64,000 nt of DNA from Rhodospirillales bacterium (GTDB taxonomy: Bacteria; Pseudomonadota; Alphaproteobacteria; Dongiales; Dongiaceae), in contig VFKA01000035.1 in NCBI GenBank assembly GCA_009885795.1, positions 1 to 64,000 on the forward strand, in the 5' to 3' direction. This document shows, one piece after another, positions 1-64,000 of the stretch (position 1 is the stretch's first letter; the number at the start of each line of letters is the position of its first letter). The notes under the pieces are model-generated. The model was given only the letters and a program-made list of their open reading frames with translations. It did not search any database and was not told the origin of the DNA. The position numbers and the translations under genes are program-made.

Positions 1-1
1 C

Positions 2-484
2 TGCCGTTGCGGACACCTGGACGACGCCGGCCTCGCCTGTGGCCGGGCGCCAAAATGCGCGCAGGAATATCAGTCCAGGATCTCGGGGCCGCTTTTCGAT
101 CGCATCGACCTGCACATCGACGTGCCGGCGGTGAACCCGTCCGACCTGGCGCTGCCACCCCCGGCCGAAGGCTCGGCCGAGATCGCGGTCCGCGTGGCGG
201 CGGCGCGGGCGCGGCAGTCGGCGCGCTACGCCGGGATGAACGGCGCCACGATCCGCACCAATGCCGAGGTGGAGGGCGAAGCGCTGGAAGCGGTGGCGGC
301 GCCCGACGCCGAGGGGCGCGCGCTCCTCACCCAGGCCGCGGAGAGGTTCAAGCTGACGGCGCGAGGCTATCATCGAGTGATGCGTGTCGCGCGCACCATC
401 GCCGATCTCGAAGCAGCGCCCGCCGTGCGGCGCATCCACATCGCCGAGGCGCTTAGCTACCGGCGCATCGTGCTGGGGCGGTGA
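2..484 (+). CDS. comM: ComM/YifB-family Mg-chelatase-like AAA ATPase, C-terminal part (5' end outside window)
   Basis: The open frame enters from the left edge and encodes about 160 residues of the C-terminal region of ComM (YifB). It includes the zinc-finger-like stretch CRCGHLDD...C, the ISGPLFDRIDLHIDVP segment and the terminal helical domain with LTARGYHRVMRVARTIADL. ComM proteins are hexameric helicases that promote branch migration during natural transformation; that role is family knowledge. No start codon is visible, so the upstream half lies outside. The stop is TGA at 482-484, with no same-strand neighbour before the toxin gene. Confidence 0.9.
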   Translation, partial: CRCGHLDDAGLACGRAPKCAQEYQSRISGPLFDRIDLHIDVPAVNPSDLALPPPAEGSAEIAVRVAAARARQSARYAGMNGATIRTNAEVEGEALEAVAAPDAEGRALLTQAAERFKLTARGYHRVMRVARTIADLEAAPAVRRIHIAEALSYRRIVLGR

Positions 485-504
485 GGGGAGTCGAAAGGTT
501 CGGA

Positions 505-531
505 GAAAACGACTCCCGACCCCGATTCCGT
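505..531. repeat. REP-like repeat, copy 1
   Basis: Contains CGACTCCCGACCCCGATTCC. The same core (CGACTCC, GACCCC, ATT) recurs in the same orientation at 1243-1270, so the two copies bracket the toxin-antitoxin pair. It resembles the short GGGGTCGGAGTC-type extragenic repeats of many proteobacteria. Confidence 0.4.
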
Positions 532-560
532 GAGCTGTAGCAATATGCGATAGTAGGGTC

Positions 561-830
561 GTGGAGACCGCGTGGACAGATCGGGCTCTTCGGCATCTTC
601 GTGAGCTGCCGCGGGATGCCGCCCGGGAGTTGGTCTCGGCGGTCGATCACCTGGCCGAGGACCGCGGCCGGCTGATGGCGGAAGGTCGCAAGCTCAAGCG
701 GCGGGCCGGATATCGCGTTCACATCGGCCAGTACCGCATCATCGGCCAGTACCGCATCATCGTCCACGCGAGCCGGGACCGCTTCCCCGTGATCGACGTG
801 GGTCACCGCGCGAAGATTTACCAGCCTTAG
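561..830 (+). CDS. RelE/ParE-family toxin with internal 6-residue duplication
   Basis: This 89-residue protein has the RelE/ParE/HigB fold signature: an N-terminal helical hairpin (ALRHLRELPRDAARELVSAV), then LKRRAGYRVHIGQYRI and the terminal strand VIDVGHRAKIY. Such toxins are mostly ribosome-dependent mRNA endonucleases (RelE/HigB) or gyrase poisons (ParE). The first codon is GTG (561). The third strand is disrupted: IGQYRI is encoded twice in a row, which would lengthen the core strand. This may weaken or abolish activity. The antitoxin gene follows 9 bp downstream, a toxin-first (HigBA-type) order. Confidence 0.8.
   Translation: METAWTDRALRHLRELPRDAARELVSAVDHLAEDRGRLMAEGRKLKRRAGYRVHIGQYRIIGQYRIIVHASRDRFPVIDVGHRAKIYQP
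723..758 (+). repeat. 18-bp perfect tandem duplication inside the toxin gene
   Basis: ATCGGCCAGTACCGCATC occurs at 723-740 and again, identical, at 741-758. The duplication stays in frame and adds six residues (IGQYRI) to the toxin core. Confidence 0.95.
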
Positions 831-839
831 GAGAAGCCC

Positions 840-1226
840 ATGCCAGCGAAATCGGAAACGGTTGCGCGAGTCATCAATGAAATTCGAGCTTCATTGCGCG
901 ACCTCGACGAAGGTCTGATGCGGTTCGCCGATTTGATCGAAACGCAGCGGGACGAGTCCGATTTCGACGCCGGCATGGCCGAGGCGCGTGCCGGGCGCAT
1001 CTGGCCCCGGGATGTGGTCAAGCGACTCGTCGCCGGCGAACATCCAATCAAAGTCTTTCGCGAGTACCGCGGCATGACACAGGGCACCCTTGCCCGCGCC
1101 GCCGGGACGGCCACGAACTACATATCCCAGATTGAAACCGGCAAGCGCGATCCCGGCCGCTCGTTTCGGCTCGGCATTGCCGAGGCACTACGCGTCGATC
1201 CCTCCGCGATCGACCCGTGGCCCTGA
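840..1226 (+). CDS. XRE-type HTH antitoxin / transcriptional regulator
   Basis: This 128-residue protein has an N-terminal helical region with a possible dimerisation or toxin-binding role (INEIRASLRDLDEGLMRFADL). A classical HTH_3 domain follows at about residues 70-120 (IKVFREYRGMTQGTLARAAG, then YISQIETGKRDPG). It lies 9 bp downstream of the RelE-like toxin, behind AGGAGAAGCCC, a good ribosome binding site. The expected role is to neutralise the toxin and autorepress the pair through the HTH domain; this is inferred from order and fold. Confidence 0.85.
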   Translation: MPAKSETVARVINEIRASLRDLDEGLMRFADLIETQRDESDFDAGMAEARAGRIWPRDVVKRLVAGEHPIKVFREYRGMTQGTLARAAGTATNYISQIETGKRDPGRSFRLGIAEALRVDPSAIDPWP

Positions 1227-1242
1227 CGAATTTCACGGTGGA

Positions 1243-1270
1243 AGAATTCGACTCCGACCCCAATTATTCG
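1243..1270. repeat. REP-like repeat, copy 2
   Basis: Contains CGACTCCGACCCCAATTATT, matching the core of the copy at 505-531 in the same orientation. It overlaps the last codons of the leftward dehydrogenase gene, so the boundary of the toxin-antitoxin segment falls at the 3' end of that gene. Confidence 0.4.
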
Positions 1271-2172
1271 ATGCGCGCCGGGAACCCTTCGGCACGAAGG
1301 TCGGCGCCAAGCGCGTCCTCGAGCAGCTTCACCACCATGGTCGACCACGCCTCGCCGCCATAGGCCTCGCGGGCGCGGATGAAGGTCTGCATCGCCCGCG
1401 TGGCAAGGTCGAGCGGCACGCCGAATTCGCGCCCGAACGCCATGGCGAAGCCCAGATCCTTCACCGCCAGGTCCATGGTGAAACCGATATCGTAGCTGCC
1501 GTTGAGGACGAGCTGGCCTTCGGTCTCGTGGACGAAGCTGGTGCCCGAACTGGCCGCGATGGCGTGGAAGGCCTGGGCGAGGTCGAGGCCGCCGCGCTTG
1601 GCCAGCATCAACGCCTCGCCGGTGGCGATGAGGTGGATGAAGGCCAGCATGTTGGTGATCACCTTGATGACGGAGGCCGAGCCCAGGCCGCCCATGTGGA
1701 AGAGCCTGTCGCCCATGGCCTGAAGCGCCGGGCGGTGGGCCGCGTAGAGCGCCTCGTCTCCGCCCACGAGCACGGTGACCTTGGCCGTAGCGGCGAGATG
1801 GACGCCGCCCGTGACCGGGGCTTCGAGCGTCTCGATGCCGGAGCTTCTCGCAAGTTCCGCAAGCCGGAGTATCTCATCGCGCCCCAGCGTACTCATCTCG
1901 ATCCAGGCGCCGCCGGGCTTGAGGCCGGCCAGAATGCCGTCCGCTCCTGTCAGCACTCCTTCGGAAACCTTGGGGGATGGAAGACAGGTCAGCACCGCGT
2001 CGCTGGCGGCAGCGGCCGCCTTCGGGCTGTCGGCCCATTGGGCACCCATTGCGATGTGCCGGTCGGCCAGCTTCCGATCGATATCGTGGACCGTGACCTT
2101 GAACCCCGCCCGAAGCAGGCTTGCCGCCAAATGGCCGCCCAGATGACCGAGGCCGATATATCCGTAGCGCAT
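1264..2172 (-). CDS. NAD(P)-dependent beta-hydroxyacid dehydrogenase (3-hydroxyisobutyrate dehydrogenase family)
   Basis: This 302-residue protein has an N-terminal Rossmann motif (GYIGLGHLGGHLA). It carries the family substrate loop APVTGGVHLAATAKVTVLVGG in slightly divergent form, the catalytic-lysine segment KVITNML, and the C-terminal KDLGFAMAF signature. Members oxidise or reduce small beta-hydroxyacids, succinic semialdehyde or tartronate semialdehyde in the cytoplasm; the substrate here cannot be told. Starts with ATG, ends TAA. It stands alone between the toxin-antitoxin pair and the RTX gene, whose stop lies about 140 bp away. Confidence 0.85.
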   Translation of the reverse strand: MRYGYIGLGHLGGHLAASLLRAGFKVTVHDIDRKLADRHIAMGAQWADSPKAAAAASDAVLTCLPSPKVSEGVLTGADGILAGLKPGGAWIEMSTLGRDEILRLAELARSSGIETLEAPVTGGVHLAATAKVTVLVGGDEALYAAHRPALQAMGDRLFHMGGLGSASVIKVITNMLAFIHLIATGEALMLAKRGGLDLAQAFHAIAASSGTSFVHETEGQLVLNGSYDIGFTMDLAVKDLGFAMAFGREFGVPLDLATRAMQTFIRAREAYGGEAWSTMVVKLLEDALGADLRAEGFPARIE

Positions 2173-2311
2173 GGAGGTCTCCCGCCGGTTCCACGAAGAC
2201 GCGCGACATCTTCTCCCCTACCCGGCGGCATTTTTCAATTCCAACGACGAAAGCGGGCGGCACCGGTTCACGGCGCCGCCCGCATCGTCGCGTGCGGACT
2301 CGTCTCGGGTC

Positions 2312-3547
2312 TCAGATCAAATCGACCGTGACTACCTCCTGCACCAGGACGTAGGCGACGCCCAAGACGCCCACGTCGCAGGTGTACACGTCGTAGCCGA
2401 TCGGTGCGTTCGACGGCGCGATCAGGCTCCAATTCCCGCCGTCGAGTTCGAGCACGTCGCCGGAATCGCCATCGACCCGCACGGCCAGGCCGGCATCGAA
2501 CTCCCTGCCCTTGGGATCGAAGTCGCCGCCGTCGAAGTCGAAGATGTCCTCCCCGGCGAGCGTCACCTTGTCGTTGCCCAATCCGTCCTTCATGGAAAGG
2601 GTCTCGATGTCGATGATGCGCTCGCTGACGCCGGCGTCCGTGAGATCGAGGTGGCCGTTGAATTTGAGAACGTCGCCGCCGGCCTTGCCCAGGCTGTCGT
2701 TTTTCTGGTCGCCGCCATCGACGGAGCCGAAACCGGCGTTGTCGGTGAGACGCAAGACGTCTTCCCCGGCGCCGCCGTCGGCGTGGTCCCCGGTGCCGAC
2801 CGTCACGTCATCATTGCCCTTGCCGCCGTCGAGCGTGTCGCTGCCGGCCCCGCCATCCATCGTGTCGCTGCCGTTGAAGCCGTTCAGTTCGTCGGTGCCA
2901 ACCTTGCCGGTGAGCGTGTCGTTCTTGTTGGTGCCGTCGACGATGACCTTGACGAGGAACTCCTGGTCGTTCGCCGGGTCGTTCTCGTTCACCACGAGCA
3001 CCGGGCCGACACCGGCGACGTAATACTTGCTTTCGTGGGCCAAGGGCTCGAGGGGTGTCGTTTCCTTGATCCGCAGGGCGGCGGCGAAGTCGCCATAGGG
3101 AATGGCGTCGATATTCACGTTCAACGAGAGTACCTTGGCGTGGTCCTCGGCCACGCCGGGCGCGATTTCCTGGTCGTATTCTTCGTTGACGACGGGTGCC
3201 GCCTTCATGATGTAGCCAGGCAGGGCGCCATCGACCCCGGCGCGCCAGGAGCCGTGGGTGTCGACGAGCTTGCCGTCGACGAAGTTCTTCACATCCTCGC
3301 CGAAGTACCAGACGTTGCCGAATTCGTCCTGGGCGTAATAATCCTTGGCAATCTCGACGACCTCGCCGTCCTCGTGGGCCGTGTCCACGACCACGACGCA
3401 GGTGACACCCATGATGTTGATCGTCTTGTTTGAAACGGCGATATTGTTGCTCGACGAGCCATCCGCGCTTTCGAAGACGTAGGTCTGGCCCGGGACGAGC
3501 GCGAAGTAGGGGTTGTCGATTCCTGAAACGAAATTGGGTAACGCCAT
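2312..3547 (-). CDS. Secreted RTX-type calcium-binding protein linked to VTC/DUF4956
   Basis: This 411-residue acidic protein has no N-terminal signal peptide. Residues 1-200 form a domain starting NPYFALVPGQTYVFE and containing GVTCVVV, YYAQDEFGNVWYFGE and GSWRAGVDGALPG. I recall this domain from extracellular bacterial proteins of unknown function. Residues ~205-265 are GGxGxDxL-type RTX repeats (GSDTMDGGAGSDTLDGGKGN). The C-terminus is a hydrophobic beta-rich tail ending VVTVDLI, typical of type I secretion substrates. The ATG start has the ribosome site AAAGGAG 7 bp upstream. It sits 158 bp after the VTC gene with its own copy of the promoter cassette. It is inferred to be exported and to bind calcium; function unknown. 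Confidence 0.8.
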   Translation of the reverse strand: MALPNFVSGIDNPYFALVPGQTYVFESADGSSSNNIAVSNKTINIMGVTCVVVVDTAHEDGEVVEIAKDYYAQDEFGNVWYFGEDVKNFVDGKLVDTHGSWRAGVDGALPGYIMKAAPVVNEEYDQEIAPGVAEDHAKVLSLNVNIDAIPYGDFAAALRIKETTPLEPLAHESKYYVAGVGPVLVVNENDPANDQEFLVKVIVDGTNKNDTLTGKVGTDELNGFNGSDTMDGGAGSDTLDGGKGNDDVTVGTGDHADGGAGEDVLRLTDNAGFGSVDGGDQKNDSLGKAGGDVLKFNGHLDLTDAGVSERIIDIETLSMKDGLGNDKVTLAGEDIFDFDGGDFDPKGREFDAGLAVRVDGDSGDVLELDGGNWSLIAPSNAPIGYDVYTCDVGVLGVAYVLVQEVVTVDLI

Positions 3548-3586
3548 GGCGGGCTCCTTTCAAGAGAATGGTCGGCCGCGTGGGGT

Positions 3587-3700
3587 GGCGGCCGCTCGCC
3601 TTAGGGAATTCCATCCCATGAGGCGCTTCTCATTCCAGTCCGGAACCGACCGCGGTTCAACTTACAGACGCGTAAGGTGGCTTACAAATTCGTAAGGATC
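3587..3700. repeat. Promoter-cassette repeat, copy A (upstream of RTX gene)
   Basis: About 113 bp closely matches 5099-5211 in the same orientation (roughly 80% by eye). The match is nearly perfect across the 40-bp operator. It spans the untranslated leader and promoter of the leftward RTX gene, so it looks like duplication of a complete regulatory region. Confidence 0.85.
3632..3696 (-). promoter_or_regulatory. Promoter and double-palindrome operator for the RTX gene
   Basis: Two palindromes of form CTTAC-N6-GTAAG lie at 3661-3676 and 3681-3696, starting exactly 20 bp apart (two helical turns). On the minus strand they abut TTGAAC (3655-3660), a good -35 box, followed after 17 bp by TGGAAT (3632-3637) as -10. 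An operator directly against -35 is the usual layout for activation by OmpR/PhoB-family regulators. The regulator encoded at 5232 is the obvious candidate; that link is inference. Confidence 0.7.
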
Positions 3701-3705
3701 GACGG

Positions 3706-4509
3706 CTACAGCGCCGGACGCTCCATCGCGGTCGGCAGGAAACCGAGTTTCCGGAGCGCGGGCCGGAAGTTGTTGTGCTTTGTCCCGGACGTCATGAGAG
3801 CCGTTCCGGCACAGTATTTCGAGCAGTGCTTGGTGGGATGTTGATGCAGCCGCCTGAGTATCCGGTCGGCGATGCCCGAGCCGTTGGCCGATTTCGCCTC
3901 GACGATGAACAGATCGCCGTCCACGGGAACAACCGCGTCGCCCGAGAGGAATTGGAGACCGCTATCGATCGTCATGCGTTCGTCCCCCTGCTTCGCGACC
4001 AGGGTCGCCCGCACGTAGCGCATTTCGAGGACTCTCGAGATCGAGTGTTCGAATTCCTCGTGGTAGAAGGCGCGATAGGTATCCCGGACAAAAGTCCACG
4101 CGGAGTCGTCCAGCGTGCCGTGCTTTTCCGAGTCGTAGGCCAGCCGCTTCTTGACGGTTCGTCCGCGTATGTCCTTCAATTTGACTTCCAGGTAGCACGA
4201 TCCGATGTCGAGATACTTCCTCGTGCGCACTTTGACGCGTTTGCGGCGGCCCTGATGATGATCGAAATAGCTGTGCCGGCCGGCATCGTCGAAATAGCAG
4301 GTTTCGTAAGCAAAAGCCCTGTTGCCGTCGATCTCGAGAATATCGAAATGCCGCGCCAGGTCCGAGACGGCGCGCCGCAGGACCGCCGAATCGACAATGT
4401 ACTTGTTGTCGATCCGCTCCAGCATCGCGGCCTTGGCGTTGAGCGCCTCGAGGCCGATCGGGGCGAAAGGCTTTTCCAGCCACTCAGTGGCGCTTGCGGA
4501 AGAAGACAT
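3706..4509 (-). CDS. VTC-domain protein (polyphosphate polymerase-like)
   Basis: This 267-residue soluble protein is a VTC domain almost from end to end. Visible motifs are ERIDNKYIVD, CYFDDAGRHSYFDHH, KRVKVRTRKY, CYLEVKLKDIRGRTVKKR, the acidic ERMTIDSGL strand, FIVEAKS and KYCAGTAL. These basic and acidic residues line the catalytic tunnel of the yeast Vtc4 polyphosphate polymerase. Bacterial VTC genes are usually paired with DUF4956, as here: the upstream DUF4956 stop overlaps this start by 26 bp, implying coupled translation. Whether it makes polyphosphate or another polymer cannot be decided from sequence. Confidence 0.88.
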   Translation of the reverse strand: MSSSASATEWLEKPFAPIGLEALNAKAAMLERIDNKYIVDSAVLRRAVSDLARHFDILEIDGNRAFAYETCYFDDAGRHSYFDHHQGRRKRVKVRTRKYLDIGSCYLEVKLKDIRGRTVKKRLAYDSEKHGTLDDSAWTFVRDTYRAFYHEEFEHSISRVLEMRYVRATLVAKQGDERMTIDSGLQFLSGDAVVPVDGDLFIVEAKSANGSGIADRILRRLHQHPTKHCSKYCAGTALMTSGTKHNNFRPALRKLGFLPTAMERPAL

Positions 4510-5077
4510 TGATTCTCACCATATCGTTGATGTAGTCGAGTTGAAGGATTTGGAAGGACAGCACGTCGACCTTGAGCTGGGCCGCGAGATTGGCGCGCAT
4601 GGCGTCTGGGTTGCAGAGCAGCTCCGGATCGATCCGGTCTAGGGAGATCTTCAGCCCGCTGACGGATTGGAGAATCTTCGGGTGGTCGATGACGTAGGCG
4701 CTGATAAGCACGAAGAGCACGATGGCTGCGGCGAAGGGGAGCGGGGTTCCTTGTACCGAGCAGATGACCGCGATGGCGACGCTGCCGAAGAAGTACGTCA
4801 TCTCGGTTTTTCCGAGCGGCTCGGAGCGCACCGTGAAGAGCGCCAAGATGGCGAACAGACCGAAGCCGGCCGCGAGGCTGAAGTCCACGGAGGACAGAAC
4901 CGCCAGCACCGAAAAGACGAAGATGTTGAAGAGCGCGGCGGCGGTGGTGAGTTCCTTGTCCCGATAGCGCCGGTAATACATGCCGAACACGAGCAGCGTC
5001 ATGGCGGCTAGATCGATGGCGATCCGGATCGAAAGGGATAGAAGCGGGCCTTCGAGGTTCTGCAAAATGGCGGCCAC
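4484..5077 (-). CDS. DUF4956 inner-membrane protein, partner of the VTC protein
   Basis: About five hydrophobic segments fill the N-terminal two thirds (IAIDLAAMTLLVFGMYY, IFVFSVLAVLSSV, FGLFAILALFTVRSE, FFGSVAIAVICSV, AAIVLFVLISAYVID). A cytoplasmic C-terminal domain of about 65 residues follows. DUF4956 proteins are habitual partners of bacterial VTC proteins. I chose the GTG start at 5075-5077 because GGAAA lies just upstream; the earlier in-frame ATG (5129-5131) falls inside the repeated promoter cassette. It is first in the leftward operon DUF4956-VTC and divergent from the two-component system. Confidence 0.8.
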   Translation of the reverse strand: MAAILQNLEGPLLSLSIRIAIDLAAMTLLVFGMYYRRYRDKELTTAAALFNIFVFSVLAVLSSVDFSLAAGFGLFAILALFTVRSEPLGKTEMTYFFGSVAIAVICSVQGTPLPFAAAIVLFVLISAYVIDHPKILQSVSGLKISLDRIDPELLCNPDAMRANLAAQLKVDVLSFQILQLDYINDMVRINVFFRKRH

Positions 5078-5098
5078 TGCTGGTTTCCTTTGTTGATT

Positions 5099-5211
5099 GG
5101 CGGCGATTCGCCTTGGGGACTTCCGTCCCACATGACGTTCCCATGACAGTCCGGAACCGGCCGCCGTTCAACTTACGGACGCGTAAGGTGGCTTACAAAT
5201 TCGTAAGGATC
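5099..5211. repeat. Promoter-cassette repeat, copy B (upstream of DUF4956-VTC)
   Basis: Second copy of the ~113-bp cassette at 3587-3700. It occupies most of the divergent gap between the DUF4956 gene and the response regulator. Confidence 0.85.
5143..5207 (-). promoter_or_regulatory. Promoter and double-palindrome operator for DUF4956-VTC (possibly shared with the response regulator)
   Basis: CTTAC-N6-GTAAG palindromes lie at 5172-5187 and 5192-5207, 20 bp apart as in copy A. On the minus strand TTGAAC (5166-5171) and TGTCAT (5143-5148) are separated by 17 bp. The operator is also only 25-60 bp upstream of the rightward response-regulator gene, so the same site could autoregulate that gene. 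Confidence 0.7.
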
Positions 5212-5231
5212 GGCCGATCGATTCCGGGTGT

Positions 5232-5915
5232 ATGATGCGACTTGCCATGAAGATATTGCTCATCGAGGACGATGCCGAAACCGCCGCCTATATCGTTGAC
5301 GGCCTGCGCGGCCAGGGCCATGCCATCGACCATGTCGCCGACGGCCACCAGGCCGTATCGGCGGCGAGCGGACATCCCTACGACGTTCTGATCGTCGACC
5401 GCATGCTGCCGGGCTTGGACGGATTGTCGGTGGTCAAGCGCGTCCGCGACGCCGGCGTCAAGACGCCGGTCCTGTTCCTGAGCGCGCTCGGCGGCCTCGA
5501 CGACCGCGTCACCGGACTGGAGTCCGGCGGCGACGATTATCTAGTGAAGCCCTTCGCGTTCCCCGAGCTCAATGCCCGCGTGAACGCGCTGGGGCGGCGC
5601 CCGGCGGAAGATACCGTTTTGCGGGTCGGCGATCTCGAACTCAACCTTCTCACGCGGACGGTGACCCGGGCCGGTCGCGCGATCGACTTGCAGCAGCGGG
5701 AGTTCCGTCTACTCGAATACCTCATGCGCCACGTAGGGCGCGTCGTCACCCGGACGATGCTGCTTGAGCACGTGTGGGATTTCCACTTCGATCCGCAAAC
5801 CACCGTCGTCGAGACGCATATGAGCCGTTTGCGCGCGAAGATCGACAAGGACTTCGGCGCCGAGCTCATCCAAACCTTGCGCGGTCAGGGGTATTCCATC
5901 CGTGTCCCAAGCTAG
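5232..5915 (+). CDS. OmpR/PhoB-family response regulator
   Basis: The receiver domain carries the acidic pair EDD, phospho-acceptor Asp in LIVDRMLPG (residue 56 from this start) and the conserved Lys in LVKPFAFPEL. It is followed by a winged-helix DNA-binding domain (LQQREFRLLEYLMRHVGRVV, then VETHMSRLRAKID). The length of about 227 residues is standard. ATG codons at 5232, 5235 and 5247 compete; family alignment would favour 5247 (MKILLIEDD). Translation is coupled to the kinase gene, which overlaps by 14 bp. It is inferred to bind the double palindromes at 5172-5207 and 3661-3696. Confidence 0.93.
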   Translation: MMRLAMKILLIEDDAETAAYIVDGLRGQGHAIDHVADGHQAVSAASGHPYDVLIVDRMLPGLDGLSVVKRVRDAGVKTPVLFLSALGGLDDRVTGLESGGDDYLVKPFAFPELNARVNALGRRPAEDTVLRVGDLELNLLTRTVTRAGRAIDLQQREFRLLEYLMRHVGRVVTRTMLLEHVWDFHFDPQTTVVETHMSRLRAKIDKDFGAELIQTLRGQGYSIRVPS

Positions 5916-7257
5916 AGGCGTTCGCCGATACAGCTATCGTGGCGCGCTCGCCTATGTCGCGGGATTCGCGATCATGGTTACGGCGCTCTTTGCCGCGATC
6001 TACTGGGCGACCGGCGCCTATCTGGAACATGAGGTGCGCTCCCTGATCGGCGAGGAACTTTCGTCGCTGGCCGAGGACGCGGAAGGAGCCGGCATCGAGG
6101 CCGCGATCCCGACCATCGAACAGCGCATGGCCTCGCCCGAACACGGCTCGAGCTTCTATCTGTTGCAGGACCCGAACGGTGGCAAGATCGCCGGCAACCT
6201 GCCTTCCATGCCGCCCGTTGCCGGCTGGCACGAACTGCCGATCCCCGAGGACAAGGGCGGCGAGGATCCCGACGACCTCTTGATCGCCGAGGCGAAGGTG
6301 TTGTCGAATGGCTGGTTCCTCGCCGTCGGCCGCGACAAGGACGATTACGCCGACGTCGGAGAATGGATGTTCACCGTGGCCGGGTGGAGCCTGGCCTTCG
6401 CGCTCGCGCTGGCGCTGATCGTTGCATTGAAAATTCAGGCAAAGATGTTGCGGCGGATCGACATCATCGCCGATGCGGGCCGCAGCATCATGACGGGCGC
6501 CCTGACACACCGCATTCCCGTACGCGGAACCGGCGACGAGTATGACCGACTGTCCGCCGGCCTGAACGAGATGCTGGACCGCATCCAAAAGTTGATGGAG
6601 GGGTTGCGCCAGGTCTCGAACGATATCGCGCACGACCTTCGCACGCCGCTGACGCGGTTGAGACAGCGGCTGGAAGGTGCCCGCGCCAAGGCGCGAACCG
6701 TGGCCGAGTATGAAGCGGCGACCGACAAGGCGATCGCGGAAACCGATGAAATTCTGGCAATCTTCGGGGCGCTGCTGCGGATCGCGCAGATCGAGGCGGG
6801 AACGCGGCGCTCCGCCTTCGCCGAAATCGATCTGTCGGGCGTGCTCGATTCGATCGTCGAGATTTACGCCCCGGTGGCCGAGGACGAACACCATGGCCTT
6901 GTCGGCGCCATCGCCGGCGGCATCAAGGTTCGGGGGGACCGCCAGCTTCTGACCCAGATGTTCGCCAACATTATCGAGAATTCCCTCAGACACACGCCAG
7001 CCGGCACGCGCATCGATGTCCAGCTGACCGGCACGCCGGCCGGCCCGGTCTGCATCATCGCCGACAACGGCCCGGGCATTCCGGAGGCGGAATGGCCGCA
7101 TGTGTTCCGGCGCTTTTATCGGGCGAGCGCGAGCCGCGCCGACCCCGGCAACGGGCTTGGCCTCAGCCTGGTCGCGGCCGTAGCCGAATTGCATCGTGTC
7201 GGCGTCGAGATCGGCGACAACCGGCCGGGCTTGCGCCTCACGCTGCGGTTTCCGTAA
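5902..7257 (+). CDS. Sensor histidine kinase, partner of the response regulator
   Basis: This 451-residue kinase starts with GTG. It has a first membrane helix at ~16-37 (ALAYVAGFAIMVTALFAAIY) and a periplasmic sensor region of about 115 residues with no recognisable ligand fold. A second helix at ~155-175 and a HAMP domain follow. HisKA comes next, with the phospho-accepting His244 in NDIAHDLRTPLTRL. HATPase_c shows ANIIENSLRHTP, DNGPGIP and GNGLGLSLV. All catalytic boxes are intact. It overlaps the regulator gene, and the porin gene follows 81 bp downstream. Confidence 0.93.
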   Translation: MSQARGVRRYSYRGALAYVAGFAIMVTALFAAIYWATGAYLEHEVRSLIGEELSSLAEDAEGAGIEAAIPTIEQRMASPEHGSSFYLLQDPNGGKIAGNLPSMPPVAGWHELPIPEDKGGEDPDDLLIAEAKVLSNGWFLAVGRDKDDYADVGEWMFTVAGWSLAFALALALIVALKIQAKMLRRIDIIADAGRSIMTGALTHRIPVRGTGDEYDRLSAGLNEMLDRIQKLMEGLRQVSNDIAHDLRTPLTRLRQRLEGARAKARTVAEYEAATDKAIAETDEILAIFGALLRIAQIEAGTRRSAFAEIDLSGVLDSIVEIYAPVAEDEHHGLVGAIAGGIKVRGDRQLLTQMFANIIENSLRHTPAGTRIDVQLTGTPAGPVCIIADNGPGIPEAEWPHVFRRFYRASASRADPGNGLGLSLVAAVAELHRVGVEIGDNRPGLRLTLRFP

Positions 7258-7290
7258 GCCCCCGATCGTTGAATCTAGTGGCCTACCCGA

Positions 7291-7318
7291 CCCGGAAATT
7301 CTAGAACGAATTTCCGGG
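7291..7318. promoter_or_regulatory. Perfect 10-bp stem-loop between kinase and porin genes
   Basis: CCCGGAAATT and AATTTCCGGG pair perfectly around an 8-nt loop. No T-run follows, so it does not look like an intrinsic terminator. It lies 20 bp before the porin start codon and could be an operator or an mRNA structure affecting porin translation. Confidence 0.5.
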
Positions 7319-7338
7319 GCAGGGCACCAGGCTGGCAA

Positions 7339-8463
7339 GTGATACGACCGAAGCGCGTTCTTCTCGGCTTCACGGCATTGACGGCGTTGGGGGCCGGCAC
7401 GGCCGCGGCCGATAGCGTGTCCCTGGCCATCGGCGGCCGCTATGAAGGCGCCGCCGGAGTCATGATATCGGAGGATTTCAACGCGTCCTCCGGTGTCGAA
7501 GGCGACGACCTTCGCCCCTATGTCTTCAAGCAAGACATCGAGATCGATTTCGAGTTCCAAACCGTCCTCGACAATGGCCTCACCGTGGGCGCGGCGGTCG
7601 AAATGACCGGGCAGAGCGGGGACGATCCGATCGACGAATCCTTCGTGTGGCTCCGCGGCGGGTTCGGCGAGGTGCGTTTCGGCGACATGGAGGAAGCCTA
7701 TGCCCAGATGTGCTACCTCGTGCCCAGCGCCTCGCACATGTTTGGCGCCGACAGCCCGAACTTCAATTTTTCGAATGCCGGAATCGCCGGATACGACGCC
7801 ACCAACGATACTTGCGGCGGTGTCGACGACAACTCGACGAAGTTCGTCTATTTCAGTCCGGTTCTTTCCGGATTCCACTTCGCTTTTTCCTACACGCCCG
7901 ACGACACCCAGGACTCGAGAAACACCGTCGACGGCGCCGGCACGCGGCCCACGAACGATGCCGGCCAGAATTCGCAAAATCTGTCCGCCGCCGCGACGTT
8001 CGCCCAAGGCCTCGGCGGCGTCGATCTGGTCATGGGCGGCGGCGCGACGTTCAGCCTGGACAAGGAGGGGGCTCCCGGCGACGCCGAGGAAGCGCGCGGC
8101 TACAACCTCTATGCCCAGGCGGCGTTTCAAGGATTCGCCATCGGCGCGGCTTCGCAACTGCTGGTGAATCCGGATGACGACGGCGCCGACCGGTGGGTCT
8201 ATGGCATCGGCGCCACCCAAGTCTGGGAGGCATGGGCGGTGGGGCTGGGCTGGACGCAAGGCCGTTACGAAGAAGCGGTCGGCGCCAACGGGGCCGGGCC
8301 GTTCGACGCCGTCCACGACATCTATTCGGCGACCGTCTCGCGCGCGCTCGGGCCCGGCATCTCCATCGATGGGGTGATCGAGTATTCCGATTACGACGGC
8401 GACGCCGGCGGTCCCGATTATCGCGGACTCGCCGCCGGTCTCGGGCTATATATCGGGTTCTAA
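7339..8463 (+). CDS. Outer-membrane porin, first of two paralogues
   Basis: This 374-residue protein has a signal peptide (cleavage near AAA-DS, ~24). Its beta-barrel shows alternating aromatic strands, the turn WLRGGFGEVRFGD and a C-terminal phenylalanine (LGLYIGF), the signal for BAM assembly. Two cysteines in the large loop (QMCYLVPSAS, DTCGG) are conserved in its paralogue at 57336. It belongs to the alphaproteobacterial Gram-negative porin family and should form a trimeric general or anion-selective channel. The GTG start has a weak ribosome site. Its place after the two-component genes suggests control by that system. Confidence 0.88.
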   Translation: MIRPKRVLLGFTALTALGAGTAAADSVSLAIGGRYEGAAGVMISEDFNASSGVEGDDLRPYVFKQDIEIDFEFQTVLDNGLTVGAAVEMTGQSGDDPIDESFVWLRGGFGEVRFGDMEEAYAQMCYLVPSASHMFGADSPNFNFSNAGIAGYDATNDTCGGVDDNSTKFVYFSPVLSGFHFAFSYTPDDTQDSRNTVDGAGTRPTNDAGQNSQNLSAAATFAQGLGGVDLVMGGGATFSLDKEGAPGDAEEARGYNLYAQAAFQGFAIGAASQLLVNPDDDGADRWVYGIGATQVWEAWAVGLGWTQGRYEEAVGANGAGPFDAVHDIYSATVSRALGPGISIDGVIEYSDYDGDAGGPDYRGLAAGLGLYIGF

Positions 8464-8479
8464 CGGGAGTGGAGCCGAC

Positions 8480-9247
8480 ATGACCAACACGAACCGGGTC
8501 GCCGAATTCAAGGCAACCATGCCAAACCATCAGGCGCGAATCGATCTTGCCGCCGCATTCCGCTGGGCGGCCAGGTTCGGCATGCATGAGGGGGTGGCGA
8601 ACCATTTTTCGCTCGCGGTCGGCGGCGACGGCAAGCGCTTCCTGATGAACCCGAACCAGCGGCATTTCTCGCGCATCAAGGCGAGCGACCTTCTTCTGCT
8701 GGACGCCGACGATCCCCATGTACTCGATGGCCCGGACGCGCCCGACCCGACGGCTTGGGGGCTGCACGGGTCCATCCATCGCCACTGCCCGCATGCGAAG
8801 TGCGTCATGCACGCCCACCCGGTCTTCGCCACGGTTCTTGCTTCGTTGGCCGATAGCACGTTGCCGCCGATCAATCAGAACAGCGCCATGTTCCATAAGC
8901 GCTATGTGATCGACGACGGGTTCGGCGGCCTCGCCTTCGAGGAAGAGGGGCTGCGATGCGCAGGCATGCTGACCGATCCCAAGATCAAGGTCATGATCAT
9001 GGGCAATCACGGCCTTCTCGTTCTAGGCCGGGACGTCGCCGACGCCTTCAATCGTCTCTACTATTTCGAACGTGCCGCCGAGACCTATATCCGCGCCTTG
9101 CAGACCGGCAAGGGCCTGCGTGTCCTTTCCGACAACATCGCCGAGAAGACCGCGGGCGAGATCGAGAATTATCCCGGGTATGCGGACTATTTTCTGTCCG
9201 AACTGAAGGCGATTCTGGACGAACAGGAACCCGAATACCGGTCCTAG
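8480..9247 (+). CDS. Class II aldolase/adducin-family protein
   Basis: This 255-residue protein has the zinc-site signature HAHP (111-114) and a later GNHG carrying the third ligand, as in L-fuculose- and L-ribulose-phosphate aldolases/epimerases. It also shows the N-terminal NHFSLAVGG phosphate-loop-like motif. Members cleave or epimerise sugar phosphates, or decarboxylate sugar acids. The start has ribosome site GGGAG 15 bp upstream. It opens a tight operon: the enolase-superfamily gene begins 3 bp after its stop, which suggests catabolism of a sugar acid. Confidence 0.85.
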   Translation: MTNTNRVAEFKATMPNHQARIDLAAAFRWAARFGMHEGVANHFSLAVGGDGKRFLMNPNQRHFSRIKASDLLLLDADDPHVLDGPDAPDPTAWGLHGSIHRHCPHAKCVMHAHPVFATVLASLADSTLPPINQNSAMFHKRYVIDDGFGGLAFEEEGLRCAGMLTDPKIKVMIMGNHGLLVLGRDVADAFNRLYYFERAAETYIRALQTGKGLRVLSDNIAEKTAGEIENYPGYADYFLSELKAILDEQEPEYRS

Positions 9248-9250
9248 TCC

Positions 9251-10438
9251 GTGAAGATCGCCGGCCTCAAGACGTTCGTCGTCGCCAATCCGCCGCCATC
9301 CTTCGGCGGGCGCTATTTCCTGTTCCTGAAGCTCGTCACCGATAACGGCATCGAGGGCGTGGGCGAGGTCTATGCCGACACCTTCGGGCCGCGCGCGATG
9401 GAGCACCTGATCAAAGACATGTTCGAGCGCCACGTCCTCGGCATGGATCCGTTCCGGATCGAAGCTTTGTGGCGCAAGGCCTACGGCACGGGCTACACGC
9501 TACGTCCCGACGTGACCCTGATGGGCGTCCTTTCCGGCATCGAGATGGCGCTGTGGGACATCGTCGGCAAGGCGGTCGACAAGCCGGTGTACGAGCTGCT
9601 TGGCGGCAAGGTGCATGAGAGACTACGTTCCTACACCTACATCTATCCCGGCGCCGGCGAGGACGAGAGCATCTACCACAACGCCGAGCTGTCGGCGACG
9701 CGGGCGGCGCAGTATGTCCGCCAGGGTTTCACCGCGGTGAAGTTCGATCCCGCCGCGCCCTATTCGGTCTTCGATCCGCGCCAGCCTTCGCTGGAATCGA
9801 TCGCGCTGTGCGAACGCTTCGTGAAGCTGATCCGCGAGGCCGTGGGCACCAAGGCCGATTTGTTGTTCGGCACGCACGGCCAGTTCACCGCCTCCGGAGC
9901 GATCCGGCTGGCCAAGCGCCTGGAGCCCTACGATCCGCTGTGGTTCGAGGAGCCGACGCCGCCGGAGATGCCCGAGGAGATGGCGCTGGTGGCGCGGGCG
10001 ACGTCGATCCCGATAGCGACCGGCGAGCGGCTGACCACCAAATACGAATTCGCGCGCGTCCTGGAGTTGCGCGCGGCCTCCATCCTGCAGATGGCGTTGG
10101 GGCGGGTCGGCGGGATTCTCGAGGCGAAGAAGATCGCCGGCATGGCCGAGACCCACTACGCCCAGATCGCTCCGCATCTCTATTGCGGGCCGATCGAGGG
10201 CGCCGCCAACATCCAGCTCGCGGCCTGCATCCCGAACTTCCTGATCCTCGAGAGCATCCAGACCTGGGGCGGCTTTCACGCTGAAATCTTGAAAAAGCCG
10301 ATCCGCTGGGAAGAAGGTTATGTGATTCCGCCGACCGAGCCCGGGCTTGGCGTCGAGCTGAACGAGGAAGTGGCGCTGGCGCACCCTTATGAGGGCAACC
10401 GGCTGCATCTCGAGATGACGGAGCGGCCTATCCTTTGA
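9251..10438 (+). CDS. Enolase-superfamily (mandelate racemase/muconate lactonizing) sugar-acid dehydratase
   Basis: This 395-residue protein combines a capping N-terminal domain with a TIM barrel. Visible motifs are the base-bearing KFD strand, the first-ligand region GTHGQFT, EEPTPPEMPEE, ATGERLTTKYE and the barrel-end IAPHLYCGPIEG with catalytic His. The GTHG/EEP/GER/HxxxGP series resembles the galactonate/mannonate dehydratase branch, although the usual DxHG is GTHG here, so the reaction is uncertain. GTG start, 3 bp after the aldolase gene. The stop overlaps the next TTG start. Confidence 0.82.
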   Translation: MKIAGLKTFVVANPPPSFGGRYFLFLKLVTDNGIEGVGEVYADTFGPRAMEHLIKDMFERHVLGMDPFRIEALWRKAYGTGYTLRPDVTLMGVLSGIEMALWDIVGKAVDKPVYELLGGKVHERLRSYTYIYPGAGEDESIYHNAELSATRAAQYVRQGFTAVKFDPAAPYSVFDPRQPSLESIALCERFVKLIREAVGTKADLLFGTHGQFTASGAIRLAKRLEPYDPLWFEEPTPPEMPEEMALVARATSIPIATGERLTTKYEFARVLELRAASILQMALGRVGGILEAKKIAGMAETHYAQIAPHLYCGPIEGAANIQLAACIPNFLILESIQTWGGFHAEILKKPIRWEEGYVIPPTEPGLGVELNEEVALAHPYEGNRLHLEMTERPIL

Positions 10439-11190
10439 CCGGGCCGAGCTCGAACCCGCCCGGGGCTACGCCGGCGCGCTACCTCCCCAGCGGCGACACG
10501 GCGCTGGTGGTCGAGTTCGGCGACCGGATCGACCGGGCGATCAACGACCGCGTCGTGGCGCTGGACGACGCCGTCCACGAAGCCGCCATCGACGGCGTCG
10601 TCGAGACCGTGCCGACCTATTGCTCGCTCATGATTCACTACGATCCCTTGCGCATCGGCGCCGCCGAGCTGATCGCCCGGATCGATGCGTTCGGATCCCG
10701 ACCGGCGAAGGCGCGGGCCGGGGGCCGAGCCTGGCGCGTGCCGGTATGCTATCGGGGCCGGCACGCGCCCGATCTTGCCGAAGTGGCGGCGCGCACCGGC
10801 CTCTCCCCCGACGAGGTCGTCGCGCTTCACAGCGGCACGGCCTACCACGTTTACATGATCGGCTTCCTGCCCGGCTTTGCCTATATGGGCGACGTGCCGG
10901 AACGGCTGTCCCTGCCGCGCCGGGATAATCCCCGCACCACGGTGCCGGCCGGATCGGTCGGCATCGCGCTGGCCATGACCGGCATCTATCCCCTCGAGAG
11001 TCCGGGCGGCTGGCACCTGCTCGGCAAGACTCCGATTCGGCTCTCCGATCTCGCCTGGCCGCAACCGGCCCTGTTTAGCGCCGGCGATACCGTTGAATTC
11101 GTTCCCATAGACGAGCCAAAATTCGATCGGCTGCGCCGCGACCAGGATGCCGGACAGCGCTGGGCGCCGGTCGGCGAGGACGCCCGATGA
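10435..11190 (+). CDS. pxpB: 5-oxoprolinase subunit B-like (PxpB/KipI family)
   Basis: This 251-residue protein is of the carboxyltransferase-domain-1 family. It carries YLPSGDTALVVEFGD, HSGTAYHVYMIGFLPGFAYM, PRRDNPRTTVPAGSVGIA and SPGGWHLLGKTP, all family signatures. With PxpA and PxpC it forms the ATP-dependent 5-oxoprolinase of bacteria. The start is TTG (10435), overlapping the upstream stop as TTGA; the next gene overlaps as ATGA. No pxpA (LamB/YcsF) lies in this operon, so its partner may be elsewhere or the pair may serve another substrate. Confidence 0.88.
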   Translation: MTGPSSNPPGATPARYLPSGDTALVVEFGDRIDRAINDRVVALDDAVHEAAIDGVVETVPTYCSLMIHYDPLRIGAAELIARIDAFGSRPAKARAGGRAWRVPVCYRGRHAPDLAEVAARTGLSPDEVVALHSGTAYHVYMIGFLPGFAYMGDVPERLSLPRRDNPRTTVPAGSVGIALAMTGIYPLESPGGWHLLGKTPIRLSDLAWPQPALFSAGDTVEFVPIDEPKFDRLRRDQDAGQRWAPVGEDAR

Positions 11191-12224
11191 CCGCGGCCCT
11201 GAAGGTTCTGCGGGGCGGGCTTTGCACCAGCATCCAGGATAGGGGCCGGCCGGGCTACCAGGCGGTGGGCGTGCCGGTCTCCGGGGCGCTCGATTGGATG
11301 AGCCTCGCGATCGCCAACCGCCTGGTCGGCAACGCGGACGGCGAGGGGGCGCTTGAAATCCTGATCGCCGGGCCGGAATTCGAGGTGGATGCCGACTCGG
11401 TCCGTATCGCGCTCGCCGGAACCGAGGCCTCGATCGAGATGTTGGGCGAGGGCGCCACCACGCGCCCGGCCCATCGCAGCGTCACCCTGCGGCGCGGCCA
11501 GTCGTTCCGCATCGGCAGGCTCGGCGACACGGCGTGCGCCTATCTCGCGGTGGAGGGCGGTTTCGACCTGCCGCGATGCCTCGGCTCGCTTTCGACCCAT
11601 GTGCGCGGCGGGTTCGGCGGCTTCGAAGGGCGAGCGCTGAGGCCGGGCGACCGATTGAAACTCGCGCGGGAGGCGGCGGGCGAACGCGACGAGGCGGAGA
11701 TCGCTCCGCCGCCCTCGCCCGACCCATCGGCGCCGGTGCGAGTCGTGCTAGGGCCGCAGGACGATCATTTTACCGAGAAGGCCATCGAGATTTTCCTGTC
11801 CGGCGACTACGTCGTGTCGGCGAAATCGGACCGGATGGGGCTGCGGCTGGATGGCCCGGCGCTCAAGCATCGCGGCGGCGCCGACATCGTGTCCGATGGC
11901 ATCGCGCCGGGATCGGTGCAGGTTCCGGGCAATGGCTTGCCTATCGTGCTGCTGGCCGACCGCGGCACCACTGGCGGTTATCCCAAGATCGCCACGGTCA
12001 TCTCGGCCGATATTCCGATGCTGGGCCGCCGGCGCGCCGGGCAGGCGCTGCGTTTCGCCGCGGTCGATGTCGCAAGCGCCGAGAGCGTCCGCCGCGCCCA
12101 AGACCAGGCGCTGCGATCGCTGCTGGCGGCTGCTCGACCGATTCCGGCCGTGGCCAGCCTGAGCGTGCGGGCGCTTTACGACCAGAACCTCATCAGCGGC
12201 ATGGTGGACGCCGGCCGAGATTGA
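11187..12224 (+). CDS. pxpC: 5-oxoprolinase subunit C-like (PxpC/KipH family, biotin-dependent carboxyltransferase-like)
   Basis: This 345-residue protein shows the family's opening LRGGLCTSIQDRGRPGYQ, GVPVSGALDWMSLAIANRLVGN, the ALAGTEA strand, the QDDHF motif, and SDRMGLRLDGPAL with the closing GQALRF. It is a cyclophilin-like two-domain protein partnering PxpB; the two genes overlap by 4 bp. Within this operon it sits between sugar-acid-type enzymes and a DHDPS-family gene, which is not the usual pxpABC context. Confidence 0.88.
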   Translation: MTAALKVLRGGLCTSIQDRGRPGYQAVGVPVSGALDWMSLAIANRLVGNADGEGALEILIAGPEFEVDADSVRIALAGTEASIEMLGEGATTRPAHRSVTLRRGQSFRIGRLGDTACAYLAVEGGFDLPRCLGSLSTHVRGGFGGFEGRALRPGDRLKLAREAAGERDEAEIAPPPSPDPSAPVRVVLGPQDDHFTEKAIEIFLSGDYVVSAKSDRMGLRLDGPALKHRGGADIVSDGIAPGSVQVPGNGLPIVLLADRGTTGGYPKIATVISADIPMLGRRRAGQALRFAAVDVASAESVRRAQDQALRSLLAAARPIPAVASLSVRALYDQNLISGMVDAGRD

Positions 12225-12307
12225 AGTCGGGAGCGCCCTTGGCGCCTCGCCTTGCTGGCACTGCCCTGGTATCATTGGCCGCCCTTTCGAAGTAGGAGAC
12301 ACCCCCC

Positions 12308-13222
12308 ATGAAGACCCCAACCTTCACCGGCATCATGACCGTCGTCGTGACCCCCTTCGACCGCCAGGGGGCGATTGATTTCGCCGGCCTCGGCAAACTC
12401 GTCGACGGCCTCGTGGCGGACGGCGTGCACTGGATCGTACCCGGGGGCACGACCGGCGAGTACTACGCGCAGTCGGTGGCGGAGCGTAAGGAGATCCTCG
12501 CGTTCGTGGCGGAGCGCACGGGCGGCCGCGCCAAGCTCGCCGCCGGCACCAACAGCGCCCGGCCATCGGAGATCGTCGAGCTCAGCCTTCATGCCAAGAA
12601 GCTCGGCTACGAGGCGGCCATGCTGGCGGCCCCCTATTACTCGCTGCCCGGCACGGCCGATCTCGCCCGGCATTTCCGCGAGGTCGCCGCCGCCATCGAC
12701 ATGCCGATCATCCTCTACAATTTCCCGACTCGGACCGGCGTCGACATGAACCGCGAATTCCTCGAAGCGGTGTCGGAGGTGAAATCCATCTGCGCGATCA
12801 AGGAATCGAGCGGCTCGTTCGCGCGCCTCCTGGAGCAGGTGGTTTGCTTCGACGGCCGCTATCAGCGGATCTGCGGCGCCGACGACCAGGCGGTCGATCA
12901 TTTCCTGTGGGGCGCCAAGGCCTGGATCGCGGGGGCGTCCAACTTCCTGCCGGCCGAGCATGTCGCGCTCTATGACGCTTGCGTCGCGAAGCAGGATTTC
13001 GTGCGCGGCCAGAAGTTGATGCAGGCGCTCCTGCCGCTTTTCTACCTGCTGGAAAATGGCGGCAAGTACATCCAGTACACGAAATACGGGTGCGAGCTGG
13101 CCGGGCATCCGGCGGGCGACCCGCGCCCGCCCCTCTATCGCTTGAGCGACCGGGAAAAATCGGATTTCAAAAGCCTTTACGAGGGCGTGAAATCGGCCAA
13201 ACTCGGCAAGCTCGCCGCCTGA
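12308..13222 (+). CDS. Dihydrodipicolinate synthase-family (Schiff-base) aldolase/dehydratase
   Basis: This 304-residue TIM barrel has GGTTGEYYAQS, the catalytic tyrosine in ILYNFPTRTG and the Schiff-base lysine in CAIKESSG. Within the DapA/NAL superfamily, a catabolic role (for example a keto-deoxy sugar-acid dehydratase) is more likely than lysine synthesis, given the aldolase and dehydratase upstream. A ribosome site TAGGAGA precedes the ATG by 8 bp. The gap to pxpC is 83 bp, so it is probably the last gene of the same catabolic operon. Confidence 0.85.
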   Translation: MKTPTFTGIMTVVVTPFDRQGAIDFAGLGKLVDGLVADGVHWIVPGGTTGEYYAQSVAERKEILAFVAERTGGRAKLAAGTNSARPSEIVELSLHAKKLGYEAAMLAAPYYSLPGTADLARHFREVAAAIDMPIILYNFPTRTGVDMNREFLEAVSEVKSICAIKESSGSFARLLEQVVCFDGRYQRICGADDQAVDHFLWGAKAWIAGASNFLPAEHVALYDACVAKQDFVRGQKLMQALLPLFYLLENGGKYIQYTKYGCELAGHPAGDPRPPLYRLSDREKSDFKSLYEGVKSAKLGKLAA

Positions 13223-13430
13223 CCGGGCGCGATCGCCGGCGGCTATCGATTCCGGAGCCAAACGGCGCCTCGGCTGGCCGGCCTTGTGTCGCGGGCATCG
13301 GCGCGGCGCCGGTTCTGGCGGCAGCACTTTCGGCAAACCTCAGGAAGCCGCGGCCCGGGCACAACGAAGGGGTTACGAATCATGATTTGCCGAGGCATAG
13401 TGCAAAAGGTTTGACCCCCAGCGAATCATC

Positions 13431-16022
13431 TTGTCATTAGAGCCGTTTATGGGCGAGTTCTGGAAATTGACGGCGGATTCGGCCGCCAATTTGGGGCTGA
13501 TCCTGACCCTGGGGTTGGCGTCCAGATGGCTGCTGGCGTTGGGTCCTTCGCGGCAGCCCGTGGTCATGGCGCTGGCGGCGGGCGCGCTATTTGGCGCCGC
13601 CGGCGGATTCGGGCTGGCGGCGCCCATCGCGTTGACGACGGGAGCGTCGCTGCATATCGGGTTCTTGTGTGTCGCGGTGGCGGCGACATTGGCGGGACCA
13701 TTGGCTGCTTGCGTCGCGGTCGCCGTCTTCTCGGCCCTGGCGGTCGGCATCGGCCAGCCCGCCTTCTCGACGGCCGGCGCCGTTGTCAGCGCGCTTGTCT
13801 ACGGTCTTTGGCTGCGCGAGCGGTGGCTTACCAAGGGTCTGCTGCATACGCCCGCGCGGCTGCTTGGCGCCGGCGCCGCAACCGTCCTGGTGACATTGCC
13901 CTGGCTGATCGTGGAGTCGAGCCCGGGCGCGCTGTTGCTGGTGACCCTCGCCCCGTACGCCATGCTGTTCTATGCGGTGGGATTCCTGGTGCTGTGCCTC
14001 CTGGCGGCGCCCGTGGCGGCCAAAGATGCCGCGTCTTTCCAGGTCCGCCCGTCGGAGCCGGCCCCGTCCAGCGACAATCCCGCGGTGCCTGCCCCGACCT
14101 GGGTGCCCGAGGTGCATCTCTTCGACATCATCGACAGCCTGGCGGACGGCTACGCCATGTTCGACGCGGATGACCGCCTGGTGCTGTGGAATGCCCGCTT
14201 CCGCGACCTGCTTGGCGCCAGCGGCGGCGAGCTCGTGCCCGGCATCCCCTTCGAGCGTCTGGCCCGGCGCCACGTCGAGGCCGAGCTTGCCGGCCTGGCT
14301 CAAGCCGATCAAGAAAACTGGCTGGCGAATCGATTGGCGCAGCATCGCGATCTACCCTCGGCGAACATCGCGCGGCATGGCGGCCACTGGGTCAGGTTCG
14401 AAGAACAGCCGACCAGGTCCGGCGGCGTGTCGGTTACGGCGAGCGACGTCACCGACATGGTCGAACACGAATTTCGCCTGGCCGAGCTGGCCGAGCACAA
14501 CGCCATGCTGGCGGAGGCGATCTCGGCGACCTCGTCGGGCGTCGTCATCACCGACCCCAATCTACCCGGCAATCCGATCGTCTTCGTCAATCCCGCCTTC
14601 AGCCGCATCACCGGATACGCGGCCGAGGAAGTCTTCGGCAAGAGCTGCCGCCTGCTTCAGGGGCAGGGCACCGACCCCAAGATGATCGAGCGCCTCAATC
14701 GCGCGATCTCGGCCAAGCGCCCGGTCACCCTCACCATTCGCAACTATCGCAAGGACGGGCGGACGTTCTGGAACGAGCTGAGCGTGAACCCGATCTTCGA
14801 TGCGGCGGACCACCTGATCCGCTTCGTCGGCGTGCAGACGGACGTGACCGACCGCATGCGCGCCGAGGAGGCCGTGCGCGCGAGCGAGAAGAGCGTGCGC
14901 GATGTCGCGCAGATACAGAGCGCCACCCTCGATGCCCTGCCGGCGCAGGTGGCGCTTCTCGACGCCGAGGGCCGCGTCCTCTCGACCAACCGCGCCTGGG
15001 CGGGCGACACCGATTGGATCGTGCCCGTGGGCGCCGATTACATCGAAATCCTCGAGGGGCTGGAAGGAACCGGCGACGGGCGGATGAATGGCGCCGCGGC
15101 CGAATTGCGGGGCATCCTCCGGGGCGATCGGGAATCTCTCCAGCGCGAGTATGCCCGGCCGGCCGGTTCATCGTTGCGCTGGTTCGCCTTCATCGCCAGG
15201 ACCGTATCGACCGAGGACCGGCGCGGCGCCGTCGTCATGCATTTCGATATCACCGACCGCATCGCCGCCGAGGCGGCGGTGCGCGTGGCCAAGGATCACG
15301 CGGAGGTCGCCAGCCGCTCGAAATCCGAGTTCCTCGCCAATATGAGCCACGAGCTGCGCACGCCCTTGAACGCGATCATCGGCTTCTCCGAGATCATGGA
15401 GAAGGAAATGTTCGGCAAGATCCGCCAGCCGCAATACCGGGGTTACGCCAAGGACATTCGCGAGAGCGGCGTGCATCTGTTGTCGATCATCAACGACATC
15501 CTGGATCTTTCCAAGATAGAAGCGGGGAAATTGATCCTGCACCCGACCGAGATCGACGTGAGGGATTTGGTGCAGTCCAGCCTGCGCTTCGTGCGCGAGA
15601 AGGCCAAAATCGGCGGCGTGAAGCTGAAATCCGACATTACCCGCGATCCGCCGCCGCTCTACGCCGACGAGCGCGCGGTGAAACAGATTCTCATCAATCT
15701 GCTGTCCAACGCCGTCAAGTTCACCGAGAAGGGCGGCGGGGTGACCATGCGCGCCCACCTCGATGCCGATGAAAACTACGTCCTCGCCGTCGCCGATACC
15801 GGCATCGGCATCTCCAAGCAGGATATCGACAAGGCGCTGGCGCCGTTCAGCCAAATCGATAGCGCCATCACGCGAAAGCAGGGCGGCACCGGGCTGGGCT
15901 TGCCGCTGGTGCGGTTGCTGGCCGAACTGCATGGCGGATCGCTGAAGCTCGAAAGCGAGCCCAGCGTCGGCACCACCGCCATCGTGACGCTGCCCAATCG
16001 CCGCGAGAGCCTGGCGGCGTAA
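13431..16022 (+). CDS. Membrane hybrid-sensing histidine kinase with a LOV-like PAS domain
   Basis: About 863 residues. Residues ~10-200 hold five to six hydrophobic helices, resembling a 5TM (LytS-like) sensor. PAS1 (~225-340) begins DSLADGYAMFDADDRLVLWN. PAS2 (~355-475) has the LOV photoreceptor signature GKSCRLLQG with Cys406, NYRKDGRTFWNEL and FVGVQTDVTD. PAS3 (~490-610) follows. HisKA has His640 (NMSHELRTPLNAIIGFSEIM), and HATPase_c shows NLLSNAVKFT, DTGIGI and GGTGLGL. No receiver domain is attached. Start TTG 13431 or ATG 13449; neither has a clear ribosome site. No response regulator is adjacent. Blue-light sensing is inferred. Confidence 0.87.
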   Translation: MSLEPFMGEFWKLTADSAANLGLILTLGLASRWLLALGPSRQPVVMALAAGALFGAAGGFGLAAPIALTTGASLHIGFLCVAVAATLAGPLAACVAVAVFSALAVGIGQPAFSTAGAVVSALVYGLWLRERWLTKGLLHTPARLLGAGAATVLVTLPWLIVESSPGALLLVTLAPYAMLFYAVGFLVLCLLAAPVAAKDAASFQVRPSEPAPSSDNPAVPAPTWVPEVHLFDIIDSLADGYAMFDADDRLVLWNARFRDLLGASGGELVPGIPFERLARRHVEAELAGLAQADQENWLANRLAQHRDLPSANIARHGGHWVRFEEQPTRSGGVSVTASDVTDMVEHEFRLAELAEHNAMLAEAISATSSGVVITDPNLPGNPIVFVNPAFSRITGYAAEEVFGKSCRLLQGQGTDPKMIERLNRAISAKRPVTLTIRNYRKDGRTFWNELSVNPIFDAADHLIRFVGVQTDVTDRMRAEEAVRASEKSVRDVAQIQSATLDALPAQVALLDAEGRVLSTNRAWAGDTDWIVPVGADYIEILEGLEGTGDGRMNGAAAELRGILRGDRESLQREYARPAGSSLRWFAFIARTVSTEDRRGAVVMHFDITDRIAAEAAVRVAKDHAEVASRSKSEFLANMSHELRTPLNAIIGFSEIMEKEMFGKIRQPQYRGYAKDIRESGVHLLSIINDILDLSKIEAGKLILHPTEIDVRDLVQSSLRFVREKAKIGGVKLKSDITRDPPPLYADERAVKQILINLLSNAVKFTEKGGGVTMRAHLDADENYVLAVADTGIGISKQDIDKALAPFSQIDSAITRKQGGTGLGLPLVRLLAELHGGSLKLESEPSVGTTAIVTLPNRRESLAA

Positions 16023-16031
16023 GGCTGTCGC

Positions 16032-16394
16032 CTATCTCGGCTGGATCATGCGGCCGAGGCGCTGGCCGGCGAAGATGTGGACGTGGAAATGCGGCACTTC
16101 CTGGCCGCTATCGTCTCCGTGATTGGCGAGGATGCGGTAGCCGGGATCGGCGAGCCCGAGATCGCGCGCCACCTTGCCCACGGCGCGGATGAAACCGGCG
16201 ATCTCGCGCTCCGAGGCCTGGAACGAGAAATCGTCCATGGAGACGTAAGCGCCCTTGGGGATCACCAGCACATGCACTCTTGCCTGCGGCTTGATGTCGT
16301 GGAAGGCGAACGCGTGGTCGTCTTCGTACACTTTCTGGCACGGAATCTCGCCGCGCAGGATCCGGGCGAAAATATTGTTGGTGTCATAGGCCAT
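16032..16394 (-). CDS. HIT-family nucleotide-binding hydrolase (HinT-like)
   Basis: This 120-residue protein carries the histidine triad PHFHVHIFAG (His102, 104, 106) and the N-terminal IFARILRGEIPC characteristic of HinT/PKCI proteins. These cleave aminoacyl-AMP and other nucleoside phosphoramidates. I set the start at MAYDTNNIF, matching family length, rather than an in-frame extension upstream. It lies 8 bp after hisE and is probably the last gene of the his transcript; this pairing is common in alphaproteobacteria. Confidence 0.92.
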   Translation of the reverse strand: MAYDTNNIFARILRGEIPCQKVYEDDHAFAFHDIKPQARVHVLVIPKGAYVSMDDFSFQASEREIAGFIRAVGKVARDLGLADPGYRILANHGDDSGQEVPHFHVHIFAGQRLGRMIQPR

Positions 16395-16402
16395 GGCCGA
16401 TC

Positions 16403-16741
16403 CTATCGCGTCTTTTTCGCCTCGATGCCGGAGATGCCTTCGCGCCGCATCAGGGCCGACCACACCTCGACGGGCCTCAGCGAGCGGTCGGCCCAAAGCA
16501 CCAGCAGGTGGTAGAGGAGATCGGCGCTTTCCTCGGCCAACCTCTTCTTCGAGCCGCGCACGCCCTCGATAACGGTCTCGACCGCTTCCTCGCCCAGCTT
16601 CTGGGCGATCTTCTCGGTTCCCTTGGCGAAGAGACGGGCGGTGTTGGAAATCTTCGGGTCGGCGCCCTTGCGGCTTTCGATCACCTTGTAGAGCCGGTCG
16701 AGAATGACGCCATCGACTGGTTTATCGGCTTTGCGCGACAT
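16403..16741 (-). CDS. hisE: Phosphoribosyl-ATP pyrophosphatase
   Basis: This 112-residue all-alpha MazG-like protein shows LDRLYKVIESRKGADPKISNT, KIAQKLGEEAVETVIEG and EESADLLYHLLVLW, the metal-binding EExxE/ExxD motifs of HisE. It hydrolyses phosphoribosyl-ATP to phosphoribosyl-AMP and pyrophosphate, step 2 of histidine synthesis. HisI is not in the window. The start ATG at 16741 matches family length. It lies 49 bp downstream of hisF. Confidence 0.93.
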   Translation of the reverse strand: MSRKADKPVDGVILDRLYKVIESRKGADPKISNTARLFAKGTEKIAQKLGEEAVETVIEGVRGSKKRLAEESADLLYHLLVLWADRSLRPVEVWSALMRREGISGIEAKKTR

Positions 16742-16790
16742 GAAGCGTTCATCCCCATGGAATCGGACTCTTGCCTCGATCCATAGCATA

Positions 16791-17555
16791 TCAGGGGGCC
16801 GGGCGCACCGGGATGCCGGCGCTCGCCAGATGGGCCTTGGCCTCCCCGATCGTGTGTTCGCCGAAGTGAAAGATCGAGGCAGCGAGGACGGCCGAAGCAT
16901 GGCCGTCGCGCACGCCTTCGACGAGGTGGTCGAGCGTGCCCACGCCGCCGCTGGCGATGACGGGAATGCCGAGCGCATCGGCGATGGCGCGCGTCAGCGC
17001 CAGGTCGTAGCCCGCCTTGGTGCCGTCGCGATCCATGGAGGTGAGAAGGATCTCGCCGGCACCTGCCGCTTCCATGCGCCCGGCCCATTCGACCGCGTCG
17101 AGGCCGGTCGCATTGCGCCCGCCATGGGTGAAGACGCCGTACCGGCCCTGGCCCACCGCCTTGGCGTCGATGGCGACCGTGATGCACTGGTTGCCGAATT
17201 TTTCGGCCGCGCGCGACACGAAGCCCGGATCGGCCACCGCGGCCGTGTTGATCGATACCTTGTCGGCTCCGGCCAGCAACAGACGCCGGATATCTTCAAT
17301 CGAGCGCACGCCGCCGCCCACGGTCAGCGGAATGAAACAGTGCTCGGCAGTTCCGGCGACGGCATCGTAAAGCGGCGCGCGGTCCTCGTGGCTGGCGGCG
17401 ATGTCGAGAAAGCAGAGCTCGTCGGCGCCGGCGGAGTCGTAGAGCGCCGCTTGCTCGACCGGATCGCCGGCATCGCGCAAGGCCACGAAATTGACGCCCT
17501 TCACCACGCGGCCATCGCGCACGTCGAGGCAGGGGATGACGCGCACCTTCAGCAT
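16791..17555 (-). CDS. hisF: Imidazole glycerol phosphate synthase, cyclase subunit
   Basis: This 254-residue (beta-alpha)8 barrel has the N-terminal catalytic Asp in [20 protein letters not shown], phosphate loops [13 protein letters not shown] and VIASGGVG, and the second catalytic Asp in [15 protein letters not shown]. It uses ammonia from HisH to convert PRFAR to imidazole glycerol phosphate and AICAR. The ATG overlaps the end of hisA by 7 bp, so the two are translationally coupled. Confidence 0.96.
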
Positions 17556-18283
17556 GGCGGCTCCCGCAGCAGGCGAATCGCCTCGCCGAGGTCGATCAGG
17601 CCTTCGTAGATGGCGCGTCCGCAAATGACCCCGGCGATGCCGCTTGCCTCTTGCGCCTTCAGCGCCCGCAAATCGTCGAGCGAGGCGACTCCGCCGCTGG
17701 CGATGACCGGGCAACCGCTTAGCCTGGCGAGCGCCGCCGTCGCGCCGACGTTGACGCCGGTCAGCACCCCATCGCGATCGATGTCGGTATGGAGAAGCGC
17801 CGCCACGCCCGCATCGGCGAGACGCCGGGCGAGGTCGAGCGCCGTGATGGAAGTCGTTTCGACCCAGCCCTTGACCGCGACCAGGCCGGCCCTCGCGTCG
17901 ATGGCCACCGCGATCCGCCCCGGATGGCGCCGGCAGGCGCGGCGCACCATGGCTTCGTTCTCGACCGCCGCCGTCCCCAGGATGACACGGGCGACCCCGC
18001 GTTCGAGCCAACGCTCGATCGCGGCTTCGTCGCGGACACCGCCACCCAATTGGCAGGGGATCGTAACCGCGCGCAGGGCCGCCTCGACCGCCGCGCCGTT
18101 GGCCTGGCGGCCTTCGACGGCGCCGTCGAGATCGACAAGATGCAGCCATTCGGCGCCGGCGGAGGCGAAGAGCAGCGCCTGGGCGGCGGGATCGGCGTTG
18201 TAGCGGGTCGCCTCATCCATCTTGCCCTGGCGCAGCCGCACGCAGGCACCGCCCTTGAGATCGATGGCCGGATAGAGGATCAC
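17549..18283 (-). CDS. hisA: ProFAR isomerase (phosphoribosylformimino-AICAR-P isomerase)
   Basis: This 244-residue barrel is homologous to His[21 protein letters not shown] with catalytic Asp, [31 protein letters not shown] and [13 protein letters not shown]. It isomerises ProFAR to PRFAR. The GTG start (18281-18283) overlaps the stop of the upstream GNAT gene as GTGA, and the 3' end overlaps hisF by 7 bp. Confidence 0.95.
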
Positions 18284-18825
18284 GCCGGCTTTTCCTCCGG
18301 TTCCTTGGCCTCCAGCTCCTTGCAGAAGAAGAAGCCGGCGACCGGCTTGCCGGCGACGCGGGCATAATCCGGATGCGTGCCCCAGTGCCGGTATCCCAGC
18401 GAACGGTAAAGCTGGATGGCGGCGTCCTGGGTCTCGCGCACGTCGAGGTTGATGACCTTGACGCCCGCGGCACGGGCGGCACTTTCCGCCGCCTCGGCGA
18501 GCGCCTTGGCGAGCCCGTGGCCGCGCGCCCAGGGCGCCACGAAATTGGTCGTGAGCTGGGCCGCATGCGCCTGCGCCTCGTTGTTGCGCGGCCCGCGCAC
18601 CAGCTGGGCGGATCCGGCGATGGCGCCGTCGAGCCGGCCCACGAACAGCATCCGTTCGGGAATGAGCAGCGCGCCGCGCCAGAACGCCTCCATGACCGCG
18701 CGGGGCGGCGGCTTCAGCCACCCGAACCCGCCACCGGCCTCGATGGCGGCCTCGGCGGCGTCGCAAAGATCATGGAGATCGCTGCCCTGGAAGGCGGTGA
18801 GCCGTTCGACCCCTATCTTGCTCAT
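18280..18825 (-). CDS. GNAT-family N-acetyltransferase embedded in the his operon
   Basis: This 181-residue protein has the GNAT fold: strand FVGRLDGAIAGSAQLV, acetyl-CoA loop VAPWARGHGLAKALAEAAE (R/QxxGxG/A type) and ETQDAAIQLYRSLGYRHWGTHP. Its substrate is unknown. It lies between hisH (10 bp) and hisA (GTGA overlap), so it is co-translated with the pathway. A GNAT gene at this position recurs in some alphaproteobacteria, which suggests a modest linked role; I know of no assigned function. Confidence 0.88.
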   Translation of the reverse strand: MSKIGVERLTAFQGSDLHDLCDAAEAAIEAGGGFGWLKPPPRAVMEAFWRGALLIPERMLFVGRLDGAIAGSAQLVRGPRNNEAQAHAAQLTTNFVAPWARGHGLAKALAEAAESAARAAGVKVINLDVRETQDAAIQLYRSLGYRHWGTHPDYARVAGKPVAGFFFCKELEAKEPEEKPA

Positions 18826-18835
18826 AAAGTCACCC

Positions 18836-19459
18836 TCAAGGCCGCCAAGACAAAAAATTTTCCAGCAGCCGCAGGCCCGCCGCCTGGCTCTTTTCCGGGT
18901 GGAACTGCGTGCCGGCGAGATTTTCACGCGCCACCGCGGCGACCATCCTGCCGCCATGATCGGTTTCGGCGATGCGGACGGAAGCGTCGAGCGGGCGCAT
19001 TTCATAGCCATGCACGAAATAGACATGGGTGTTGGCGCCCAGCCCGTCCAGCAGCGGATGAACCGGCCGGCACGGCAGAAGCTCGTTCCAACCCATATGG
19101 GGCACCTTGAGCGGCGGGCCGACCACGATGGGCACGACGTCGCCCTCGATCCAATCGAGCCCGTCATGGACACCGTGTTCCAGCCCCCTTGTCGCCATGA
19201 GCTGCATGCCGACGCACACCCCCAAGAACGGCCGGCGGCGCTCGATCGCGGCCAGGCGAAGCGCATCGGTCAATCCCGGAACGCCGTCCAATCCGGCCCG
19301 GCAATCCGCGAAGGCGCCGACGCCCGGCAAGACGATGCGGTCGGCCGCCGCCACCGCCTTGGGGTCGGCGGTCACGTTCACCCGCGCGCCCACGCGCTCC
19401 AGCGCCTTGGCGGCGGAACGCAAATTCCCCGACCCGTAATCGATGACGACGACGTTCAT
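18836..19459 (-). CDS. hisH: Imidazole glycerol phosphate synthase, glutamine amidotransferase subunit
   Basis: This 207-residue class I amidotransferase has nucleophile Cys82 in FLGVCVGMQ, the His-Glu pair in QFHPEKSQ, the oxyanion strand LPGVGAF and HMGWNEL. It hydrolyses glutamine and channels ammonia to HisF. The start is 5 bp after the hisB stop. Confidence 0.96.
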   Translation of the reverse strand: MNVVVIDYGSGNLRSAAKALERVGARVNVTADPKAVAAADRIVLPGVGAFADCRAGLDGVPGLTDALRLAAIERRRPFLGVCVGMQLMATRGLEHGVHDGLDWIEGDVVPIVVGPPLKVPHMGWNELLPCRPVHPLLDGLGANTHVYFVHGYEMRPLDASVRIAETDHGGRMVAAVARENLAGTQFHPEKSQAAGLRLLENFLSWRP

Positions 19460-19464
19460 GGGGG

Positions 19465-20055
19465 TTAGGTCAGCGTGCCCTTGGTCGAGGGCACCATGCC
19501 GGACTGGCGCGGGTCGAGCGTGATCGCTTCGCGCAACGCGCGGGCCACGCCCTTGAAGCAGGATTCGACAATGTGGTGGCTGTTGTCGCCATAGAGATTC
19601 TCGATGTGCAGCGTCAAGCCCGCGGCTTGCGCGAACGCCTGGAACCATTCCTTGAACAGTTCCGTGTCCATCTCGCCCAGCTTTGGGCGGGCAAAGGCGA
19701 CTTTCCAGATGAGATAAGGGCGGTTCGAGGCGTCGAGCGCGACGCGTGTCAGCGTTTCGTCCATCGGGATCACGGCGGCGCCGTAGCGGGCGATGCCGCG
19801 CCTGTCGCCCAGCGCCTTGGCGATGGCCTGGCCGATGACGATGCCGGTGTCCTCGGTGGTGTGATGGAAATCGATATGAAGGTCGCCCTTCGCCTGCAGC
19901 GTTATGTCGATGAGGCTGTGGCGCGCCAGCTGTTCGAGCATGTGGTCGAGGAAGCCGATACCGGTCGCGATCTCGGCCCGGCCGGAACCGTCGAGATCGA
20001 CTTCCGCCTTGACGCTGGTTTCCTTGGTCTTGCGTTCCACGACCGCCCGGCGCAT
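19465..20055 (-). CDS. hisB: Imidazoleglycerol-phosphate dehydratase
   Basis: This 196-residue monofunctional IGPD has [34 protein letters not shown] (manganese ligands), FKEWFQAFA and [20 protein letters not shown]. It catalyses dehydration to imidazole acetol phosphate. No HisB phosphatase domain is fused, as is usual outside gammaproteobacteria. First gene of the leftward his operon; the promoter should lie in the 105-bp gap shared with hslV. Confidence 0.95.
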
Positions 20056-20160
20056 CGGCACACCCCTGCTTACGGGAGAGGCTTGTAGCAGCATCGGCCG
20101 GATGCGGAAAGCCGCTTGGCGCTTGCGGGAAGGCCGTGGACAGCCCATCTTGAGGGTGGA

Positions 20161-20721
20161 ATGTCCAAGCACTCGCCTTCCGAATCCGGCGCTTCCTGGC
20201 ACGGCACCACCATTCTTTGCGTGCGCAAGGGCGGTCAGGTCGTGGTCGCCGGCGACGGCCAGGTGACCTTGGGCGCCACCGTCATCAAGGCCAATGCCCG
20301 CAAGGTGCGCCGCCTCGGCAAGGGCGACATCGTCGCCGGGTTCGCCGGCGCCACGGCGGATGCCTTCGCGCTGTTCGAGCGCCTGGAAGCGAAGCTGGAG
20401 CAGCATCCGGGCCAGCTCGCGCGCGCTTGCGTCGAGCTCGCCAAGGATTGGCGCACCGACCGCTACCTGCGCCGGCTGGAGGCGATGATGGCGGTGGCCG
20501 ACCGCCAGGTGAGCCTGGTTCTGACCGGCACCGGTGACGTGCTGGAGCCCGAGGACGGGCTGATCGGCATCGGCTCGGGCGGATCCTTCGCGCTGGCGGC
20601 GGCGCGCGCGCTGGTCGATCGCGGCGACATGACCGCCGAAGCGGTGGCGCGCCGGGCCATGGAAATCGCCGCCGACATCTGCATCTATACCAACCGCAAC
20701 ATCGCCATCGAGGTTCTATGA
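20161..20721 (+). CDS. hslV: ATP-dependent protease subunit HslV
   Basis: This 186-residue peptidase has a 15-residue propeptide ahead of the catalytic Thr16 in [13 protein letters not shown]. Proteasome-beta features include [18 protein letters not shown] and the [16 protein letters not shown] segment. It forms the dodecameric core of the HslUV protease in the cytoplasm. Start ATG 20161 with a GAGG-type ribosome site. Its stop overlaps hslU as ATGA. Confidence 0.96.
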
Positions 20722-22073
20722 CCGGCGCCGAAATCCATAAGCTTGCCCGCGAGGCTCCGGCGGCGTCGCCGGGCGCCTTCTCTCCGCGCGAGATCGTTTC
20801 CGAGCTCGACCGTTACATCGTCGGCCAGAATGACGCCAAGCGCGCGGTGGCAATCGCCTTGCGCAACCGCTGGCGGCGCCAGCAGCTTGAACCGGGCTTA
20901 CGCGAGGAGGTGCTGCCCAAGAACATCCTGATGATCGGGCCCACCGGCGTCGGCAAGACCGAGATCGCCCGGCGCCTGGCGCGCCTGGCGCAGGCGCCAT
21001 TCCTCAAGGTCGAGGCCACCAAGTTCACCGAAGTGGGCTATGTCGGGCGCGACGTCGAGCAGATCATGCGCGACCTCGTGGAGATATCCATCGCCATGAC
21101 CAAGGATCGCCTGCGCCGCGAGGTCGAGGCCAAGGCCGAGATGAACGCCGAGGAACGGGTGCTGGACGCGCTGGTCGGCGACAGCGCCGGGGCCGAGACC
21201 CGTGCCAAGTTCCGCCGCATGCTGCGCGCGGGCGAGATCGGCGAGCGCGAGATCGAGTTGCAGGTGAAGGAAAGCGGGGGCCTGTCCAGCTTCGAGATTC
21301 CGGGCATGCCGGGGGCGAGCGTCGGCATGGTCAACTTGAGCGAGATTCTCGGCCAGGCGCTGGGCCAGCGCACCAAGCCGCGGCGCATGACGGTGGCGGA
21401 ATCCCACAAGATCCTGATCGCGGAGGAGGGCGACAAGCTGCTCGACCAGGAGAAGGTCGTGCGCGAGGCGATCCAGGCGGTCGAGCAGAACGGCATCGTG
21501 TTCATCGACGAGATAGACAAGATCTGCGCGCGCGGCGAACGGATCGGCGCCGATGTCTCGCGCGAGGGCGTGCAGCGCGATCTTCTGCCGCTGATCGAAG
21601 GCACGCAGGTGAACACCAAGCACGGGCCGGTGAAGAGCGACCACGTGCTGTTCATCGCATCCGGCGCCTTTCACATGGCCAAGCCTTCCGACTTGCTGCC
21701 GGAGCTTCAGGGCCGCCTGCCGATCCGCGTCGAGCTAAGCGCGCTCGGCCGCGACGATTTGAGGCGCATCCTGACCGAACCCGAAGCGAGCCTGATCAAG
21801 CAGTACAAGGCCCTGCTCGCGACCGAGCAGGTGACGCTCGAATTCACCGACGATTCGATCGATGCGCTGGCCGACCTCGCGGCCGAGATCAACTCCGCGG
21901 TCGAGAACATCGGCGCGCGGCGCCTCCATACCGTCATGGAGCGGCTGCTCGAGGAAATCAGTTTCAATGCCCCGGACCGGGCGGGCACCACCGCGCGCAT
22001 CGACGCGGCCTATGTCCGCGACCGGGTGGCGCCGCTCGCCAAGAACGCGGACCTCAGGAAGTTCATTTTGTAG
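20718..22073 (+). CDS. hslU: HslUV protease ATPase subunit HslU
   Basis: This 451-residue AAA+ unfoldase has [19 protein letters not shown], Walker [10 protein letters not shown], the pore loop GYVGRDVEQ, Walker [11 protein letters not shown], sensor [12 protein letters not shown] and the C-terminal latch DLRKFIL. Its I-domain spans ~110-240. It unfolds substrates and feeds HslV. The 3' end overlaps, tail to tail, the opposing AAA ATPase gene by 11 bp. Confidence 0.96.
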
Positions 22074-22885
22074 GGGGCGTGGCGGACTGCTCGTCCGCCT
22101 TCTCCTCCCGCAACAGCTTGTCGAGAAATCGTTCGGGTGCGTTGAGGAAGTCGCGCACCAGGCGGTAATGCGGCGTCTCGCGGTAGTCGGTCTCGCGAAT
22201 GCCGGTTTCGTCCAGGTAGAACAGCTGCGCGTTCGGATAGGTCATCAGGATCGGCGAGTGGGTGGCGATGAGCCACTGGGTGTCGCCGTCTTTTTCTAGA
22301 TCGTGCAGCAGCCGCAGGAACGCGAGCTGGCGCGTGGGCGATAGCGCCGCCTCGGGCTCATCCAGGATGTAGATGCCGCGGCGGGCGAATTTGTTGCGAA
22401 AGAGCGCCATGAAGGATTCGCCGTGCGATTGCTTGTTGAGCGATTTGCCGCCATAGGCATCGAGAATTGGGGGGCCGGACCCCGGGAAGCGTTCGGCATC
22501 GAGGTCGTCGATGTACCGCGCGAAGTCGAAGAAGCTTTCGGCGCGCATGAAAAACCCCTGGGTCATGCGCGGCAGCCAGGAAAGCCGCATGGCGGCGGCG
22601 AGTTCGGCCATGGGGGCCTCGCGGCCATAGGCATGGTTGCGATTGCCGCCTGTCGGATTGAAGCCGCAATTGGCGGCAGCCGCTTCCAGCAGGGTCGATT
22701 TGCCGGTGCCGTTCTCGCCTACAAAGAGCGCCACCGGCCGCTGGAACTCGAGCGCGAGCGATCCCGAAGCGAAGATCGGCAGGTTTGAAGGGAAAGCGGT
22801 CGGGCGGGCCTTCGGTCCCGATCCAGGCAAGGCGGCGCAGAAACGGCGCGCGCGGGCGCTGGGCGGATCGCTTGGTTCGGGTCAT
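22063..22885 (-). CDS. AAA-family ABC-type ATPase (RecF/SMC-like nucleotide binder), apparently frameshifted near its 5' end
   Basis: From 22830 to 22063 one frame encodes Walker [24 protein letters not shown], signature FMALFRNKF, Walker [15 protein letters not shown] and switch ATHSPIL. The expected N-terminus (ATG 22885, [21 protein letters not shown]) lies in another frame. The two would join if one A were removed from the AAA run at 22784-22786 (TTT on the plus strand). Either the gene carries a +1 frameshift or the assembly has a one-base error. An internal TTG (22828-22830) could start a shorter product. It ends the leftward lut/Smr/XRE operon; the function of these stand-alone ATPases is unknown. 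Confidence 0.78.
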
Positions 22886-22905
22886 GTCGCGGCCATCCCC
22901 GCCGT

Positions 22906-23262
22906 TCAGTCCTTCTCATCGAGAATGGCCGCGATCCGGCGGATGCGCTCCTCGTCCAGCCCGCCTATCGTCTCGGCCAAACGGTTCGCAAGCTCGGTCG
23001 CGCGCGGCGACAACCCCGACGTATCGACGACGACGCGGGGATGCGAGAGCGCGGCCAACCGCGTCAGCTCGTCCACCTGGTCCCAGGCCAGGTTGAAGTA
23101 GGCCGAAATCTGCTGGACCAGCCCCGAGGACGGACGGCCGCGATGGCCGTGCTCCAGGGCCGAGAGATAGGCCGAGGAAACGTCGAGGGCCGCCGCCATG
23201 TCCTTGAGGCGGACGACCCGGTCGCGCCGCAGGCGCCGCAATTTATCGCCGAACGGCGTCAT
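22906..23262 (-). CDS. XRE-family helix-turn-helix regulator
   Basis: This 118-residue protein has an HTH at ~5-65: FGDKLRRLRRDRVVRLKDMAAALDVSSAYLSALEHGHRGRPS. A C-terminal helical extension follows, with TELANRLAETIGGLDEERIRRIAAIL, a possible oligomerisation part. It overlaps the Smr gene as ATGA and precedes the AAA ATPase by 20 bp. Its targets cannot be seen in the sequence. Confidence 0.9.
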   Translation of the reverse strand: MTPFGDKLRRLRRDRVVRLKDMAAALDVSSAYLSALEHGHRGRPSSGLVQQISAYFNLAWDQVDELTRLAALSHPRVVVDTSGLSPRATELANRLAETIGGLDEERIRRIAAILDEKD

Positions 23263-23786
23263 CGCCGTCGCCGCAGCAGGACGTAGAGCGCGCCCGATCC
23301 GCCGTGCCGCGGCTGGGCGTAGTCGAAGCCGAGGATGGCCGGGCGCATGGAGGGTTCGTTCAGCCAGCGCGGCACCATGGTCTTCAACACGCCCGGTTCG
23401 GCTTTCCCCGACCCCTTGCCGGTGACGACGATGACGCAGCGCCGCCCTTGCGCGTAGCACGCGGCGATGAATTCGGCGAGGCGGCGGTGTGCCTCGCTTT
23501 GCGTCAGGCCATGGAGATCGGCCGTCGCCTCGACCGGCATGCGGCCGCGCCGCAGGCGGTCGAGCAGCCGGCGGTCCACGTCGCCGGCCCGGCCATGTTC
23601 GAGCGGCCGGGCGATCGCCATCGCCGCGGGAAGCGTCTTGACCGGGCCGGCGTGGGTCGAAGGCGGCGGGCGCGGCTTGCCGGCGCGGGCGCGCTTGGAC
23701 AGCGGAGCCGTATCGCTCATCGCGCTCCGCCACAGCGCGGCGTCGCCGGGGCTTAAAGCCCGTGACGATTTCTTCTCCTTCGTCAT
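23259..23786 (-). CDS. Smr-domain protein
   Basis: This 175-residue protein has a basic, proline-rich N-terminal half. A C-terminal Smr domain (~90-175) carries the signature ADLHGLTQSEAHRRLAEFI, VIVVTGKGSG and GFDYAQPRHGGSGALYVLLRR. Smr domains bind or nick nucleic acids; SmrB-type proteins cleave mRNA on collided ribosomes, but membership of that subgroup is not shown here. It overlaps lutC upstream and the XRE gene downstream by 4 bp each. Confidence 0.9.
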   Translation of the reverse strand: MTKEKKSSRALSPGDAALWRSAMSDTAPLSKRARAGKPRPPPSTHAGPVKTLPAAMAIARPLEHGRAGDVDRRLLDRLRRGRMPVEATADLHGLTQSEAHRRLAEFIAACYAQGRRCVIVVTGKGSGKAEPGVLKTMVPRWLNEPSMRPAILGFDYAQPRHGGSGALYVLLRRRR

Positions 23787-24448
23787 TCGTCGATCAACAG
23801 GATATGCAGGCGCCGCGGCCCGTGCGCGCCCATCTGCAAGGTCTGCTCGATATCGGCGCTTCGCGACGGCCCGGTGATGAAGTTCACCGTGCGCGGCAGC
23901 GCGCCCAGCCGGCGCAGTCGCGTCCACACCTCTTCCAACGACCCGACGATGTCGCCGGCGCGCAGCAAAACGATGTGCGCGTCCGGCAGAAGATTGAGCG
24001 TCGTCGGCGTGCCGGGGCCGGAGACAAGCGCCAGGGTGCCGGTCTCGGCCACGCCGGCTAGGGCGGGCGTGAGCGACGCCGAATCCTCGGCCCTTGCGGC
24101 GCCGACGCTGATGTCGATCATAGGCTGCCCGCGCCACGGCAGGTCGGCGACGGCCGGGTCGGGCGCCACCCGCAGGCGCGACGGCAGATTGTGCGCCGCC
24201 AGATAGTCGCCGACCGCCGCCGGCACCTCGCCGGGCGCGGCGACTCGGCGAACCGTCGCCGAGGCCTCCTCGGCCATGGCAATGAATCGGTCGATAAGCT
24301 CTCGCCTCTCGCCTTGGGCGCGCGTCGGTATCGGACCCGATTCCGCCGAGGCGATGCGCGCATCGAGTTCGCGGCGCTCATCGACGCCGAGCTCGCCGCG
24401 CCCGAGCGCCCGGCGGACGGCGGACAGAAGTCCTGCCCGGTCGCTCAT
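23783..24448 (-). CDS. lutC: Lactate utilization protein C (LUD domain)
   Basis: This 221-residue LUD-domain protein shows SVGAARAEDSASLTPALAGVAETGTLALVSGPGTPTTLNLLPDAHIVLL and the terminal HGPRRLHILLID. LutABC is the iron-sulfur L-lactate oxidase system that converts lactate to pyruvate. The gene overlaps lutB by 4 bp. No lactate permease or lutR-like repressor is adjacent. Confidence 0.93.
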   Translation of the reverse strand: MSDRAGLLSAVRRALGRGELGVDERRELDARIASAESGPIPTRAQGERRELIDRFIAMAEEASATVRRVAAPGEVPAAVGDYLAAHNLPSRLRVAPDPAVADLPWRGQPMIDISVGAARAEDSASLTPALAGVAETGTLALVSGPGTPTTLNLLPDAHIVLLRAGDIVGSLEEVWTRLRRLGALPRTVNFITGPSRSADIEQTLQMGAHGPRRLHILLIDE

Positions 24449-25824
24449 GGCCGCCGGCGCCACATCTGTTGGAACGTAGCCCCCGCAGGCGCCGGCAGCG
24501 ACCCAAGCCTTCCGTGCCGCCGGCCAAGCCGCGAAAGCACGGCCGCGGCGAGCGCGGCGGCAGGACCATAAATCCGCGGGCGCCGCGCCAGGAACGCCCA
24601 GGCCGCGAGCGCGGCGCGCGATACCGCCGGCTGGAGATGGCGCTCGAACTCGGCCTCGCGCCAATGGCGCAGCAGCCGAGGCAAGGGGATGCGCATCGGG
24701 CAGACCTCCTCGCAGCGCCCGCAGAACGTGGATGCGTTGGGCAGGTGGCGCGCGCCGGCCAGGCCATGGAGCGCCGGCGTGATGACCGCCCCGATCGGCC
24801 CCGAATAGACCGCGCCGTAGGCATGGCCGCCCACCGCCTGATAGACCGGGCAGTGATTGAGGCAGGCGCCGCAGCGAATGCAGCGCAGCGCGTCGCGCAA
24901 GTTCCCCGCCAGCATGGCGCTGCGCCCGTTGTCGAGCAGGATCACATGGAACTCGCCCGGCCCGTCGAGATCGCCCGCCCGGCGCGGACCCGTTGCAACC
25001 GTCGTATAGACCGAAAACTCCTGGCCCGTGGCCGAGCGCGCGAGGACGCGTAGCAGCGTTGCCGCATCTTCGAGGGTCGGAACTAGTTTCTCGATGCCGG
25101 TGAGCACGATGTGCGCCTTCGGCAGGGTCTGCGTCAGGTCGCCATTGCCCTCGTTGGTCACGATGATCGCCGAGCCGGTCTCGGCCACGAGAAAATTCGC
25201 GCCGGTGATGCCGACATCGGCGGCGAGAAACTTGCCGCGCAATGCCGCCCGCGCCTCGGCCAGCAGCGCCGCCGGTTCGCCGAGCGGGCGGGCCGGATCG
25301 AGATTGCGATGCGCGGCGCGGAAGGCGTCGGCCACCTGTTCCTTGCTGACGTGAATCGCCGGCGCGATCAGGTGGCTGGGCGGTTCCTTGCGCAACTGAA
25401 TAATGTACTCGCCGAGGTCGGTCTCCACGGGTTCGATGCCGTTGGCTTCGAGATGGGCGTTGATGGCGATTTCCTCGCCCACCATCGACTTGCCCTTGGT
25501 GACGGTTCGGGCGCCGGCCTTGCGGCAGATGGCGAGGATCGCGGCGCGGGCCTCCGCGGCATCGGCGCACCAATGGACGGTGCCGCCGGCGGCGCCGACC
25601 TCGTCGGCGAAGCGCTCCAGATAATAATCGAGGTGGGCCAGCGTATGGTCCTTGATGGCAACGGCCCGGTCGCGTAAGCGCTCGAATTCCGGCAAGCGCG
25701 CCGCCGCCGCGGCGCGGCGCTCGACGAAGTTGACGCGCACATGGCCGAGCGCGCGCTGGAGCTGGGCATCGGCGAGCGCGGCGCGGGCGTTTGCCTCGAA
25801 GTTGCTGCTGTGGGCGTGGGCCAA
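24445..25824 (-). CDS. lutB: Lactate utilization iron-sulfur protein B
   Basis: This 459-residue protein begins with a LUD domain (KGKSMVGEEIAINAHLEANG, GITGANFLVAETGSAIIVTNEGN). Two 4Fe-4S motifs follow: CIRCGACLNHCPVY and CGRCEEVCPM. The C-terminal tail RPRIYGPAAA resembles other LutB proteins. It should carry electrons between LutA/LutC and the respiratory chain. The start appears to be TTG, 8 bp after the lutA stop; an alternative start could lie further in. Confidence 0.93.
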   Translation of the reverse strand: MAHAHSSNFEANARAALADAQLQRALGHVRVNFVERRAAAAARLPEFERLRDRAVAIKDHTLAHLDYYLERFADEVGAAGGTVHWCADAAEARAAILAICRKAGARTVTKGKSMVGEEIAINAHLEANGIEPVETDLGEYIIQLRKEPPSHLIAPAIHVSKEQVADAFRAAHRNLDPARPLGEPAALLAEARAALRGKFLAADVGITGANFLVAETGSAIIVTNEGNGDLTQTLPKAHIVLTGIEKLVPTLEDAATLLRVLARSATGQEFSVYTTVATGPRRAGDLDGPGEFHVILLDNGRSAMLAGNLRDALRCIRCGACLNHCPVYQAVGGHAYGAVYSGPIGAVITPALHGLAGARHLPNASTFCGRCEEVCPMRIPLPRLLRHWREAEFERHLQPAVSRAALAAWAFLARRPRIYGPAAALAAAVLSRLGRRHGRLGSLPAPAGATFQQMWRRRP

Positions 25825-25832
25825 GGAGGCGC

Positions 25833-26597
25833 TCAGCCGCGTTCGGGTTCGCCGATGGCGGGGCCGGGGTCGCCCGCCAGCACCTCGGCGACGTGGCGCA
25901 CGGCCACCTTGCGTCCCTCGCGGCTAAGTTTCCCCGCCATGTTCATGAGGCATCCGAGGTCGCCCGCGAGCAGGGTTCCGGCGCCGGTCCCGACGATGGC
26001 CGCTGTCTTCTCGGCAACGATCCGCTCGGATATCTCGGGATACTTGACGCAGAAGGCGCCGCCGAAGCCGCAGCATTCCTCCGCTCCCGGCAGCTCCTTC
26101 AACGCCAGGCCGCCGACCATCCCGAGGAGCCGGCGCGGCTGGTCCTTGACGCCAAGCTCGCGCAGGCCCGAGCAGGAATCGTGGTAAGTGACCGCTCCCT
26201 CGAAACGCGCATCGAGGGTGCTTAGGCCGCGCACGTCGATCAGGAATTGTGTCAGCTCGTGGGTGCGCCGGGCCAGGTCTTCGGCGCGCACGCGCATCGC
26301 CGGGTCGTCCGCGAAGAGGGCCGGGTAATGCACCCGGATCATGCCGGCGCAGGAGCCGCTGGGCGCCACGACATAATCGAAGCCCGAGAAGGCGTCGATG
26401 ACCGAGCGCGCGATCTCTTGTGCGGTCGCCCGGTCGCCGCCGTTATAGGCCGGCTGGCCGCAGCAGGTCTGTACCGGAACCTCGACCCGGCAGCCGGCGC
26501 GCTCCAGCAAGGCCGCGGCGGCGAAGCCCACGCGCGGCCGGAAGAGATCGACCAGGCAGGTGACGAACAATCCGACGACGGGGCGCTGGTCGGGCAT
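25833..26597 (-). CDS. lutA: Lactate utilization protein A (CCG-domain Fe-S oxidoreductase)
   Basis: This 254-residue protein has two cysteine-rich CCG domains: VQTCCGQPAYN with SGSCAGMIRVHY, and YHDSCSGLRELGV with EECCGFGGAFCVKYPEIS. It resembles the GlcF/HdrD cluster-binding fold. First lut gene, starting 7 bp after the mltA stop, so the lut genes appear to be transcribed with Tim44/mltA. Confidence 0.93.
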   Translation of the reverse strand: MPDQRPVVGLFVTCLVDLFRPRVGFAAAALLERAGCRVEVPVQTCCGQPAYNGGDRATAQEIARSVIDAFSGFDYVVAPSGSCAGMIRVHYPALFADDPAMRVRAEDLARRTHELTQFLIDVRGLSTLDARFEGAVTYHDSCSGLRELGVKDQPRRLLGMVGGLALKELPGAEECCGFGGAFCVKYPEISERIVAEKTAAIVGTGAGTLLAGDLGCLMNMAGKLSREGRKVAVRHVAEVLAGDPGPAIGEPERG

Positions 26598-26603
26598 GGC
26601 GAA

Positions 26604-27800
26604 TCAACTCGCCAAGGCCCTGGCCGCGACTGCTTTGGGCAGAAGCAGGAAGTAGCGGCCCTGTTGCTTCATGGTCCCGGCGCCGGCCAGCGCGGCGTCG
26701 CCGGTACCCCAGAAGAGATCGCCGCGCACGCTGCCCTTGATGACGCCCCCGGTATCCTGGGCCACGACCAGCCGGCGCAACGGGCCGCCGGCTCCGGGCA
26801 CGCCTTTCGGCCAGGTGGTGTCGAGCCAAAGCGGCGCGCCCAGCGGCAGCGCCTTCGGATCGACGGCGATGGTTCGCAGCGGCGTCAGCACGACCCCTTG
26901 CGCGCCGATCGGGCCGTCGCCTTCGATCTCGACGAAAAACACGGCGCTGGCGTTCTGGTTCATGATTTCGGGCGCCTGGTCGGGATTGGCGCGCAGCCAC
27001 GCCTGGATCGATTGGGCGCTGACGTCGTCCTTGGGCAGATGCCCGCGTTCCACCAGGGTCTTGCCGATGGCGTGATAGGCGCGGCCATTCTTGCCGCCAT
27101 AGCCGACGCGAATGTAGCTGCCGTCGGCCAGGCGCAGGCGCCCCGATCCCTGCACTTGCAGGAAGAAGGCGTCCACCGGATCGGCAAGCCAGAACAGTTC
27201 GTCGCCGCGGCCCTCGAGCGCGCCGGCCTCGATCTCCGCCCGCGAGAAATAGGGCTTGAGGCGGTCCTCGACGACGCGCCCGAGGATGGTTTCGCCATCG
27301 AGATCGGCGCGAAATTCGCCAAGCTCGACCGTGACGATGTCGCTCGGCCGCCGGTAGATTGGTGTCGCGTAGCCTGGCGCGCGCGCGCGGGCCGCCGCCA
27401 ATTCCGGTTCGTAATAGCCGGTGATCAGACCCCACGGCCCCTGCGTTCCGGTCACGGCAAGGGGGGCGAAGGCGGATTCGAGGAACGCCCTGGCGGAAGC
27501 GTCGTCACCCGCGGGCAGCCCTTCCGCCTCGGCGCAAACGCCCCGCCAATCGGTCACGGCGCCGCCGATGCCGCCAGGCCCCACCATGTGATCGTCGGCC
27601 CGCTTCATGAGCCGGGCGCAGCTCTTCAGCAGCGCCGGGATCGCTTCCGCCTGGCGGTCTTCGGCCCAGCCGTCGAGATCGGCGAAAGACACGGGCTCCA
27701 GCCGGATCGGCGCTTCCACCGGCGGCGCGGTCGGCGGCGCCGGCATGCAGCCGGCGAGCCCCAACGACAGGGCCGCCAGCGCCAAGACCCGCCCCAGCAT
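26604..27800 (-). CDS. mltA: Membrane-bound lytic murein transglycosylase A
   Basis: This 398-residue lipoprotein has signal peptide MLGRVLALAALSLGLAGC with lipobox LAGC. The MltA domain shows GLITGYYEPELAA, DAFFLQVQGSGRLRLADG, VGYGGKNGRAYHAIGK, and the 3D domain VVAQDTGGVIKGSVRGDLFWG, where the catalytic Asp is expected. It cleaves peptidoglycan to 1,6-anhydromuropeptides at the outer membrane. The gene follows the Tim44-like gene by 5 bp, a pairing known near alphaproteobacterial origins. Confidence 0.95.
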   Translation of the reverse strand: MLGRVLALAALSLGLAGCMPAPPTAPPVEAPIRLEPVSFADLDGWAEDRQAEAIPALLKSCARLMKRADDHMVGPGGIGGAVTDWRGVCAEAEGLPAGDDASARAFLESAFAPLAVTGTQGPWGLITGYYEPELAAARARAPGYATPIYRRPSDIVTVELGEFRADLDGETILGRVVEDRLKPYFSRAEIEAGALEGRGDELFWLADPVDAFFLQVQGSGRLRLADGSYIRVGYGGKNGRAYHAIGKTLVERGHLPKDDVSAQSIQAWLRANPDQAPEIMNQNASAVFFVEIEGDGPIGAQGVVLTPLRTIAVDPKALPLGAPLWLDTTWPKGVPGAGGPLRRLVVAQDTGGVIKGSVRGDLFWGTGDAALAGAGTMKQQGRYFLLLPKAVAARALAS

Positions 27801-27805
27801 GGCGG

Positions 27806-28510
27806 TCAGTTCGGAGAGCGGGTGGCGACCAGCGCCCAATTCGGATCGCGCGAGCGCACGTTATGGGTGAAGGTCCACAGATCCGTCACCGCCGTCACCG
27901 CCGACGGATCGCCTTCGACCACGGTCCCGTCCGATCCCCTGGTGACGTTGATCTGGTCGCTGACGAACTTCACCGTGACGGCGGCGGTGCGGTCCTGGAG
28001 AGCGGCCTCGATGATCGTCGCTTCCTTGATGCCGACCAGCGTCGTTTCCAGCTTGCGGCCGTCGCGCTCGCGGGCGTGGATCGCGCCGGCGAAGCGCTCA
28101 TAGACGTCGTCGCTGAGCAGCGGGCGAAGCGCCGCGGTGTCGCCGGCGGCATAGGCGCCGACGATCATCTCGAACGCGGCGCGGGCGCCGGCAAGAAAGC
28201 CGTCGCCCGAGAAGCCGCGGTCGGCCTCGCCGATCCGTTCCAGGCCGGACTCGACCGGATCGACGGATAGCGCCGCTTCGATCTCCGGGCCGTCGGCATC
28301 GGGCGTTTCTTCCTGGCGCGCGGTGCGATCCGGCAGCGAGATGACCTTTCCTTGATTCGGTCCTTCCTTGTCCGGCTCCGCCGGCGAAAAGAGGTCGCGC
28401 CGACGCTCGGCGCCGGTGCGCCGGCCAAGAACGGAGCGCAGCCGAAACACTAGAAATATCGCGATCGCCGCGAAGAGGACAATGTCGATAAGTTGCAAGT
28501 CCTGAGTCAT
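27806..28510 (-). CDS. Tim44-like domain protein, membrane-anchored
   Basis: This 234-residue protein has an N-terminal helix IDIVLFAAIAIFLVFRLRSVLG and an acidic/basic linker. A C-terminal Tim44-like domain (~90-230) carries GFLAGARAAFEMIVGAYAAGD, LRPLLSDDVYERFAGAI and LWTFTHNVRSRDPNWALVAT. Bacterial Tim44-like proteins are inner-membrane proteins of largely unsettled function, related to the mitochondrial import motor subunit. First gene of the leftward operon; its promoter lies in the 114-bp divergent gap. Confidence 0.92.
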   Translation of the reverse strand: MTQDLQLIDIVLFAAIAIFLVFRLRSVLGRRTGAERRRDLFSPAEPDKEGPNQGKVISLPDRTARQEETPDADGPEIEAALSVDPVESGLERIGEADRGFSGDGFLAGARAAFEMIVGAYAAGDTAALRPLLSDDVYERFAGAIHARERDGRKLETTLVGIKEATIIEAALQDRTAAVTVKFVSDQINVTRGSDGTVVEGDPSAVTAVTDLWTFTHNVRSRDPNWALVATRSPN

Positions 28511-28624
28511 CGGTTGGGGCCAACTACCGGCCCGCTTCTCGCTGTCGCCTAGATGTATTAGATAGGGGCGCGACTTACAAGCAGCAAGGCTGGCGCCCGC
28601 CATCGGCCTTGTCACCAGGATCGC

Positions 28625-29164
28625 TTGACCACCATGCTCCTGCTTCGCCACGGCCAGTCGGCTTTCAATGCGGCGTTTAACGTGACGCGCGTCGATCCGG
28701 GCATTCCGGACCCGGCGCTGACCGAGGAAGGGCGCCGGCAGGCGGCGGAGGCGGCGCGCCATCTTGAAACGCAGGGCGTGCTTCGCATCGTCGCCAGCCC
28801 TTACCTGCGCGCGCTCGAGACCGCCGAGATCGTCGCCAGCCGCCTCGACGTTCCCATATCGATCGAGCCGTTGGTACGCGAGCGCGCCCATTTCATCTGC
28901 GACATCGGCAGCCCGCGCTCGATCTTGGCGCGGCGTTTTCCGCATCTCGACTTCGCGCATCTGGAAGAACGCTGGTGGCCGCCGCTCGATGAGAGCGAAG
29001 AAGTCTTGAGCGAACGCAGCCGGCGGTTCCGCGCCGCCATCCTCGAAAAAGCCGATTGGCGCCGGGTCGCCGTCGTGTCGCATTGGGCCTTCATCCGCAA
29101 CCTGACAGGCCGGGAGCTTGGCAACGGCGAGGTCCTGCGTTTCGACCCAGCCGCGCCGGATTGA
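28625..29164 (+). CDS. Histidine phosphatase (phosphoglycerate mutase-like)
   Basis: This ~179-residue protein has the RHG catalytic motif in LLLRHGQSAFN, the second arginine in ASPYLRALETAEIVA, and the second catalytic histidine in VVSHWAFIRNLTG. It lacks the insertions of true 2,3-bisphosphoglycerate mutases; the substrate is unknown. Start could be TTG 28625 (AGGA 4 bp upstream) or ATG 28634. Confidence 0.88.
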   Translation: MTTMLLLRHGQSAFNAAFNVTRVDPGIPDPALTEEGRRQAAEAARHLETQGVLRIVASPYLRALETAEIVASRLDVPISIEPLVRERAHFICDIGSPRSILARRFPHLDFAHLEERWWPPLDESEEVLSERSRRFRAAILEKADWRRVAVVSHWAFIRNLTGRELGNGEVLRFDPAAPD

Positions 29165-29223
29165 GCGCGCGCGCGTCTTCGTGGTAAAGATCGGCTGGCG
29201 CACATCATTGGACGAGACCAATC

Positions 29224-29730
29224 ATGCCTCAGCAACTCGCCGGCGCCGACCGCGATCCTTCCGCCGAGTCGCCGGAATCGACCCCCAATCTTGTTTTGCG
29301 GTCCCAGTACCTGAAGGACCTTTCCTTCGAGAATCTGGCCCCGCCCGCCGGCATGGGACGGGCGGCGACGCCGCGCGGCGAGGCCAGCATCGACGTCGAC
29401 TTCGATCACCTGGACGGGGGTCTCTATGAGGTGCGCCTTCGGATCAAGGTCGAAGCAACGGTGGACGGCCGCGGCGCCTACGTGGTCGAGGCGCTTTATG
29501 CCGGCCAATTCGAGGTTCGCGAGCCGGGGGCGACGAACCTGCAGCGGGCCCTGCTGGTCAAGGCGCCGTCCTTGCTATTCCCCTTCGCCCGCGCCCTCAT
29601 CTATGCCATGACGCTCGAAGGCGGATACCCCGCGCTGATGATCAACCCGGTCGATTTCCGCACCGTTGCCAGGGCCCGCAAGCGCGCCGCCCGGGCGCTC
29701 AACGAGGCAGGCGCCAAATCGGATTCTTGA
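29224..29730 (+). CDS. secB: Protein-export chaperone SecB
   Basis: This 168-residue protein has a 20-residue disordered start, then SQYLKDLSFENL, the signature motif for SecB, VRLRIKVEATVDGRGAYVVEALYAGQFEV, and LLFPFARALIYAMTLEGGYPALMINPVDF. SecB tetramers hold preproteins unfolded for SecA. The 3' end overlaps the opposing dnaQ gene by 32 bp. Confidence 0.95.
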   Translation: MPQQLAGADRDPSAESPESTPNLVLRSQYLKDLSFENLAPPAGMGRAATPRGEASIDVDFDHLDGGLYEVRLRIKVEATVDGRGAYVVEALYAGQFEVREPGATNLQRALLVKAPSLLFPFARALIYAMTLEGGYPALMINPVDFRTVARARKRAARALNEAGAKSDS

Positions 29731-30385
29731 GCCGCGCGACCAACCCTTCGTGGCGGGCAAGCTCGGCCTCGCTCGAGGCATGACGTCGCGGCGCGCGTGC
29801 CGCGCGGGGGCCAACGAGCGCGGTATCGACGCCGCCATCGGGCGTCGCGCTCGATAGATCCAGCCCCGCCTGCCGGCCGCCGACCAGCTCCAGATAGACT
29901 TCGGACAGGAGTTCGGCATCGAGGCGGGCGCCGTGCTTCGTTCGCGCCGAGTTGTCGATGCCGAAACGCCGGCACAAGGCGTCGAGGCCCGCCGGCGCGC
30001 CCGGAAACTTGCGCCGAGCCAGGCGCACCGTGTCGACGGCGCGGCCGGGGTCGAGCCCGGGCCGGCCAACGCGCTCCAGCTCCGCGTTCAGAAATCCGAG
30101 GTCGAACTCCGCGTTATGGATGACCAGCGTCGAATCGGCGATGAAGACGAGAAAGCTCTCCGCCTGATCGGCGAACAGCGGTTGGGACGACAGGAAGTCT
30201 TCCGAAAGGCCGTGCACTTCGAAGGCCGCGCTATCCATCGCCCGCTCGGGGTTGAGGTAAGATTGATAGCCTTGCCCCGTCGGCAGATGGTTGACGAGTT
30301 CGAGGCATGCGATTTCCACGACGCGGTGCCCGGCGGCCGGATCGAGGCCCGTCGTTTCCGTGTCGAGGACGATTTCGCGTATCAA
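29699..30385 (-). CDS. dnaQ: DNA polymerase III epsilon subunit (3'-5' proofreading exonuclease)
   Basis: This 228-residue DEDDh exonuclease has ExoI IVLDTETTGLDP, ExoII VIHNAEFDLGFLN and ExoIII HGARLDAELLSEVYLEL. It proofreads for the replicative polymerase. The start is TTG (30383-30385), forming a TTGA overlap with the coaE stop; no ATG fits. The last ~50 residues are basic and family-variable. Last gene of the ppsR-maf-aroE-coaE-dnaQ operon. Confidence 0.93.
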   Translation of the reverse strand: MIREIVLDTETTGLDPAAGHRVVEIACLELVNHLPTGQGYQSYLNPERAMDSAAFEVHGLSEDFLSSQPLFADQAESFLVFIADSTLVIHNAEFDLGFLNAELERVGRPGLDPGRAVDTVRLARRKFPGAPAGLDALCRRFGIDNSARTKHGARLDAELLSEVYLELVGGRQAGLDLSSATPDGGVDTALVGPRAARAPRRHASSEAELARHEGLVARLKNPIWRLPR

Positions 30386-31002
30386 GAGTCGCCCTCCGCC
30401 GCTGCCCGTTCCGCGCCATATCCGAGACGCGCCATGAGCGCGAGGAGCCGACCCCGGCTGGCGCGCCGGCCGAGCCCGGTGGGCACCACCGCATCGGCGC
30501 GCCGCCGCTTGTCGGCATCGGGAAGCTGCCGGGCCTCGATCCCGGCCAGCCGCGCGGGCGACATGGCTCGCCGCCGCATGACCCGCTGAAGCTGAATGTC
30601 GCGCGGCGCGGTCACGACGACACGGACATCGCATCGCGCCTGGGTTGGAGTCTCGAACAGAAGCGGCACGTCGAGGACGACGACGGATTTGCGTGCCGCC
30701 CGGGCGTGGGCAAGAAACCGCTCGGTCGAGGCGGCGACCAGCGGATGCAGAATGGCTTCCAGCCGCGCCAAGGCCGCCGGGTCGGCGAAGACGAGCCGGC
30801 CGAGCGCCGCGCGATCGATGACGCCCTCGTTGAGAGTGCCGGGGAATTCGGCCGCGACCGCGGCGAGGGCCGCGCCGCCGCGCCCCAACAACCGATGAAC
30901 CGTCGCATCGGCTTCATGGACCGGAACGCCGGCACGCTTAAGGGCGCTCGCCGCCGCGCTTTTTCCCATGCCGATCGATCCGGTGAGGCCGACGACGATC
31001 AT
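30382..31002 (-). CDS. coaE: Dephospho-CoA kinase
   Basis: This 206-residue P-loop kinase has GLTGSIGMGKSAAASAL, HEADATVHRL and VVLDVPLLFET. It catalyses the last step of coenzyme A synthesis, phosphorylating the 3' hydroxyl of dephospho-CoA. It overlaps aroE by 4 bp and dnaQ by 4 bp. Confidence 0.95.
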   Translation of the reverse strand: MIVVGLTGSIGMGKSAAASALKRAGVPVHEADATVHRLLGRGGAALAAVAAEFPGTLNEGVIDRAALGRLVFADPAALARLEAILHPLVAASTERFLAHARAARKSVVVLDVPLLFETPTQARCDVRVVVTAPRDIQLQRVMRRRAMSPARLAGIEARQLPDADKRRRADAVVPTGLGRRASRGRLLALMARLGYGAERAAAEGDS

Positions 31003-31850
31003 GGCGTACCGCCGCCCGACACGGCCGCCCGCAGCTCCGGCGTTACCTCGGGCATCGCCCCGAACCAGGCGGCGAAGCTCGGCCGGGCCTGGTGCAGCAG
31101 CATGCCGAGCCCATCCACCGTGGCATTGCCGCGCAGGCGCGCGGCCTTCAGCAGCGGCGTTTCCAGCGGCGCGTAGACGATGTCGCTCACCACCGCGGCC
31201 GGCGGCAGCCTCCCCAGATCGATCTCGAGCGGCGGGGCGCCGCTCATGCCGAGAACGGTGGCATTGACCAGAAGCGCGGCATCGGCGAGCGCCGCCGCCC
31301 GCTCCGCCCAGGCCACCATCCGGATCGGCCCGCCGATGTCGCGAGTGAGAATTTCCCCGCGCGCGGCGGTGCGGTTGCACATGCGAATTTCCGGCGCGCC
31401 CGCATCGACAAGGGCGGCGGCGATCGCCCGCGCGGCGCCACCGGCACCCAGCAGAACCGCCACGCCGTCGCCGGGCCGCCATCCGGGATGGCCCGCGCGG
31501 AGGTTTTCGAGGAACCCGTATCCGTCGGTACTCGATCCCTCGAGGCGGCCATTCGCATCGACGACGACGGTATTGATGGCGCCGATCCGGCGCGCCTGCG
31601 GCGTCAACCGGTCCATGAACGCGGTTGCTTTTTCCTTGTGCGGAACGGTCAGGTTGACGCCGCGAAAACCGAGGATCGGCAACGCCGCGAGCGCCGCGCG
31701 CAAGTTCTCCGGCTTCACCGCCAGGGGCACGTAGGCGCCGTCGATCCCGTGCCGGGCGAGCCAATGCTCGTGCAGCGCGGGCGAGTGGGAATGCGCCACC
31801 GGCCAACCCATGACCCCGGCGAGCCTGGCGCCGCCGCTTCGCGCCGTCAT
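30999..31850 (-). CDS. aroE: Shikimate dehydrogenase
   Basis: This 283-residue protein has GWPVAHSHSPALHEHWL, the catalytic lysine in GVNLTVPHKEKA, STDGYGFLENL, the NADP loop LLGAGGAARAIAAAL with NRTAARGE, and the C-terminal GLGMLLHQARPSFAAWFG. It reduces 3-dehydroshikimate in aromatic amino acid synthesis. ATGA overlaps join it to maf and coaE. Confidence 0.95.
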   Translation of the reverse strand: MTARSGGARLAGVMGWPVAHSHSPALHEHWLARHGIDGAYVPLAVKPENLRAALAALPILGFRGVNLTVPHKEKATAFMDRLTPQARRIGAINTVVVDANGRLEGSSTDGYGFLENLRAGHPGWRPGDGVAVLLGAGGAARAIAAALVDAGAPEIRMCNRTAARGEILTRDIGGPIRMVAWAERAAALADAALLVNATVLGMSGAPPLEIDLGRLPPAAVVSDIVYAPLETPLLKAARLRGNATVDGLGMLLHQARPSFAAWFGAMPEVTPELRAAVSGGGTP

Positions 31851-32458
31851 GACGCGAGTACGCGGCGCGCGCGCAGAAAGTCGAGCAGCGGCAGCAAGGG
31901 CAGCCCGAGGATGGTGAAAAAATCGCCGTCGATTCGATGGAAGAGCTGGACGCCGAGCCCCTCCACCCGATAGGCGCCGACCGTTTCAGCCAGCCGCTCG
32001 CCGGCGGCCGCGACGTACCGGTCGAGAAAGTCGTCGCCGAACGGTCTCATGACCAGACGCGCGCGATCGACGTGGTGCCACAGACGCGACCCGTCCCGCA
32101 CGACCACGGCGGCGGACACCAGTTCATGCGCCCGGCCGCGAAGGGCGCGCAGATGATCGCGCGCCTCGGCTTCGGTTCCGGGTTTGTCGAACCAGCGCCC
32201 TTCGCAATCGAGAATCTGGTCGGCGCCGACGACCAGCGCCCCGGGGTGGCGCCGGCTGACGCTCCGCGCCTTCAATTCGGCCAGGCTTTCCGCGGCATCC
32301 CCCGCGCCGGCGCCCGCCGCGCGCAAGGCGCGTTTGGCTTCGCCCTCGTCGATGGAAGCGGGATCGCACGCAACCTCCACGCCGGCCGCGCGCAGCATGG
32401 CCGCTCGCGCCGAGCTGGCCGAGGCAAGAACAACGGCCTCTGGGGCTCCCTCAGTCAT
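31847..32458 (-). CDS. maf: Maf-family nucleoside triphosphate pyrophosphatase
   Basis: This 203-residue protein has VVLASASSARAAMLRAAGV, the substrate-binding KARSVSRRHPGALVVGADQIL, and KPGTEAEARDHLRALRGRAHELVSA. Maf proteins hydrolyse noncanonical nucleotides or dTTP/UTP and can affect septation. The 5' end overlaps ppsR by 8 bp. Confidence 0.93.
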   Translation of the reverse strand: MTEGAPEAVVLASASSARAAMLRAAGVEVACDPASIDEGEAKRALRAAGAGAGDAAESLAELKARSVSRRHPGALVVGADQILDCEGRWFDKPGTEAEARDHLRALRGRAHELVSAAVVVRDGSRLWHHVDRARLVMRPFGDDFLDRYVAAAGERLAETVGAYRVEGLGVQLFHRIDGDFFTILGLPLLPLLDFLRARRVLAS

Positions 32459-33287
32459 GCTCGGCAGCGGCGGGCTCTCCGGCGCGGTGCTTGTTGAAGA
32501 GCTGGATGATCGCGGCGGCGGTTTCCTCGATCGATCGGCGGCTGACGTCGATCATGGGCCAGCCGCGTTCGCCGCAGAGGCGCCGCGCGGCGGCGACTTC
32601 CTGGCGTACCGTTTCCGGATCGACATATTCCGTCCGTTCGTCCTGTGCCAACAGCCGCAGCCGGCTGCGCCGGATATGGATGAGCTGCGTCGGATCCTTG
32701 GTCAGGCCGACGACGAGCGGTCGCTTCACCGTGTCGAGCTCGGGCGGCAGCGGACAACCCGGTACCACCGGCACGTTGGCCGCCTTGATGCCGCGATTGG
32801 CGAGATAGATGCAGGTCGGAGTCTTGGACGTGCGCGACACGCCCACCAGAATCACGTCGGCCTGGTCGTAGTCGCGGCTCGACTGGCCATCGTCATGGGC
32901 AAGCGCGAAACTCATGGCGTCGATGCGGGCGAAATACTCGGCATCCATTTCGTGCTGCCGGCCGGGCTGGCCTTGGCTTTTCATGCCGAGATAGCTGCCC
33001 AAGGCCGAGATCACCGGGTCGAGCACGGCGATGCAGGGAACTTGCAGCCTTCGGCAGCCGTCTTGCAGCGTCGCGCGCAAGCCCTCGTTCACCAGCGTAA
33101 AGAGGACCACGCCGGGGGTGGACTCGATGCCGCGGAGCGCTTTTTCCATCTGCGCCGGCGTGCGTACCAGCGTCCAGGAATGTTCGACGGCCTCAACCCC
33201 CTCGAACTGGACGAGACAGGCCCGCGCGACGCTGTTGATCGTCTCGCCGGTCGCGTCGGACACGAGATGCAGATGGAACGCGTTCAT
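32451..33287 (-). CDS. ppsR: PEP synthase/PPDK regulatory protein (PPSR/DUF299, RP001 family)
   Basis: This 278-residue protein has FHLHLVSDATGETINSVARA, the nucleotide-binding GVSRTSKTPTCIYLANRGIKAANVP, and VVGLTKDPTQLIHIRRSRL. It is a bifunctional ADP-dependent kinase/phosphorylase acting on PEP synthase or pyruvate phosphate dikinase. This family is the RP001 homologue that sits next to the origin in Rickettsia and Caulobacter. First gene of the leftward operon, facing hemE across 378 bp. Confidence 0.94.
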   Translation of the reverse strand: MNAFHLHLVSDATGETINSVARACLVQFEGVEAVEHSWTLVRTPAQMEKALRGIESTPGVVLFTLVNEGLRATLQDGCRRLQVPCIAVLDPVISALGSYLGMKSQGQPGRQHEMDAEYFARIDAMSFALAHDDGQSSRDYDQADVILVGVSRTSKTPTCIYLANRGIKAANVPVVPGCPLPPELDTVKRPLVVGLTKDPTQLIHIRRSRLRLLAQDERTEYVDPETVRQEVAAARRLCGERGWPMIDVSRRSIEETAAAIIQLFNKHRAGEPAAAEHD

Positions 33288-33665
33288 GGGTCGGGGCCTT
33301 GTGCAAATACCGACAAGAACGGGGACAACCCGCCATTTTCGGACCGCCGGCCGATTCCATGCCCGGCGACCCTTCGCCGACCGTACCGATATCCAGAGGT
33401 GGGTCGAATCCGGCGCATCTTGTTAGACTCGTGAATAGAACGAAGGTCCGTCACTGTTATACACGACTCTCGACCGGCACGCGGAGACGAAGTTCCGCAG
33501 TACCATAGCGCCTCTGGAACGCCGATACTCCACAGGGACAGGCGGACGACGCACACGAGGGCGCTTCCCGTGGATATCGGACCCGCAACAATCGATCACC
33601 GATTCTCACAGCCTCCAACTAACTACAGCTATTTAGAATCTTAAGAATAGATTATAGGAAAGTAC
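33288..33665. other. Candidate chromosomal replication origin (oriC) between ppsR and hemE
   Basis: This 378-bp gap holds no gene. Near-matches to the DnaA box TTATNCACA are TTATACACG (33457-33465, one mismatch), TACTCCACA (33526-33534) and, reversed, CGTGGATAT (33569-33577). Four GANTC sites (33353, 33426, 33465, 33601) lie here, more than chance. The last 45 bp before hemE are strikingly AT-rich in this GC-rich window, as a DNA-unwinding element would be. The hemE-ori-RP001 order is established for Caulobacter and Rickettsia. The DnaA matches are weak, so this is mainly a context argument. The gap also has to hold both divergent promoters. Confidence 0.6.
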
Positions 33666-34727
33666 GTGGATTCGAGAGCTCGACAACCGAACTTGCGGGC
33701 CGATGGCGGACCGCTACTTGCCGCGTTACGCGGCCAAGGCTCGTTGCCGGCGCCGATCTGGTTGATGCGCCAGGCCGGGCGTTATCTGCCGGAGTATCGC
33801 GCGCTGCGCAAGGAGGCCGGGAGCTTCCTCGACCTCTGCTTAAACCCGGCATTGGCGGCCGAGGCGACATTGCAGCCGATCCGGCGATTTCACCTCGATG
33901 CGGCGATTATATTTTCCGACATTCTGTTGATCCCGAGGGCTCTGGGCCAGGCAGTCACGGTCGATGACGCGACCGGCCCGCGACTTCAGCCGTTCGGCGA
34001 AGCCTTCCCAACGATGACGCCGCCGGCGGAGATGGACGGGGACTCTCTCGACCCCGTGTACCGTGCGCTGAAACTCGTCAAGGCCAAGCTTCCGGACGGA
34101 GTTGGACTCATCGGGTTTGCCGGGGCGCCGTGGACGCTTGCCTGCTACATGATCGAAGGCGGTGGGAGCAAGGACTACGCCAAGGCACGCGCCTTCGCTT
34201 ATGGCAATCCGGACGCGTTCGAGCGCCTCATCGGCCGTCTTACGACGGCGGTGGCGGACCATTCGATCGCGCAAGTCGCGGCCGGCGCCAATGTCGTGCA
34301 GATATTCGATAGCTGGGCTGGGGTTCTGCCCGCGCCGGCGCTGCGGCGCTGGTCGGTGGAGCCGATTCGCGCGATCGCGCGCCGGGTGAAGGCGGCGGCC
34401 GGCGGCGTGCCGGTCATCGTTTTCCCGCGCGGCGCCGGGGTTCTCTACCGCGACTATCTGGATACGGCCGACGCCTTGAGCCTGGATACGGCGATACCGG
34501 TGGATTGGGCCGCCGCCGAGCTTCAGGGGAAGGTGGCGGTTCAGGGCAACCTCGATCCCGCGGCGCTGGTGGCCGGAGGCGAGACGATGCGGGCCGAGGC
34601 CCGGCGCATCCTCGGGGCGCTGGGGCGCGGGCGCTTTGTGTTCAATCTGGGTCATGGGGTCCTTCCCGAGACCCCCCCGGAACATGTGGCCGAGCTGGTC
34701 GAGCTGGTTCGGGCATGGCGGCCTTGA
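33666..34727 (+). CDS. hemE: Uroporphyrinogen decarboxylase
   Basis: This 353-residue protein has the signature PIWLMRQAGRYLPEYR and the catalytic Asp in AAIIFSDILLIPRALG. It also shows GFAGAPWTLACYMIEGGGSKDY, VQIFDSWAGVL and FNLGHGVLPETPPEHV. It decarboxylates uroporphyrinogen III to coproporphyrinogen III. GTG start with ribosome site AGGAAA 4 bp upstream. First of the rightward heme cluster. Confidence 0.96.
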   Translation: MDSRARQPNLRADGGPLLAALRGQGSLPAPIWLMRQAGRYLPEYRALRKEAGSFLDLCLNPALAAEATLQPIRRFHLDAAIIFSDILLIPRALGQAVTVDDATGPRLQPFGEAFPTMTPPAEMDGDSLDPVYRALKLVKAKLPDGVGLIGFAGAPWTLACYMIEGGGSKDYAKARAFAYGNPDAFERLIGRLTTAVADHSIAQVAAGANVVQIFDSWAGVLPAPALRRWSVEPIRAIARRVKAAAGGVPVIVFPRGAGVLYRDYLDTADALSLDTAIPVDWAAAELQGKVAVQGNLDPAALVAGGETMRAEARRILGALGRGRFVFNLGHGVLPETPPEHVAELVELVRAWRP

Positions 34728-35764
34728 GCGGCATGCGCACCGCCGTCGTCCTCCTGAACCTTGGCGGCCCGGACCGGGCGGAGGACGTACGCCCGTTCCT
34801 GTTCAACCTGTTCAACGATCCGGCGATCATCGGCGCGCCCCGGCCGCTGCGCTGGCTGTTGGCACAAGCGCTGTCGCGGCGCCGGGCACCGACGGCGCGC
34901 GCCATCTATGCCCATCTGGGCGGCGGATCGCCGTTGCTGGCGAATACCGAGGCGCAAGCAAGGGCGCTCGAAGCCGCGCTCGCCGATCTGGGCGAGGTTC
35001 GGGCGTTCGTTGCCATGCGCTACTGGCACCCCAGGAGCGACGCGGCGGCGGCGGCGGTGGCGGCGTTCTCGCCCGATCGCATCGTGTTGCTGCCGCTCTA
35101 TCCGCAATTTTCCAGTGCCACGACCGCATCGTCGTTGGCGGACTGGCGCCGGGCGGCGGCAGGGGTGTCCATTCGGACACGAGCCATTTGCTGCTATCCG
35201 ACCGATGCGGGATTCATCGCGGCGCTGGCCGAGGCGACGCGGGCCGCTCTCGCGCGGCTAGCCGGGGGCGAAATTTATCGGGTGCTGTTTTCGGCCCACG
35301 GCCTGCCGAAAAAAGTCATCGGGCGCGGCGATCCCTATCAGCGCCAAGTCGAGGAGACCGCCGCCGCGGTGGCGGCGGCGCTGGAGCTCGCCGACGAGGA
35401 TTGGGTCGTCTGCTACCAGAGCCGCGTCGGACCGCTCGAATGGATCGGACCGGCGACGGACGCGGAGATCCGGCGCGCCGCGCGCGAGGGCCGCTCGATC
35501 GTGGTCGCGCCTATCGCCTTCGTCTCGGAGCATTCCGAGACCCTGGTCGAACTCGACATCGACTATCGACGCATAGCGGAGGAGGCCGGCGCCAAGGTCT
35601 ACCTGCGAGCCGCGACGCCGGGGACGAGCGCGGCATTCATTCGGGGGCTGGCTGGGCTTGTCCGCCTCGCGGCCGAAGAGAGCGCCGGGATCGCAAGCAG
35701 CATCGGCACCAGGCGCTGCGCCGCCGACCGCGCCTGCTGCCCGATGCCGGTGGGGGAATCATGA
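34715..35764 (+). CDS. hemH: Ferrochelatase with C-terminal cysteine cluster
   Basis: This 349-residue protein has VVLLNLGGPDRAEDVRPFLFNLFND, the catalytic His195 in VLFSAHGLPKK, YQSRVGPLEWIGP and FVSEHSETLVELDIDY. It inserts Fe2+ into protoporphyrin IX. The tail holds Cys335, Cys341 and Cys342 (RRCAADRACCP), recalling the [2Fe-2S]-binding C-terminus of Caulobacter and animal ferrochelatases. Start ATG 34715 overlaps hemE by 13 bp; ATG 34733 is an alternative. ATGA overlap with hemJ. Confidence 0.94.
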   Translation: MAALSGMRTAVVLLNLGGPDRAEDVRPFLFNLFNDPAIIGAPRPLRWLLAQALSRRRAPTARAIYAHLGGGSPLLANTEAQARALEAALADLGEVRAFVAMRYWHPRSDAAAAAVAAFSPDRIVLLPLYPQFSSATTASSLADWRRAAAGVSIRTRAICCYPTDAGFIAALAEATRAALARLAGGEIYRVLFSAHGLPKKVIGRGDPYQRQVEETAAAVAAALELADEDWVVCYQSRVGPLEWIGPATDAEIRRAAREGRSIVVAPIAFVSEHSETLVELDIDYRRIAEEAGAKVYLRAATPGTSAAFIRGLAGLVRLAAEESAGIASSIGTRRCAADRACCPMPVGES

Positions 35765-36195
35765 GCGCCGAGCTCTATCCATGGATCAAGGCACTGCACG
35801 TCATCGCGGTCATCGCCTGGATGGCGGGCATGCTCTATCTGCCTCGCCTGTTCGTTTATCACGCGACTGCCGCAAAGGGCTCCGAGCTCTCCGAGACGCT
35901 GAAGGTCATGGAGCGCCGCCTCCTGCGCGCGATCGTCAATCCGGCCATGATCGCGGCCTGGATTTTGGGGCTGTCGCTTGCCTGGGCGGGCGACCGCTGG
36001 GGCGAGGGCTGGTTTCACGGCAAGCTCGCCCTTCTGGTGGCGATGCAGATCCTGCACGCAGCCTATGCTCGTTGGCGCCGGCACTTCGCGGCGGACGCCA
36101 ACCGCCATAGCGCGCGTTTCTACCGATTCATGAACGAGGCGCCGACGGTCCTCCTCGTCGCCATCGTCATCCTGGCGGTGGTAAAGCCGCTCTGA
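35761..36195 (+). CDS. hemJ: Protoporphyrinogen IX oxidase HemJ
   Basis: This 144-residue membrane protein has about four helices: ALHVIAVIAWMAGMLYLPRLFVYH (with the conserved His and Arg), an Arg-rich RRLLRAIVNPAMIAAWILG segment, a GKLALLVAMQILHAAYARWRR helix, and a terminal ILAVVKPL. HemJ replaces HemG/HemY in many alphaproteobacteria. It directly follows hemH (4-bp overlap), completing decarboxylase, oxidase and chelatase in one transcript. Confidence 0.94.
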   Translation: MSAELYPWIKALHVIAVIAWMAGMLYLPRLFVYHATAAKGSELSETLKVMERRLLRAIVNPAMIAAWILGLSLAWAGDRWGEGWFHGKLALLVAMQILHAAYARWRRHFAADANRHSARFYRFMNEAPTVLLVAIVILAVVKPL

Positions 36196-36285
36196 GTCGG
36201 CGGTGCCGGGGAATAGATCGCCCGCCTATTCGTTAGTGGTGTCGAGGGCAGTTCACGCCCCCGGCATAACGATCGGAGAAATACC

Positions 36286-36807
36286 ATGGCGATCGTCATC
36301 GGAAACGCCTCGGGCAACCGGCTGCGCGGCACCAGCACGGCCGACACCATTCTTGGCGAAGGCGGCGACGACCGGCTCGAAGGCCGTTCGGGCAACGATC
36401 TGCTGATAGGCGGTGACGGGCACGACAGGCTCGACGGCGATACCGGGGTCGATTCTCTTACCGGGAATGCAGGGCGTGACAAGTTCTACTTCGATGAGCC
36501 GAACGCTTCGGGTGTTGGCGCCGGCAACCGTGACGCGATCGCGGATTTCGAGGGCGCGGGCGCAACGGCCGGCGACGTCATCGACGTATCGGAGATCGAT
36601 GCGAATGTGGCTGTCCTCGGCGACCAGGCCTTCGTCTTCATCGGCACCGCCGCCTTCACCGCCGCGGGCCAGATCCGCGCCGAGCAGGTCGGCGCCGACA
36701 CCGTGTTGCAGGCCAATACGGCCGGCGTCAGCGGGGCCGAGTTCGAGATCGAATTGACCGGGATCGACGCGGCCGATCTCACCCCCTCCGACTTTCTATT
36801 CGTGTAA
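36286..36807 (+). CDS. Small RTX calcium-binding protein, putative type I secretion substrate
   Basis: This 173-residue protein has no signal peptide. Residues ~8-65 are tandem nonapeptide RTX repeats (GTSTADTILGEGGDDRLEG, GNDLLIGGDGHDRLDGD). The rest resembles the serralysin/peptidase M10 C-terminal domain (RDKFYFDEPNA, DAIADFEG, GDVIDVSEID) and ends DFLFV, a type I secretion tail. It has no enzyme domain of its own. It sits alone between hemJ and rho. Confidence 0.85.
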   Translation: MAIVIGNASGNRLRGTSTADTILGEGGDDRLEGRSGNDLLIGGDGHDRLDGDTGVDSLTGNAGRDKFYFDEPNASGVGAGNRDAIADFEGAGATAGDVIDVSEIDANVAVLGDQAFVFIGTAAFTAAGQIRAEQVGADTVLQANTAGVSGAEFEIELTGIDAADLTPSDFLFV

Positions 36808-36815
36808 GCCGGGTT

Positions 36816-36854
36816 GCCGGGCGCGGCCGGATTGGCGCGCCCGGCGCGCCCGGC
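36816..36854 (+). terminator. Candidate stem-loop after the small RTX gene
   Basis: GCCGGGCGCG (36816-36825) pairs with CGCGCCCGGC (36845-36854) in a perfect 10-bp stem. It lies 8 bp after the RTX stop, followed by a T-biased but not pure T stretch. It fits a weak intrinsic terminator or a rho-assisted one. Confidence 0.35.
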
Positions 36855-37070
36855 CATTCTTCGTTTGACTTTAAGGCCACGTTTGGGTATCGAGAGCGGG
36901 TTCATCCGGCCCAGGGGCCGTCGTCCGAGGCCCCATCCCAATTAACCAGCACTTAACCTTCTTATCGCCGCGATCGCCTTTGGGGCCGGGCGTTCGGGAA
37001 CTCTCCCCGGGTTTCCTTGATCCGCCGTCGCGCCGCGCCGGCAGGCCCCCGTCCAAATCAGGCAAGTGAC

Positions 37071-38327
37071 ATGAATCTGCAAGAGCTGAAACGCAAGGCC
37101 CCGGCCGACCTGCTGGCCTATGCCGAGGAGCTGCAAGTCGAGAATGCGAGTACCCTCAGGAAGCAGGACATGATGTTCGCGATCCTGAAGCGGCTGGCCG
37201 ACAATGACGTCGCCATCTTCGGCGACGGCGTGCTCGAGATCCTGCAGGACGGCTTCGGCTTCCTGCGCTCGCCGGAGGCAAGTTACCTTCCCGGCCCCGA
37301 CGATATCTACGTCTCGCCGAGCCAGGTCCGCCGCTTCGGGTTGAGGACCGGCGACACGGTCGAAGGCCAGGTGCGCTCGCCAAAGGAGGGCGAGCGCTAT
37401 TTCGCCCTGCTCAAGGTCAACACCATCAACTTCGATCACCCCGACAAGGTTCGCCATCGCATCAACTTCGACAATCTGACGCCGCTCTATCCCGACAGGA
37501 AGCTGAAGCTTGAGATCGAGGACCCGACCAAGAAGGATCTGACCACGCGGGTTATCGATTTGATCGCGCCGCAGGGTATGGGGCAGCGCGCGCTCGTCGT
37601 ATCGCCGCCGCGCACCGGCAAGACGGTCATGTTGCAGAACATCGCGCACGCGATCGCGGCCAACCACCCAGAAGTCTACCTGATCGTTCTGCTGATCGAC
37701 GAGCGCCCGGAAGAGGTCACCGACATGCAGCGCACGGTCAAGGGCGAGGTGGTGAGCTCGACCTTCGACGAGCCGGCCTCGCGTCACGTGCAGGTGACCG
37801 AGATGGTGCTGGAGAAGGCCAAGCGCCTGGTCGAGCACAAGCGCGACGTGGTGATCCTGTTGGATTCGATCACGCGCCTCGCGCGCGCCTACAACACCGT
37901 GGTGCCGTCCTCGGGCAAGGTGCTGACCGGCGGCGTCGACGCCAACGCGCTGCAGCGCCCGAAACGCTTCTTCGGCGCCGCGCGCAACATCGAGGAGGGC
38001 GGCTCGCTCACCATCATCGCGACCGCGCTCATCGACACCGGCAGCCGCATGGACGAGGTGATCTTCGAGGAGTTCAAGGGCACCGGCAATTCGGAAATCA
38101 TCCTCGACCGCAAGCTGAGCGACAAGCGCACCTTCCCGGCGATCGACATCACCAAGTCGGGCACGCGCAAGGAAGAGCTGCTGGTGGACAAGGCGACCTT
38201 GTCCAAGATGTGGGTCTTGCGGCGCATCCTCATGCCCATGGGCGTCGTCGATGCGATGGAGTTCCTGCTGGACAAGATGAAGCACGCCAAGACCAATTCC
38301 GACTTCTTCGGGTCGATGAATCAGTAA
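37071..38327 (+). CDS. rho: Transcription termination factor Rho
   Basis: This 418-residue protein is standard length. N-terminal [22 protein letters not shown], the RNA-binding [22 protein letters not shown], Walker [16 protein letters not shown], Walker [17 protein letters not shown] and the Q-loop/R-loop [20 protein letters not shown] are all intact. I chose ATG 37071, preceded by CAGGCAAG, over an upstream in-frame extension. A rho gene in the heme/origin cluster is typical of alphaproteobacteria. The 263-bp leader upstream holds no gene and may host autoregulation, as known for other rho genes. Confidence 0.97.
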
Positions 38328-38344
38328 CGGCCGCGCGCGAATTT

Positions 38345-38929
38345 TCAGGCCGGAAACACCCGCCGGAACAGCCCGGGATAATCGTGGACGAGGCCGTCGG
38401 CATCGGTCGCGAGATCGGCCGAAAACCGGTTTGGCAAGACCTCGAAGGTGACGACACCGCCGCGCTCTCCCTGCTCGCGGCAGGTGTAGCGATGCTCGGC
38501 AACGCTCATCTTGAGGCGGGGACCATCGACATTGAGTACGCGCACGTCGCGCGCCTGGCCGGGTTTCAGGCCGAGGCGCCGGATGGCCAGCGCGTTGGTA
38601 AGGGGCGTCACCGAGATGTCGATGTCGAGACAACCGTCGAGTTCCGGGATCGGGTCGCCCTCCTCGGTGCGCCAGTGGCCGCGGCCATCGGCGCGGAGCG
38701 TGCGGGCGACTTCGCCCGAGGGCCCGGCCAATTCCAGGATGACCTTGCGCACACGCCAATCCGAATCGCACTTGATCCGATAATAGAGGCGGAACGGCGC
38801 GCCCTCGCTGATGCCAAGCACGGTGCCGCTGCCGACAAAACCGATGTCGCCCGCGCGCAATCGGGAATGCTCCAGCCCCGGCCCCTCCCAGGGTGCCCAG
38901 GAGACGGCGCGGTCGAGCGCCGCGGTCAC
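38345..38929 (-). CDS. Putative glycolipid-binding domain protein
   Basis: This 194-residue cytoplasmic protein matches the putative glycolipid-binding family (DUF1089-type beta barrel): RAVSWAPWEGPGLEHSRL, LYYRIKCDSDWRVRKVILELAG, GRGHWRTEEGDPIPELDGCLDIDISVTPLTNALAIRRL, and CREQGERGGVVTFEVLPNRFSADL. The biochemical function is not well established. Its start overlaps the quinone-reductase stop (ATGA). Confidence 0.8.
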   Translation of the reverse strand: MTAALDRAVSWAPWEGPGLEHSRLRAGDIGFVGSGTVLGISEGAPFRLYYRIKCDSDWRVRKVILELAGPSGEVARTLRADGRGHWRTEEGDPIPELDGCLDIDISVTPLTNALAIRRLGLKPGQARDVRVLNVDGPRLKMSVAEHRYTCREQGERGGVVTFEVLPNRFSADLATDADGLVHDYPGLFRRVFPA

Positions 38930-39909
38930 GGCAACAGGACGGTCGAGCCGGTCGTCCGCCGGCCTTCGAGCGCGCGGTGGGCCTCGGCCGCGTCCTTGAG
39001 CGCGTATGTTTGATTTATCTCGATCTTGACGGCGCCCCTTGTCACGACATCGAAAAGCTCCGCCGCCCCCGCCAGCAAGTCCGCGCGCTTGGCCGTGTAG
39101 GTCATCAGCGTCGGACGGGTGAGGAAGAGCGAACCCTTCTGCGCCAGGATGGCCGGCTCGAATGCCGGCACCGGCCCGGAGGCATTGCCGAAGCTCACCA
39201 TCAGCCCTAGCGGCGCCAGGCAGTCGAGGGAATCCATGAACGTGTCCTTGCCGACGCCGTCATAGACGACCGGCACGCCGGCACCGCCGGTGATCTCGCG
39301 CACGCGCGCGGAGACCTTCTTCTCGGTGCGGTAGAGGATCGCGTGATCGCAGCCATGATCGCGCGCGAGCTTGGCTTTTTCCTCGGACCCGGCGGTGCCG
39401 ATGATTTGGGCGCCAAGGGACTTCGCCCACTGGACCATGATGAGGCCGACGCCACCGGCGGCGGCGTGGACCAGGATCGTGTCCCCCGCCTTCACCCGAT
39501 AAGTGCGGCGCAACAGGTACTGCGCTGTAAGCCCTTGCAGCATCATCGCCGCCGCCTGGCGCCCGTCGATCGCGGCCGGCAGTTTCACCAGCTTGTCGGC
39601 GGGGAATACCCGGCGCTCGGCATAGGCGCCAACGGGTCCCGTGCCGTAGGCAACGCGGTCGCCGGAGCGGAACTCAGTGACGCCGGGGCCGGCTTCCTCG
39701 ACGACCCCGGCCCCCTCGAGGCCGATCCCCGACGGCAGCGACGCCACCGGGTAGAGCCCGCTTCGGTGATAGGTGTCGATATAGTTGAGTCCGACCGCGT
39801 CATGGCGAATCAAGACTTCGTCTGGGCCCGGCGCCGGCACGTCGATCTCCTGCCAAGCCAGCGCCTCGGGGCCGCCATGCTTCGCAAACCGGATAGCGCG
39901 GGTCTTCAT
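38926..39909 (-). CDS. NADPH:quinone reductase (QorA-type zinc-less MDR protein)
   Basis: This 327-residue protein starts MKTRAIRFAKHGGPEAL. It contains GLNYIDTYHRSGLYP, QGLTAQYLLRRTYRVKAGDTILVHAAAGGVGLIMVQWAKSLGA (NADPH loop) and YDGVGKDTF. No catalytic zinc cysteines are present, as expected for quinone oxidoreductases. One base separates it from the dienelactone hydrolase-like gene upstream; it overlaps the glycolipid-binding gene downstream. Confidence 0.92.
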   Translation of the reverse strand: MKTRAIRFAKHGGPEALAWQEIDVPAPGPDEVLIRHDAVGLNYIDTYHRSGLYPVASLPSGIGLEGAGVVEEAGPGVTEFRSGDRVAYGTGPVGAYAERRVFPADKLVKLPAAIDGRQAAAMMLQGLTAQYLLRRTYRVKAGDTILVHAAAGGVGLIMVQWAKSLGAQIIGTAGSEEKAKLARDHGCDHAILYRTEKKVSARVREITGGAGVPVVYDGVGKDTFMDSLDCLAPLGLMVSFGNASGPVPAFEPAILAQKGSLFLTRPTLMTYTAKRADLLAGAAELFDVVTRGAVKIEINQTYALKDAAEAHRALEGRRTTGSTVLLP

Positions 39910-39910
39910 G

Positions 39911-40615
39911 TTAGGACAAATGCCTCTGCAAGAATTCGGCGCTGCGCTGATTGGCGAGATCCGCCGCGCCCGCGTTCCAGTGCTGGCCGCCTTCTCGGGC
40001 GAAGGCGTGATCGACGCCGGGATAGACGTGGAGCGACACGGATCTGTTGCCGGTCAGCGCCTGTTTGATGGCCTCTTGCGCCTCCTTGGGCACGTACTTG
40101 TCCTCGGCGGCGATATGCACGAGCAGCGGCTTCTTGATCGCGGAGGCCTCGGCCAGCAACGTCTCGATGCCGACGCCGTAGTAGCTGACGTTGCAGTCGG
40201 CGGTCGAGCGCGTCGCCATCAGATAGGCGAGCTTGCCGCCGAGGCAGTAGCCGACTGTTCCCACCTTGCCCGTGCATTCGGGCAGCCGGCGCAGGTGGTC
40301 GAGCGAGGCGGTCAGATCCTTGACACCCCTGTCCGCGTCGAAACCCTGGAGTAGCTGGAACGCCTTCTGCCATTCGGCTTCGGTTTTATCGGTGATATCG
40401 ACTCCGGGCTCCTGGCGCCAAAAGAGATCGGGGCAGAGGGCGAGGAAGCCGCGCGCCGCCAGCCCGTCGCAGATCTCGCGCATGACCGCGTTGATGCCGA
40501 AGATTTCCTGAATGACCAGGATCCCGGCCGCGGCGGCATCGGGGGCGAACCCTTTCGGTTTCGCCATATAGGCCGAAAACCGACCATCGGGTCCGGTAAC
40601 TTCGATTCGAGGCAT
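39911..40615 (-). CDS. Dienelactone hydrolase-family protein
   Basis: This 234-residue alpha/beta hydrolase has the nucleophile cysteine in VGTVGYCLGGKLAY, AAEDKYVP with the catalytic Asp, and VDHAFAREGG with the catalytic His: a Cys-Asp-His triad. Family members open dienelactone in chlorocatechol breakdown, but most, like this one without a pathway nearby, have unknown substrates. Starts ATG; first or second gene of a leftward group with the quinone reductase. Confidence 0.9.
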   Translation of the reverse strand: MPRIEVTGPDGRFSAYMAKPKGFAPDAAAAGILVIQEIFGINAVMREICDGLAARGFLALCPDLFWRQEPGVDITDKTEAEWQKAFQLLQGFDADRGVKDLTASLDHLRRLPECTGKVGTVGYCLGGKLAYLMATRSTADCNVSYYGVGIETLLAEASAIKKPLLVHIAAEDKYVPKEAQEAIKQALTGNRSVSLHVYPGVDHAFAREGGQHWNAGAADLANQRSAEFLQRHLS

Positions 40616-40649
40616 GGCGTGATCCTTGTGGAACGTCCTTGGATCGAGA

Positions 40650-42680
<2,031 letters not shown>

Positions 42681-42745
42681 GGGACTGAAAATGCCTTGTT
42701 CGTGGTACGATGAATCGAAGGATCGCCATCATGGAGGATCGGCAC

Positions 42746-42994
42746 ATGCGAGTGAAGGTGGATATCGAATGCACGCCGGAGGAAGCGCGCGCGTTCCTGG
42801 GCCTGCCTGACGTAAGCGTGCTGCAGCAATCGATCATGAAGGACGTCGAGGGACGCATGCGCGCCGGGCTCGCTTCCATGGACCCGGACGCCTTGCTGAA
42901 GATGTGGATGCCGGGCGCCGGCGCCGGGTGGGACCAGGTGCAGAAGGCGTTCTGGGATCAGTTCGCGGGCGGCAAGAAGGGCGAAAGCAAGTGA
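42746..42994 (+). CDS. DUF6489-family small protein
   Basis: This 82-residue protein MRVKVDIECTPEEARAFLGLPDV... ends in a helical, lysine-rich tail (KAFWDQFAGGKKGESK). It matches a small alphaproteobacterial family I recall as DUF6489; function unknown. ATG 42746 is chosen over ATG 42710 because GGAGGA lies 7 bp upstream of it. The stop overlaps the ferredoxin start as GTGA. Confidence 0.85.
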   Translation: MRVKVDIECTPEEARAFLGLPDVSVLQQSIMKDVEGRMRAGLASMDPDALLKMWMPGAGAGWDQVQKAFWDQFAGGKKGESK

Positions 42995-43338
42995 GCGATC
43001 CGGGCCACTATTACCGGCTGCACGTTTTCTGCTGCACCAACGAGCGCCCGGCCGGCCATCCGCGGGGATGCTGCAAGGCCGGCGGTTCGGAGCGCCTGCG
43101 GAACTACATGAAGGCCCGGGCCAAGGAATTCGGCCTCGGGCGCGTCCGGATCAACGCCTCGGGCTGCCTCGACCGCTGCGAACTGGGCCCGGCCATGGTG
43201 ATCTATCCCGAAGGCGTCTGGTACGCCTACAAGACCCAGGAGGACATCGACGAGATCCTCGGTACGCATGTCCGCGACGGCGGCCGGGTGGAGCGCCTGA
43301 TGCTTCGCCCCGAGGATGGCCCGCTCCGAGCCGAGTGA
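42991..43338 (+). CDS. Thioredoxin-like [2Fe-2S] ferredoxin domain protein
   Basis: This 115-residue protein has cysteines 14, 15, 27, 28, 59 and 63 in HVFCCTNERP, HPRGCCKAGG and SGCLDRCELGPAMVIYPEGVWY. This is the arrangement of thioredoxin-fold (Shethna-like) [2Fe-2S] ferredoxins, which also resemble the NuoE C-terminal domain. Probably a small electron carrier or regulator. GTG start overlaps the upstream stop; mnmE begins 14 bp after. Confidence 0.9.
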   Translation: MSDPGHYYRLHVFCCTNERPAGHPRGCCKAGGSERLRNYMKARAKEFGLGRVRINASGCLDRCELGPAMVIYPEGVWYAYKTQEDIDEILGTHVRDGGRVERLMLRPEDGPLRAE

Positions 43339-43352
43339 CCGACGAGGCTTCC

Positions 43353-44687
43353 ATGGACACGATCTTCGCCGTCGGGACGGCGCCGGGACGCTCGGCGATC
43401 GCGGTCTTGCGCCTGTCCGGCCCGGCCACCGCAAAGGCGCTTCGCTCGATGACCGGCAAGGCGCCGCCGGCACCCCGGCGCGCCACGCGCCGTTTAGTCC
43501 TTGGCCTTGGACTTGGCCCGTCCGAACCCATCGACGAGGGGCTAGTGATGTGGTTTCCGGGTCCGGCGAGCTACACCGGCGAGGATATGGCCGAAATTCA
43601 TCTCCATGGCGGCCGCGCGACCGTGGCCGCCGCATTGGAGGCGTTGGGGACGCTTCCGGGCTTGCGGCCGGCCGAGCCCGGAGAGTTCACCAGGCGGGCC
43701 TTCGAGAACGGCAAGCTGGATTTGACCGCGGCCGAAGGCATCGCCGACCTGATCGCGGCGGATACCGATACGCAAGCCAAGCAGGCCCTGCGCCAGATGC
43801 AAGGCGAGCTCGGGCGGCTTTACGATGGCTGGAGGGAGAGTCTGGTCACGATCCTGGCCCGAACCGAGGCCTGGATCGACTTTCCGGAAGAGGGCGTTCC
43901 GGACGCAGTCATCGACGACACCCGGCGCATCGCCGGGGCCGTGGCGACCGAAATCCGGCGCCACCTCGATGACGGACGGCGCGGCGAAAGACTGCGAGAA
44001 GGGGTCTCGGTGGCATTGATTGGCCCGCCCAATGTCGGGAAATCCAGCCTGCTCAACGTCTTGGCCCGGCGCGACGCGGCGATCGTGTCGGCTACCGCCG
44101 GAACGACTCGGGATGTCATCGAGGCGCACCTCGACCTGGCCGGCTATCCGGTCGTGGTAGCCGACACCGCCGGACTTCGCGCGGCCGGCGACGAAGTCGA
44201 GGCGGAGGGCGTGCGCCGGGCGCTGGCGCGGGCGAACGCGGCCGATCTCAAGGTTGCCCTGTTCGACGCCACTTCATGGCCGGAAGCGGACCCGGCGACC
44301 GCGGCTTTGGTCGATTCGAACACGATCGTCGCCGTGAACAAGGCCGACCTCGCCGCGGTCCCCGACGGCGCGGCGATCGGCGGCGTGGCGGCGGTGGCCC
44401 TCAGTCTGCGCACGGGGGCTGGGGTCGAGGCATTGCTGGGCCGGTTGGTGAAGGCGGTAGAAGCTTGCGCGGGCTTGGGGGAGGCGCCGGCTCTGACGCG
44501 GGAACGGCACCGCCATGCCCTGCTCGCTTGCGCCGAGGCCTTGGCGCGGATCGCGGAGAACCAACCGGTGGAGCTTCTGGTCGAGGACCTTCGCATCGCG
44601 GCTCGACAACTCGGTCGAATAACCGGTCGCGTCGATATCGAAGAGCTGCTGGATAAGATTTTTCGCGAGTTCTGTATCGGCAAGTAA
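43353..44687 (+). CDS. mnmE: tRNA uridine-5-carboxymethylaminomethyl modification GTPase MnmE
   Basis: This 444-residue protein has the N-terminal folate-binding domain (DTIFAVGTAPGRSAIAVLRLSG, YTGEDMAEIHLHGG, EPGEFTRRAFENGKLDLTAAEGIADLI). The helical domain contains a G domain: GPPNVGKSSLLN, GTTRDVIE, DTAGLR, NKAD. It ends with the family tail FCIGK. With MnmG it modifies the wobble uridine of several tRNAs. A 117-bp gap separates it from mnmG. Confidence 0.96.
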   Translation: MDTIFAVGTAPGRSAIAVLRLSGPATAKALRSMTGKAPPAPRRATRRLVLGLGLGPSEPIDEGLVMWFPGPASYTGEDMAEIHLHGGRATVAAALEALGTLPGLRPAEPGEFTRRAFENGKLDLTAAEGIADLIAADTDTQAKQALRQMQGELGRLYDGWRESLVTILARTEAWIDFPEEGVPDAVIDDTRRIAGAVATEIRRHLDDGRRGERLREGVSVALIGPPNVGKSSLLNVLARRDAAIVSATAGTTRDVIEAHLDLAGYPVVVADTAGLRAAGDEVEAEGVRRALARANAADLKVALFDATSWPEADPATAALVDSNTIVAVNKADLAAVPDGAAIGGVAAVALSLRTGAGVEALLGRLVKAVEACAGLGEAPALTRERHRHALLACAEALARIAENQPVELLVEDLRIAARQLGRITGRVDIEELLDKIFREFCIGK

Positions 44688-44804
44688 TCCGTGGCGGCGC
44701 CGCATATGGTGTGTGGTTTCTCTTCGACACCCCATGGGTTGCGCTCGTCCAGGGCGCACCATCGCCGATTTGACGAGCGATCACGGCGTTACTATGGTCC
44801 CGCC

Positions 44805-46679
44805 ATGGCGCATTTCGATGTCGTTGTGATTGGCGGCGGGCACGCCGGGACCGAGGCCGCGGCCGCGGCCGCAAGGTTGGGCGCGCGCACCCTTCTCCTC
44901 ACCCAAAACCCGGCGACCGTGGGCGAAATGTCCTGCAATCCCGCGATCGGCGGGCTGGCAAAGGGCCATCTCGTTCGTGAGATCGACGCCTTGGACGGCA
45001 TCATGGGGCGGGCCGCGGACCGTGCCGGCATCCAGTTCCGCATGCTGAACCGCAGCAAGGGGCCCGCTGTCCGTGGGCCGCGCGCCCAGGCCGACCGAAA
45101 GCTCTACAGGGCCGCCGTTCAGGCGCTGCTGGCCGAACAGCCTGGCCTCGAGGTTCGCGCGGGGTCGGCCGAGGATATCGTTATCGGGCCGGACGGGCGG
45201 GTGACTGGCGTGGTCACGGGCGCCGGAGAAGTCGTTCCTTGTGGCGCCGTCGTGCTGACCACCGGCACGTTCCTTCGCGGGGTCATTCACATAGGCCGGG
45301 AGCAGGTTTCCGCCGGAAGGATCGGCGAAGCGCCATCGGTTGGGCTATCACGGACATTGGCCCGATTCGGCCTTCGCCTGGGACGCCTGAAGACCGGGAC
45401 GCCGCCACGGATCGATGGCCGGACGATCGACAAGGCGGCGCTGGAGGTTCAGCCCGGCGATGATCCGCCAGTGCCATTCTCGTTCCTGACCGGCCGGATC
45501 GAGACGCCGCAGACCGTTTGCTGGATAACCGGGACGACTCTGGAGACGCACGCGCTGATCCGGGAGAATCTTGGTCTTTCGCCCATGTATTCCGGGCAGA
45601 TCGAGTCGGTGGGGCCGCGTTACTGCCCATCCATCGAGGACAAGGTGGTTCGCTTTGCCGATCGGACCAGGCACCAGATCTTCCTCGAACCGGAGGGGCT
45701 CGACGACGACACGGTCTATCCCAACGGGATATCGACCTCCCTGCCGCGTGAGATCCAAGCGGCCATGCTCAGGACTATTCCAGGACTGGAGCGGGCGTTC
45801 ATGGTCCGCCCGGGCTATGCCATCGAGTACGATTTCGTGGACCCGCGGGAACTCCATCGCTGGCTGGAGGTCAAATCGGTTCCGGGGCTATTCCTGGCCG
45901 GCCAGATCAATGGCACGACGGGGTATGAGGAGGCCGCGGCGCAGGGCCTGATGGCCGGGCTGAACGCGGCGCTCAAAACGGCCGGATCCGGGCCTTTTGC
46001 GCTGGATCGGGCGGACGCCTATATCGGCGTCCTGATCGACGACCTGACCGCCCGGGGAACGAGCGAGCCCTACCGGATGTTCACCTCGCGGGCCGAGTAT
46101 CGCCTTAGCCTCCGGGCCGACAACGCCGACCAGCGCTTGACCGGCAAGGGGGTGGCCTTGGGCTGCGTCGGCATCCATCGCGAGTCGGTGTTCTCGGAAA
46201 AGCTCGTCGAGCTTCAGGCGGGGCGGGCCTTGATCGAGCGGTTGTCGGCGACCCCGAATGAGCTGGTCGCGGCGGGCCTGAAGATCAATCTCGACGGAAG
46301 CCGCCGGACGGCGAAGGCGTTGCTTGGCTATCCAGGGGTCGATATGGCGAAGCTCAGGATCATCTGGCCGGAGTTGGAATGTATCGGCGCCGCCTCGGCG
46401 GAACAGCTGGAGACGGAGGCGAAGTACGCGGGGTATCTCGATCGCCAGGAAGCGGACATCCGGTCGTATCGCCGCGACGATGGGCTTAAGCTCTCCCTGG
46501 ACCTAGATTATTCCTCAATATCAAGCCTTTCCAATGAGATAAGACAGAAACTTATCGAATGCCGGCCGCCAAGCATTGGGGCCGCAGCCAATATCCCCGG
46601 GATGACACCGGCGGCCGTCACGGCGCTTATCGCCCACACTCGCAAGGTTAAGGGGACCGGCCGCAGGGCTTTTGGTTGA
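44805..46679 (+). CDS. mnmG: tRNA uridine-5-carboxymethylaminomethyl modification enzyme MnmG
   Basis: This 624-residue FAD protein has the dinucleotide motif [81 protein letters not shown] and the tail [13 protein letters not shown]. It is the MnmE partner. ATG 44805 matches family length; the frame is open further upstream but without similarity. The stop region overlaps the rsmG start by 8 bp. Confidence 0.96.
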
Positions 46680-47364
46680 TCTGGCCTCCATGGGATCGAC
46701 CGATGTTTCACGTGAAACTCCGCCTCCCGGCGTAAGCGATCGGCTTCTGAGTATCCCGGCGGTTTCACGTGAAACAATCGTCCATCTTCGCGCGTATGTG
46801 AAAATTTTGAATAAATGGCAGAAGGCGATCAATCTTGTCTCCGATCGTAGTCTAGATGATGTCTGGAGCCGCCATATATTGGATTGCGCCCAACTCCGAT
46901 TTTACATCGCCGATACCGCGATTCATCTCATGGATATTGGCAGCGGCGCGGGATTGCCAGGCCTGATCCTGGCGATAATGGGTATCGACCGAGTAACCCT
47001 GGTCGAATCCGATGCCAGAAAGTCCGAGTTTCTCCGCGCCGCGACCAGGAATCTCGGTATTTCCGGCCGAGTCGAGGTCTTGACCAGCCGAGTCGAAGAC
47101 TTGTCCGGGTTTCAAGCAGACATCGTAACGGCCAGGGCGCTGGCCTCGGTAGAGCAGATTCTAGCCATTTCCGCCGGAATTCGAGGGCCTGGTACGAAAT
47201 ATCTTCTGCATAGGGGCGGGGCCGTTCCGGAGGAGTTGACCCAGGCGGGAAAAAAGTGGAGATTCTCGGTCGAGCGCTTTGCGAGCCTTACCGACGCGTC
47301 CGGATCCATACTTCGGTTAGGAAACATAGGCCTTGGAAATCACGCCCCTGACGACCCAAGTTAG
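46672..47364 (+). CDS. rsmG: 16S rRNA (guanine-527-N7)-methyltransferase RsmG, with parS sites in its 5' end
   Basis: This 230-residue (TTG start 46672) or 224-residue (ATG 46690) SAM methyltransferase has [42 protein letters not shown] and [13 protein letters not shown]. It methylates G527 of 16S rRNA. The first ~35 residues contain VSRET twice ([17 protein letters not shown]), the translation of two parS sequences. Upstream it overlaps mnmG; downstream it overlaps parA by 32 bp. Confidence 0.95.
46704..46719. promoter_or_regulatory. parS centromere site 1
   Basis: TGTTTCACGTGAAACT matches the conserved bacterial parS TGTTTCACGTGAAACA at 15 of 16 positions. It lies inside rsmG, upstream of parA and parB, where ParB is expected to load. 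Confidence 0.92.
46761..46776. promoter_or_regulatory. parS centromere site 2
   Basis: GGTTTCACGTGAAACA matches the parS consensus at 15 of 16 positions. It starts 57 bp after site 1 and is also inside the 5' end of rsmG. Confidence 0.92.
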
Positions 47365-48142
47365 CCGAGCCAAGATAATCGCCATTGCAAACCAGAAAGG
47401 CGGCGTCGGCAAGACCACGACCGCCATCAATCTGGCGACCGCCATGGCCGCCTGTGGAAAGTCCGTGCTGATCGTCGACATCGACCCGCAAGGCAACGCC
47501 AGCACCAGCCTCGGCATCGACAGGGCGATCCGCACTACGAGCTCTTACGAGGTGATCATCGACGGCGCGCCGATCGCCGACGCCATATTCCCGACGATCG
47601 TTCCGGGCATGGGGATCATAACGTCGTCGCGCGACCTGGCGGCCGCCGAGATCGAGCTCATCGACATGCCTCGGCGCGAGTACAGGCTGAAGGAAGCCCT
47701 CGAAGGCATAGCCCACGACTACGACTATGTTCTTATCGACTGCCCGCCATCCTTGAGCCTTCTCACCGTGAACGCCTTCGCGGCGGCCAATGCCGTCATG
47801 GTGCCGCTGCAATGCGAATTCTTGGCGCTGGAAGGCTTGAGCCATCTGGTGCGAACCATCGACCGGGTCCGGCAGAACTTCAATCCGACACTGGAAATAC
47901 AAGGTATTGTGCTAACCATGTTCGATCGACGCAATAACTTGTGTGACCTGGTGGCTGCCGATGTTCGCGGACATTTCGGTGCCAAGGTTTATGAGACGGT
48001 GATTCCACGGAACGTCAAGGTTTCGGAAGCGCCGTCGCACGGCAAGCCGGTTCTGCTCTATGACATGCGTTGCGCCGGATCCCAGGCCTATATCCACCTG
48101 GCCAGCGAAGTGCTGCGCCGCGAGAGCGTCCTGGCCGCGTAA
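47333..48142 (+). CDS. parA: Chromosome-partitioning ATPase ParA
   Basis: This 269-residue protein has the deviant Walker A KGGVGKTTTAINLATAMA, VLIVDIDPQGNASTSLG, VLIDCPPSLSLLTVNAFAAA and VPLQCEFLALEGLSHL. It powers origin segregation with ParB on parS. TTG start (47333) with AGGAAA about 10 bp upstream; it overlaps rsmG by 32 bp. parB follows after 12 bp. Confidence 0.96.
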   Translation: MEITPLTTQVSRAKIIAIANQKGGVGKTTTAINLATAMAACGKSVLIVDIDPQGNASTSLGIDRAIRTTSSYEVIIDGAPIADAIFPTIVPGMGIITSSRDLAAAEIELIDMPRREYRLKEALEGIAHDYDYVLIDCPPSLSLLTVNAFAAANAVMVPLQCEFLALEGLSHLVRTIDRVRQNFNPTLEIQGIVLTMFDRRNNLCDLVAADVRGHFGAKVYETVIPRNVKVSEAPSHGKPVLLYDMRCAGSQAYIHLASEVLRRESVLAA

Positions 48143-48154
48143 CGGGAGATTCGG

Positions 48155-49078
48155 GTGAACAGTGGAGTCCATTTGACCGGGAGACCTACCGTGACCGATG
48201 AATCCGGCAAGCGCAGCCTCGGTCGAGGATTGTCGGCTTTGCTTGGAGCCGAGCAAGAGGACTTTGCCGGCGGCGACCAGGCCCGCGCTTCGCGAACGGT
48301 CCCCGTCGAACTCATTCATCCGAGCCATCTTCAGCCGCGCCAGAGATTCGACGACGAGCCGCTGCAGGCGCTGGCCGATTCGATTCGCCAGAATGGCATC
48401 CTCCAGCCAATTCTGGTGCGCAGCCACCCGGCCAAGGCCGGAGCGTATGAAATCGTCGCGGGCGAGCGCCGCTGGCGGGCGGCGCAGCTGGCGAACATCC
48501 ACGAGATTCCGGTCCTGGTACGCGACATCGGCGATCGCGAGGCCCTGGAACTGGCGATTGTCGAGAATGTCCAGCGCCAGGATCTGTCGGCGCTCGAGGA
48601 AGCCGACGGCTACAAGCGGCTGATCGAGGAGTTTCGCTACAGCCAAGAGGATCTGGCGCAACGAATCGGCAAGAGCCGCAGCCATATCGCCAACACCATG
48701 CGTCTTCTGGCCCTGCCCGACGAGGTCAAGGGGCTGCTGGACAAGGGGGAGCTATCGCCAGGCCATGCGCGGGCCTTGCTTGGCGCCGGCGACCCGGCGG
48801 AGCTGGCGCGCCACGTCGTGGCCCGGGGCCTCAATGTCCGCCAGACCGAGAAGCTGGCCCGGGCCGCGCGCGATTCCGGCGGCTCGACACGGACGCCGGC
48901 GGCAAAGGATCCCGATACCGAGCGCCTGGAGCGCGACCTCTCGGCGCTTCTAGGCCTCAAGGTCGCGATAGATTTCCGCGGTCAGGGCGGGTCGATCACG
49001 ATCCATTATCGAAGCCTGGAACAGCTCGATGACATCCTGCGCCGGCTGAACCACACGCCGCAGCCGGGACCGAATTAA
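48155..49078 (+). CDS. parB: Chromosome-partitioning protein ParB (CTPase clamp)
   Basis: This 307-residue protein starts GTG with GGGAG 7 bp upstream. N-terminal SLGRGLSALLG (ParA-contacting), the CTP-binding GERRWRAAQLA and ENVQRQDLSALEEA, the HTH LAQRIGKSRSHIANTMRLLALP, and the C-terminal dimerisation part SITIHYRSLEQLDDILRRL are all present. It binds the parS sites 1.4 kb upstream. Its stop meets the opposing holA stop (4-bp overlap). Confidence 0.96.
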   Translation: MNSGVHLTGRPTVTDESGKRSLGRGLSALLGAEQEDFAGGDQARASRTVPVELIHPSHLQPRQRFDDEPLQALADSIRQNGILQPILVRSHPAKAGAYEIVAGERRWRAAQLANIHEIPVLVRDIGDREALELAIVENVQRQDLSALEEADGYKRLIEEFRYSQEDLAQRIGKSRSHIANTMRLLALPDEVKGLLDKGELSPGHARALLGAGDPAELARHVVARGLNVRQTEKLARAARDSGGSTRTPAAKDPDTERLERDLSALLGLKVAIDFRGQGGSITIHYRSLEQLDDILRRLNHTPQPGPN

Positions 49079-50097
49079 GCCCGAAGCCTCGCAATATCGA
49101 AGAGAGCCTGACGGCAGATGGCTTCGCCTGGGCTTGCCGTTCGCTTGCAAGCGACCTCGGCGTCGAGCAGGCGCCCCAGCGCGTCGGCCAGCGACGGTGC
49201 CGGCCAGCGATTGATCTGTCGGAGAAATTGATCGCGGCGCTTCCAGAAAACCCCCGGCCGAAGCGCCGCGACGGCCGATTCGCGGCTGGCGCCGACATCC
49301 ATCTGGCTTCGGACCTGGTGCAGGCGCATCAGGTGCCGGGCGGCCGTGCGCAGCACGCTCGCCGGCTCGGCCCCGCCGGCCAGGTTGCGATCGAGGCTGT
49401 TGTCCAGGCCGGGCAGATCGCCGCCGGCCATCGCGAAGGCGACGTCGTCAAGAGCGATCGCCGCGCTTTCACCGGTCGAGGCGATGACATCGTCCAGTTC
49501 GACCCGCCGCTCCTTGGCGTCGCCCATGTAAAGCGCCAGCTTTTCCAGTTCCGAGCGGGTAGCGGCGCGATCGGCGCCAAGAATGTCCGAAAGATGACCG
49601 AGTGCGTCCGGGGCGGCGGTAAGGCGATGACGCCGAAGCTCCGCCGCGATGAAACGCCGGAGCTCATCGCCTTCCTCGGGGTAGCAGGCAAGGGCGGCGG
49701 CGGCAGGCGAGGACTCGAACAGCTTGCGCAGCGCCGATTTGGCCGGCACTTCGCCGGCCTCGACGACCAGCAAGGCCGGCCCGGGCGAGCCCTTCAGTAG
49801 CTCTTCGATCAACCGCGCGAGACCATCGGCCCCGTCCGTCAGGCGAACCACTCGCCGGCCGCCGGTCATGGAGAGCGCGCTCATCTCATCGGCGAGCCGC
49901 GCCGGATCGTCGCGCAGCGTCGCGGCGCCGAGCCGCGCCACCCGAAACGGATCGTCCTCGGCTCCGGCGACGACGCGGATCACGCGCAGGGCGCGCTCGC
50001 GCACCAGGCCGGAATCGGGGCCATAGATGAGAACGGCGGCGATTCCGGGATCCGGCCGGTCGAGGAACCGTTCGATCGACTGGGTCGCGAGCTTCAA
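49075..50097 (-). CDS. holA: DNA polymerase III delta subunit
   Basis: This 340-residue protein has AVLIYGPDSGLVRERALRVIRVV, ALLVVEAGEVPAKSALRKLFESS, LGADRAATRSELEKLALYMG and the C-terminal helical region LMRLHQVRSQMD. It loads the sliding clamp with the tau complex. The TTG start (50095-50097) overlaps the lptE stop as TTGA. Confidence 0.93.
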   Translation of the reverse strand: MKLATQSIERFLDRPDPGIAAVLIYGPDSGLVRERALRVIRVVAGAEDDPFRVARLGAATLRDDPARLADEMSALSMTGGRRVVRLTDGADGLARLIEELLKGSPGPALLVVEAGEVPAKSALRKLFESSPAAAALACYPEEGDELRRFIAAELRRHRLTAAPDALGHLSDILGADRAATRSELEKLALYMGDAKERRVELDDVIASTGESAAIALDDVAFAMAGGDLPGLDNSLDRNLAGGAEPASVLRTAARHLMRLHQVRSQMDVGASRESAVAALRPGVFWKRRDQFLRQINRWPAPSLADALGRLLDAEVACKRTASPGEAICRQALFDIARLRA

Positions 50098-50618
50098 GGG
50101 GTCGCGGCCGCCTTTTCGCGATGCTTCGCCAGGAACAGGGCAAGACGCATGCGAATATCGTCGCTCAACGCCTGCGCGCCGCGCCCGCGCGCGTCTTCCG
50201 TCGCCGTATGGCTCGAAAATAGCGAGCTGACGATATCGAAACTGGTTGTGGACCGGCTCCGGCCCTCATAGAGCAACGCCTCCTTGTCCCGCGACCGCAG
50301 CGTGTAATCGGCGATCAAGGTCATGTTCACCCTGGTCGGGGTCTTGTCGGTCGCCAAGGCAAGGTTATCCTGCCGCTCGGTCAGCCTAACACTCAACACA
50401 TAGCGTGGGACGTCGGGTTTTCCATGGGGATTGAGTCGGTCGCGCAGGAAGTTGTAGAGCTTCTGGCCGGTCCGCTCGGCGATCGGCTCGATGAGAATGT
50501 CCTCGAGCTCGGCCTGCACCGGTTCGCCGCCGGGCGCCCGCGATCCATAGAGAGGTTGAAATCCGCAGGCGGCGCCTAGCAACAACATTGCCACGATCGC
50601 CAATCTAGACCACCACAT
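50094..50618 (-). CDS. lptE: LPS-assembly lipoprotein LptE
   Basis: This 174-residue lipoprotein has signal [19 protein letters not shown] with lipobox GAAC, then GFQPLYGS, the LptE opening motif. It also shows [13 protein letters not shown] and the beta strands [19 protein letters not shown]. It plugs LptD in the outer membrane. ATG 50618 overlaps the end of leuS by 14 bp; leuS-lptE-holA is a recurrent alphaproteobacterial order. Confidence 0.9.
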
Positions 50619-53223
50619 TGACCACCCTGTTCGGCACCACGATGACTTTGCGGGCCGCCTTGCCTGCCATGGCCCGGCGTACGTGCTCGTCCGCCAGGGC
50701 CGCCTCTTCCGCAACGCGCCGGTCGGCGTCGCGCGGCAACGCGATCGTTGCCCGCAGCTTACCATTAACTTGCACCGCCAGCGTAACAATCAAATCGTCG
50801 ACCAGGGCCGGGTCGGCTTCGGGCCAGGGCGCTAGCGCCAACAGCTCGCGATGGCCCAGCTGCTCCCATAGCTCCTCGGCCAGATGCGGCATCATGGGCG
50901 CGATCAGCCGGGTCAGGCTCTCCAAGGCTTCGCGCCGCGCCCAGGCGAAGCCCAGGCCAGAACCGGCGCCGGAATCCGCCAGCGTATTGGCGAACTCATA
51001 GAGACGCGCAACGGCGCGGTTGAAGTGGAATTTCTCGATGTCCTCGGTGACCCCGGCGATGGTCTTATGGGTGGCGCGGCGCAACGCCAAGGCGTCCGCG
51101 CCGAAATCGCCGGCCGTGACGGCGGCGCCACCGGATTCCGGCGCCGGCGCGCCCGTCACCAGCTTCCACAGCCGCTGGGTAAATCGGTAGGCGCCCTCGA
51201 CGCCGGCGCTTGCCCATTCCATGTCGCGCTCGGGCGGGCTGTCGGACAGCATGAACCAGCGCGCGGTGTCGGCGCCGTATTTGTCGATGATGGCGCCGGG
51301 ATCGACGACGTTCTTCTTCGATTTGCTCATCGATTCCAGGCGCCCGACCGTGACCTTGCCGCCGGTCGCGGCATGGACGGCCGAACCGTCGGGGCGCTTT
51401 AGGACGTCCTCCGGATAGAGCCACTTTCCGCCCGTGTCCTTGTAGGTTTCGTGGCAGACCATGCCCTGGGTAAAGAGGCCGCTGAACGGCTCTTCGGCCG
51501 AAAGATGCCCGCATGCGCGCATGGCGCGCGTGAAGAAGCGCGAATAGAGCAGGTGCAGGATCGCGTGTTCGATGCCGCCGACATACTGATCGACCGGCAG
51601 CCAGTAATCGACATCGGCGCGCGTCACCGGCTCGTCCGCCCGGGGCGAGCAGAAGCGGGCGAAGTACCAGGACGAATCGACGAAGGTGTCGCAGGTGTCG
51701 GTTTCGCGCCGCGCCGGGCGGCCGCACCCTGGGCAGGAAACGTGCTTCCAGTCCGGGTGGCGATCGAGCGGATTGCCCGGCTTGTCGAAAGCGGCGTCCT
51801 CGGGCAGGCGCACCGGCAGATCCCGCGCCGGCACCGGAACGATCCCGCAGGCGTCGCAATGAATCATCGGAATGGGGCAGCCCCAATAGCGTTGGCGCGA
51901 GATGCCCCAGTCGCGCAGGCGGTAGACGACGATGCCGCGCCCGATTCCGTCGCGTTCGAGACGGTCGATGATGGCGCGTTTGGCGCCGGCGACGTCGAGG
52001 CCGTCGAGAAACTCGGAATTGATCAGAACGCCGTCTTCGAGGAAGGCGGTGTCGGCCACCGCGAAATTCGACGGATCGGCGCCCGGGGGCGCCACCACCG
52101 GGAGGACCGGCAGCGCGTACTTTCGGGCGAAATCGAGATCGCGCTGATCGTGCGCCGGGCAGCCGAAGATGGCGCCGGTGCCGTACTCCATCAGGATGAA
52201 ATTCGCGACATAGACCGGCAGCGAGACACCCGGCCGGAACGGGTGCTCCGCCTTCAAGCCGGTGTCGAAGCCGCGTTTCTCGGCGGTTTCCAGCGCCGCC
52301 TCGGTGGTTCCAAGCGCGTGACATTCGGCGATGAAGGCGCCGAGGCCGGCGTTGTCGCGGGCCAGCTCCAATGCAAGCGGGTGCGCCGGCGACAGCGCGC
52401 AGAACGAGGCGCCGAAGATCGTGTCGGGACGGGTCGTGAAGACCTCGAGACGATCGCCGCGCCCGGCAAGCGCGAACGAGATGGTGGCGCCTTCCGAACG
52501 GCCGATCCAGTTTTCCTGCATCAGGCGCACGCGCTCGGGCCAGCGCTCGAGATCCTTGAGCGCGGCCAGAAGTTCCTCGGTATAGGCCGTGATCTTGAAG
52601 AACCACTGCGACAGCAGGCGCTTCTCGACGACCGCGCCGGAACGCCAGCCGCGGCCCTCGATGACCTGCTCGTTCGCCAGCACGGTGCTATCGACCGGAT
52701 CCCAATTGACCCAGGCTTCCTTGCGATAGACCAGGCCGGCCTCGAACAGGTCCAGGAATAATTTCTGCTGGTGCCGGTAATACTCCGGATGACAGGTGGC
52801 GATCTCGCGATCCCAGTCGAGCGACAGCCCCATGCGCTTCAATTCGGCGCGCATCGCCGCGATGTTGGCATAGGTCCATGCGGCGGGATGGATGCCCTGA
52901 TCGCGCGCGGCGTTTTCCGCCGGCAGCCCGAAGGCATCCCAGCCCATGGGGTGAAGCACGTTGAAGCCGCGCGCGCGCCGGTAGCGCGCGACCACGTCGC
53001 CCAGCGTGTAGTTGCGGACGTGGCCCATATGGATCCGCCCCGACGGATAGGGAAACATCTCGAGGACGTAGTACTTGGGGCGCGCGGGGTCGGCCTCGGC
53101 GGCGAAGCATCGCCGCTCCGCCCAGGCGGCCTGCCAACGCGGCTCGGCCTCGCGGAAATTGTAGCGCGCGTCCGGTCCGGTCGGGGCGCGCGGCGACGTG
53201 GCCTCGCTGGTTCGGCCGCTCAT
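50605..53223 (-). CDS. leuS: Leucyl-tRNA synthetase
   Basis: This 872-residue class I synthetase has the HIGH-type motif [15 protein letters not shown], the editing domain (~225-420) with [12 protein letters not shown] and [16 protein letters not shown], a zinc-like insert [30 protein letters not shown] and the KMSKS loop [12 protein letters not shown]. Complete length. It is followed by lptE and preceded 7 bp upstream by the DUF3576 gene. Confidence 0.97.
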
Positions 53224-53230
53224 CGGCCTG

Positions 53231-53851
53231 TTACTCGCCCAGCTGGGCGATCCTGAGTTGCCGGGCCCGGGTCAGAATGGCGTTCTCCAGATTGACCACG
53301 GTGTTGGCCGCCACGGTCGCATCGACCCAGCCGCCGGACGCATCCTTCTGTTGGCGGAAGACGGCCGCGCGCACCCCGTCGGCCCGCAACGCCCGGCCCA
53401 GAATGAACACGTTCACCTTGAACCGCTCCTCGGCGGTTTGCGGCGGCGAGTACCAGTCGGTGATGATGACGCCGCCGAAGGGATCGGCCGATACAAGGGG
53501 CATGAACGACACGGTGTCCAGGCTGGCGCGCCAGAGAAAGCTGTTGACCCCGATGCCGCCGCCGTCCTCCGGTTTCACGTCCTCGCCGCCGAAGACGAGG
53601 CCGCCTTCGCCGAAGACGGACTCCTGCCCTTCCTCCTCGTTGGTGATGGGCTTCGCCTGGCCCTTGCGCCGCTCCGAGGGATACTGCGATCCGGAGTCGC
53701 CGAACGAGCAGGCCGCCGCGCCGAAAGCGAATACAAGCGCGGCGCAAAGCAGCAGCCGGCCGATCCTCGATCGCCGATCCGGATGGTTCGCGCGCATGGC
53801 ATCGCCTGGCATGGCCGAAAACTCCGCAAAATCGTTGTGGAAGGCCACCAT
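53231..53851 (-). CDS. DUF3576 lipoprotein
   Basis: This 206-residue protein has a hydrophobic segment [18 protein letters not shown] with lipobox-like AAAC. DUF3576 features follow: [38 protein letters not shown] and a C-terminal [17 protein letters not shown]. The function of DUF3576 is unknown; its context with leuS, lptE and holA is conserved in alphaproteobacteria. ATG at 53851 has GGGAGG 8 bp upstream, though a shorter start at 53812 or 53797 would give a more usual signal peptide. Confidence 0.88.
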
Positions 53852-53945
53852 AAAGCAAACCTCCCGGATGCGGTCAAGCGATGGTCATGGCCCGAATCGG
53901 TGATATTCTCTTCCCTGGTCAACCCGCGCCATATTGAAATTGACT

Positions 53946-56000
53946 ATGGGTATGGAAGACGGAAGGCAATCGCTCGGCCCGGCGACGGCGGCCGATTTGG
54001 GCTCGCTCGCCGAGGCCGCGTTCCGCTATTTCCAATCGGGACGCCTGGCCGAGGCCGAACGGGTATGCCGCGACGCACTTGTACGCGCGCCGCGGGCCAT
54101 CCCGTTCCTGAATCTGCTGGGTCTTGTCGCCGGCCGGCGCGGCGATACCGAGGCGGCGGTGGAACTTCATGGGCGCTGCGTGGCGCTCGATCCCGACTCG
54201 GCCGAACTCCACGCCAATCTCGGCATGGCGCTTCGCAAGGCCGGGCGGGTCGAGGCCGCGGTCGAGAGCTACCGCCGCGCGCTGGCGCTGGCGCCCGTCC
54301 CCGCCCCTGGGCTCGCCGCCGTTCACAACAATCTCGGCAACGCGCTCCTGGAACTCGGCCGGCGAGCGGAAGCCATCGCTAGCTTGGAGCGCGCGGTCGC
54401 CCTGAAGCCGGATTTCGCCGATGCTCACTACAACCTCGGCAATGCCCTGATCGAAGCGGGGGAATGGAAGAAGGCGATCCTGGCGCTGCGGCTTGCAGCC
54501 GAATTGGCGCCGGCGAACGAGGGCGCCCACAACAGCCTTGGCATCGCCTTGCGCCGCCTGGGCCGTCCCGCCGATGCGGTCGAGAGCATTCGTAGGGCAC
54601 TAGCATTGCGGCCGGACATGGCGTCCGCTCACAACAATCTCGGCAATGCGTTGCGTCAGTTGGGGAGTCCGGCGGAGGCCGAGGCAAGCTACCGGCGGGC
54701 GATCGATTCGCGGCCCGATTTCGCGGAAGCGCACGTGAATCGGGGCCTCGCCCTGCTCGATCTGCGTCGCTCCGAGGAAGCGATTGCATGCTTCCACCGC
54801 GCGCTCGACCTCGATCCCGATTCGGCGGCGGCGCATTGTGGACTCGCCGGCGCCCAGACGAATCGCGGCGCCTTCGAAGGCGCGCGGTCCAGCTATCGGC
54901 GCGCCATCGCCATCGAACCGGGCCTTGTCGATGCCCATCTCGGAATCTCGGCGTTGGTGCGTTATTGTCCCGGCGACCCGGCGTTTGCGCAACTGGAGCG
55001 GGTGGTCGCCGGCGGCGCGCCCGCCGAGGACCGGACATCGGCGCATTTCGTCCTGGGCAAGGCCTATGCCGACATCGGCGACTGGCGTAGGTCGTTCGAG
55101 AGCTATCGCGCCGCGAACGCGTTTCGCCGACAAGCAGCGGGTGCCGCCGCCAAGGCCTATGACGCGGCATGGAATCGCCGCGTCCTCGATTTCTCGAGGA
55201 CGGTACTCACCCGCGATCACTTCGCCTCGCGCGCCGGCCTTGGACTCGACGATCCAAGGCCGGTCTTCATCGTCGGGTTTCCGCGCTCGGGCAAGACGCT
55301 TATCGAGCAGATCCTCTCCAGTCACCCAAGCGTGAGCCCGGGCGGCGAGACGCTTGCCCTCGAGGCCCTCGCCCGGGAGGTGGCCAAGGAATCGGGATCC
55401 GGCGCCCCATATCCCGAATGCCTGCCGGCGGTTTCCCCCGACTCCCTGGCGATGCTGGCCCAGCGTCTCCTGGCGACGCTCGCCGGAGGCGGGCGGTCGG
55501 GAGAGCGCATTATCGATACCTCGCCCGACAACGCCTGGCATCTGGGGTTGTTGGCGCTACTGTGTCCCAGGGCCAGGGTCATTCATTGCCGGCGCGACGC
55601 GCGCGACCTGGTACTCGCCTGCCATTTCAAGTTCTTCGAGGCGGGCCACGCTTACGCAACGGACCTCGGCCAATGCGCGCGGTTCCTGAGGCTTTACGAG
55701 TCGATGATGGAGCACTGGCGCGCGGTGCTTCCGCTAGAGTTCGTGGAAGTTCGCTACGAGGATCTGGTGACCGATCCCCGCGCCAGCGCGCGGCGCATCA
55801 TCGGGTTTCTCGACCTGCCCTGGAGCGAAACCTGTCTGCCCGACGCCGCACCCGATGCCAAGGAGCTGGGGGCAGCCGACAGTTTGCCGGTTCGCAGCCG
55901 CCTTTCAGCCGATTTCGTTGGCTTCTCGCGCCATTACGAAGCCTTCCTGGGGCCGCTGGACGACGCGTTGGCAAGGCCGGCACAGAATCTCCGGGGGTAA
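53946..56000 (+). CDS. TPR-repeat sulfotransferase
   Basis: This ~684-residue protein has an N-terminal array of about nine TPR units (~20-330; repeats like AHNNLGNALxxLGxxAEA). A linker is followed by a sulfotransferase domain from ~435: PAPS-binding PVFIVGFPRSGKTLIEQILSSHPSV, DTSPDNAWHLGLLALLCPRARVIHCRRDARDLVLAC (3'-phosphate loop) and VRYEDLVTDPRASARRIIGFL. It resembles bacterial tyrosine-sulfotransferase-like proteins. The start is uncertain (TTG 53934, TTG 53940, ATG 53946, ATG 53952). It is followed 94 bp downstream by a second sulfotransferase. Confidence 0.87.
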   Translation: MGMEDGRQSLGPATAADLGSLAEAAFRYFQSGRLAEAERVCRDALVRAPRAIPFLNLLGLVAGRRGDTEAAVELHGRCVALDPDSAELHANLGMALRKAGRVEAAVESYRRALALAPVPAPGLAAVHNNLGNALLELGRRAEAIASLERAVALKPDFADAHYNLGNALIEAGEWKKAILALRLAAELAPANEGAHNSLGIALRRLGRPADAVESIRRALALRPDMASAHNNLGNALRQLGSPAEAEASYRRAIDSRPDFAEAHVNRGLALLDLRRSEEAIACFHRALDLDPDSAAAHCGLAGAQTNRGAFEGARSSYRRAIAIEPGLVDAHLGISALVRYCPGDPAFAQLERVVAGGAPAEDRTSAHFVLGKAYADIGDWRRSFESYRAANAFRRQAAGAAAKAYDAAWNRRVLDFSRTVLTRDHFASRAGLGLDDPRPVFIVGFPRSGKTLIEQILSSHPSVSPGGETLALEALAREVAKESGSGAPYPECLPAVSPDSLAMLAQRLLATLAGGGRSGERIIDTSPDNAWHLGLLALLCPRARVIHCRRDARDLVLACHFKFFEAGHAYATDLGQCARFLRLYESMMEHWRAVLPLEFVEVRYEDLVTDPRASARRIIGFLDLPWSETCLPDAAPDAKELGAADSLPVRSRLSADFVGFSRHYEAFLGPLDDALARPAQNLRG

Positions 56001-56094
56001 GTCCGGGGTAGGCATGGCGTTTTTGCTTTCGCCTCGCGCTCGCTTCCGCTAATTAGCCGCCTTCATCATCACTTCAGCCCGCCGCCGGGAAGCC

Positions 56095-56949
56095 ATGGGA
56101 AAAATCGTCTGGCTCGCCTCATACCCGAAGTCCGGGAACACCTGGCTGCGAGCCTTCCTCCATAACCTGCTGCGCAACGTGGACGAGCCCTACGACATCA
56201 ACCGGCTTTCCGACTTCACGCTCAGCGATTCGCAGGCCGCCTGGTACCAGGCCTTCGATTCCCGCCCGATCGAGCAGTGGACCAAGGAAGAAGTGGCCGC
56301 GGCGCGGCCCCGCGTCCACGAAGCGATGACCAAGGCCTTTCCCGACTCGGTCTTCGTCAAGACCCACAATGCGCTGGTCGAGGACCGCGGCCATTCCATG
56401 ATCACCATGGAGCATACCGCCGGCGCCATCTATGTGATTCGCAATCCGCTCGATGTCGTCATCTCGCACAGCCACCACTACGCCCTCACCGTGGATCAGT
56501 CGATCTTTGTCCTCAACCGTCCCGACGTCGAGGGCGAGAACGAAGGCCGCTACGTTTACGAATGGCACGGATCCTGGTCCCGGCACGTGGCGAGCTGGAC
56601 CTCGATCCCGAATCCGTCGCTGCTCACGGTACGCTATGAGGACATGGGGGAGGATCCCCACGAGGCCTTCGGCCGAGTCGCCGCCTTTCTAAGGCTGAAT
56701 CCGTCGAGGGAGCGGCTGCACAAGGCCATAAGACTCAGTTCTTTCAAGCAGTTGCGTGAAATGGAGGAAAAGCACGGCTTCCGCGAGCGCACGGTGAAGA
56801 GCGACCGGTTCTTTCGCGCCGGGCGGGCCGGGCAATGGCGCGATACCCTGACGGCGGCTCAGGTCGACGCGGTCGTTGAGGCCAATCGGGAGATGATGTC
56901 CCGGTTCGGTTATCTGCCGGACCAGGAGAAGACGGCGATCAATGTCTAA
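56095..56949 (+). CDS. SULT-type sulfotransferase
   Basis: This 284-residue cytosolic sulfotransferase-like protein has IVWLASYPKSGNTWLRAFLHNLL (5'-phosphosulfate loop), FVKTHNA, AIYVIRNPLDVVISHSHHY (3'-phosphate motif), VRYEDMGEDPHEAFGRVAAFL and the C-terminal FFRAGRAGQWRDTLT, the KxxxGxxGxW-type PAPS motif. It belongs to the sulfotransferase_1 family; the acceptor is unknown. It probably shares a transcript with the TPR-sulfotransferase. Confidence 0.9.
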   Translation: MGKIVWLASYPKSGNTWLRAFLHNLLRNVDEPYDINRLSDFTLSDSQAAWYQAFDSRPIEQWTKEEVAAARPRVHEAMTKAFPDSVFVKTHNALVEDRGHSMITMEHTAGAIYVIRNPLDVVISHSHHYALTVDQSIFVLNRPDVEGENEGRYVYEWHGSWSRHVASWTSIPNPSLLTVRYEDMGEDPHEAFGRVAAFLRLNPSRERLHKAIRLSSFKQLREMEEKHGFRERTVKSDRFFRAGRAGQWRDTLTAAQVDAVVEANREMMSRFGYLPDQEKTAINV

Positions 56950-56972
56950 CTTATTGTATTTACAATTTAATA

Positions 56973-57044
56973 TGTCATTCCGGCGCAAGCCGGAATCCAT
57001 CGCGCCGCATCGCGATGGGCCCCGGCTTTCGCCGGGGCGACAGG
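56973..57044. repeat. 72-bp double-hairpin repeat, copy 1 (upstream of porin 2)
   Basis: It has two palindromes, ATTCCGGCgcaaGCCGGAAT and a CCCCGGC-loop-GCCGGGG, joined by CCATCG. The repeat recurs at 58615-58686 in the same orientation with about 65 of 72 positions identical. The type (TGTCATTCCGGCGAAAGCCGGAAT) is a common dispersed palindromic repeat of alphaproteobacteria. Confidence 0.9.
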
Positions 57045-57335
57045 GAGCTTGAAGGGAAAATCCCTCGTCGGGATGACAGATCTTAGTTGCATTTCGGCCA
57101 CAGATTTGCCGAAAAATCACAGGGATGGCGATAGTTGCTTGACCTGACCGTCAGGCCAAATAGGATTTGCCTCGCGTACCGGGCTTCGTGCCGAAGTTTG
57201 CTTTTCTCTAATCGACCCTTGGCTTGCCAAGGACTGTTGGGGGGGCGAGGGCGGCCGGCGGGCGCGGTGAATGGGGTGGCCGGGGGAATTTCGACATCGC
57301 CGGCCGGTGAACAAGGGTAAGAGGGAAAAACAACC
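57045..57335. other. Leader region of porin 2 (no gene seen)
   Basis: No supported gene. It holds the candidate promoter at 57139-57166, the palindrome CCTTGGCTTGCCAAGG at 57217-57232, a small AGGGAAAATCCCT hairpin near 57054, and a G-rich stretch near 57239-57270. AAGAGGGA lies 9 bp before the porin ATG as ribosome site. Confidence 0.5.
57139..57166 (+). promoter_or_regulatory. Candidate promoter with internal operator palindrome, porin 2
   Basis: TTGACC (57139-57144) and TAGGAT (57161-57166) are spaced by 16 bp. The perfect palindrome CCTGAC-C-GTCAGG (57143-57155) overlaps the -35 end and spacer, where a repressor would block polymerase. Inference from pattern only. Confidence 0.45.
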
Positions 57336-58553
57336 ATGAAGAATATTCTATATGGAACGACCGCCCTGGTCGCCGCGGGGGTGCTGGCTGGTCCCGCATT
57401 CGCGGCGGACGGGGTAAAGCTCGGCGTTGGCGGTTACTACCTTGGTGCCGCCGGCGGCGTGGTCAGCGAGGATTTCGGCGGGGATGCGTTCGTCGACGAA
57501 GACGATCTTCGCAGCCACGTATTCAAGCAGGACATCGAAATCCACTTCAAGGGCGAAACCGTCCTCGACAATGGCCTCACGGTCGGCGCGCGCGTCGAAC
57601 TGGAAGGCCAGAGCACGGGCGACTCCCGTCAAAAACCGTTCGACGGCACGGACCGTCGTGAAGACCAGATCGACGCCGCCTTCGCTTATCTGCGGGGCGG
57701 GTTCGGCGAAGTGCGGTTCGGCGATACCTCCGAAGCCGGGGCGCAGATGTGCTATCTGGTGCCGTCGGCGTCCAGCATGTTCGGCGCCGATTCGCCGTTC
57801 TTCAACTTCTCGAACGCAGGGACCGTCGGCTGGTCCGGAACGAACGGCACCTGCTACGGTCTCGAGGGCGCGGTCGGGCGGGGCAATGACAAGTCGACGA
57901 AGATCCTGTACTTCTCGCCGAACTTCGTCGGGTTCTCGTTCGCGGCGTCCTACACGCCGGACATGACCGAGGACAGCCGCAACACCACCTTCGGTGCCGG
58001 CACGCGTTTCGATAACAACTCGTCCGAGTCGTCGCAAAACTTCTCGGTCGCGGCGCAGTTTGCTCATGACTTCAACGGCTTCAACCTGGTCGTGGGCGGC
58101 GCCGGCAGCTGGGGCGATTGGGAAACCAGTCCTCCGGAAGGCGATGATCCGGCATGGTACAACGCGTACCTGAACCTCGCGTTCTCCGGTTTCACCATCG
58201 GCGGCGCGTTCAGCTACACGGATAACTACGTCTCCTACAGCGACGTCGACTACTATGTGTACGGCGCGGGCGTCACCTACAACTTCGACGCCTGGACGGT
58301 CGGAGTGGGGTGGACGCACGGTACTTACGAACTTACCGATACGACCGGCAGTCCTATCAATGGTGAAGACGAACAGGACATCATCCAGGCAACGGCGTCT
58401 TACGCGCTCGGGCCGGGAATCACCGTCGAGGCGATGGCCGGGTATGTCGATTACGATGACGGCACGACTTCGCAAGCTAACACCACCGGTTCGACGAAGC
58501 GTTCGGACTACGACGCGTTCGAACTCGGGATCGGCTTGGGCATTCGTTTCTAA
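57336..58553 (+). CDS. Outer-membrane porin, second paralogue
   Basis: This 405-residue protein has a signal peptide MKNILYGTTALVAAGVLAGPAFA and a beta-barrel ending in Phe (GLGIRF). It shares with the 7339 porin the blocks FKQDIEIxFxxxTVLDNGLTVGA, LRGGFGEVRFGD and QMCYLVPSASxMFGADSPxFNFSNAG, plus both loop cysteines. The encoding gene has its own promoter region, a strong terminator, and direct repeats on both sides, so it behaves as an isolated monocistronic unit. Confidence 0.92.
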   Translation: MKNILYGTTALVAAGVLAGPAFAADGVKLGVGGYYLGAAGGVVSEDFGGDAFVDEDDLRSHVFKQDIEIHFKGETVLDNGLTVGARVELEGQSTGDSRQKPFDGTDRREDQIDAAFAYLRGGFGEVRFGDTSEAGAQMCYLVPSASSMFGADSPFFNFSNAGTVGWSGTNGTCYGLEGAVGRGNDKSTKILYFSPNFVGFSFAASYTPDMTEDSRNTTFGAGTRFDNNSSESSQNFSVAAQFAHDFNGFNLVVGGAGSWGDWETSPPEGDDPAWYNAYLNLAFSGFTIGGAFSYTDNYVSYSDVDYYVYGAGVTYNFDAWTVGVGWTHGTYELTDTTGSPINGEDEQDIIQATASYALGPGITVEAMAGYVDYDDGTTSQANTTGSTKRSDYDAFELGIGLGIRF

Positions 58554-58576
58554 GCTTAAGCCTATCGATGCTTATG

Positions 58577-58610
58577 GGGGAGGGCGTTCCGCGCCCTCCC
58601 CTTTTTCTTT
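58577..58610 (+). terminator. Rho-independent terminator of porin 2
   Basis: GGGGAGGGCG (58577-58586) pairs perfectly with CGCCCTCCCC (58592-58601) around a 5-nt loop, followed by TTTTTCTTT. The clearest intrinsic terminator in the window, 24 bp after the porin stop. Confidence 0.93.
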
Positions 58611-58614
58611 GTGT

Positions 58615-58686
58615 TGTCATTCCGGCGAAAGCCGGAATCCATCGAGCCGCGTCGCCATGGGTCCCGGCGTTCGCCGGGACGACAGG
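58615..58686. repeat. 72-bp double-hairpin repeat, copy 2 (downstream of porin 2)
   Basis: Same orientation as the copy at 56973-57044. It starts 5 bp after the terminator T-run and ends 15 bp before the yggS-like start codon. Confidence 0.9.
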
Positions 58687-58701
58687 TTTGTTTCCTTAAC
58701 G

Positions 58702-59373
58702 ATGACGAATCTTAACACGCTCCGCGCGAGCCTCGATGCCATACACGCCCGCATCGCCAAGGCCGCCCGCGATTCAGGCCGCAAGGCGGATGCGGCCGAA
58801 TTGGTCGCGGTGACGAAATCCCAACCGCCGGAAGCAATCCGCGAGGCCCTGGCCGCCGGCCAGTGCCGGTTCGGCGAGAACCGGGTCGGCGAGGCCAAGC
58901 TGAAATGGAATTTGTTGAAACCCGAATTTCCCGATGCCACTTTGCATCTCATCGGCCCGCTCCAGACCAACAAGGTGCCGGATGCCGTGGCACTTTTCGA
59001 CGTCATCGAAACCGTCGACCGCGATCGACTCGCGCGCGCCCTGGCCTCCGAGATGGATCGTAGCGGCCGCCGGCCCGATTGTCTGGTCCAGGTGAATACC
59101 GGCGAGGAGCCGCAAAAAGGCGGCGTCTTACCCGGCGATGCGGAAGGGCTGGTCCGCCTTTGCCGCGACCTTGGGCTGCCGCTGCGGGGCCTCATGTGCA
59201 TCCCGCCCGTGGGCGAACCGCCCGCCCCTCACTTCGCGCTGTTGGCGGAAATGGCGCGGCGCCACGGTCTCGGCTGGCTCAGCATGGGAATGAGCGGCGA
59301 TTTCGAAACCGCCATCGCGCTGGGCGCCACCCATGTCCGCATTGGCACGGCGATCTTCGGTCGCCGCGCCTGA
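58702..59373 (+). CDS. YggS/PROSC-family pyridoxal phosphate homeostasis protein
   Basis: This 223-residue alanine-racemase-fold protein has the PLP lysine in LVAVTKSQPPEAIREAL, FGENRVGEAKLKW, LHLIGPLQTNK, VQVNTGEEPQKGGVLP, LMCIPP and LSMGMSGDFETAIALGATHVRIGTAIFGRR. It binds PLP and helps balance free PLP and amino-acid pools. ATG 58702 is chosen for family length. The 72-bp repeat ends just upstream, leaving little room for a promoter. Confidence 0.94.
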   Translation: MTNLNTLRASLDAIHARIAKAARDSGRKADAAELVAVTKSQPPEAIREALAAGQCRFGENRVGEAKLKWNLLKPEFPDATLHLIGPLQTNKVPDAVALFDVIETVDRDRLARALASEMDRSGRRPDCLVQVNTGEEPQKGGVLPGDAEGLVRLCRDLGLPLRGLMCIPPVGEPPAPHFALLAEMARRHGLGWLSMGMSGDFETAIALGATHVRIGTAIFGRRA

Positions 59374-59404
59374 CCATCCGACTCGGCTTCGGAGCCCGCC
59401 CGCG

Positions 59405-60343
59405 CTACATGCTTTGGCGTAACAGAATCTCGATCGCGGCCTCGTCCAACTGGACGGCCACATTCGGGTCCGGCGGCACTTCGGTGGAGGCGCCCGACAT
59501 GGTGCCGTACTTGGCCAGCCCATCGGCCATCCGCAGGGCAATAGCGGCGGAATCATCCGCCGGAATCGCCGCGCGCGGCGTGGCGACACCGTCGAATAGC
59601 GACAGGCCGGATCCAACGGCTCCGGCCGGTGGCAGGCGGAACTCCGTGGGGCGGTTGTTTAGCGGGATCCCGCCGGCGGCCGGCTCGAACGCAGCCGCCG
59701 CCTCGGGCGTCACCGCTGCCATGACTGTCGCTTCCGGCTCGCCGTCGCCCAGAACCGATGCGACGACGGCGTCCGCCATGTTCTCTCCGCCATTGGCTTC
59801 GGTGACGGCGGCGCCGATAGCCCCGGCGATGAGGCCGATGGGCCCGCCCAGCAGGCCCGCGCCGATGATCGCCGAGCCGGGCGAGATCGTATCGCCGCTG
59901 GCCCAGCGATAGAGCGAACCGATCAGCGGGATATGATGCAACGGATTGATCATGTCGATGAAATCGTCGAAGGTGAAACCGTCGGCGCCGAAGTACTGGT
60001 TGTCGCCCTTCGTCGCCGGATTGACGTGCCCCGTGGCGACGAGATGGCCGCGCTCGCGCCGGTCGATATGGTTCCAGTCCGGCTCCGCCGCCGCTGCCCC
60101 AGGCGTTGCCGGCGAAGGCGCCATCCCCATCGCTGCCGCCGGCACGGCGGCGATCGCGACGGGGGGCACCGCCAAATTGGCGCTCGGCGGGGGCGCGGCC
60201 GCGGTTTCCCCGGCCCGCGATTGGCCCGCCAGCATGGCATAGAAGCTCGCCGGATCGGTCGGCCGACTGGCTGGCGCCGCCGCCGGACGCATCATCGGCT
60301 CCGGCATGAAAGCCTGTTGTATCGAGGGGAAATCGCGCGCCAT
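59405..60343 (-). CDS. Uncharacterised alphaproteobacterial protein with glycine-zipper-like segment
   Basis: I do not recognise a named family for this 312-residue protein. Residues ~20-95 are Ala/Pro-rich and low complexity. At ~130-185 comes an ordered part: DGFTFDDFIDMINPLHHIPLIGSLYRWASGD, then GSAIIGAGLLGGPIGLIAGAIGAAV, a glycine-rich hydrophobic stretch that could insert in a membrane. The C-terminal third is again Ala/Pro-rich with helices RMADGLAKY and LDEAAIEILLRQSM. The start at 60343 follows GGGAG; there is no signal peptide. The pattern resembles hypothetical proteins I recall from related genomes. Confidence 0.75.
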   Translation of the reverse strand: MARDFPSIQQAFMPEPMMRPAAAPASRPTDPASFYAMLAGQSRAGETAAAPPPSANLAVPPVAIAAVPAAAMGMAPSPATPGAAAAEPDWNHIDRRERGHLVATGHVNPATKGDNQYFGADGFTFDDFIDMINPLHHIPLIGSLYRWASGDTISPGSAIIGAGLLGGPIGLIAGAIGAAVTEANGGENMADAVVASVLGDGEPEATVMAAVTPEAAAAFEPAAGGIPLNNRPTEFRLPPAGAVGSGLSLFDGVATPRAAIPADDSAAIALRMADGLAKYGTMSGASTEVPPDPNVAVQLDEAAIEILLRQSM

Positions 60344-60469
60344 GAATGCTCCCGGGGGCCTGATTTCCAATGGCCTGCAATAACGGGGCCAAAACTAACC
60401 GGCGGACTCTTTACGATTCATAACCGCGAGAGAGTCGGCAGAAATATCCAGCCGGCAATTCCTGCCCGA

Positions 60470-61645
60470 TCAGATCAAGTGCCCCAGGCGCGAGGCCTTG
60501 GTCTCCAGATAGCGGTTGTTGTGCCGGTTGGCCGGAACGATCAGCGGCACCCGTTCGGCCACGGCGATCCCGCATCGCCGCAGCGCCGACACCTTCGCCG
60601 GGTTGTTGGTCATGAGCCGCACCGACAGGAACCCGAGCTGGCGCAGCATCTCGGCCGCCGATTCATAGACGCGTTCGTCGGCGCCAAATCCCAACTGGCG
60701 GTTGGCTTCCAGCGTATCGGCGCCGCGATCTTGCAAGCGGTACGCGCGCAACTTGTTGACGAGGCCGATGCCGCGCCCCTCCTGCGCCAGATAAAGCAGC
60801 ACGCCGCTACCCTGGCGCGCGATTTCGGCCATGGCGCCCCGCAGCTGCTCGCCGCAATCGCAGCGCAGCGACCCAAGAAGATCGCCGGTGAAACACTCCG
60901 AATGCAGGCGCGTCAGCACCGGCTCCATGGGCGGCGGCTCGCCGACGATGATCGCCAAATGCTCGATCCCGCCGTCGCCGGGGCGGAACGCCACGATACG
61001 GGTCGGCTCGGCGGCCGCCAGCGGCACGCGGGCCTCGACCACGGGGCGCAGCGATCGCGCGGCATGGGTCTCGTAGCCCAAGATTTCGGGCCCGGAAACA
61101 CGAAGCAGCCCCTGCGCAACCGCCCAGGCGGCGATGTCGGGCCGCGGCGCCGCGCCGAGCGGCCCAAGAACGACCGCGGGCAGAAGCCGCGCATGCTTGG
61201 CAAGCTCGACCGAGGCCTCGGCCAATGGCGAAACCCCGGATGGCGCCGGCACCAGCGCCGGCATGAACTCCATCGCATCGGCGGATGGGTCGGCGATACC
61301 CAAGAGCGCCGCCGCCGGTGTCGTCGCCGGCAGCAGCAACTCCGACACCCCCTCGCCGCCTGGACCGCCGTGCCCCAGCGCGCTCGCCCTTTGACGAGTC
61401 AAGACCAGGCGGGCGGGCCCCGCGGCAAGCGCGCGTAAGCGTGAAAGCGCGCCGTCGTCGGTCGTCTCGGCGGAAAGGACCAGGACCGCCTCGCCAAGGG
61501 GCGTGCCCGGCCCCGCCTCGACCAGAACGACGGCGCCCCGGCGCAGATCGGCGACCGCGCGGTCGACGGCCACCAGCGCCGCCACGTCGCTGGACGAGGC
61601 CGGCGCCGGCTGCGCGGGCGAAGGGTGGGCGTCGTCGTCGGGCAT
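60470..61645 (-). CDS. ribA: GTP cyclohydrolase II with atypical N-terminal domain
   Basis: This 391-residue protein has a C-terminal RibA domain (~200-391): LHSECFTGDLLGSLRCDCGEQL with three zinc cysteines, QEGRGIGLVNKLRAY, and RLMTNNPAKVSALRRCGI. It opens GTP to the first riboflavin intermediate. The N-terminal ~190 residues look like a remnant of the DHBP synthase (RibB) domain (AVADLRRGAVVLVEAGPG...), without the conserved acidic catalytic residues I would expect. It is therefore probably RibA only. Confidence 0.9.
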   Translation of the reverse strand: MPDDDAHPSPAQPAPASSSDVAALVAVDRAVADLRRGAVVLVEAGPGTPLGEAVLVLSAETTDDGALSRLRALAAGPARLVLTRQRASALGHGGPGGEGVSELLLPATTPAAALLGIADPSADAMEFMPALVPAPSGVSPLAEASVELAKHARLLPAVVLGPLGAAPRPDIAAWAVAQGLLRVSGPEILGYETHAARSLRPVVEARVPLAAAEPTRIVAFRPGDGGIEHLAIIVGEPPPMEPVLTRLHSECFTGDLLGSLRCDCGEQLRGAMAEIARQGSGVLLYLAQEGRGIGLVNKLRAYRLQDRGADTLEANRQLGFGADERVYESAAEMLRQLGFLSVRLMTNNPAKVSALRRCGIAVAERVPLIVPANRHNNRYLETKASRLGHLI

Positions 61646-61775
61646 CGTCGCGCCTTACGCCCCGACCGGGGGTGGAGTCAAGGCCGGGGCGGTAGGCCGC
61701 TCCGCGCAACCGCCCGCCTTGCCGGCGCGTAATAATTGAAGATAATGATCGCCCGAGCGAGATCGAGGACGAGGG

Positions 61776-62504
61776 ATGGCAATATCCGAGACCCCGCCCG
61801 AGGGATCCGGGCGCACGCCGCCGGTACGCAGAATTCTGCTGGTCGACGATGACCCGGCGTTGCGCCAGTCCTTGGGCGAGCAGCTCCGCCTGCACGAGGA
61901 ATTCGTCGCGGTCGAGGCGGCCAGCGGCTTGCAGGCGATCGAACTGGCGAAGCTGGAACGCTTCGATGCCGTGCTCTTGGATGTCGGCTTGCCCGACATG
62001 GATGGGCGCGAGGTCTGCCGGCTGTTGCGCCGCAACGGCGTCGACGCCCCGATCATCATGCTGACCGGCGCCGATAGCGAGGTCGACACGATCCTCGGCC
62101 TCGAATCGGGCGCCAACGATTATGTGACGAAGCCGTTTCGCCTCGGCGTGTTGCTGGCGCGGCTGCGCGCGCATTTACGCCAGCACGAAGGCAGCGAATC
62201 GGCGGTCTTTACCGTCGGCCCCTACACGTTCAGGCCCGGCGCCAAGTTTCTGCTCGACGAAAAAGCCAAGAAGAAGATCCGCCTAACCGAGAAAGAAACC
62301 GCGATCCTCAAATACCTCTATCGGATAGGCAGTCGCGCCGTCGACCGCGATACGCTCTTGGGCGAGGTGTGGGGATATAACGCCGGCGTCACCACGCACA
62401 CGCTGGAGACGCATGTCTACCGGCTGCGCCAGAAGATCGAGCGCGACCCGTCGAACGCCCGGATTCTTGTCACCGAACCCGGCGGCTACCGGCTGGTGCC
62501 CTGA
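61776..62504 (+). CDS. OmpR-family response regulator
   Basis: This 242-residue protein has a receiver domain with DDD (24-26), phospho-acceptor Asp69 in VLLDVGLPDMDG and lysine in YVTKPFRLG. A winged helix follows: RLTEKETAILKYLYRIGSRAVDRDTLLGEVWGYNAGV and LETHVYRLRQKIERDP. No kinase gene is adjacent, so it is an orphan here. Its end overlaps, tail to tail, the MFS gene by 19 bp. Confidence 0.93.
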   Translation: MAISETPPEGSGRTPPVRRILLVDDDPALRQSLGEQLRLHEEFVAVEAASGLQAIELAKLERFDAVLLDVGLPDMDGREVCRLLRRNGVDAPIIMLTGADSEVDTILGLESGANDYVTKPFRLGVLLARLRAHLRQHEGSESAVFTVGPYTFRPGAKFLLDEKAKKKIRLTEKETAILKYLYRIGSRAVDRDTLLGEVWGYNAGVTTHTLETHVYRLRQKIERDPSNARILVTEPGGYRLVP

Positions 62505-63682
62505 TCGGGTCGAGCAAGCCGGCGCGCCACCCAAAGCCCGGCCAAAACCGCCATGGCGCCGGTCCCGCCGAACACCGGCACGGCAACGGCCCAATCGGCT
62601 GAAGAGATCCACGCTAAGAGAAGCGGCCCGGCGAAGACCCCGATGTTGCGCCCGGTCATCAGGACCGAAAAACCGCGCGCGGCGTTGGCGCCGGCGAGCG
62701 CGCCAGGCAGGGCAAAAAGGCAAGTCGGCGTGATGCCAGCGCCGATGCCATAGAACAGCAGCAGCGCCACCGCGCCCGCCGTGCCGCCGGCCAGTGGCAC
62801 GGCAAGCCAGACAACGGCCTGCGCCGCCAATCCCACCACCAGAAGCGGCCCCAGCCTGTCCCGGCGCCGCAAGGCAAGGCCGGTCAGAAGGTTGCAGGCC
62901 AGCAGCGTCGCCACCGGCAAGGCATAGGCAAGCGCCGCCGCCGGTCCGGCCAATCCGCCGACGTCCACCAGGTACAGCGGAAGCCAGGTCATGAAGGCGA
63001 AGTACTGGCCCGACCACAGCATGAAGACTCCGGCGCCGACCGCCATTGCCGGCCAGGGGAACGCGGCGGTGGAGCCGGGCCGGGATGCCGTCGCCTCGCT
63101 CGCCGCCTGGTGTCGGTCCCGCCGCCGCGCATGCCAAACGGCCATCAGCGCAGTGGCGGCAAGGGCGGCGATCCACGGGCCCTGCCACCAATCCGCGGCA
63201 AGAGACAGGCGCGCCATCGCCGTGGCGGCCAGTTGCCCGGTCGGGATCCAGGCCGCGATCGCGCCGATGACCAGCCCGGAATGTCTCGGCGAGGCGCTGG
63301 CGAGCGCGATGGCGGGGCCGGCGATGGCGGCGAAGGCGAAACCCACGCCCTCCACGGCCCGGCCGGCCAGCATCGCCTGGCCCGATTCGGGCGCCAGCAA
63401 GCCTATCGAGGCCCCGGCAAAGAGGCCGGCCAGGGCGGCCCAGACCGCGATTCGCGGGCCCCGGCGCCCGATCCATCGCCCGACGGCAAGGGAAAGACCT
63501 ATGCCGGCCAGCGCGTAGACCGACATGAACCCGCCGGCGAGGACATGGTCGTAATGATAGCGGGCGATAAGCGCCGGCAACACCGGCGGCAGCTTGAACA
63601 GATGAAGCGCCGCCAGGCTGGCGAGCCCGACGCCGAACCCGACGCCGGCCCAATCGGTGGATGCCGTCTTGCCTACTGTCAC
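62486..63682 (-). CDS. Major facilitator superfamily transporter (CynX/NarK-like)
   Basis: This ~398-residue protein has about twelve hydrophobic helices, with the MFS loop AVGRWIGRRGPRIAVW after helix 2 and GRAVEGVGFAFAA in helix 4. The substrate cannot be told. Start GTG 63682 (VTVGKTASTDWAGVGFG) is the best fit to the first helix; the frame is open further upstream but only with a basic extension. Divergent from the MBL-fold gene. Confidence 0.85.
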   Translation of the reverse strand: MTVGKTASTDWAGVGFGVGLASLAALHLFKLPPVLPALIARYHYDHVLAGGFMSVYALAGIGLSLAVGRWIGRRGPRIAVWAALAGLFAGASIGLLAPESGQAMLAGRAVEGVGFAFAAIAGPAIALASASPRHSGLVIGAIAAWIPTGQLAATAMARLSLAADWWQGPWIAALAATALMAVWHARRRDRHQAASEATASRPGSTAAFPWPAMAVGAGVFMLWSGQYFAFMTWLPLYLVDVGGLAGPAAALAYALPVATLLACNLLTGLALRRRDRLGPLLVVGLAAQAVVWLAVPLAGGTAGAVALLLFYGIGAGITPTCLFALPGALAGANAARGFSVLMTGRNIGVFAGPLLLAWISSADWAVAVPVFGGTGAMAVLAGLWVARRLARPDQGTSR

Positions 63683-63761
63683 GTTCGGTACCGCCGGTTT
63701 CGCCCGCCCGATGACGATGTTATAAAGACTCTTGGGGCGGAGATAAGAGCGGGATCGAAGG

Positions 63762-64000
63762 GTGAGCGAAGGGGGCCATTTATCGGTTCGTTTTTGGGGC
63801 GTGCGGGGCAGCATCGCCTGCCCCGGGCCCGCCTATGTGCGCTATGGCGGTAATACCTCTTGCGTCGAGGTGCGCTGCGGCCCGCACCTGCTGATTTTTG
63901 ACGGGGGCACCGGCCTGCGACCGCTCGGCGAGGCGCTGAAGGCGGGTGGTCCGGTCGAGGCCGATCTGTTCTTCAGTCACTCCCATCTCGACCACGTCGT
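63762..64000 (+). CDS. Metallo-beta-lactamase-fold hydrolase, N-terminal part (cut by window edge)
   Basis: From GTG 63762 the frame encodes 79 residues: VRFWGVRGSIACPGPAYVRYGGNTSCVEVRCG, LLIFDGGTGLRPLG and the zinc motif start FFSHSHLDHV. This is the PhnP/RNase Z-like branch of MBL-fold proteins that begins FWGVRGSIP. The rest lies beyond position 64000. Confidence 0.88.
   Translation, partial: MSEGGHLSVRFWGVRGSIACPGPAYVRYGGNTSCVEVRCGPHLLIFDGGTGLRPLGEALKAGGPVEADLFFSHSHLDHV

Follow-up and report, generated by a model that had tools for sequence, protein, structure and literature searches.

The 378-bp intergenic gap between the divergent genes ppsR and hemE is very probably the chromosomal origin of replication, oriC, of the positional type known from Caulobacter and Rickettsia, as judged from sequence comparison. 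The first-pass annotation had put this gap forward as a candidate origin, a proposal now supported by the enrichment of DnaA boxes in homologous gaps, by the homology of the gap ends, by a GC-skew switch in relative G025 and by parS sites 13 kb away. The origin type is already known; the present case is unusual mainly in having only weak DnaA sites. The window, that is, the whole 64-kb stretch of DNA analysed here, is the first part of a 141,872-bp contig (C82) from an assembly of 3.46 Mb in 103 contigs. The locus is organized as follows:

33288–33665, unstranded: putative oriC, the gap between divergent ppsR and hemE, 56% GC
32451–33287, minus strand: ppsR (COG1806), left flank, PpsR match NF003742, 5' end at 33287
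33666–34727, plus strand: hemE, right flank, HemE match TIGR01464, GTG start at 33666
47333–49078, plus strand: parA-parB, ParA-like and ParB matches

Flanking genes and homologous gaps in relatives

The PpsR match on the minus strand and the HemE match on the plus strand, 378 bp apart, confirm the junction, and these flanks match those of the published origins of Caulobacter and Rickettsia (PMC1914354), as had been claimed. The wider neighborhood is also as annotated. Maf-like, AroE, CoaE, DnaQ-type exonuclease, SecB, Tim44, MltA, Rho, MnmE, MnmG, RsmG, ParA-like and ParB proteins were all found with NCBIfam and Pfam models, and the heme genes correspond to a ferrochelatase and a UPF0093/HemJ protein. 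A small ORF at 36286–36807 of the window contains GGDGHDRL-type repeats and, from its translation, resembles a calcium-binding RTX repeat protein.

Divergent ppsR and hemE are adjacent, with a gap of about 300–860 bp, in nearly all loci examined; the exceptions are L016, in which no hemE was found close to the end of the contig, and genome G008, which carries an inserted gene. PpsR identity reaches 68% in named records (Kiloniellaceae and other Rhodospirillales-like Alphaproteobacteria) and 71–77% in the closest genomes. An unbiased k-mer count, made with no prior motif on 54 ppsR-hemE gaps (the window's included) and compared with dinucleotide shuffles, returned the DnaA box as the top enriched word. 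TTATCCACA is found in 19 of the 54 gaps (0.2 expected), TTATCCAC in 28 (0.6 expected), TTATCCCC in 35 (1.3 expected) and TCCACAGG in 25 (0.65 expected). With at most one mismatch allowed, 122 box sites are observed where 4.5 are expected, and 46 of the 54 gaps have at least one. In addition, pairs of CTA repeats on the hemE side occur 16 times in this set (1.2 expected), and 5 times on the other strand (0.6 expected). We read the 54 gaps as putative origins of one homologous kind, within which the window's gap falls in a subgroup poor in canonical boxes.

Local alignment of the window's gap to those of five near relatives, evaluated with 1000 shuffles, delineated two conserved blocks:

33306–33371, unstranded: left conserved block, summed alignment score 93 versus 47.7 ± 4.4 in shuffles (0/1000)
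33588–33660, plus strand: right conserved block, AATC..CC-N-CACAGCC-TCCA-CTA and then AT-rich DNA, score 100 versus 45.2 ± 5.1 (0/1000)

Both blocks stand about 10 standard deviations above the shuffles, and the middle of the gap is not conserved (p = 0.23). The left block contains CGGGGACAA (that is, TTGTCCCCG), which lines up with CGGGGAYAA in each of the five relatives. In G008, an inserted ORF resembling an MFS transporter, judged by eye, separates ppsR from the left block (L091, C1 at about 5.647–5.648 Mb), and both blocks still adjoin hemE. Therefore, the left block is probably not simply the ppsR promoter.

Weak DnaA boxes and other elements of the gap

The annotation had described near-DnaA boxes without a perfect one, and both statements hold. 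No site in the gap lies within 0 or 1 mismatch of TTATCCACA, and no perfect copy exists anywhere in the 3.46-Mb assembly; four sites in the gap are at two mismatches, where dinucleotide shuffles give 0.72 (p = 0.0055). Likewise, the strict DnaA consensus TTATNCACA, present in 19 of the 54 homologous gaps, does not occur in this one. The candidate sites are:

33320–33328, minus strand: DnaA box variant TTGTCCCCG, with TTRTCCCCG at the aligned position in 5/5 nearest relatives
33389–33397, plus strand: weak DnaA-like box ATATCCAGA, two mismatches
33430–33438, minus strand: weak DnaA-like box CTATTCACG, profile match
33457–33465, plus strand: weak DnaA-like box TTATACACG, two mismatches
33526–33534, plus strand: weak DnaA-like box TACTCCACA, two mismatches
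33569–33577, minus strand: weak DnaA-like box ATATCCACG, two mismatches

A profile scan for box clusters over 240 kb of the genome's own sequence did not single out the gap, equally dense weak clusters being present elsewhere.

Perfect boxes are scarce in this genome and in four relatives. The assembly holds none, against 8 copies of a reversed-pattern control, and G001, G002, G004 and G008 hold 1, 5, 6 and 8 copies of TTATCCACA against 8, 14, 15 and 15 of the reversed pattern. The window's genome is also short of boxes with no more than one mismatch (142 versus 247 for the reversed pattern). A dnaA gene is present on a different contig (rpsT-dnaA region, contig C50), and the C-terminal signature of its product reads GRDHTTVMHA, which we take to be a canonical-looking DNA-binding signature. 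On this assumption, a changed DnaA specificity was rejected as the cause of the missing boxes. As a tentative proposal, in the window's genome and in G001, G002, G004 and G008 the origin might run mostly or wholly on weak TTRTCCCCG-type boxes, perfect TTATCCACA being depleted genome-wide and absent from the origin. If true, the origin would be adjusted to bind DnaA with low affinity and would lack the heavy control by CtrA that Caulobacter uses. In Caulobacter, the DnaA sites of the origin are weak, and making them stronger can lower replication (PMC4468827); a weak-site origin is therefore plausible here.

Further elements were located in the gap:

33587–33686, unstranded: AT-rich stretch of 39% GC, candidate DNA unwinding element, extending into the hemE start
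33353–33640, unstranded: six GANTC sites, candidate CcrM targets, at 33353, 33406, 33426, 33465, 33601 and 33636
33619–33631, plus strand: DnaA-trio-like CTA repeats CTAACTACAGCTA, with CTA at 33619, 33623 and 33629, weak alone
33641–33655, plus strand: CtrA-like TTAA-N7-TTAT, one mismatch in the A's

No other 100 bp of the window is as low in GC as the AT-rich stretch that the annotation had noticed before hemE (33587–33686, 39% versus 66%), and the gap as a whole is more AT-rich than average (56% GC versus 66% for the window). Over 240 kb, the gap ranks within the lowest three sites for duplex stability; it is not unique, several others melting as easily. The several GANTC sites claimed amount to six, where 2.0 are expected; this number was reached in 2 of 200 shuffles. 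The genome encodes a RAMA-domain (CcrM-like) protein and a GcrA-like protein, so that control by GANTC methylation is plausible. The CTA repeats recall the DnaA-trio of the basal origin unwinding system (a box, a short spacer and repeats of consensus 3'-GAT-5', PMC8287927), but are imperfect, and a CTA-repeat pair arises in 9 of 200 shuffles. As for the CtrA motif TTAA-N7-TTAA, the gap has one imperfect site (0.05 expected) and no perfect one. Control of this origin by CtrA is doubtful, because the site is single and imperfect and none was seen in the aligned nearest relatives. CtrA sites are also missing from some Wolbachia and Ehrlichia origins of the hemE type (PMC1914354). The IHF site WATCAN5WTR, present in 15 of the 54 homologous gaps, does not occur in this gap; it was counted as a trait of the Caulobacter, Rickettsia and Wolbachia examples and not of the position type itself.

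GC skew, parS sites and competing explanations

The annotation had expected the GC skew to switch sign at the gap, and had named a minimum elsewhere, beside dnaA or near parAB, as the contrary outcome. In G025, a complete and strongly skewed genome of the same class, the strand-corrected GC3 skew is mostly negative on the ppsR side (about -0.05) and reaches +0.25 over the 20 kb next to the gap on the hemE side, where it remains above +0.12. As origin position in this genome, dnaA loses 41 log-likelihood units, parS 32 and the gap 5.5. The best change-point lies about 31 kb from the gap; for the raw cumulative minimum, the distance is about 11 kb. The expected switch was found within about 30 kb of the gap in this relative, and at neither dnaA nor parS. 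In G008, a complete 5.89-Mb genome of the same family with weak skew, samples between 0.9 and 2.65 Mb gave positive values and those between 2.95 and 5.0 Mb negative ones. The skew turns at about 2.8 Mb, and the origin is therefore expected near 5.75 Mb, midway between the gap (5.65 Mb) and dnaA (0/5.89), which it does not separate. The best change-point is 80–145 kb from the gap in G008 and in G030, the latter too weakly skewed for a decision.

On the window's own 142-kb contig, the expected switch was not borne out. Over the 20 kb immediately right of the gap, the strand-corrected skew has the expected sign (+0.062), but from +20 to +108 kb it is -0.03 to -0.065, opposite to the leading-strand expectation, and the replichore coefficient for an origin at the gap is -0.028 ± 0.010, of the wrong sign. 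Negative GC3 skew from about 20 kb on the hemE side is observed in three genomes of the family: in C82 at about 53–141 kb (53000–64000 of the window and beyond), in G002 (C31) and in G008. Since G002 and G008 are also negative from +20 kb, this looks like a conserved regional feature and not the noise of one assembly. Separately, GGGCAGGG is the most strand-biased 8-mer in the sampled stretches of G008 (L063–L079), with a 27:3 distribution on the inferred leading strand, and is KOPS-like. It occurs 4 times forward and 2 times reverse on C82, too sparsely for origin placement; in G056, its forward-rich zone starts somewhere in the interval 469–684 kb, which is compatible with ppsR-hemE at 655 kb and does not separate it from dnaA at 693 kb.

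Exact GTTTCACGTGAAAC occurs only twice in the window's genome, at 46705 and 46762, 13 kb from the gap:

46704–46719, unstranded: parS 1, in the rsmG 5' coding region
46761–46776, unstranded: parS 2, in the rsmG 5' coding region

Both sites belong to the 5' part of the rsmG coding sequence (46672–46780 of the window), in a segment that encodes the repeated peptide VSRET. In eight relatives (G002, G004, G008, G011, G025, G030, G044 and G054), parS is found about 11–19 kb from ppsR.

Replication could instead start at dnaA, as in many bacteria, the gap being only a conserved divergent promoter region. The records of complete G004, G008 and G025 open with dnaA, even though such numbering is custom, and the skew minimum of G008 falls midway. 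However, the rpsT-dnaA region of the window's genome has just two weak boxes, of two mismatches each, ppsR-hemE gaps contain DnaA boxes in massive excess and parS adjoins ppsR-hemE, not dnaA; together with the G025 likelihoods, this makes an origin at dnaA very unlikely. An ordinary bidirectional ppsR/hemE promoter, with the AT-rich end as the hemE promoter and box-like words arising by chance, is extremely unlikely. Divergent genes do require promoters, every box in this gap is at least two positions off consensus, and no Rfam RNA family was found at the gap. On the other hand, both gap ends are homologous to a gap set rich in DnaA boxes, the left block of G008 is split from ppsR by the inserted gene, and GANTC and box enrichment and the G025 skew switch speak against a promoter alone.

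We also give hardly any weight to a decayed ancestral origin, with replication now starting elsewhere nearby, for example near parAB at 47 kb. The missing strong box, the unconserved middle and the wrong-sign skew on the right side in this genome, G002 and G008 would agree with decay, as would the region at 47.4 kb, which likewise has 4 weak boxes per 400 bp. Yet that cluster lies within the parA coding sequence, and both end blocks of the gap remain conserved. Moreover, near-perfect boxes are likewise few or absent in the nearest relatives, so that this looks like a stable state and not fresh decay.

Proposed initiation and comparison with known origins

For the ppsR-hemE gap as oriC, we infer DnaA binding, melting, the order of assembly and methylation control as follows. 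DnaA would load on weak boxes across about 260 bp, from TTGTCCCCG near ppsR to the box-like CACAGCC-TCCA by hemE, and would extend from this hemE-side motif onto the CTA repeats (33619–33631). Melting would then occur in the AT-rich DNA that immediately precedes the start of hemE, and the helicase would be loaded there. The gap ends (the left box on one side, the right box and AT-rich DNA on the other) are conserved, and the middle drifts. GANTC methylation probably ties the firing of the origin to the cell cycle, and the new origins would be segregated by ParB at the parS sites 13 kb away.

The hemE-type origin would thereby be extended, with comparative support, to an unstudied alphaproteobacterial family; our literature search yielded no publication on an origin of this kind in Rhodospirillales. 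Such an origin could be located by homology of the gap ends even without a recognisable DnaA box, where consensus-box searches would overlook it, and the box variants are concrete candidate sites for low-affinity initiation.

In Caulobacter crescentus, Cori lies between hemE and CC_0001 (COG1806), spans 404 bp and is more AT-rich than the genome (PMC1914354). The present gap has the same flanking genes, a similar size, an AT content above that of the genome and weak DnaA sites, and CcrM-like and GcrA-like proteins are encoded here too. Unlike Cori, it has no CtrA site cluster (one imperfect TTAA-N7-TTAT) and no IHF match, and its box variants are of the TTRTCCCCG form, not the T-to-G G-box of Caulobacter. 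The Rickettsia prowazekii origin, with hemE/RP001 flanks and 384 bp (PMC1914354), shares flanking genes and size with the gap but is 82.6% AT, versus 44% here. Although its own box is degenerate and its repeats imperfect, the gap resembles the basal unwinding system (PMC8287927) in its order: a box-like motif, then CTA repeats, then AT-rich DNA.
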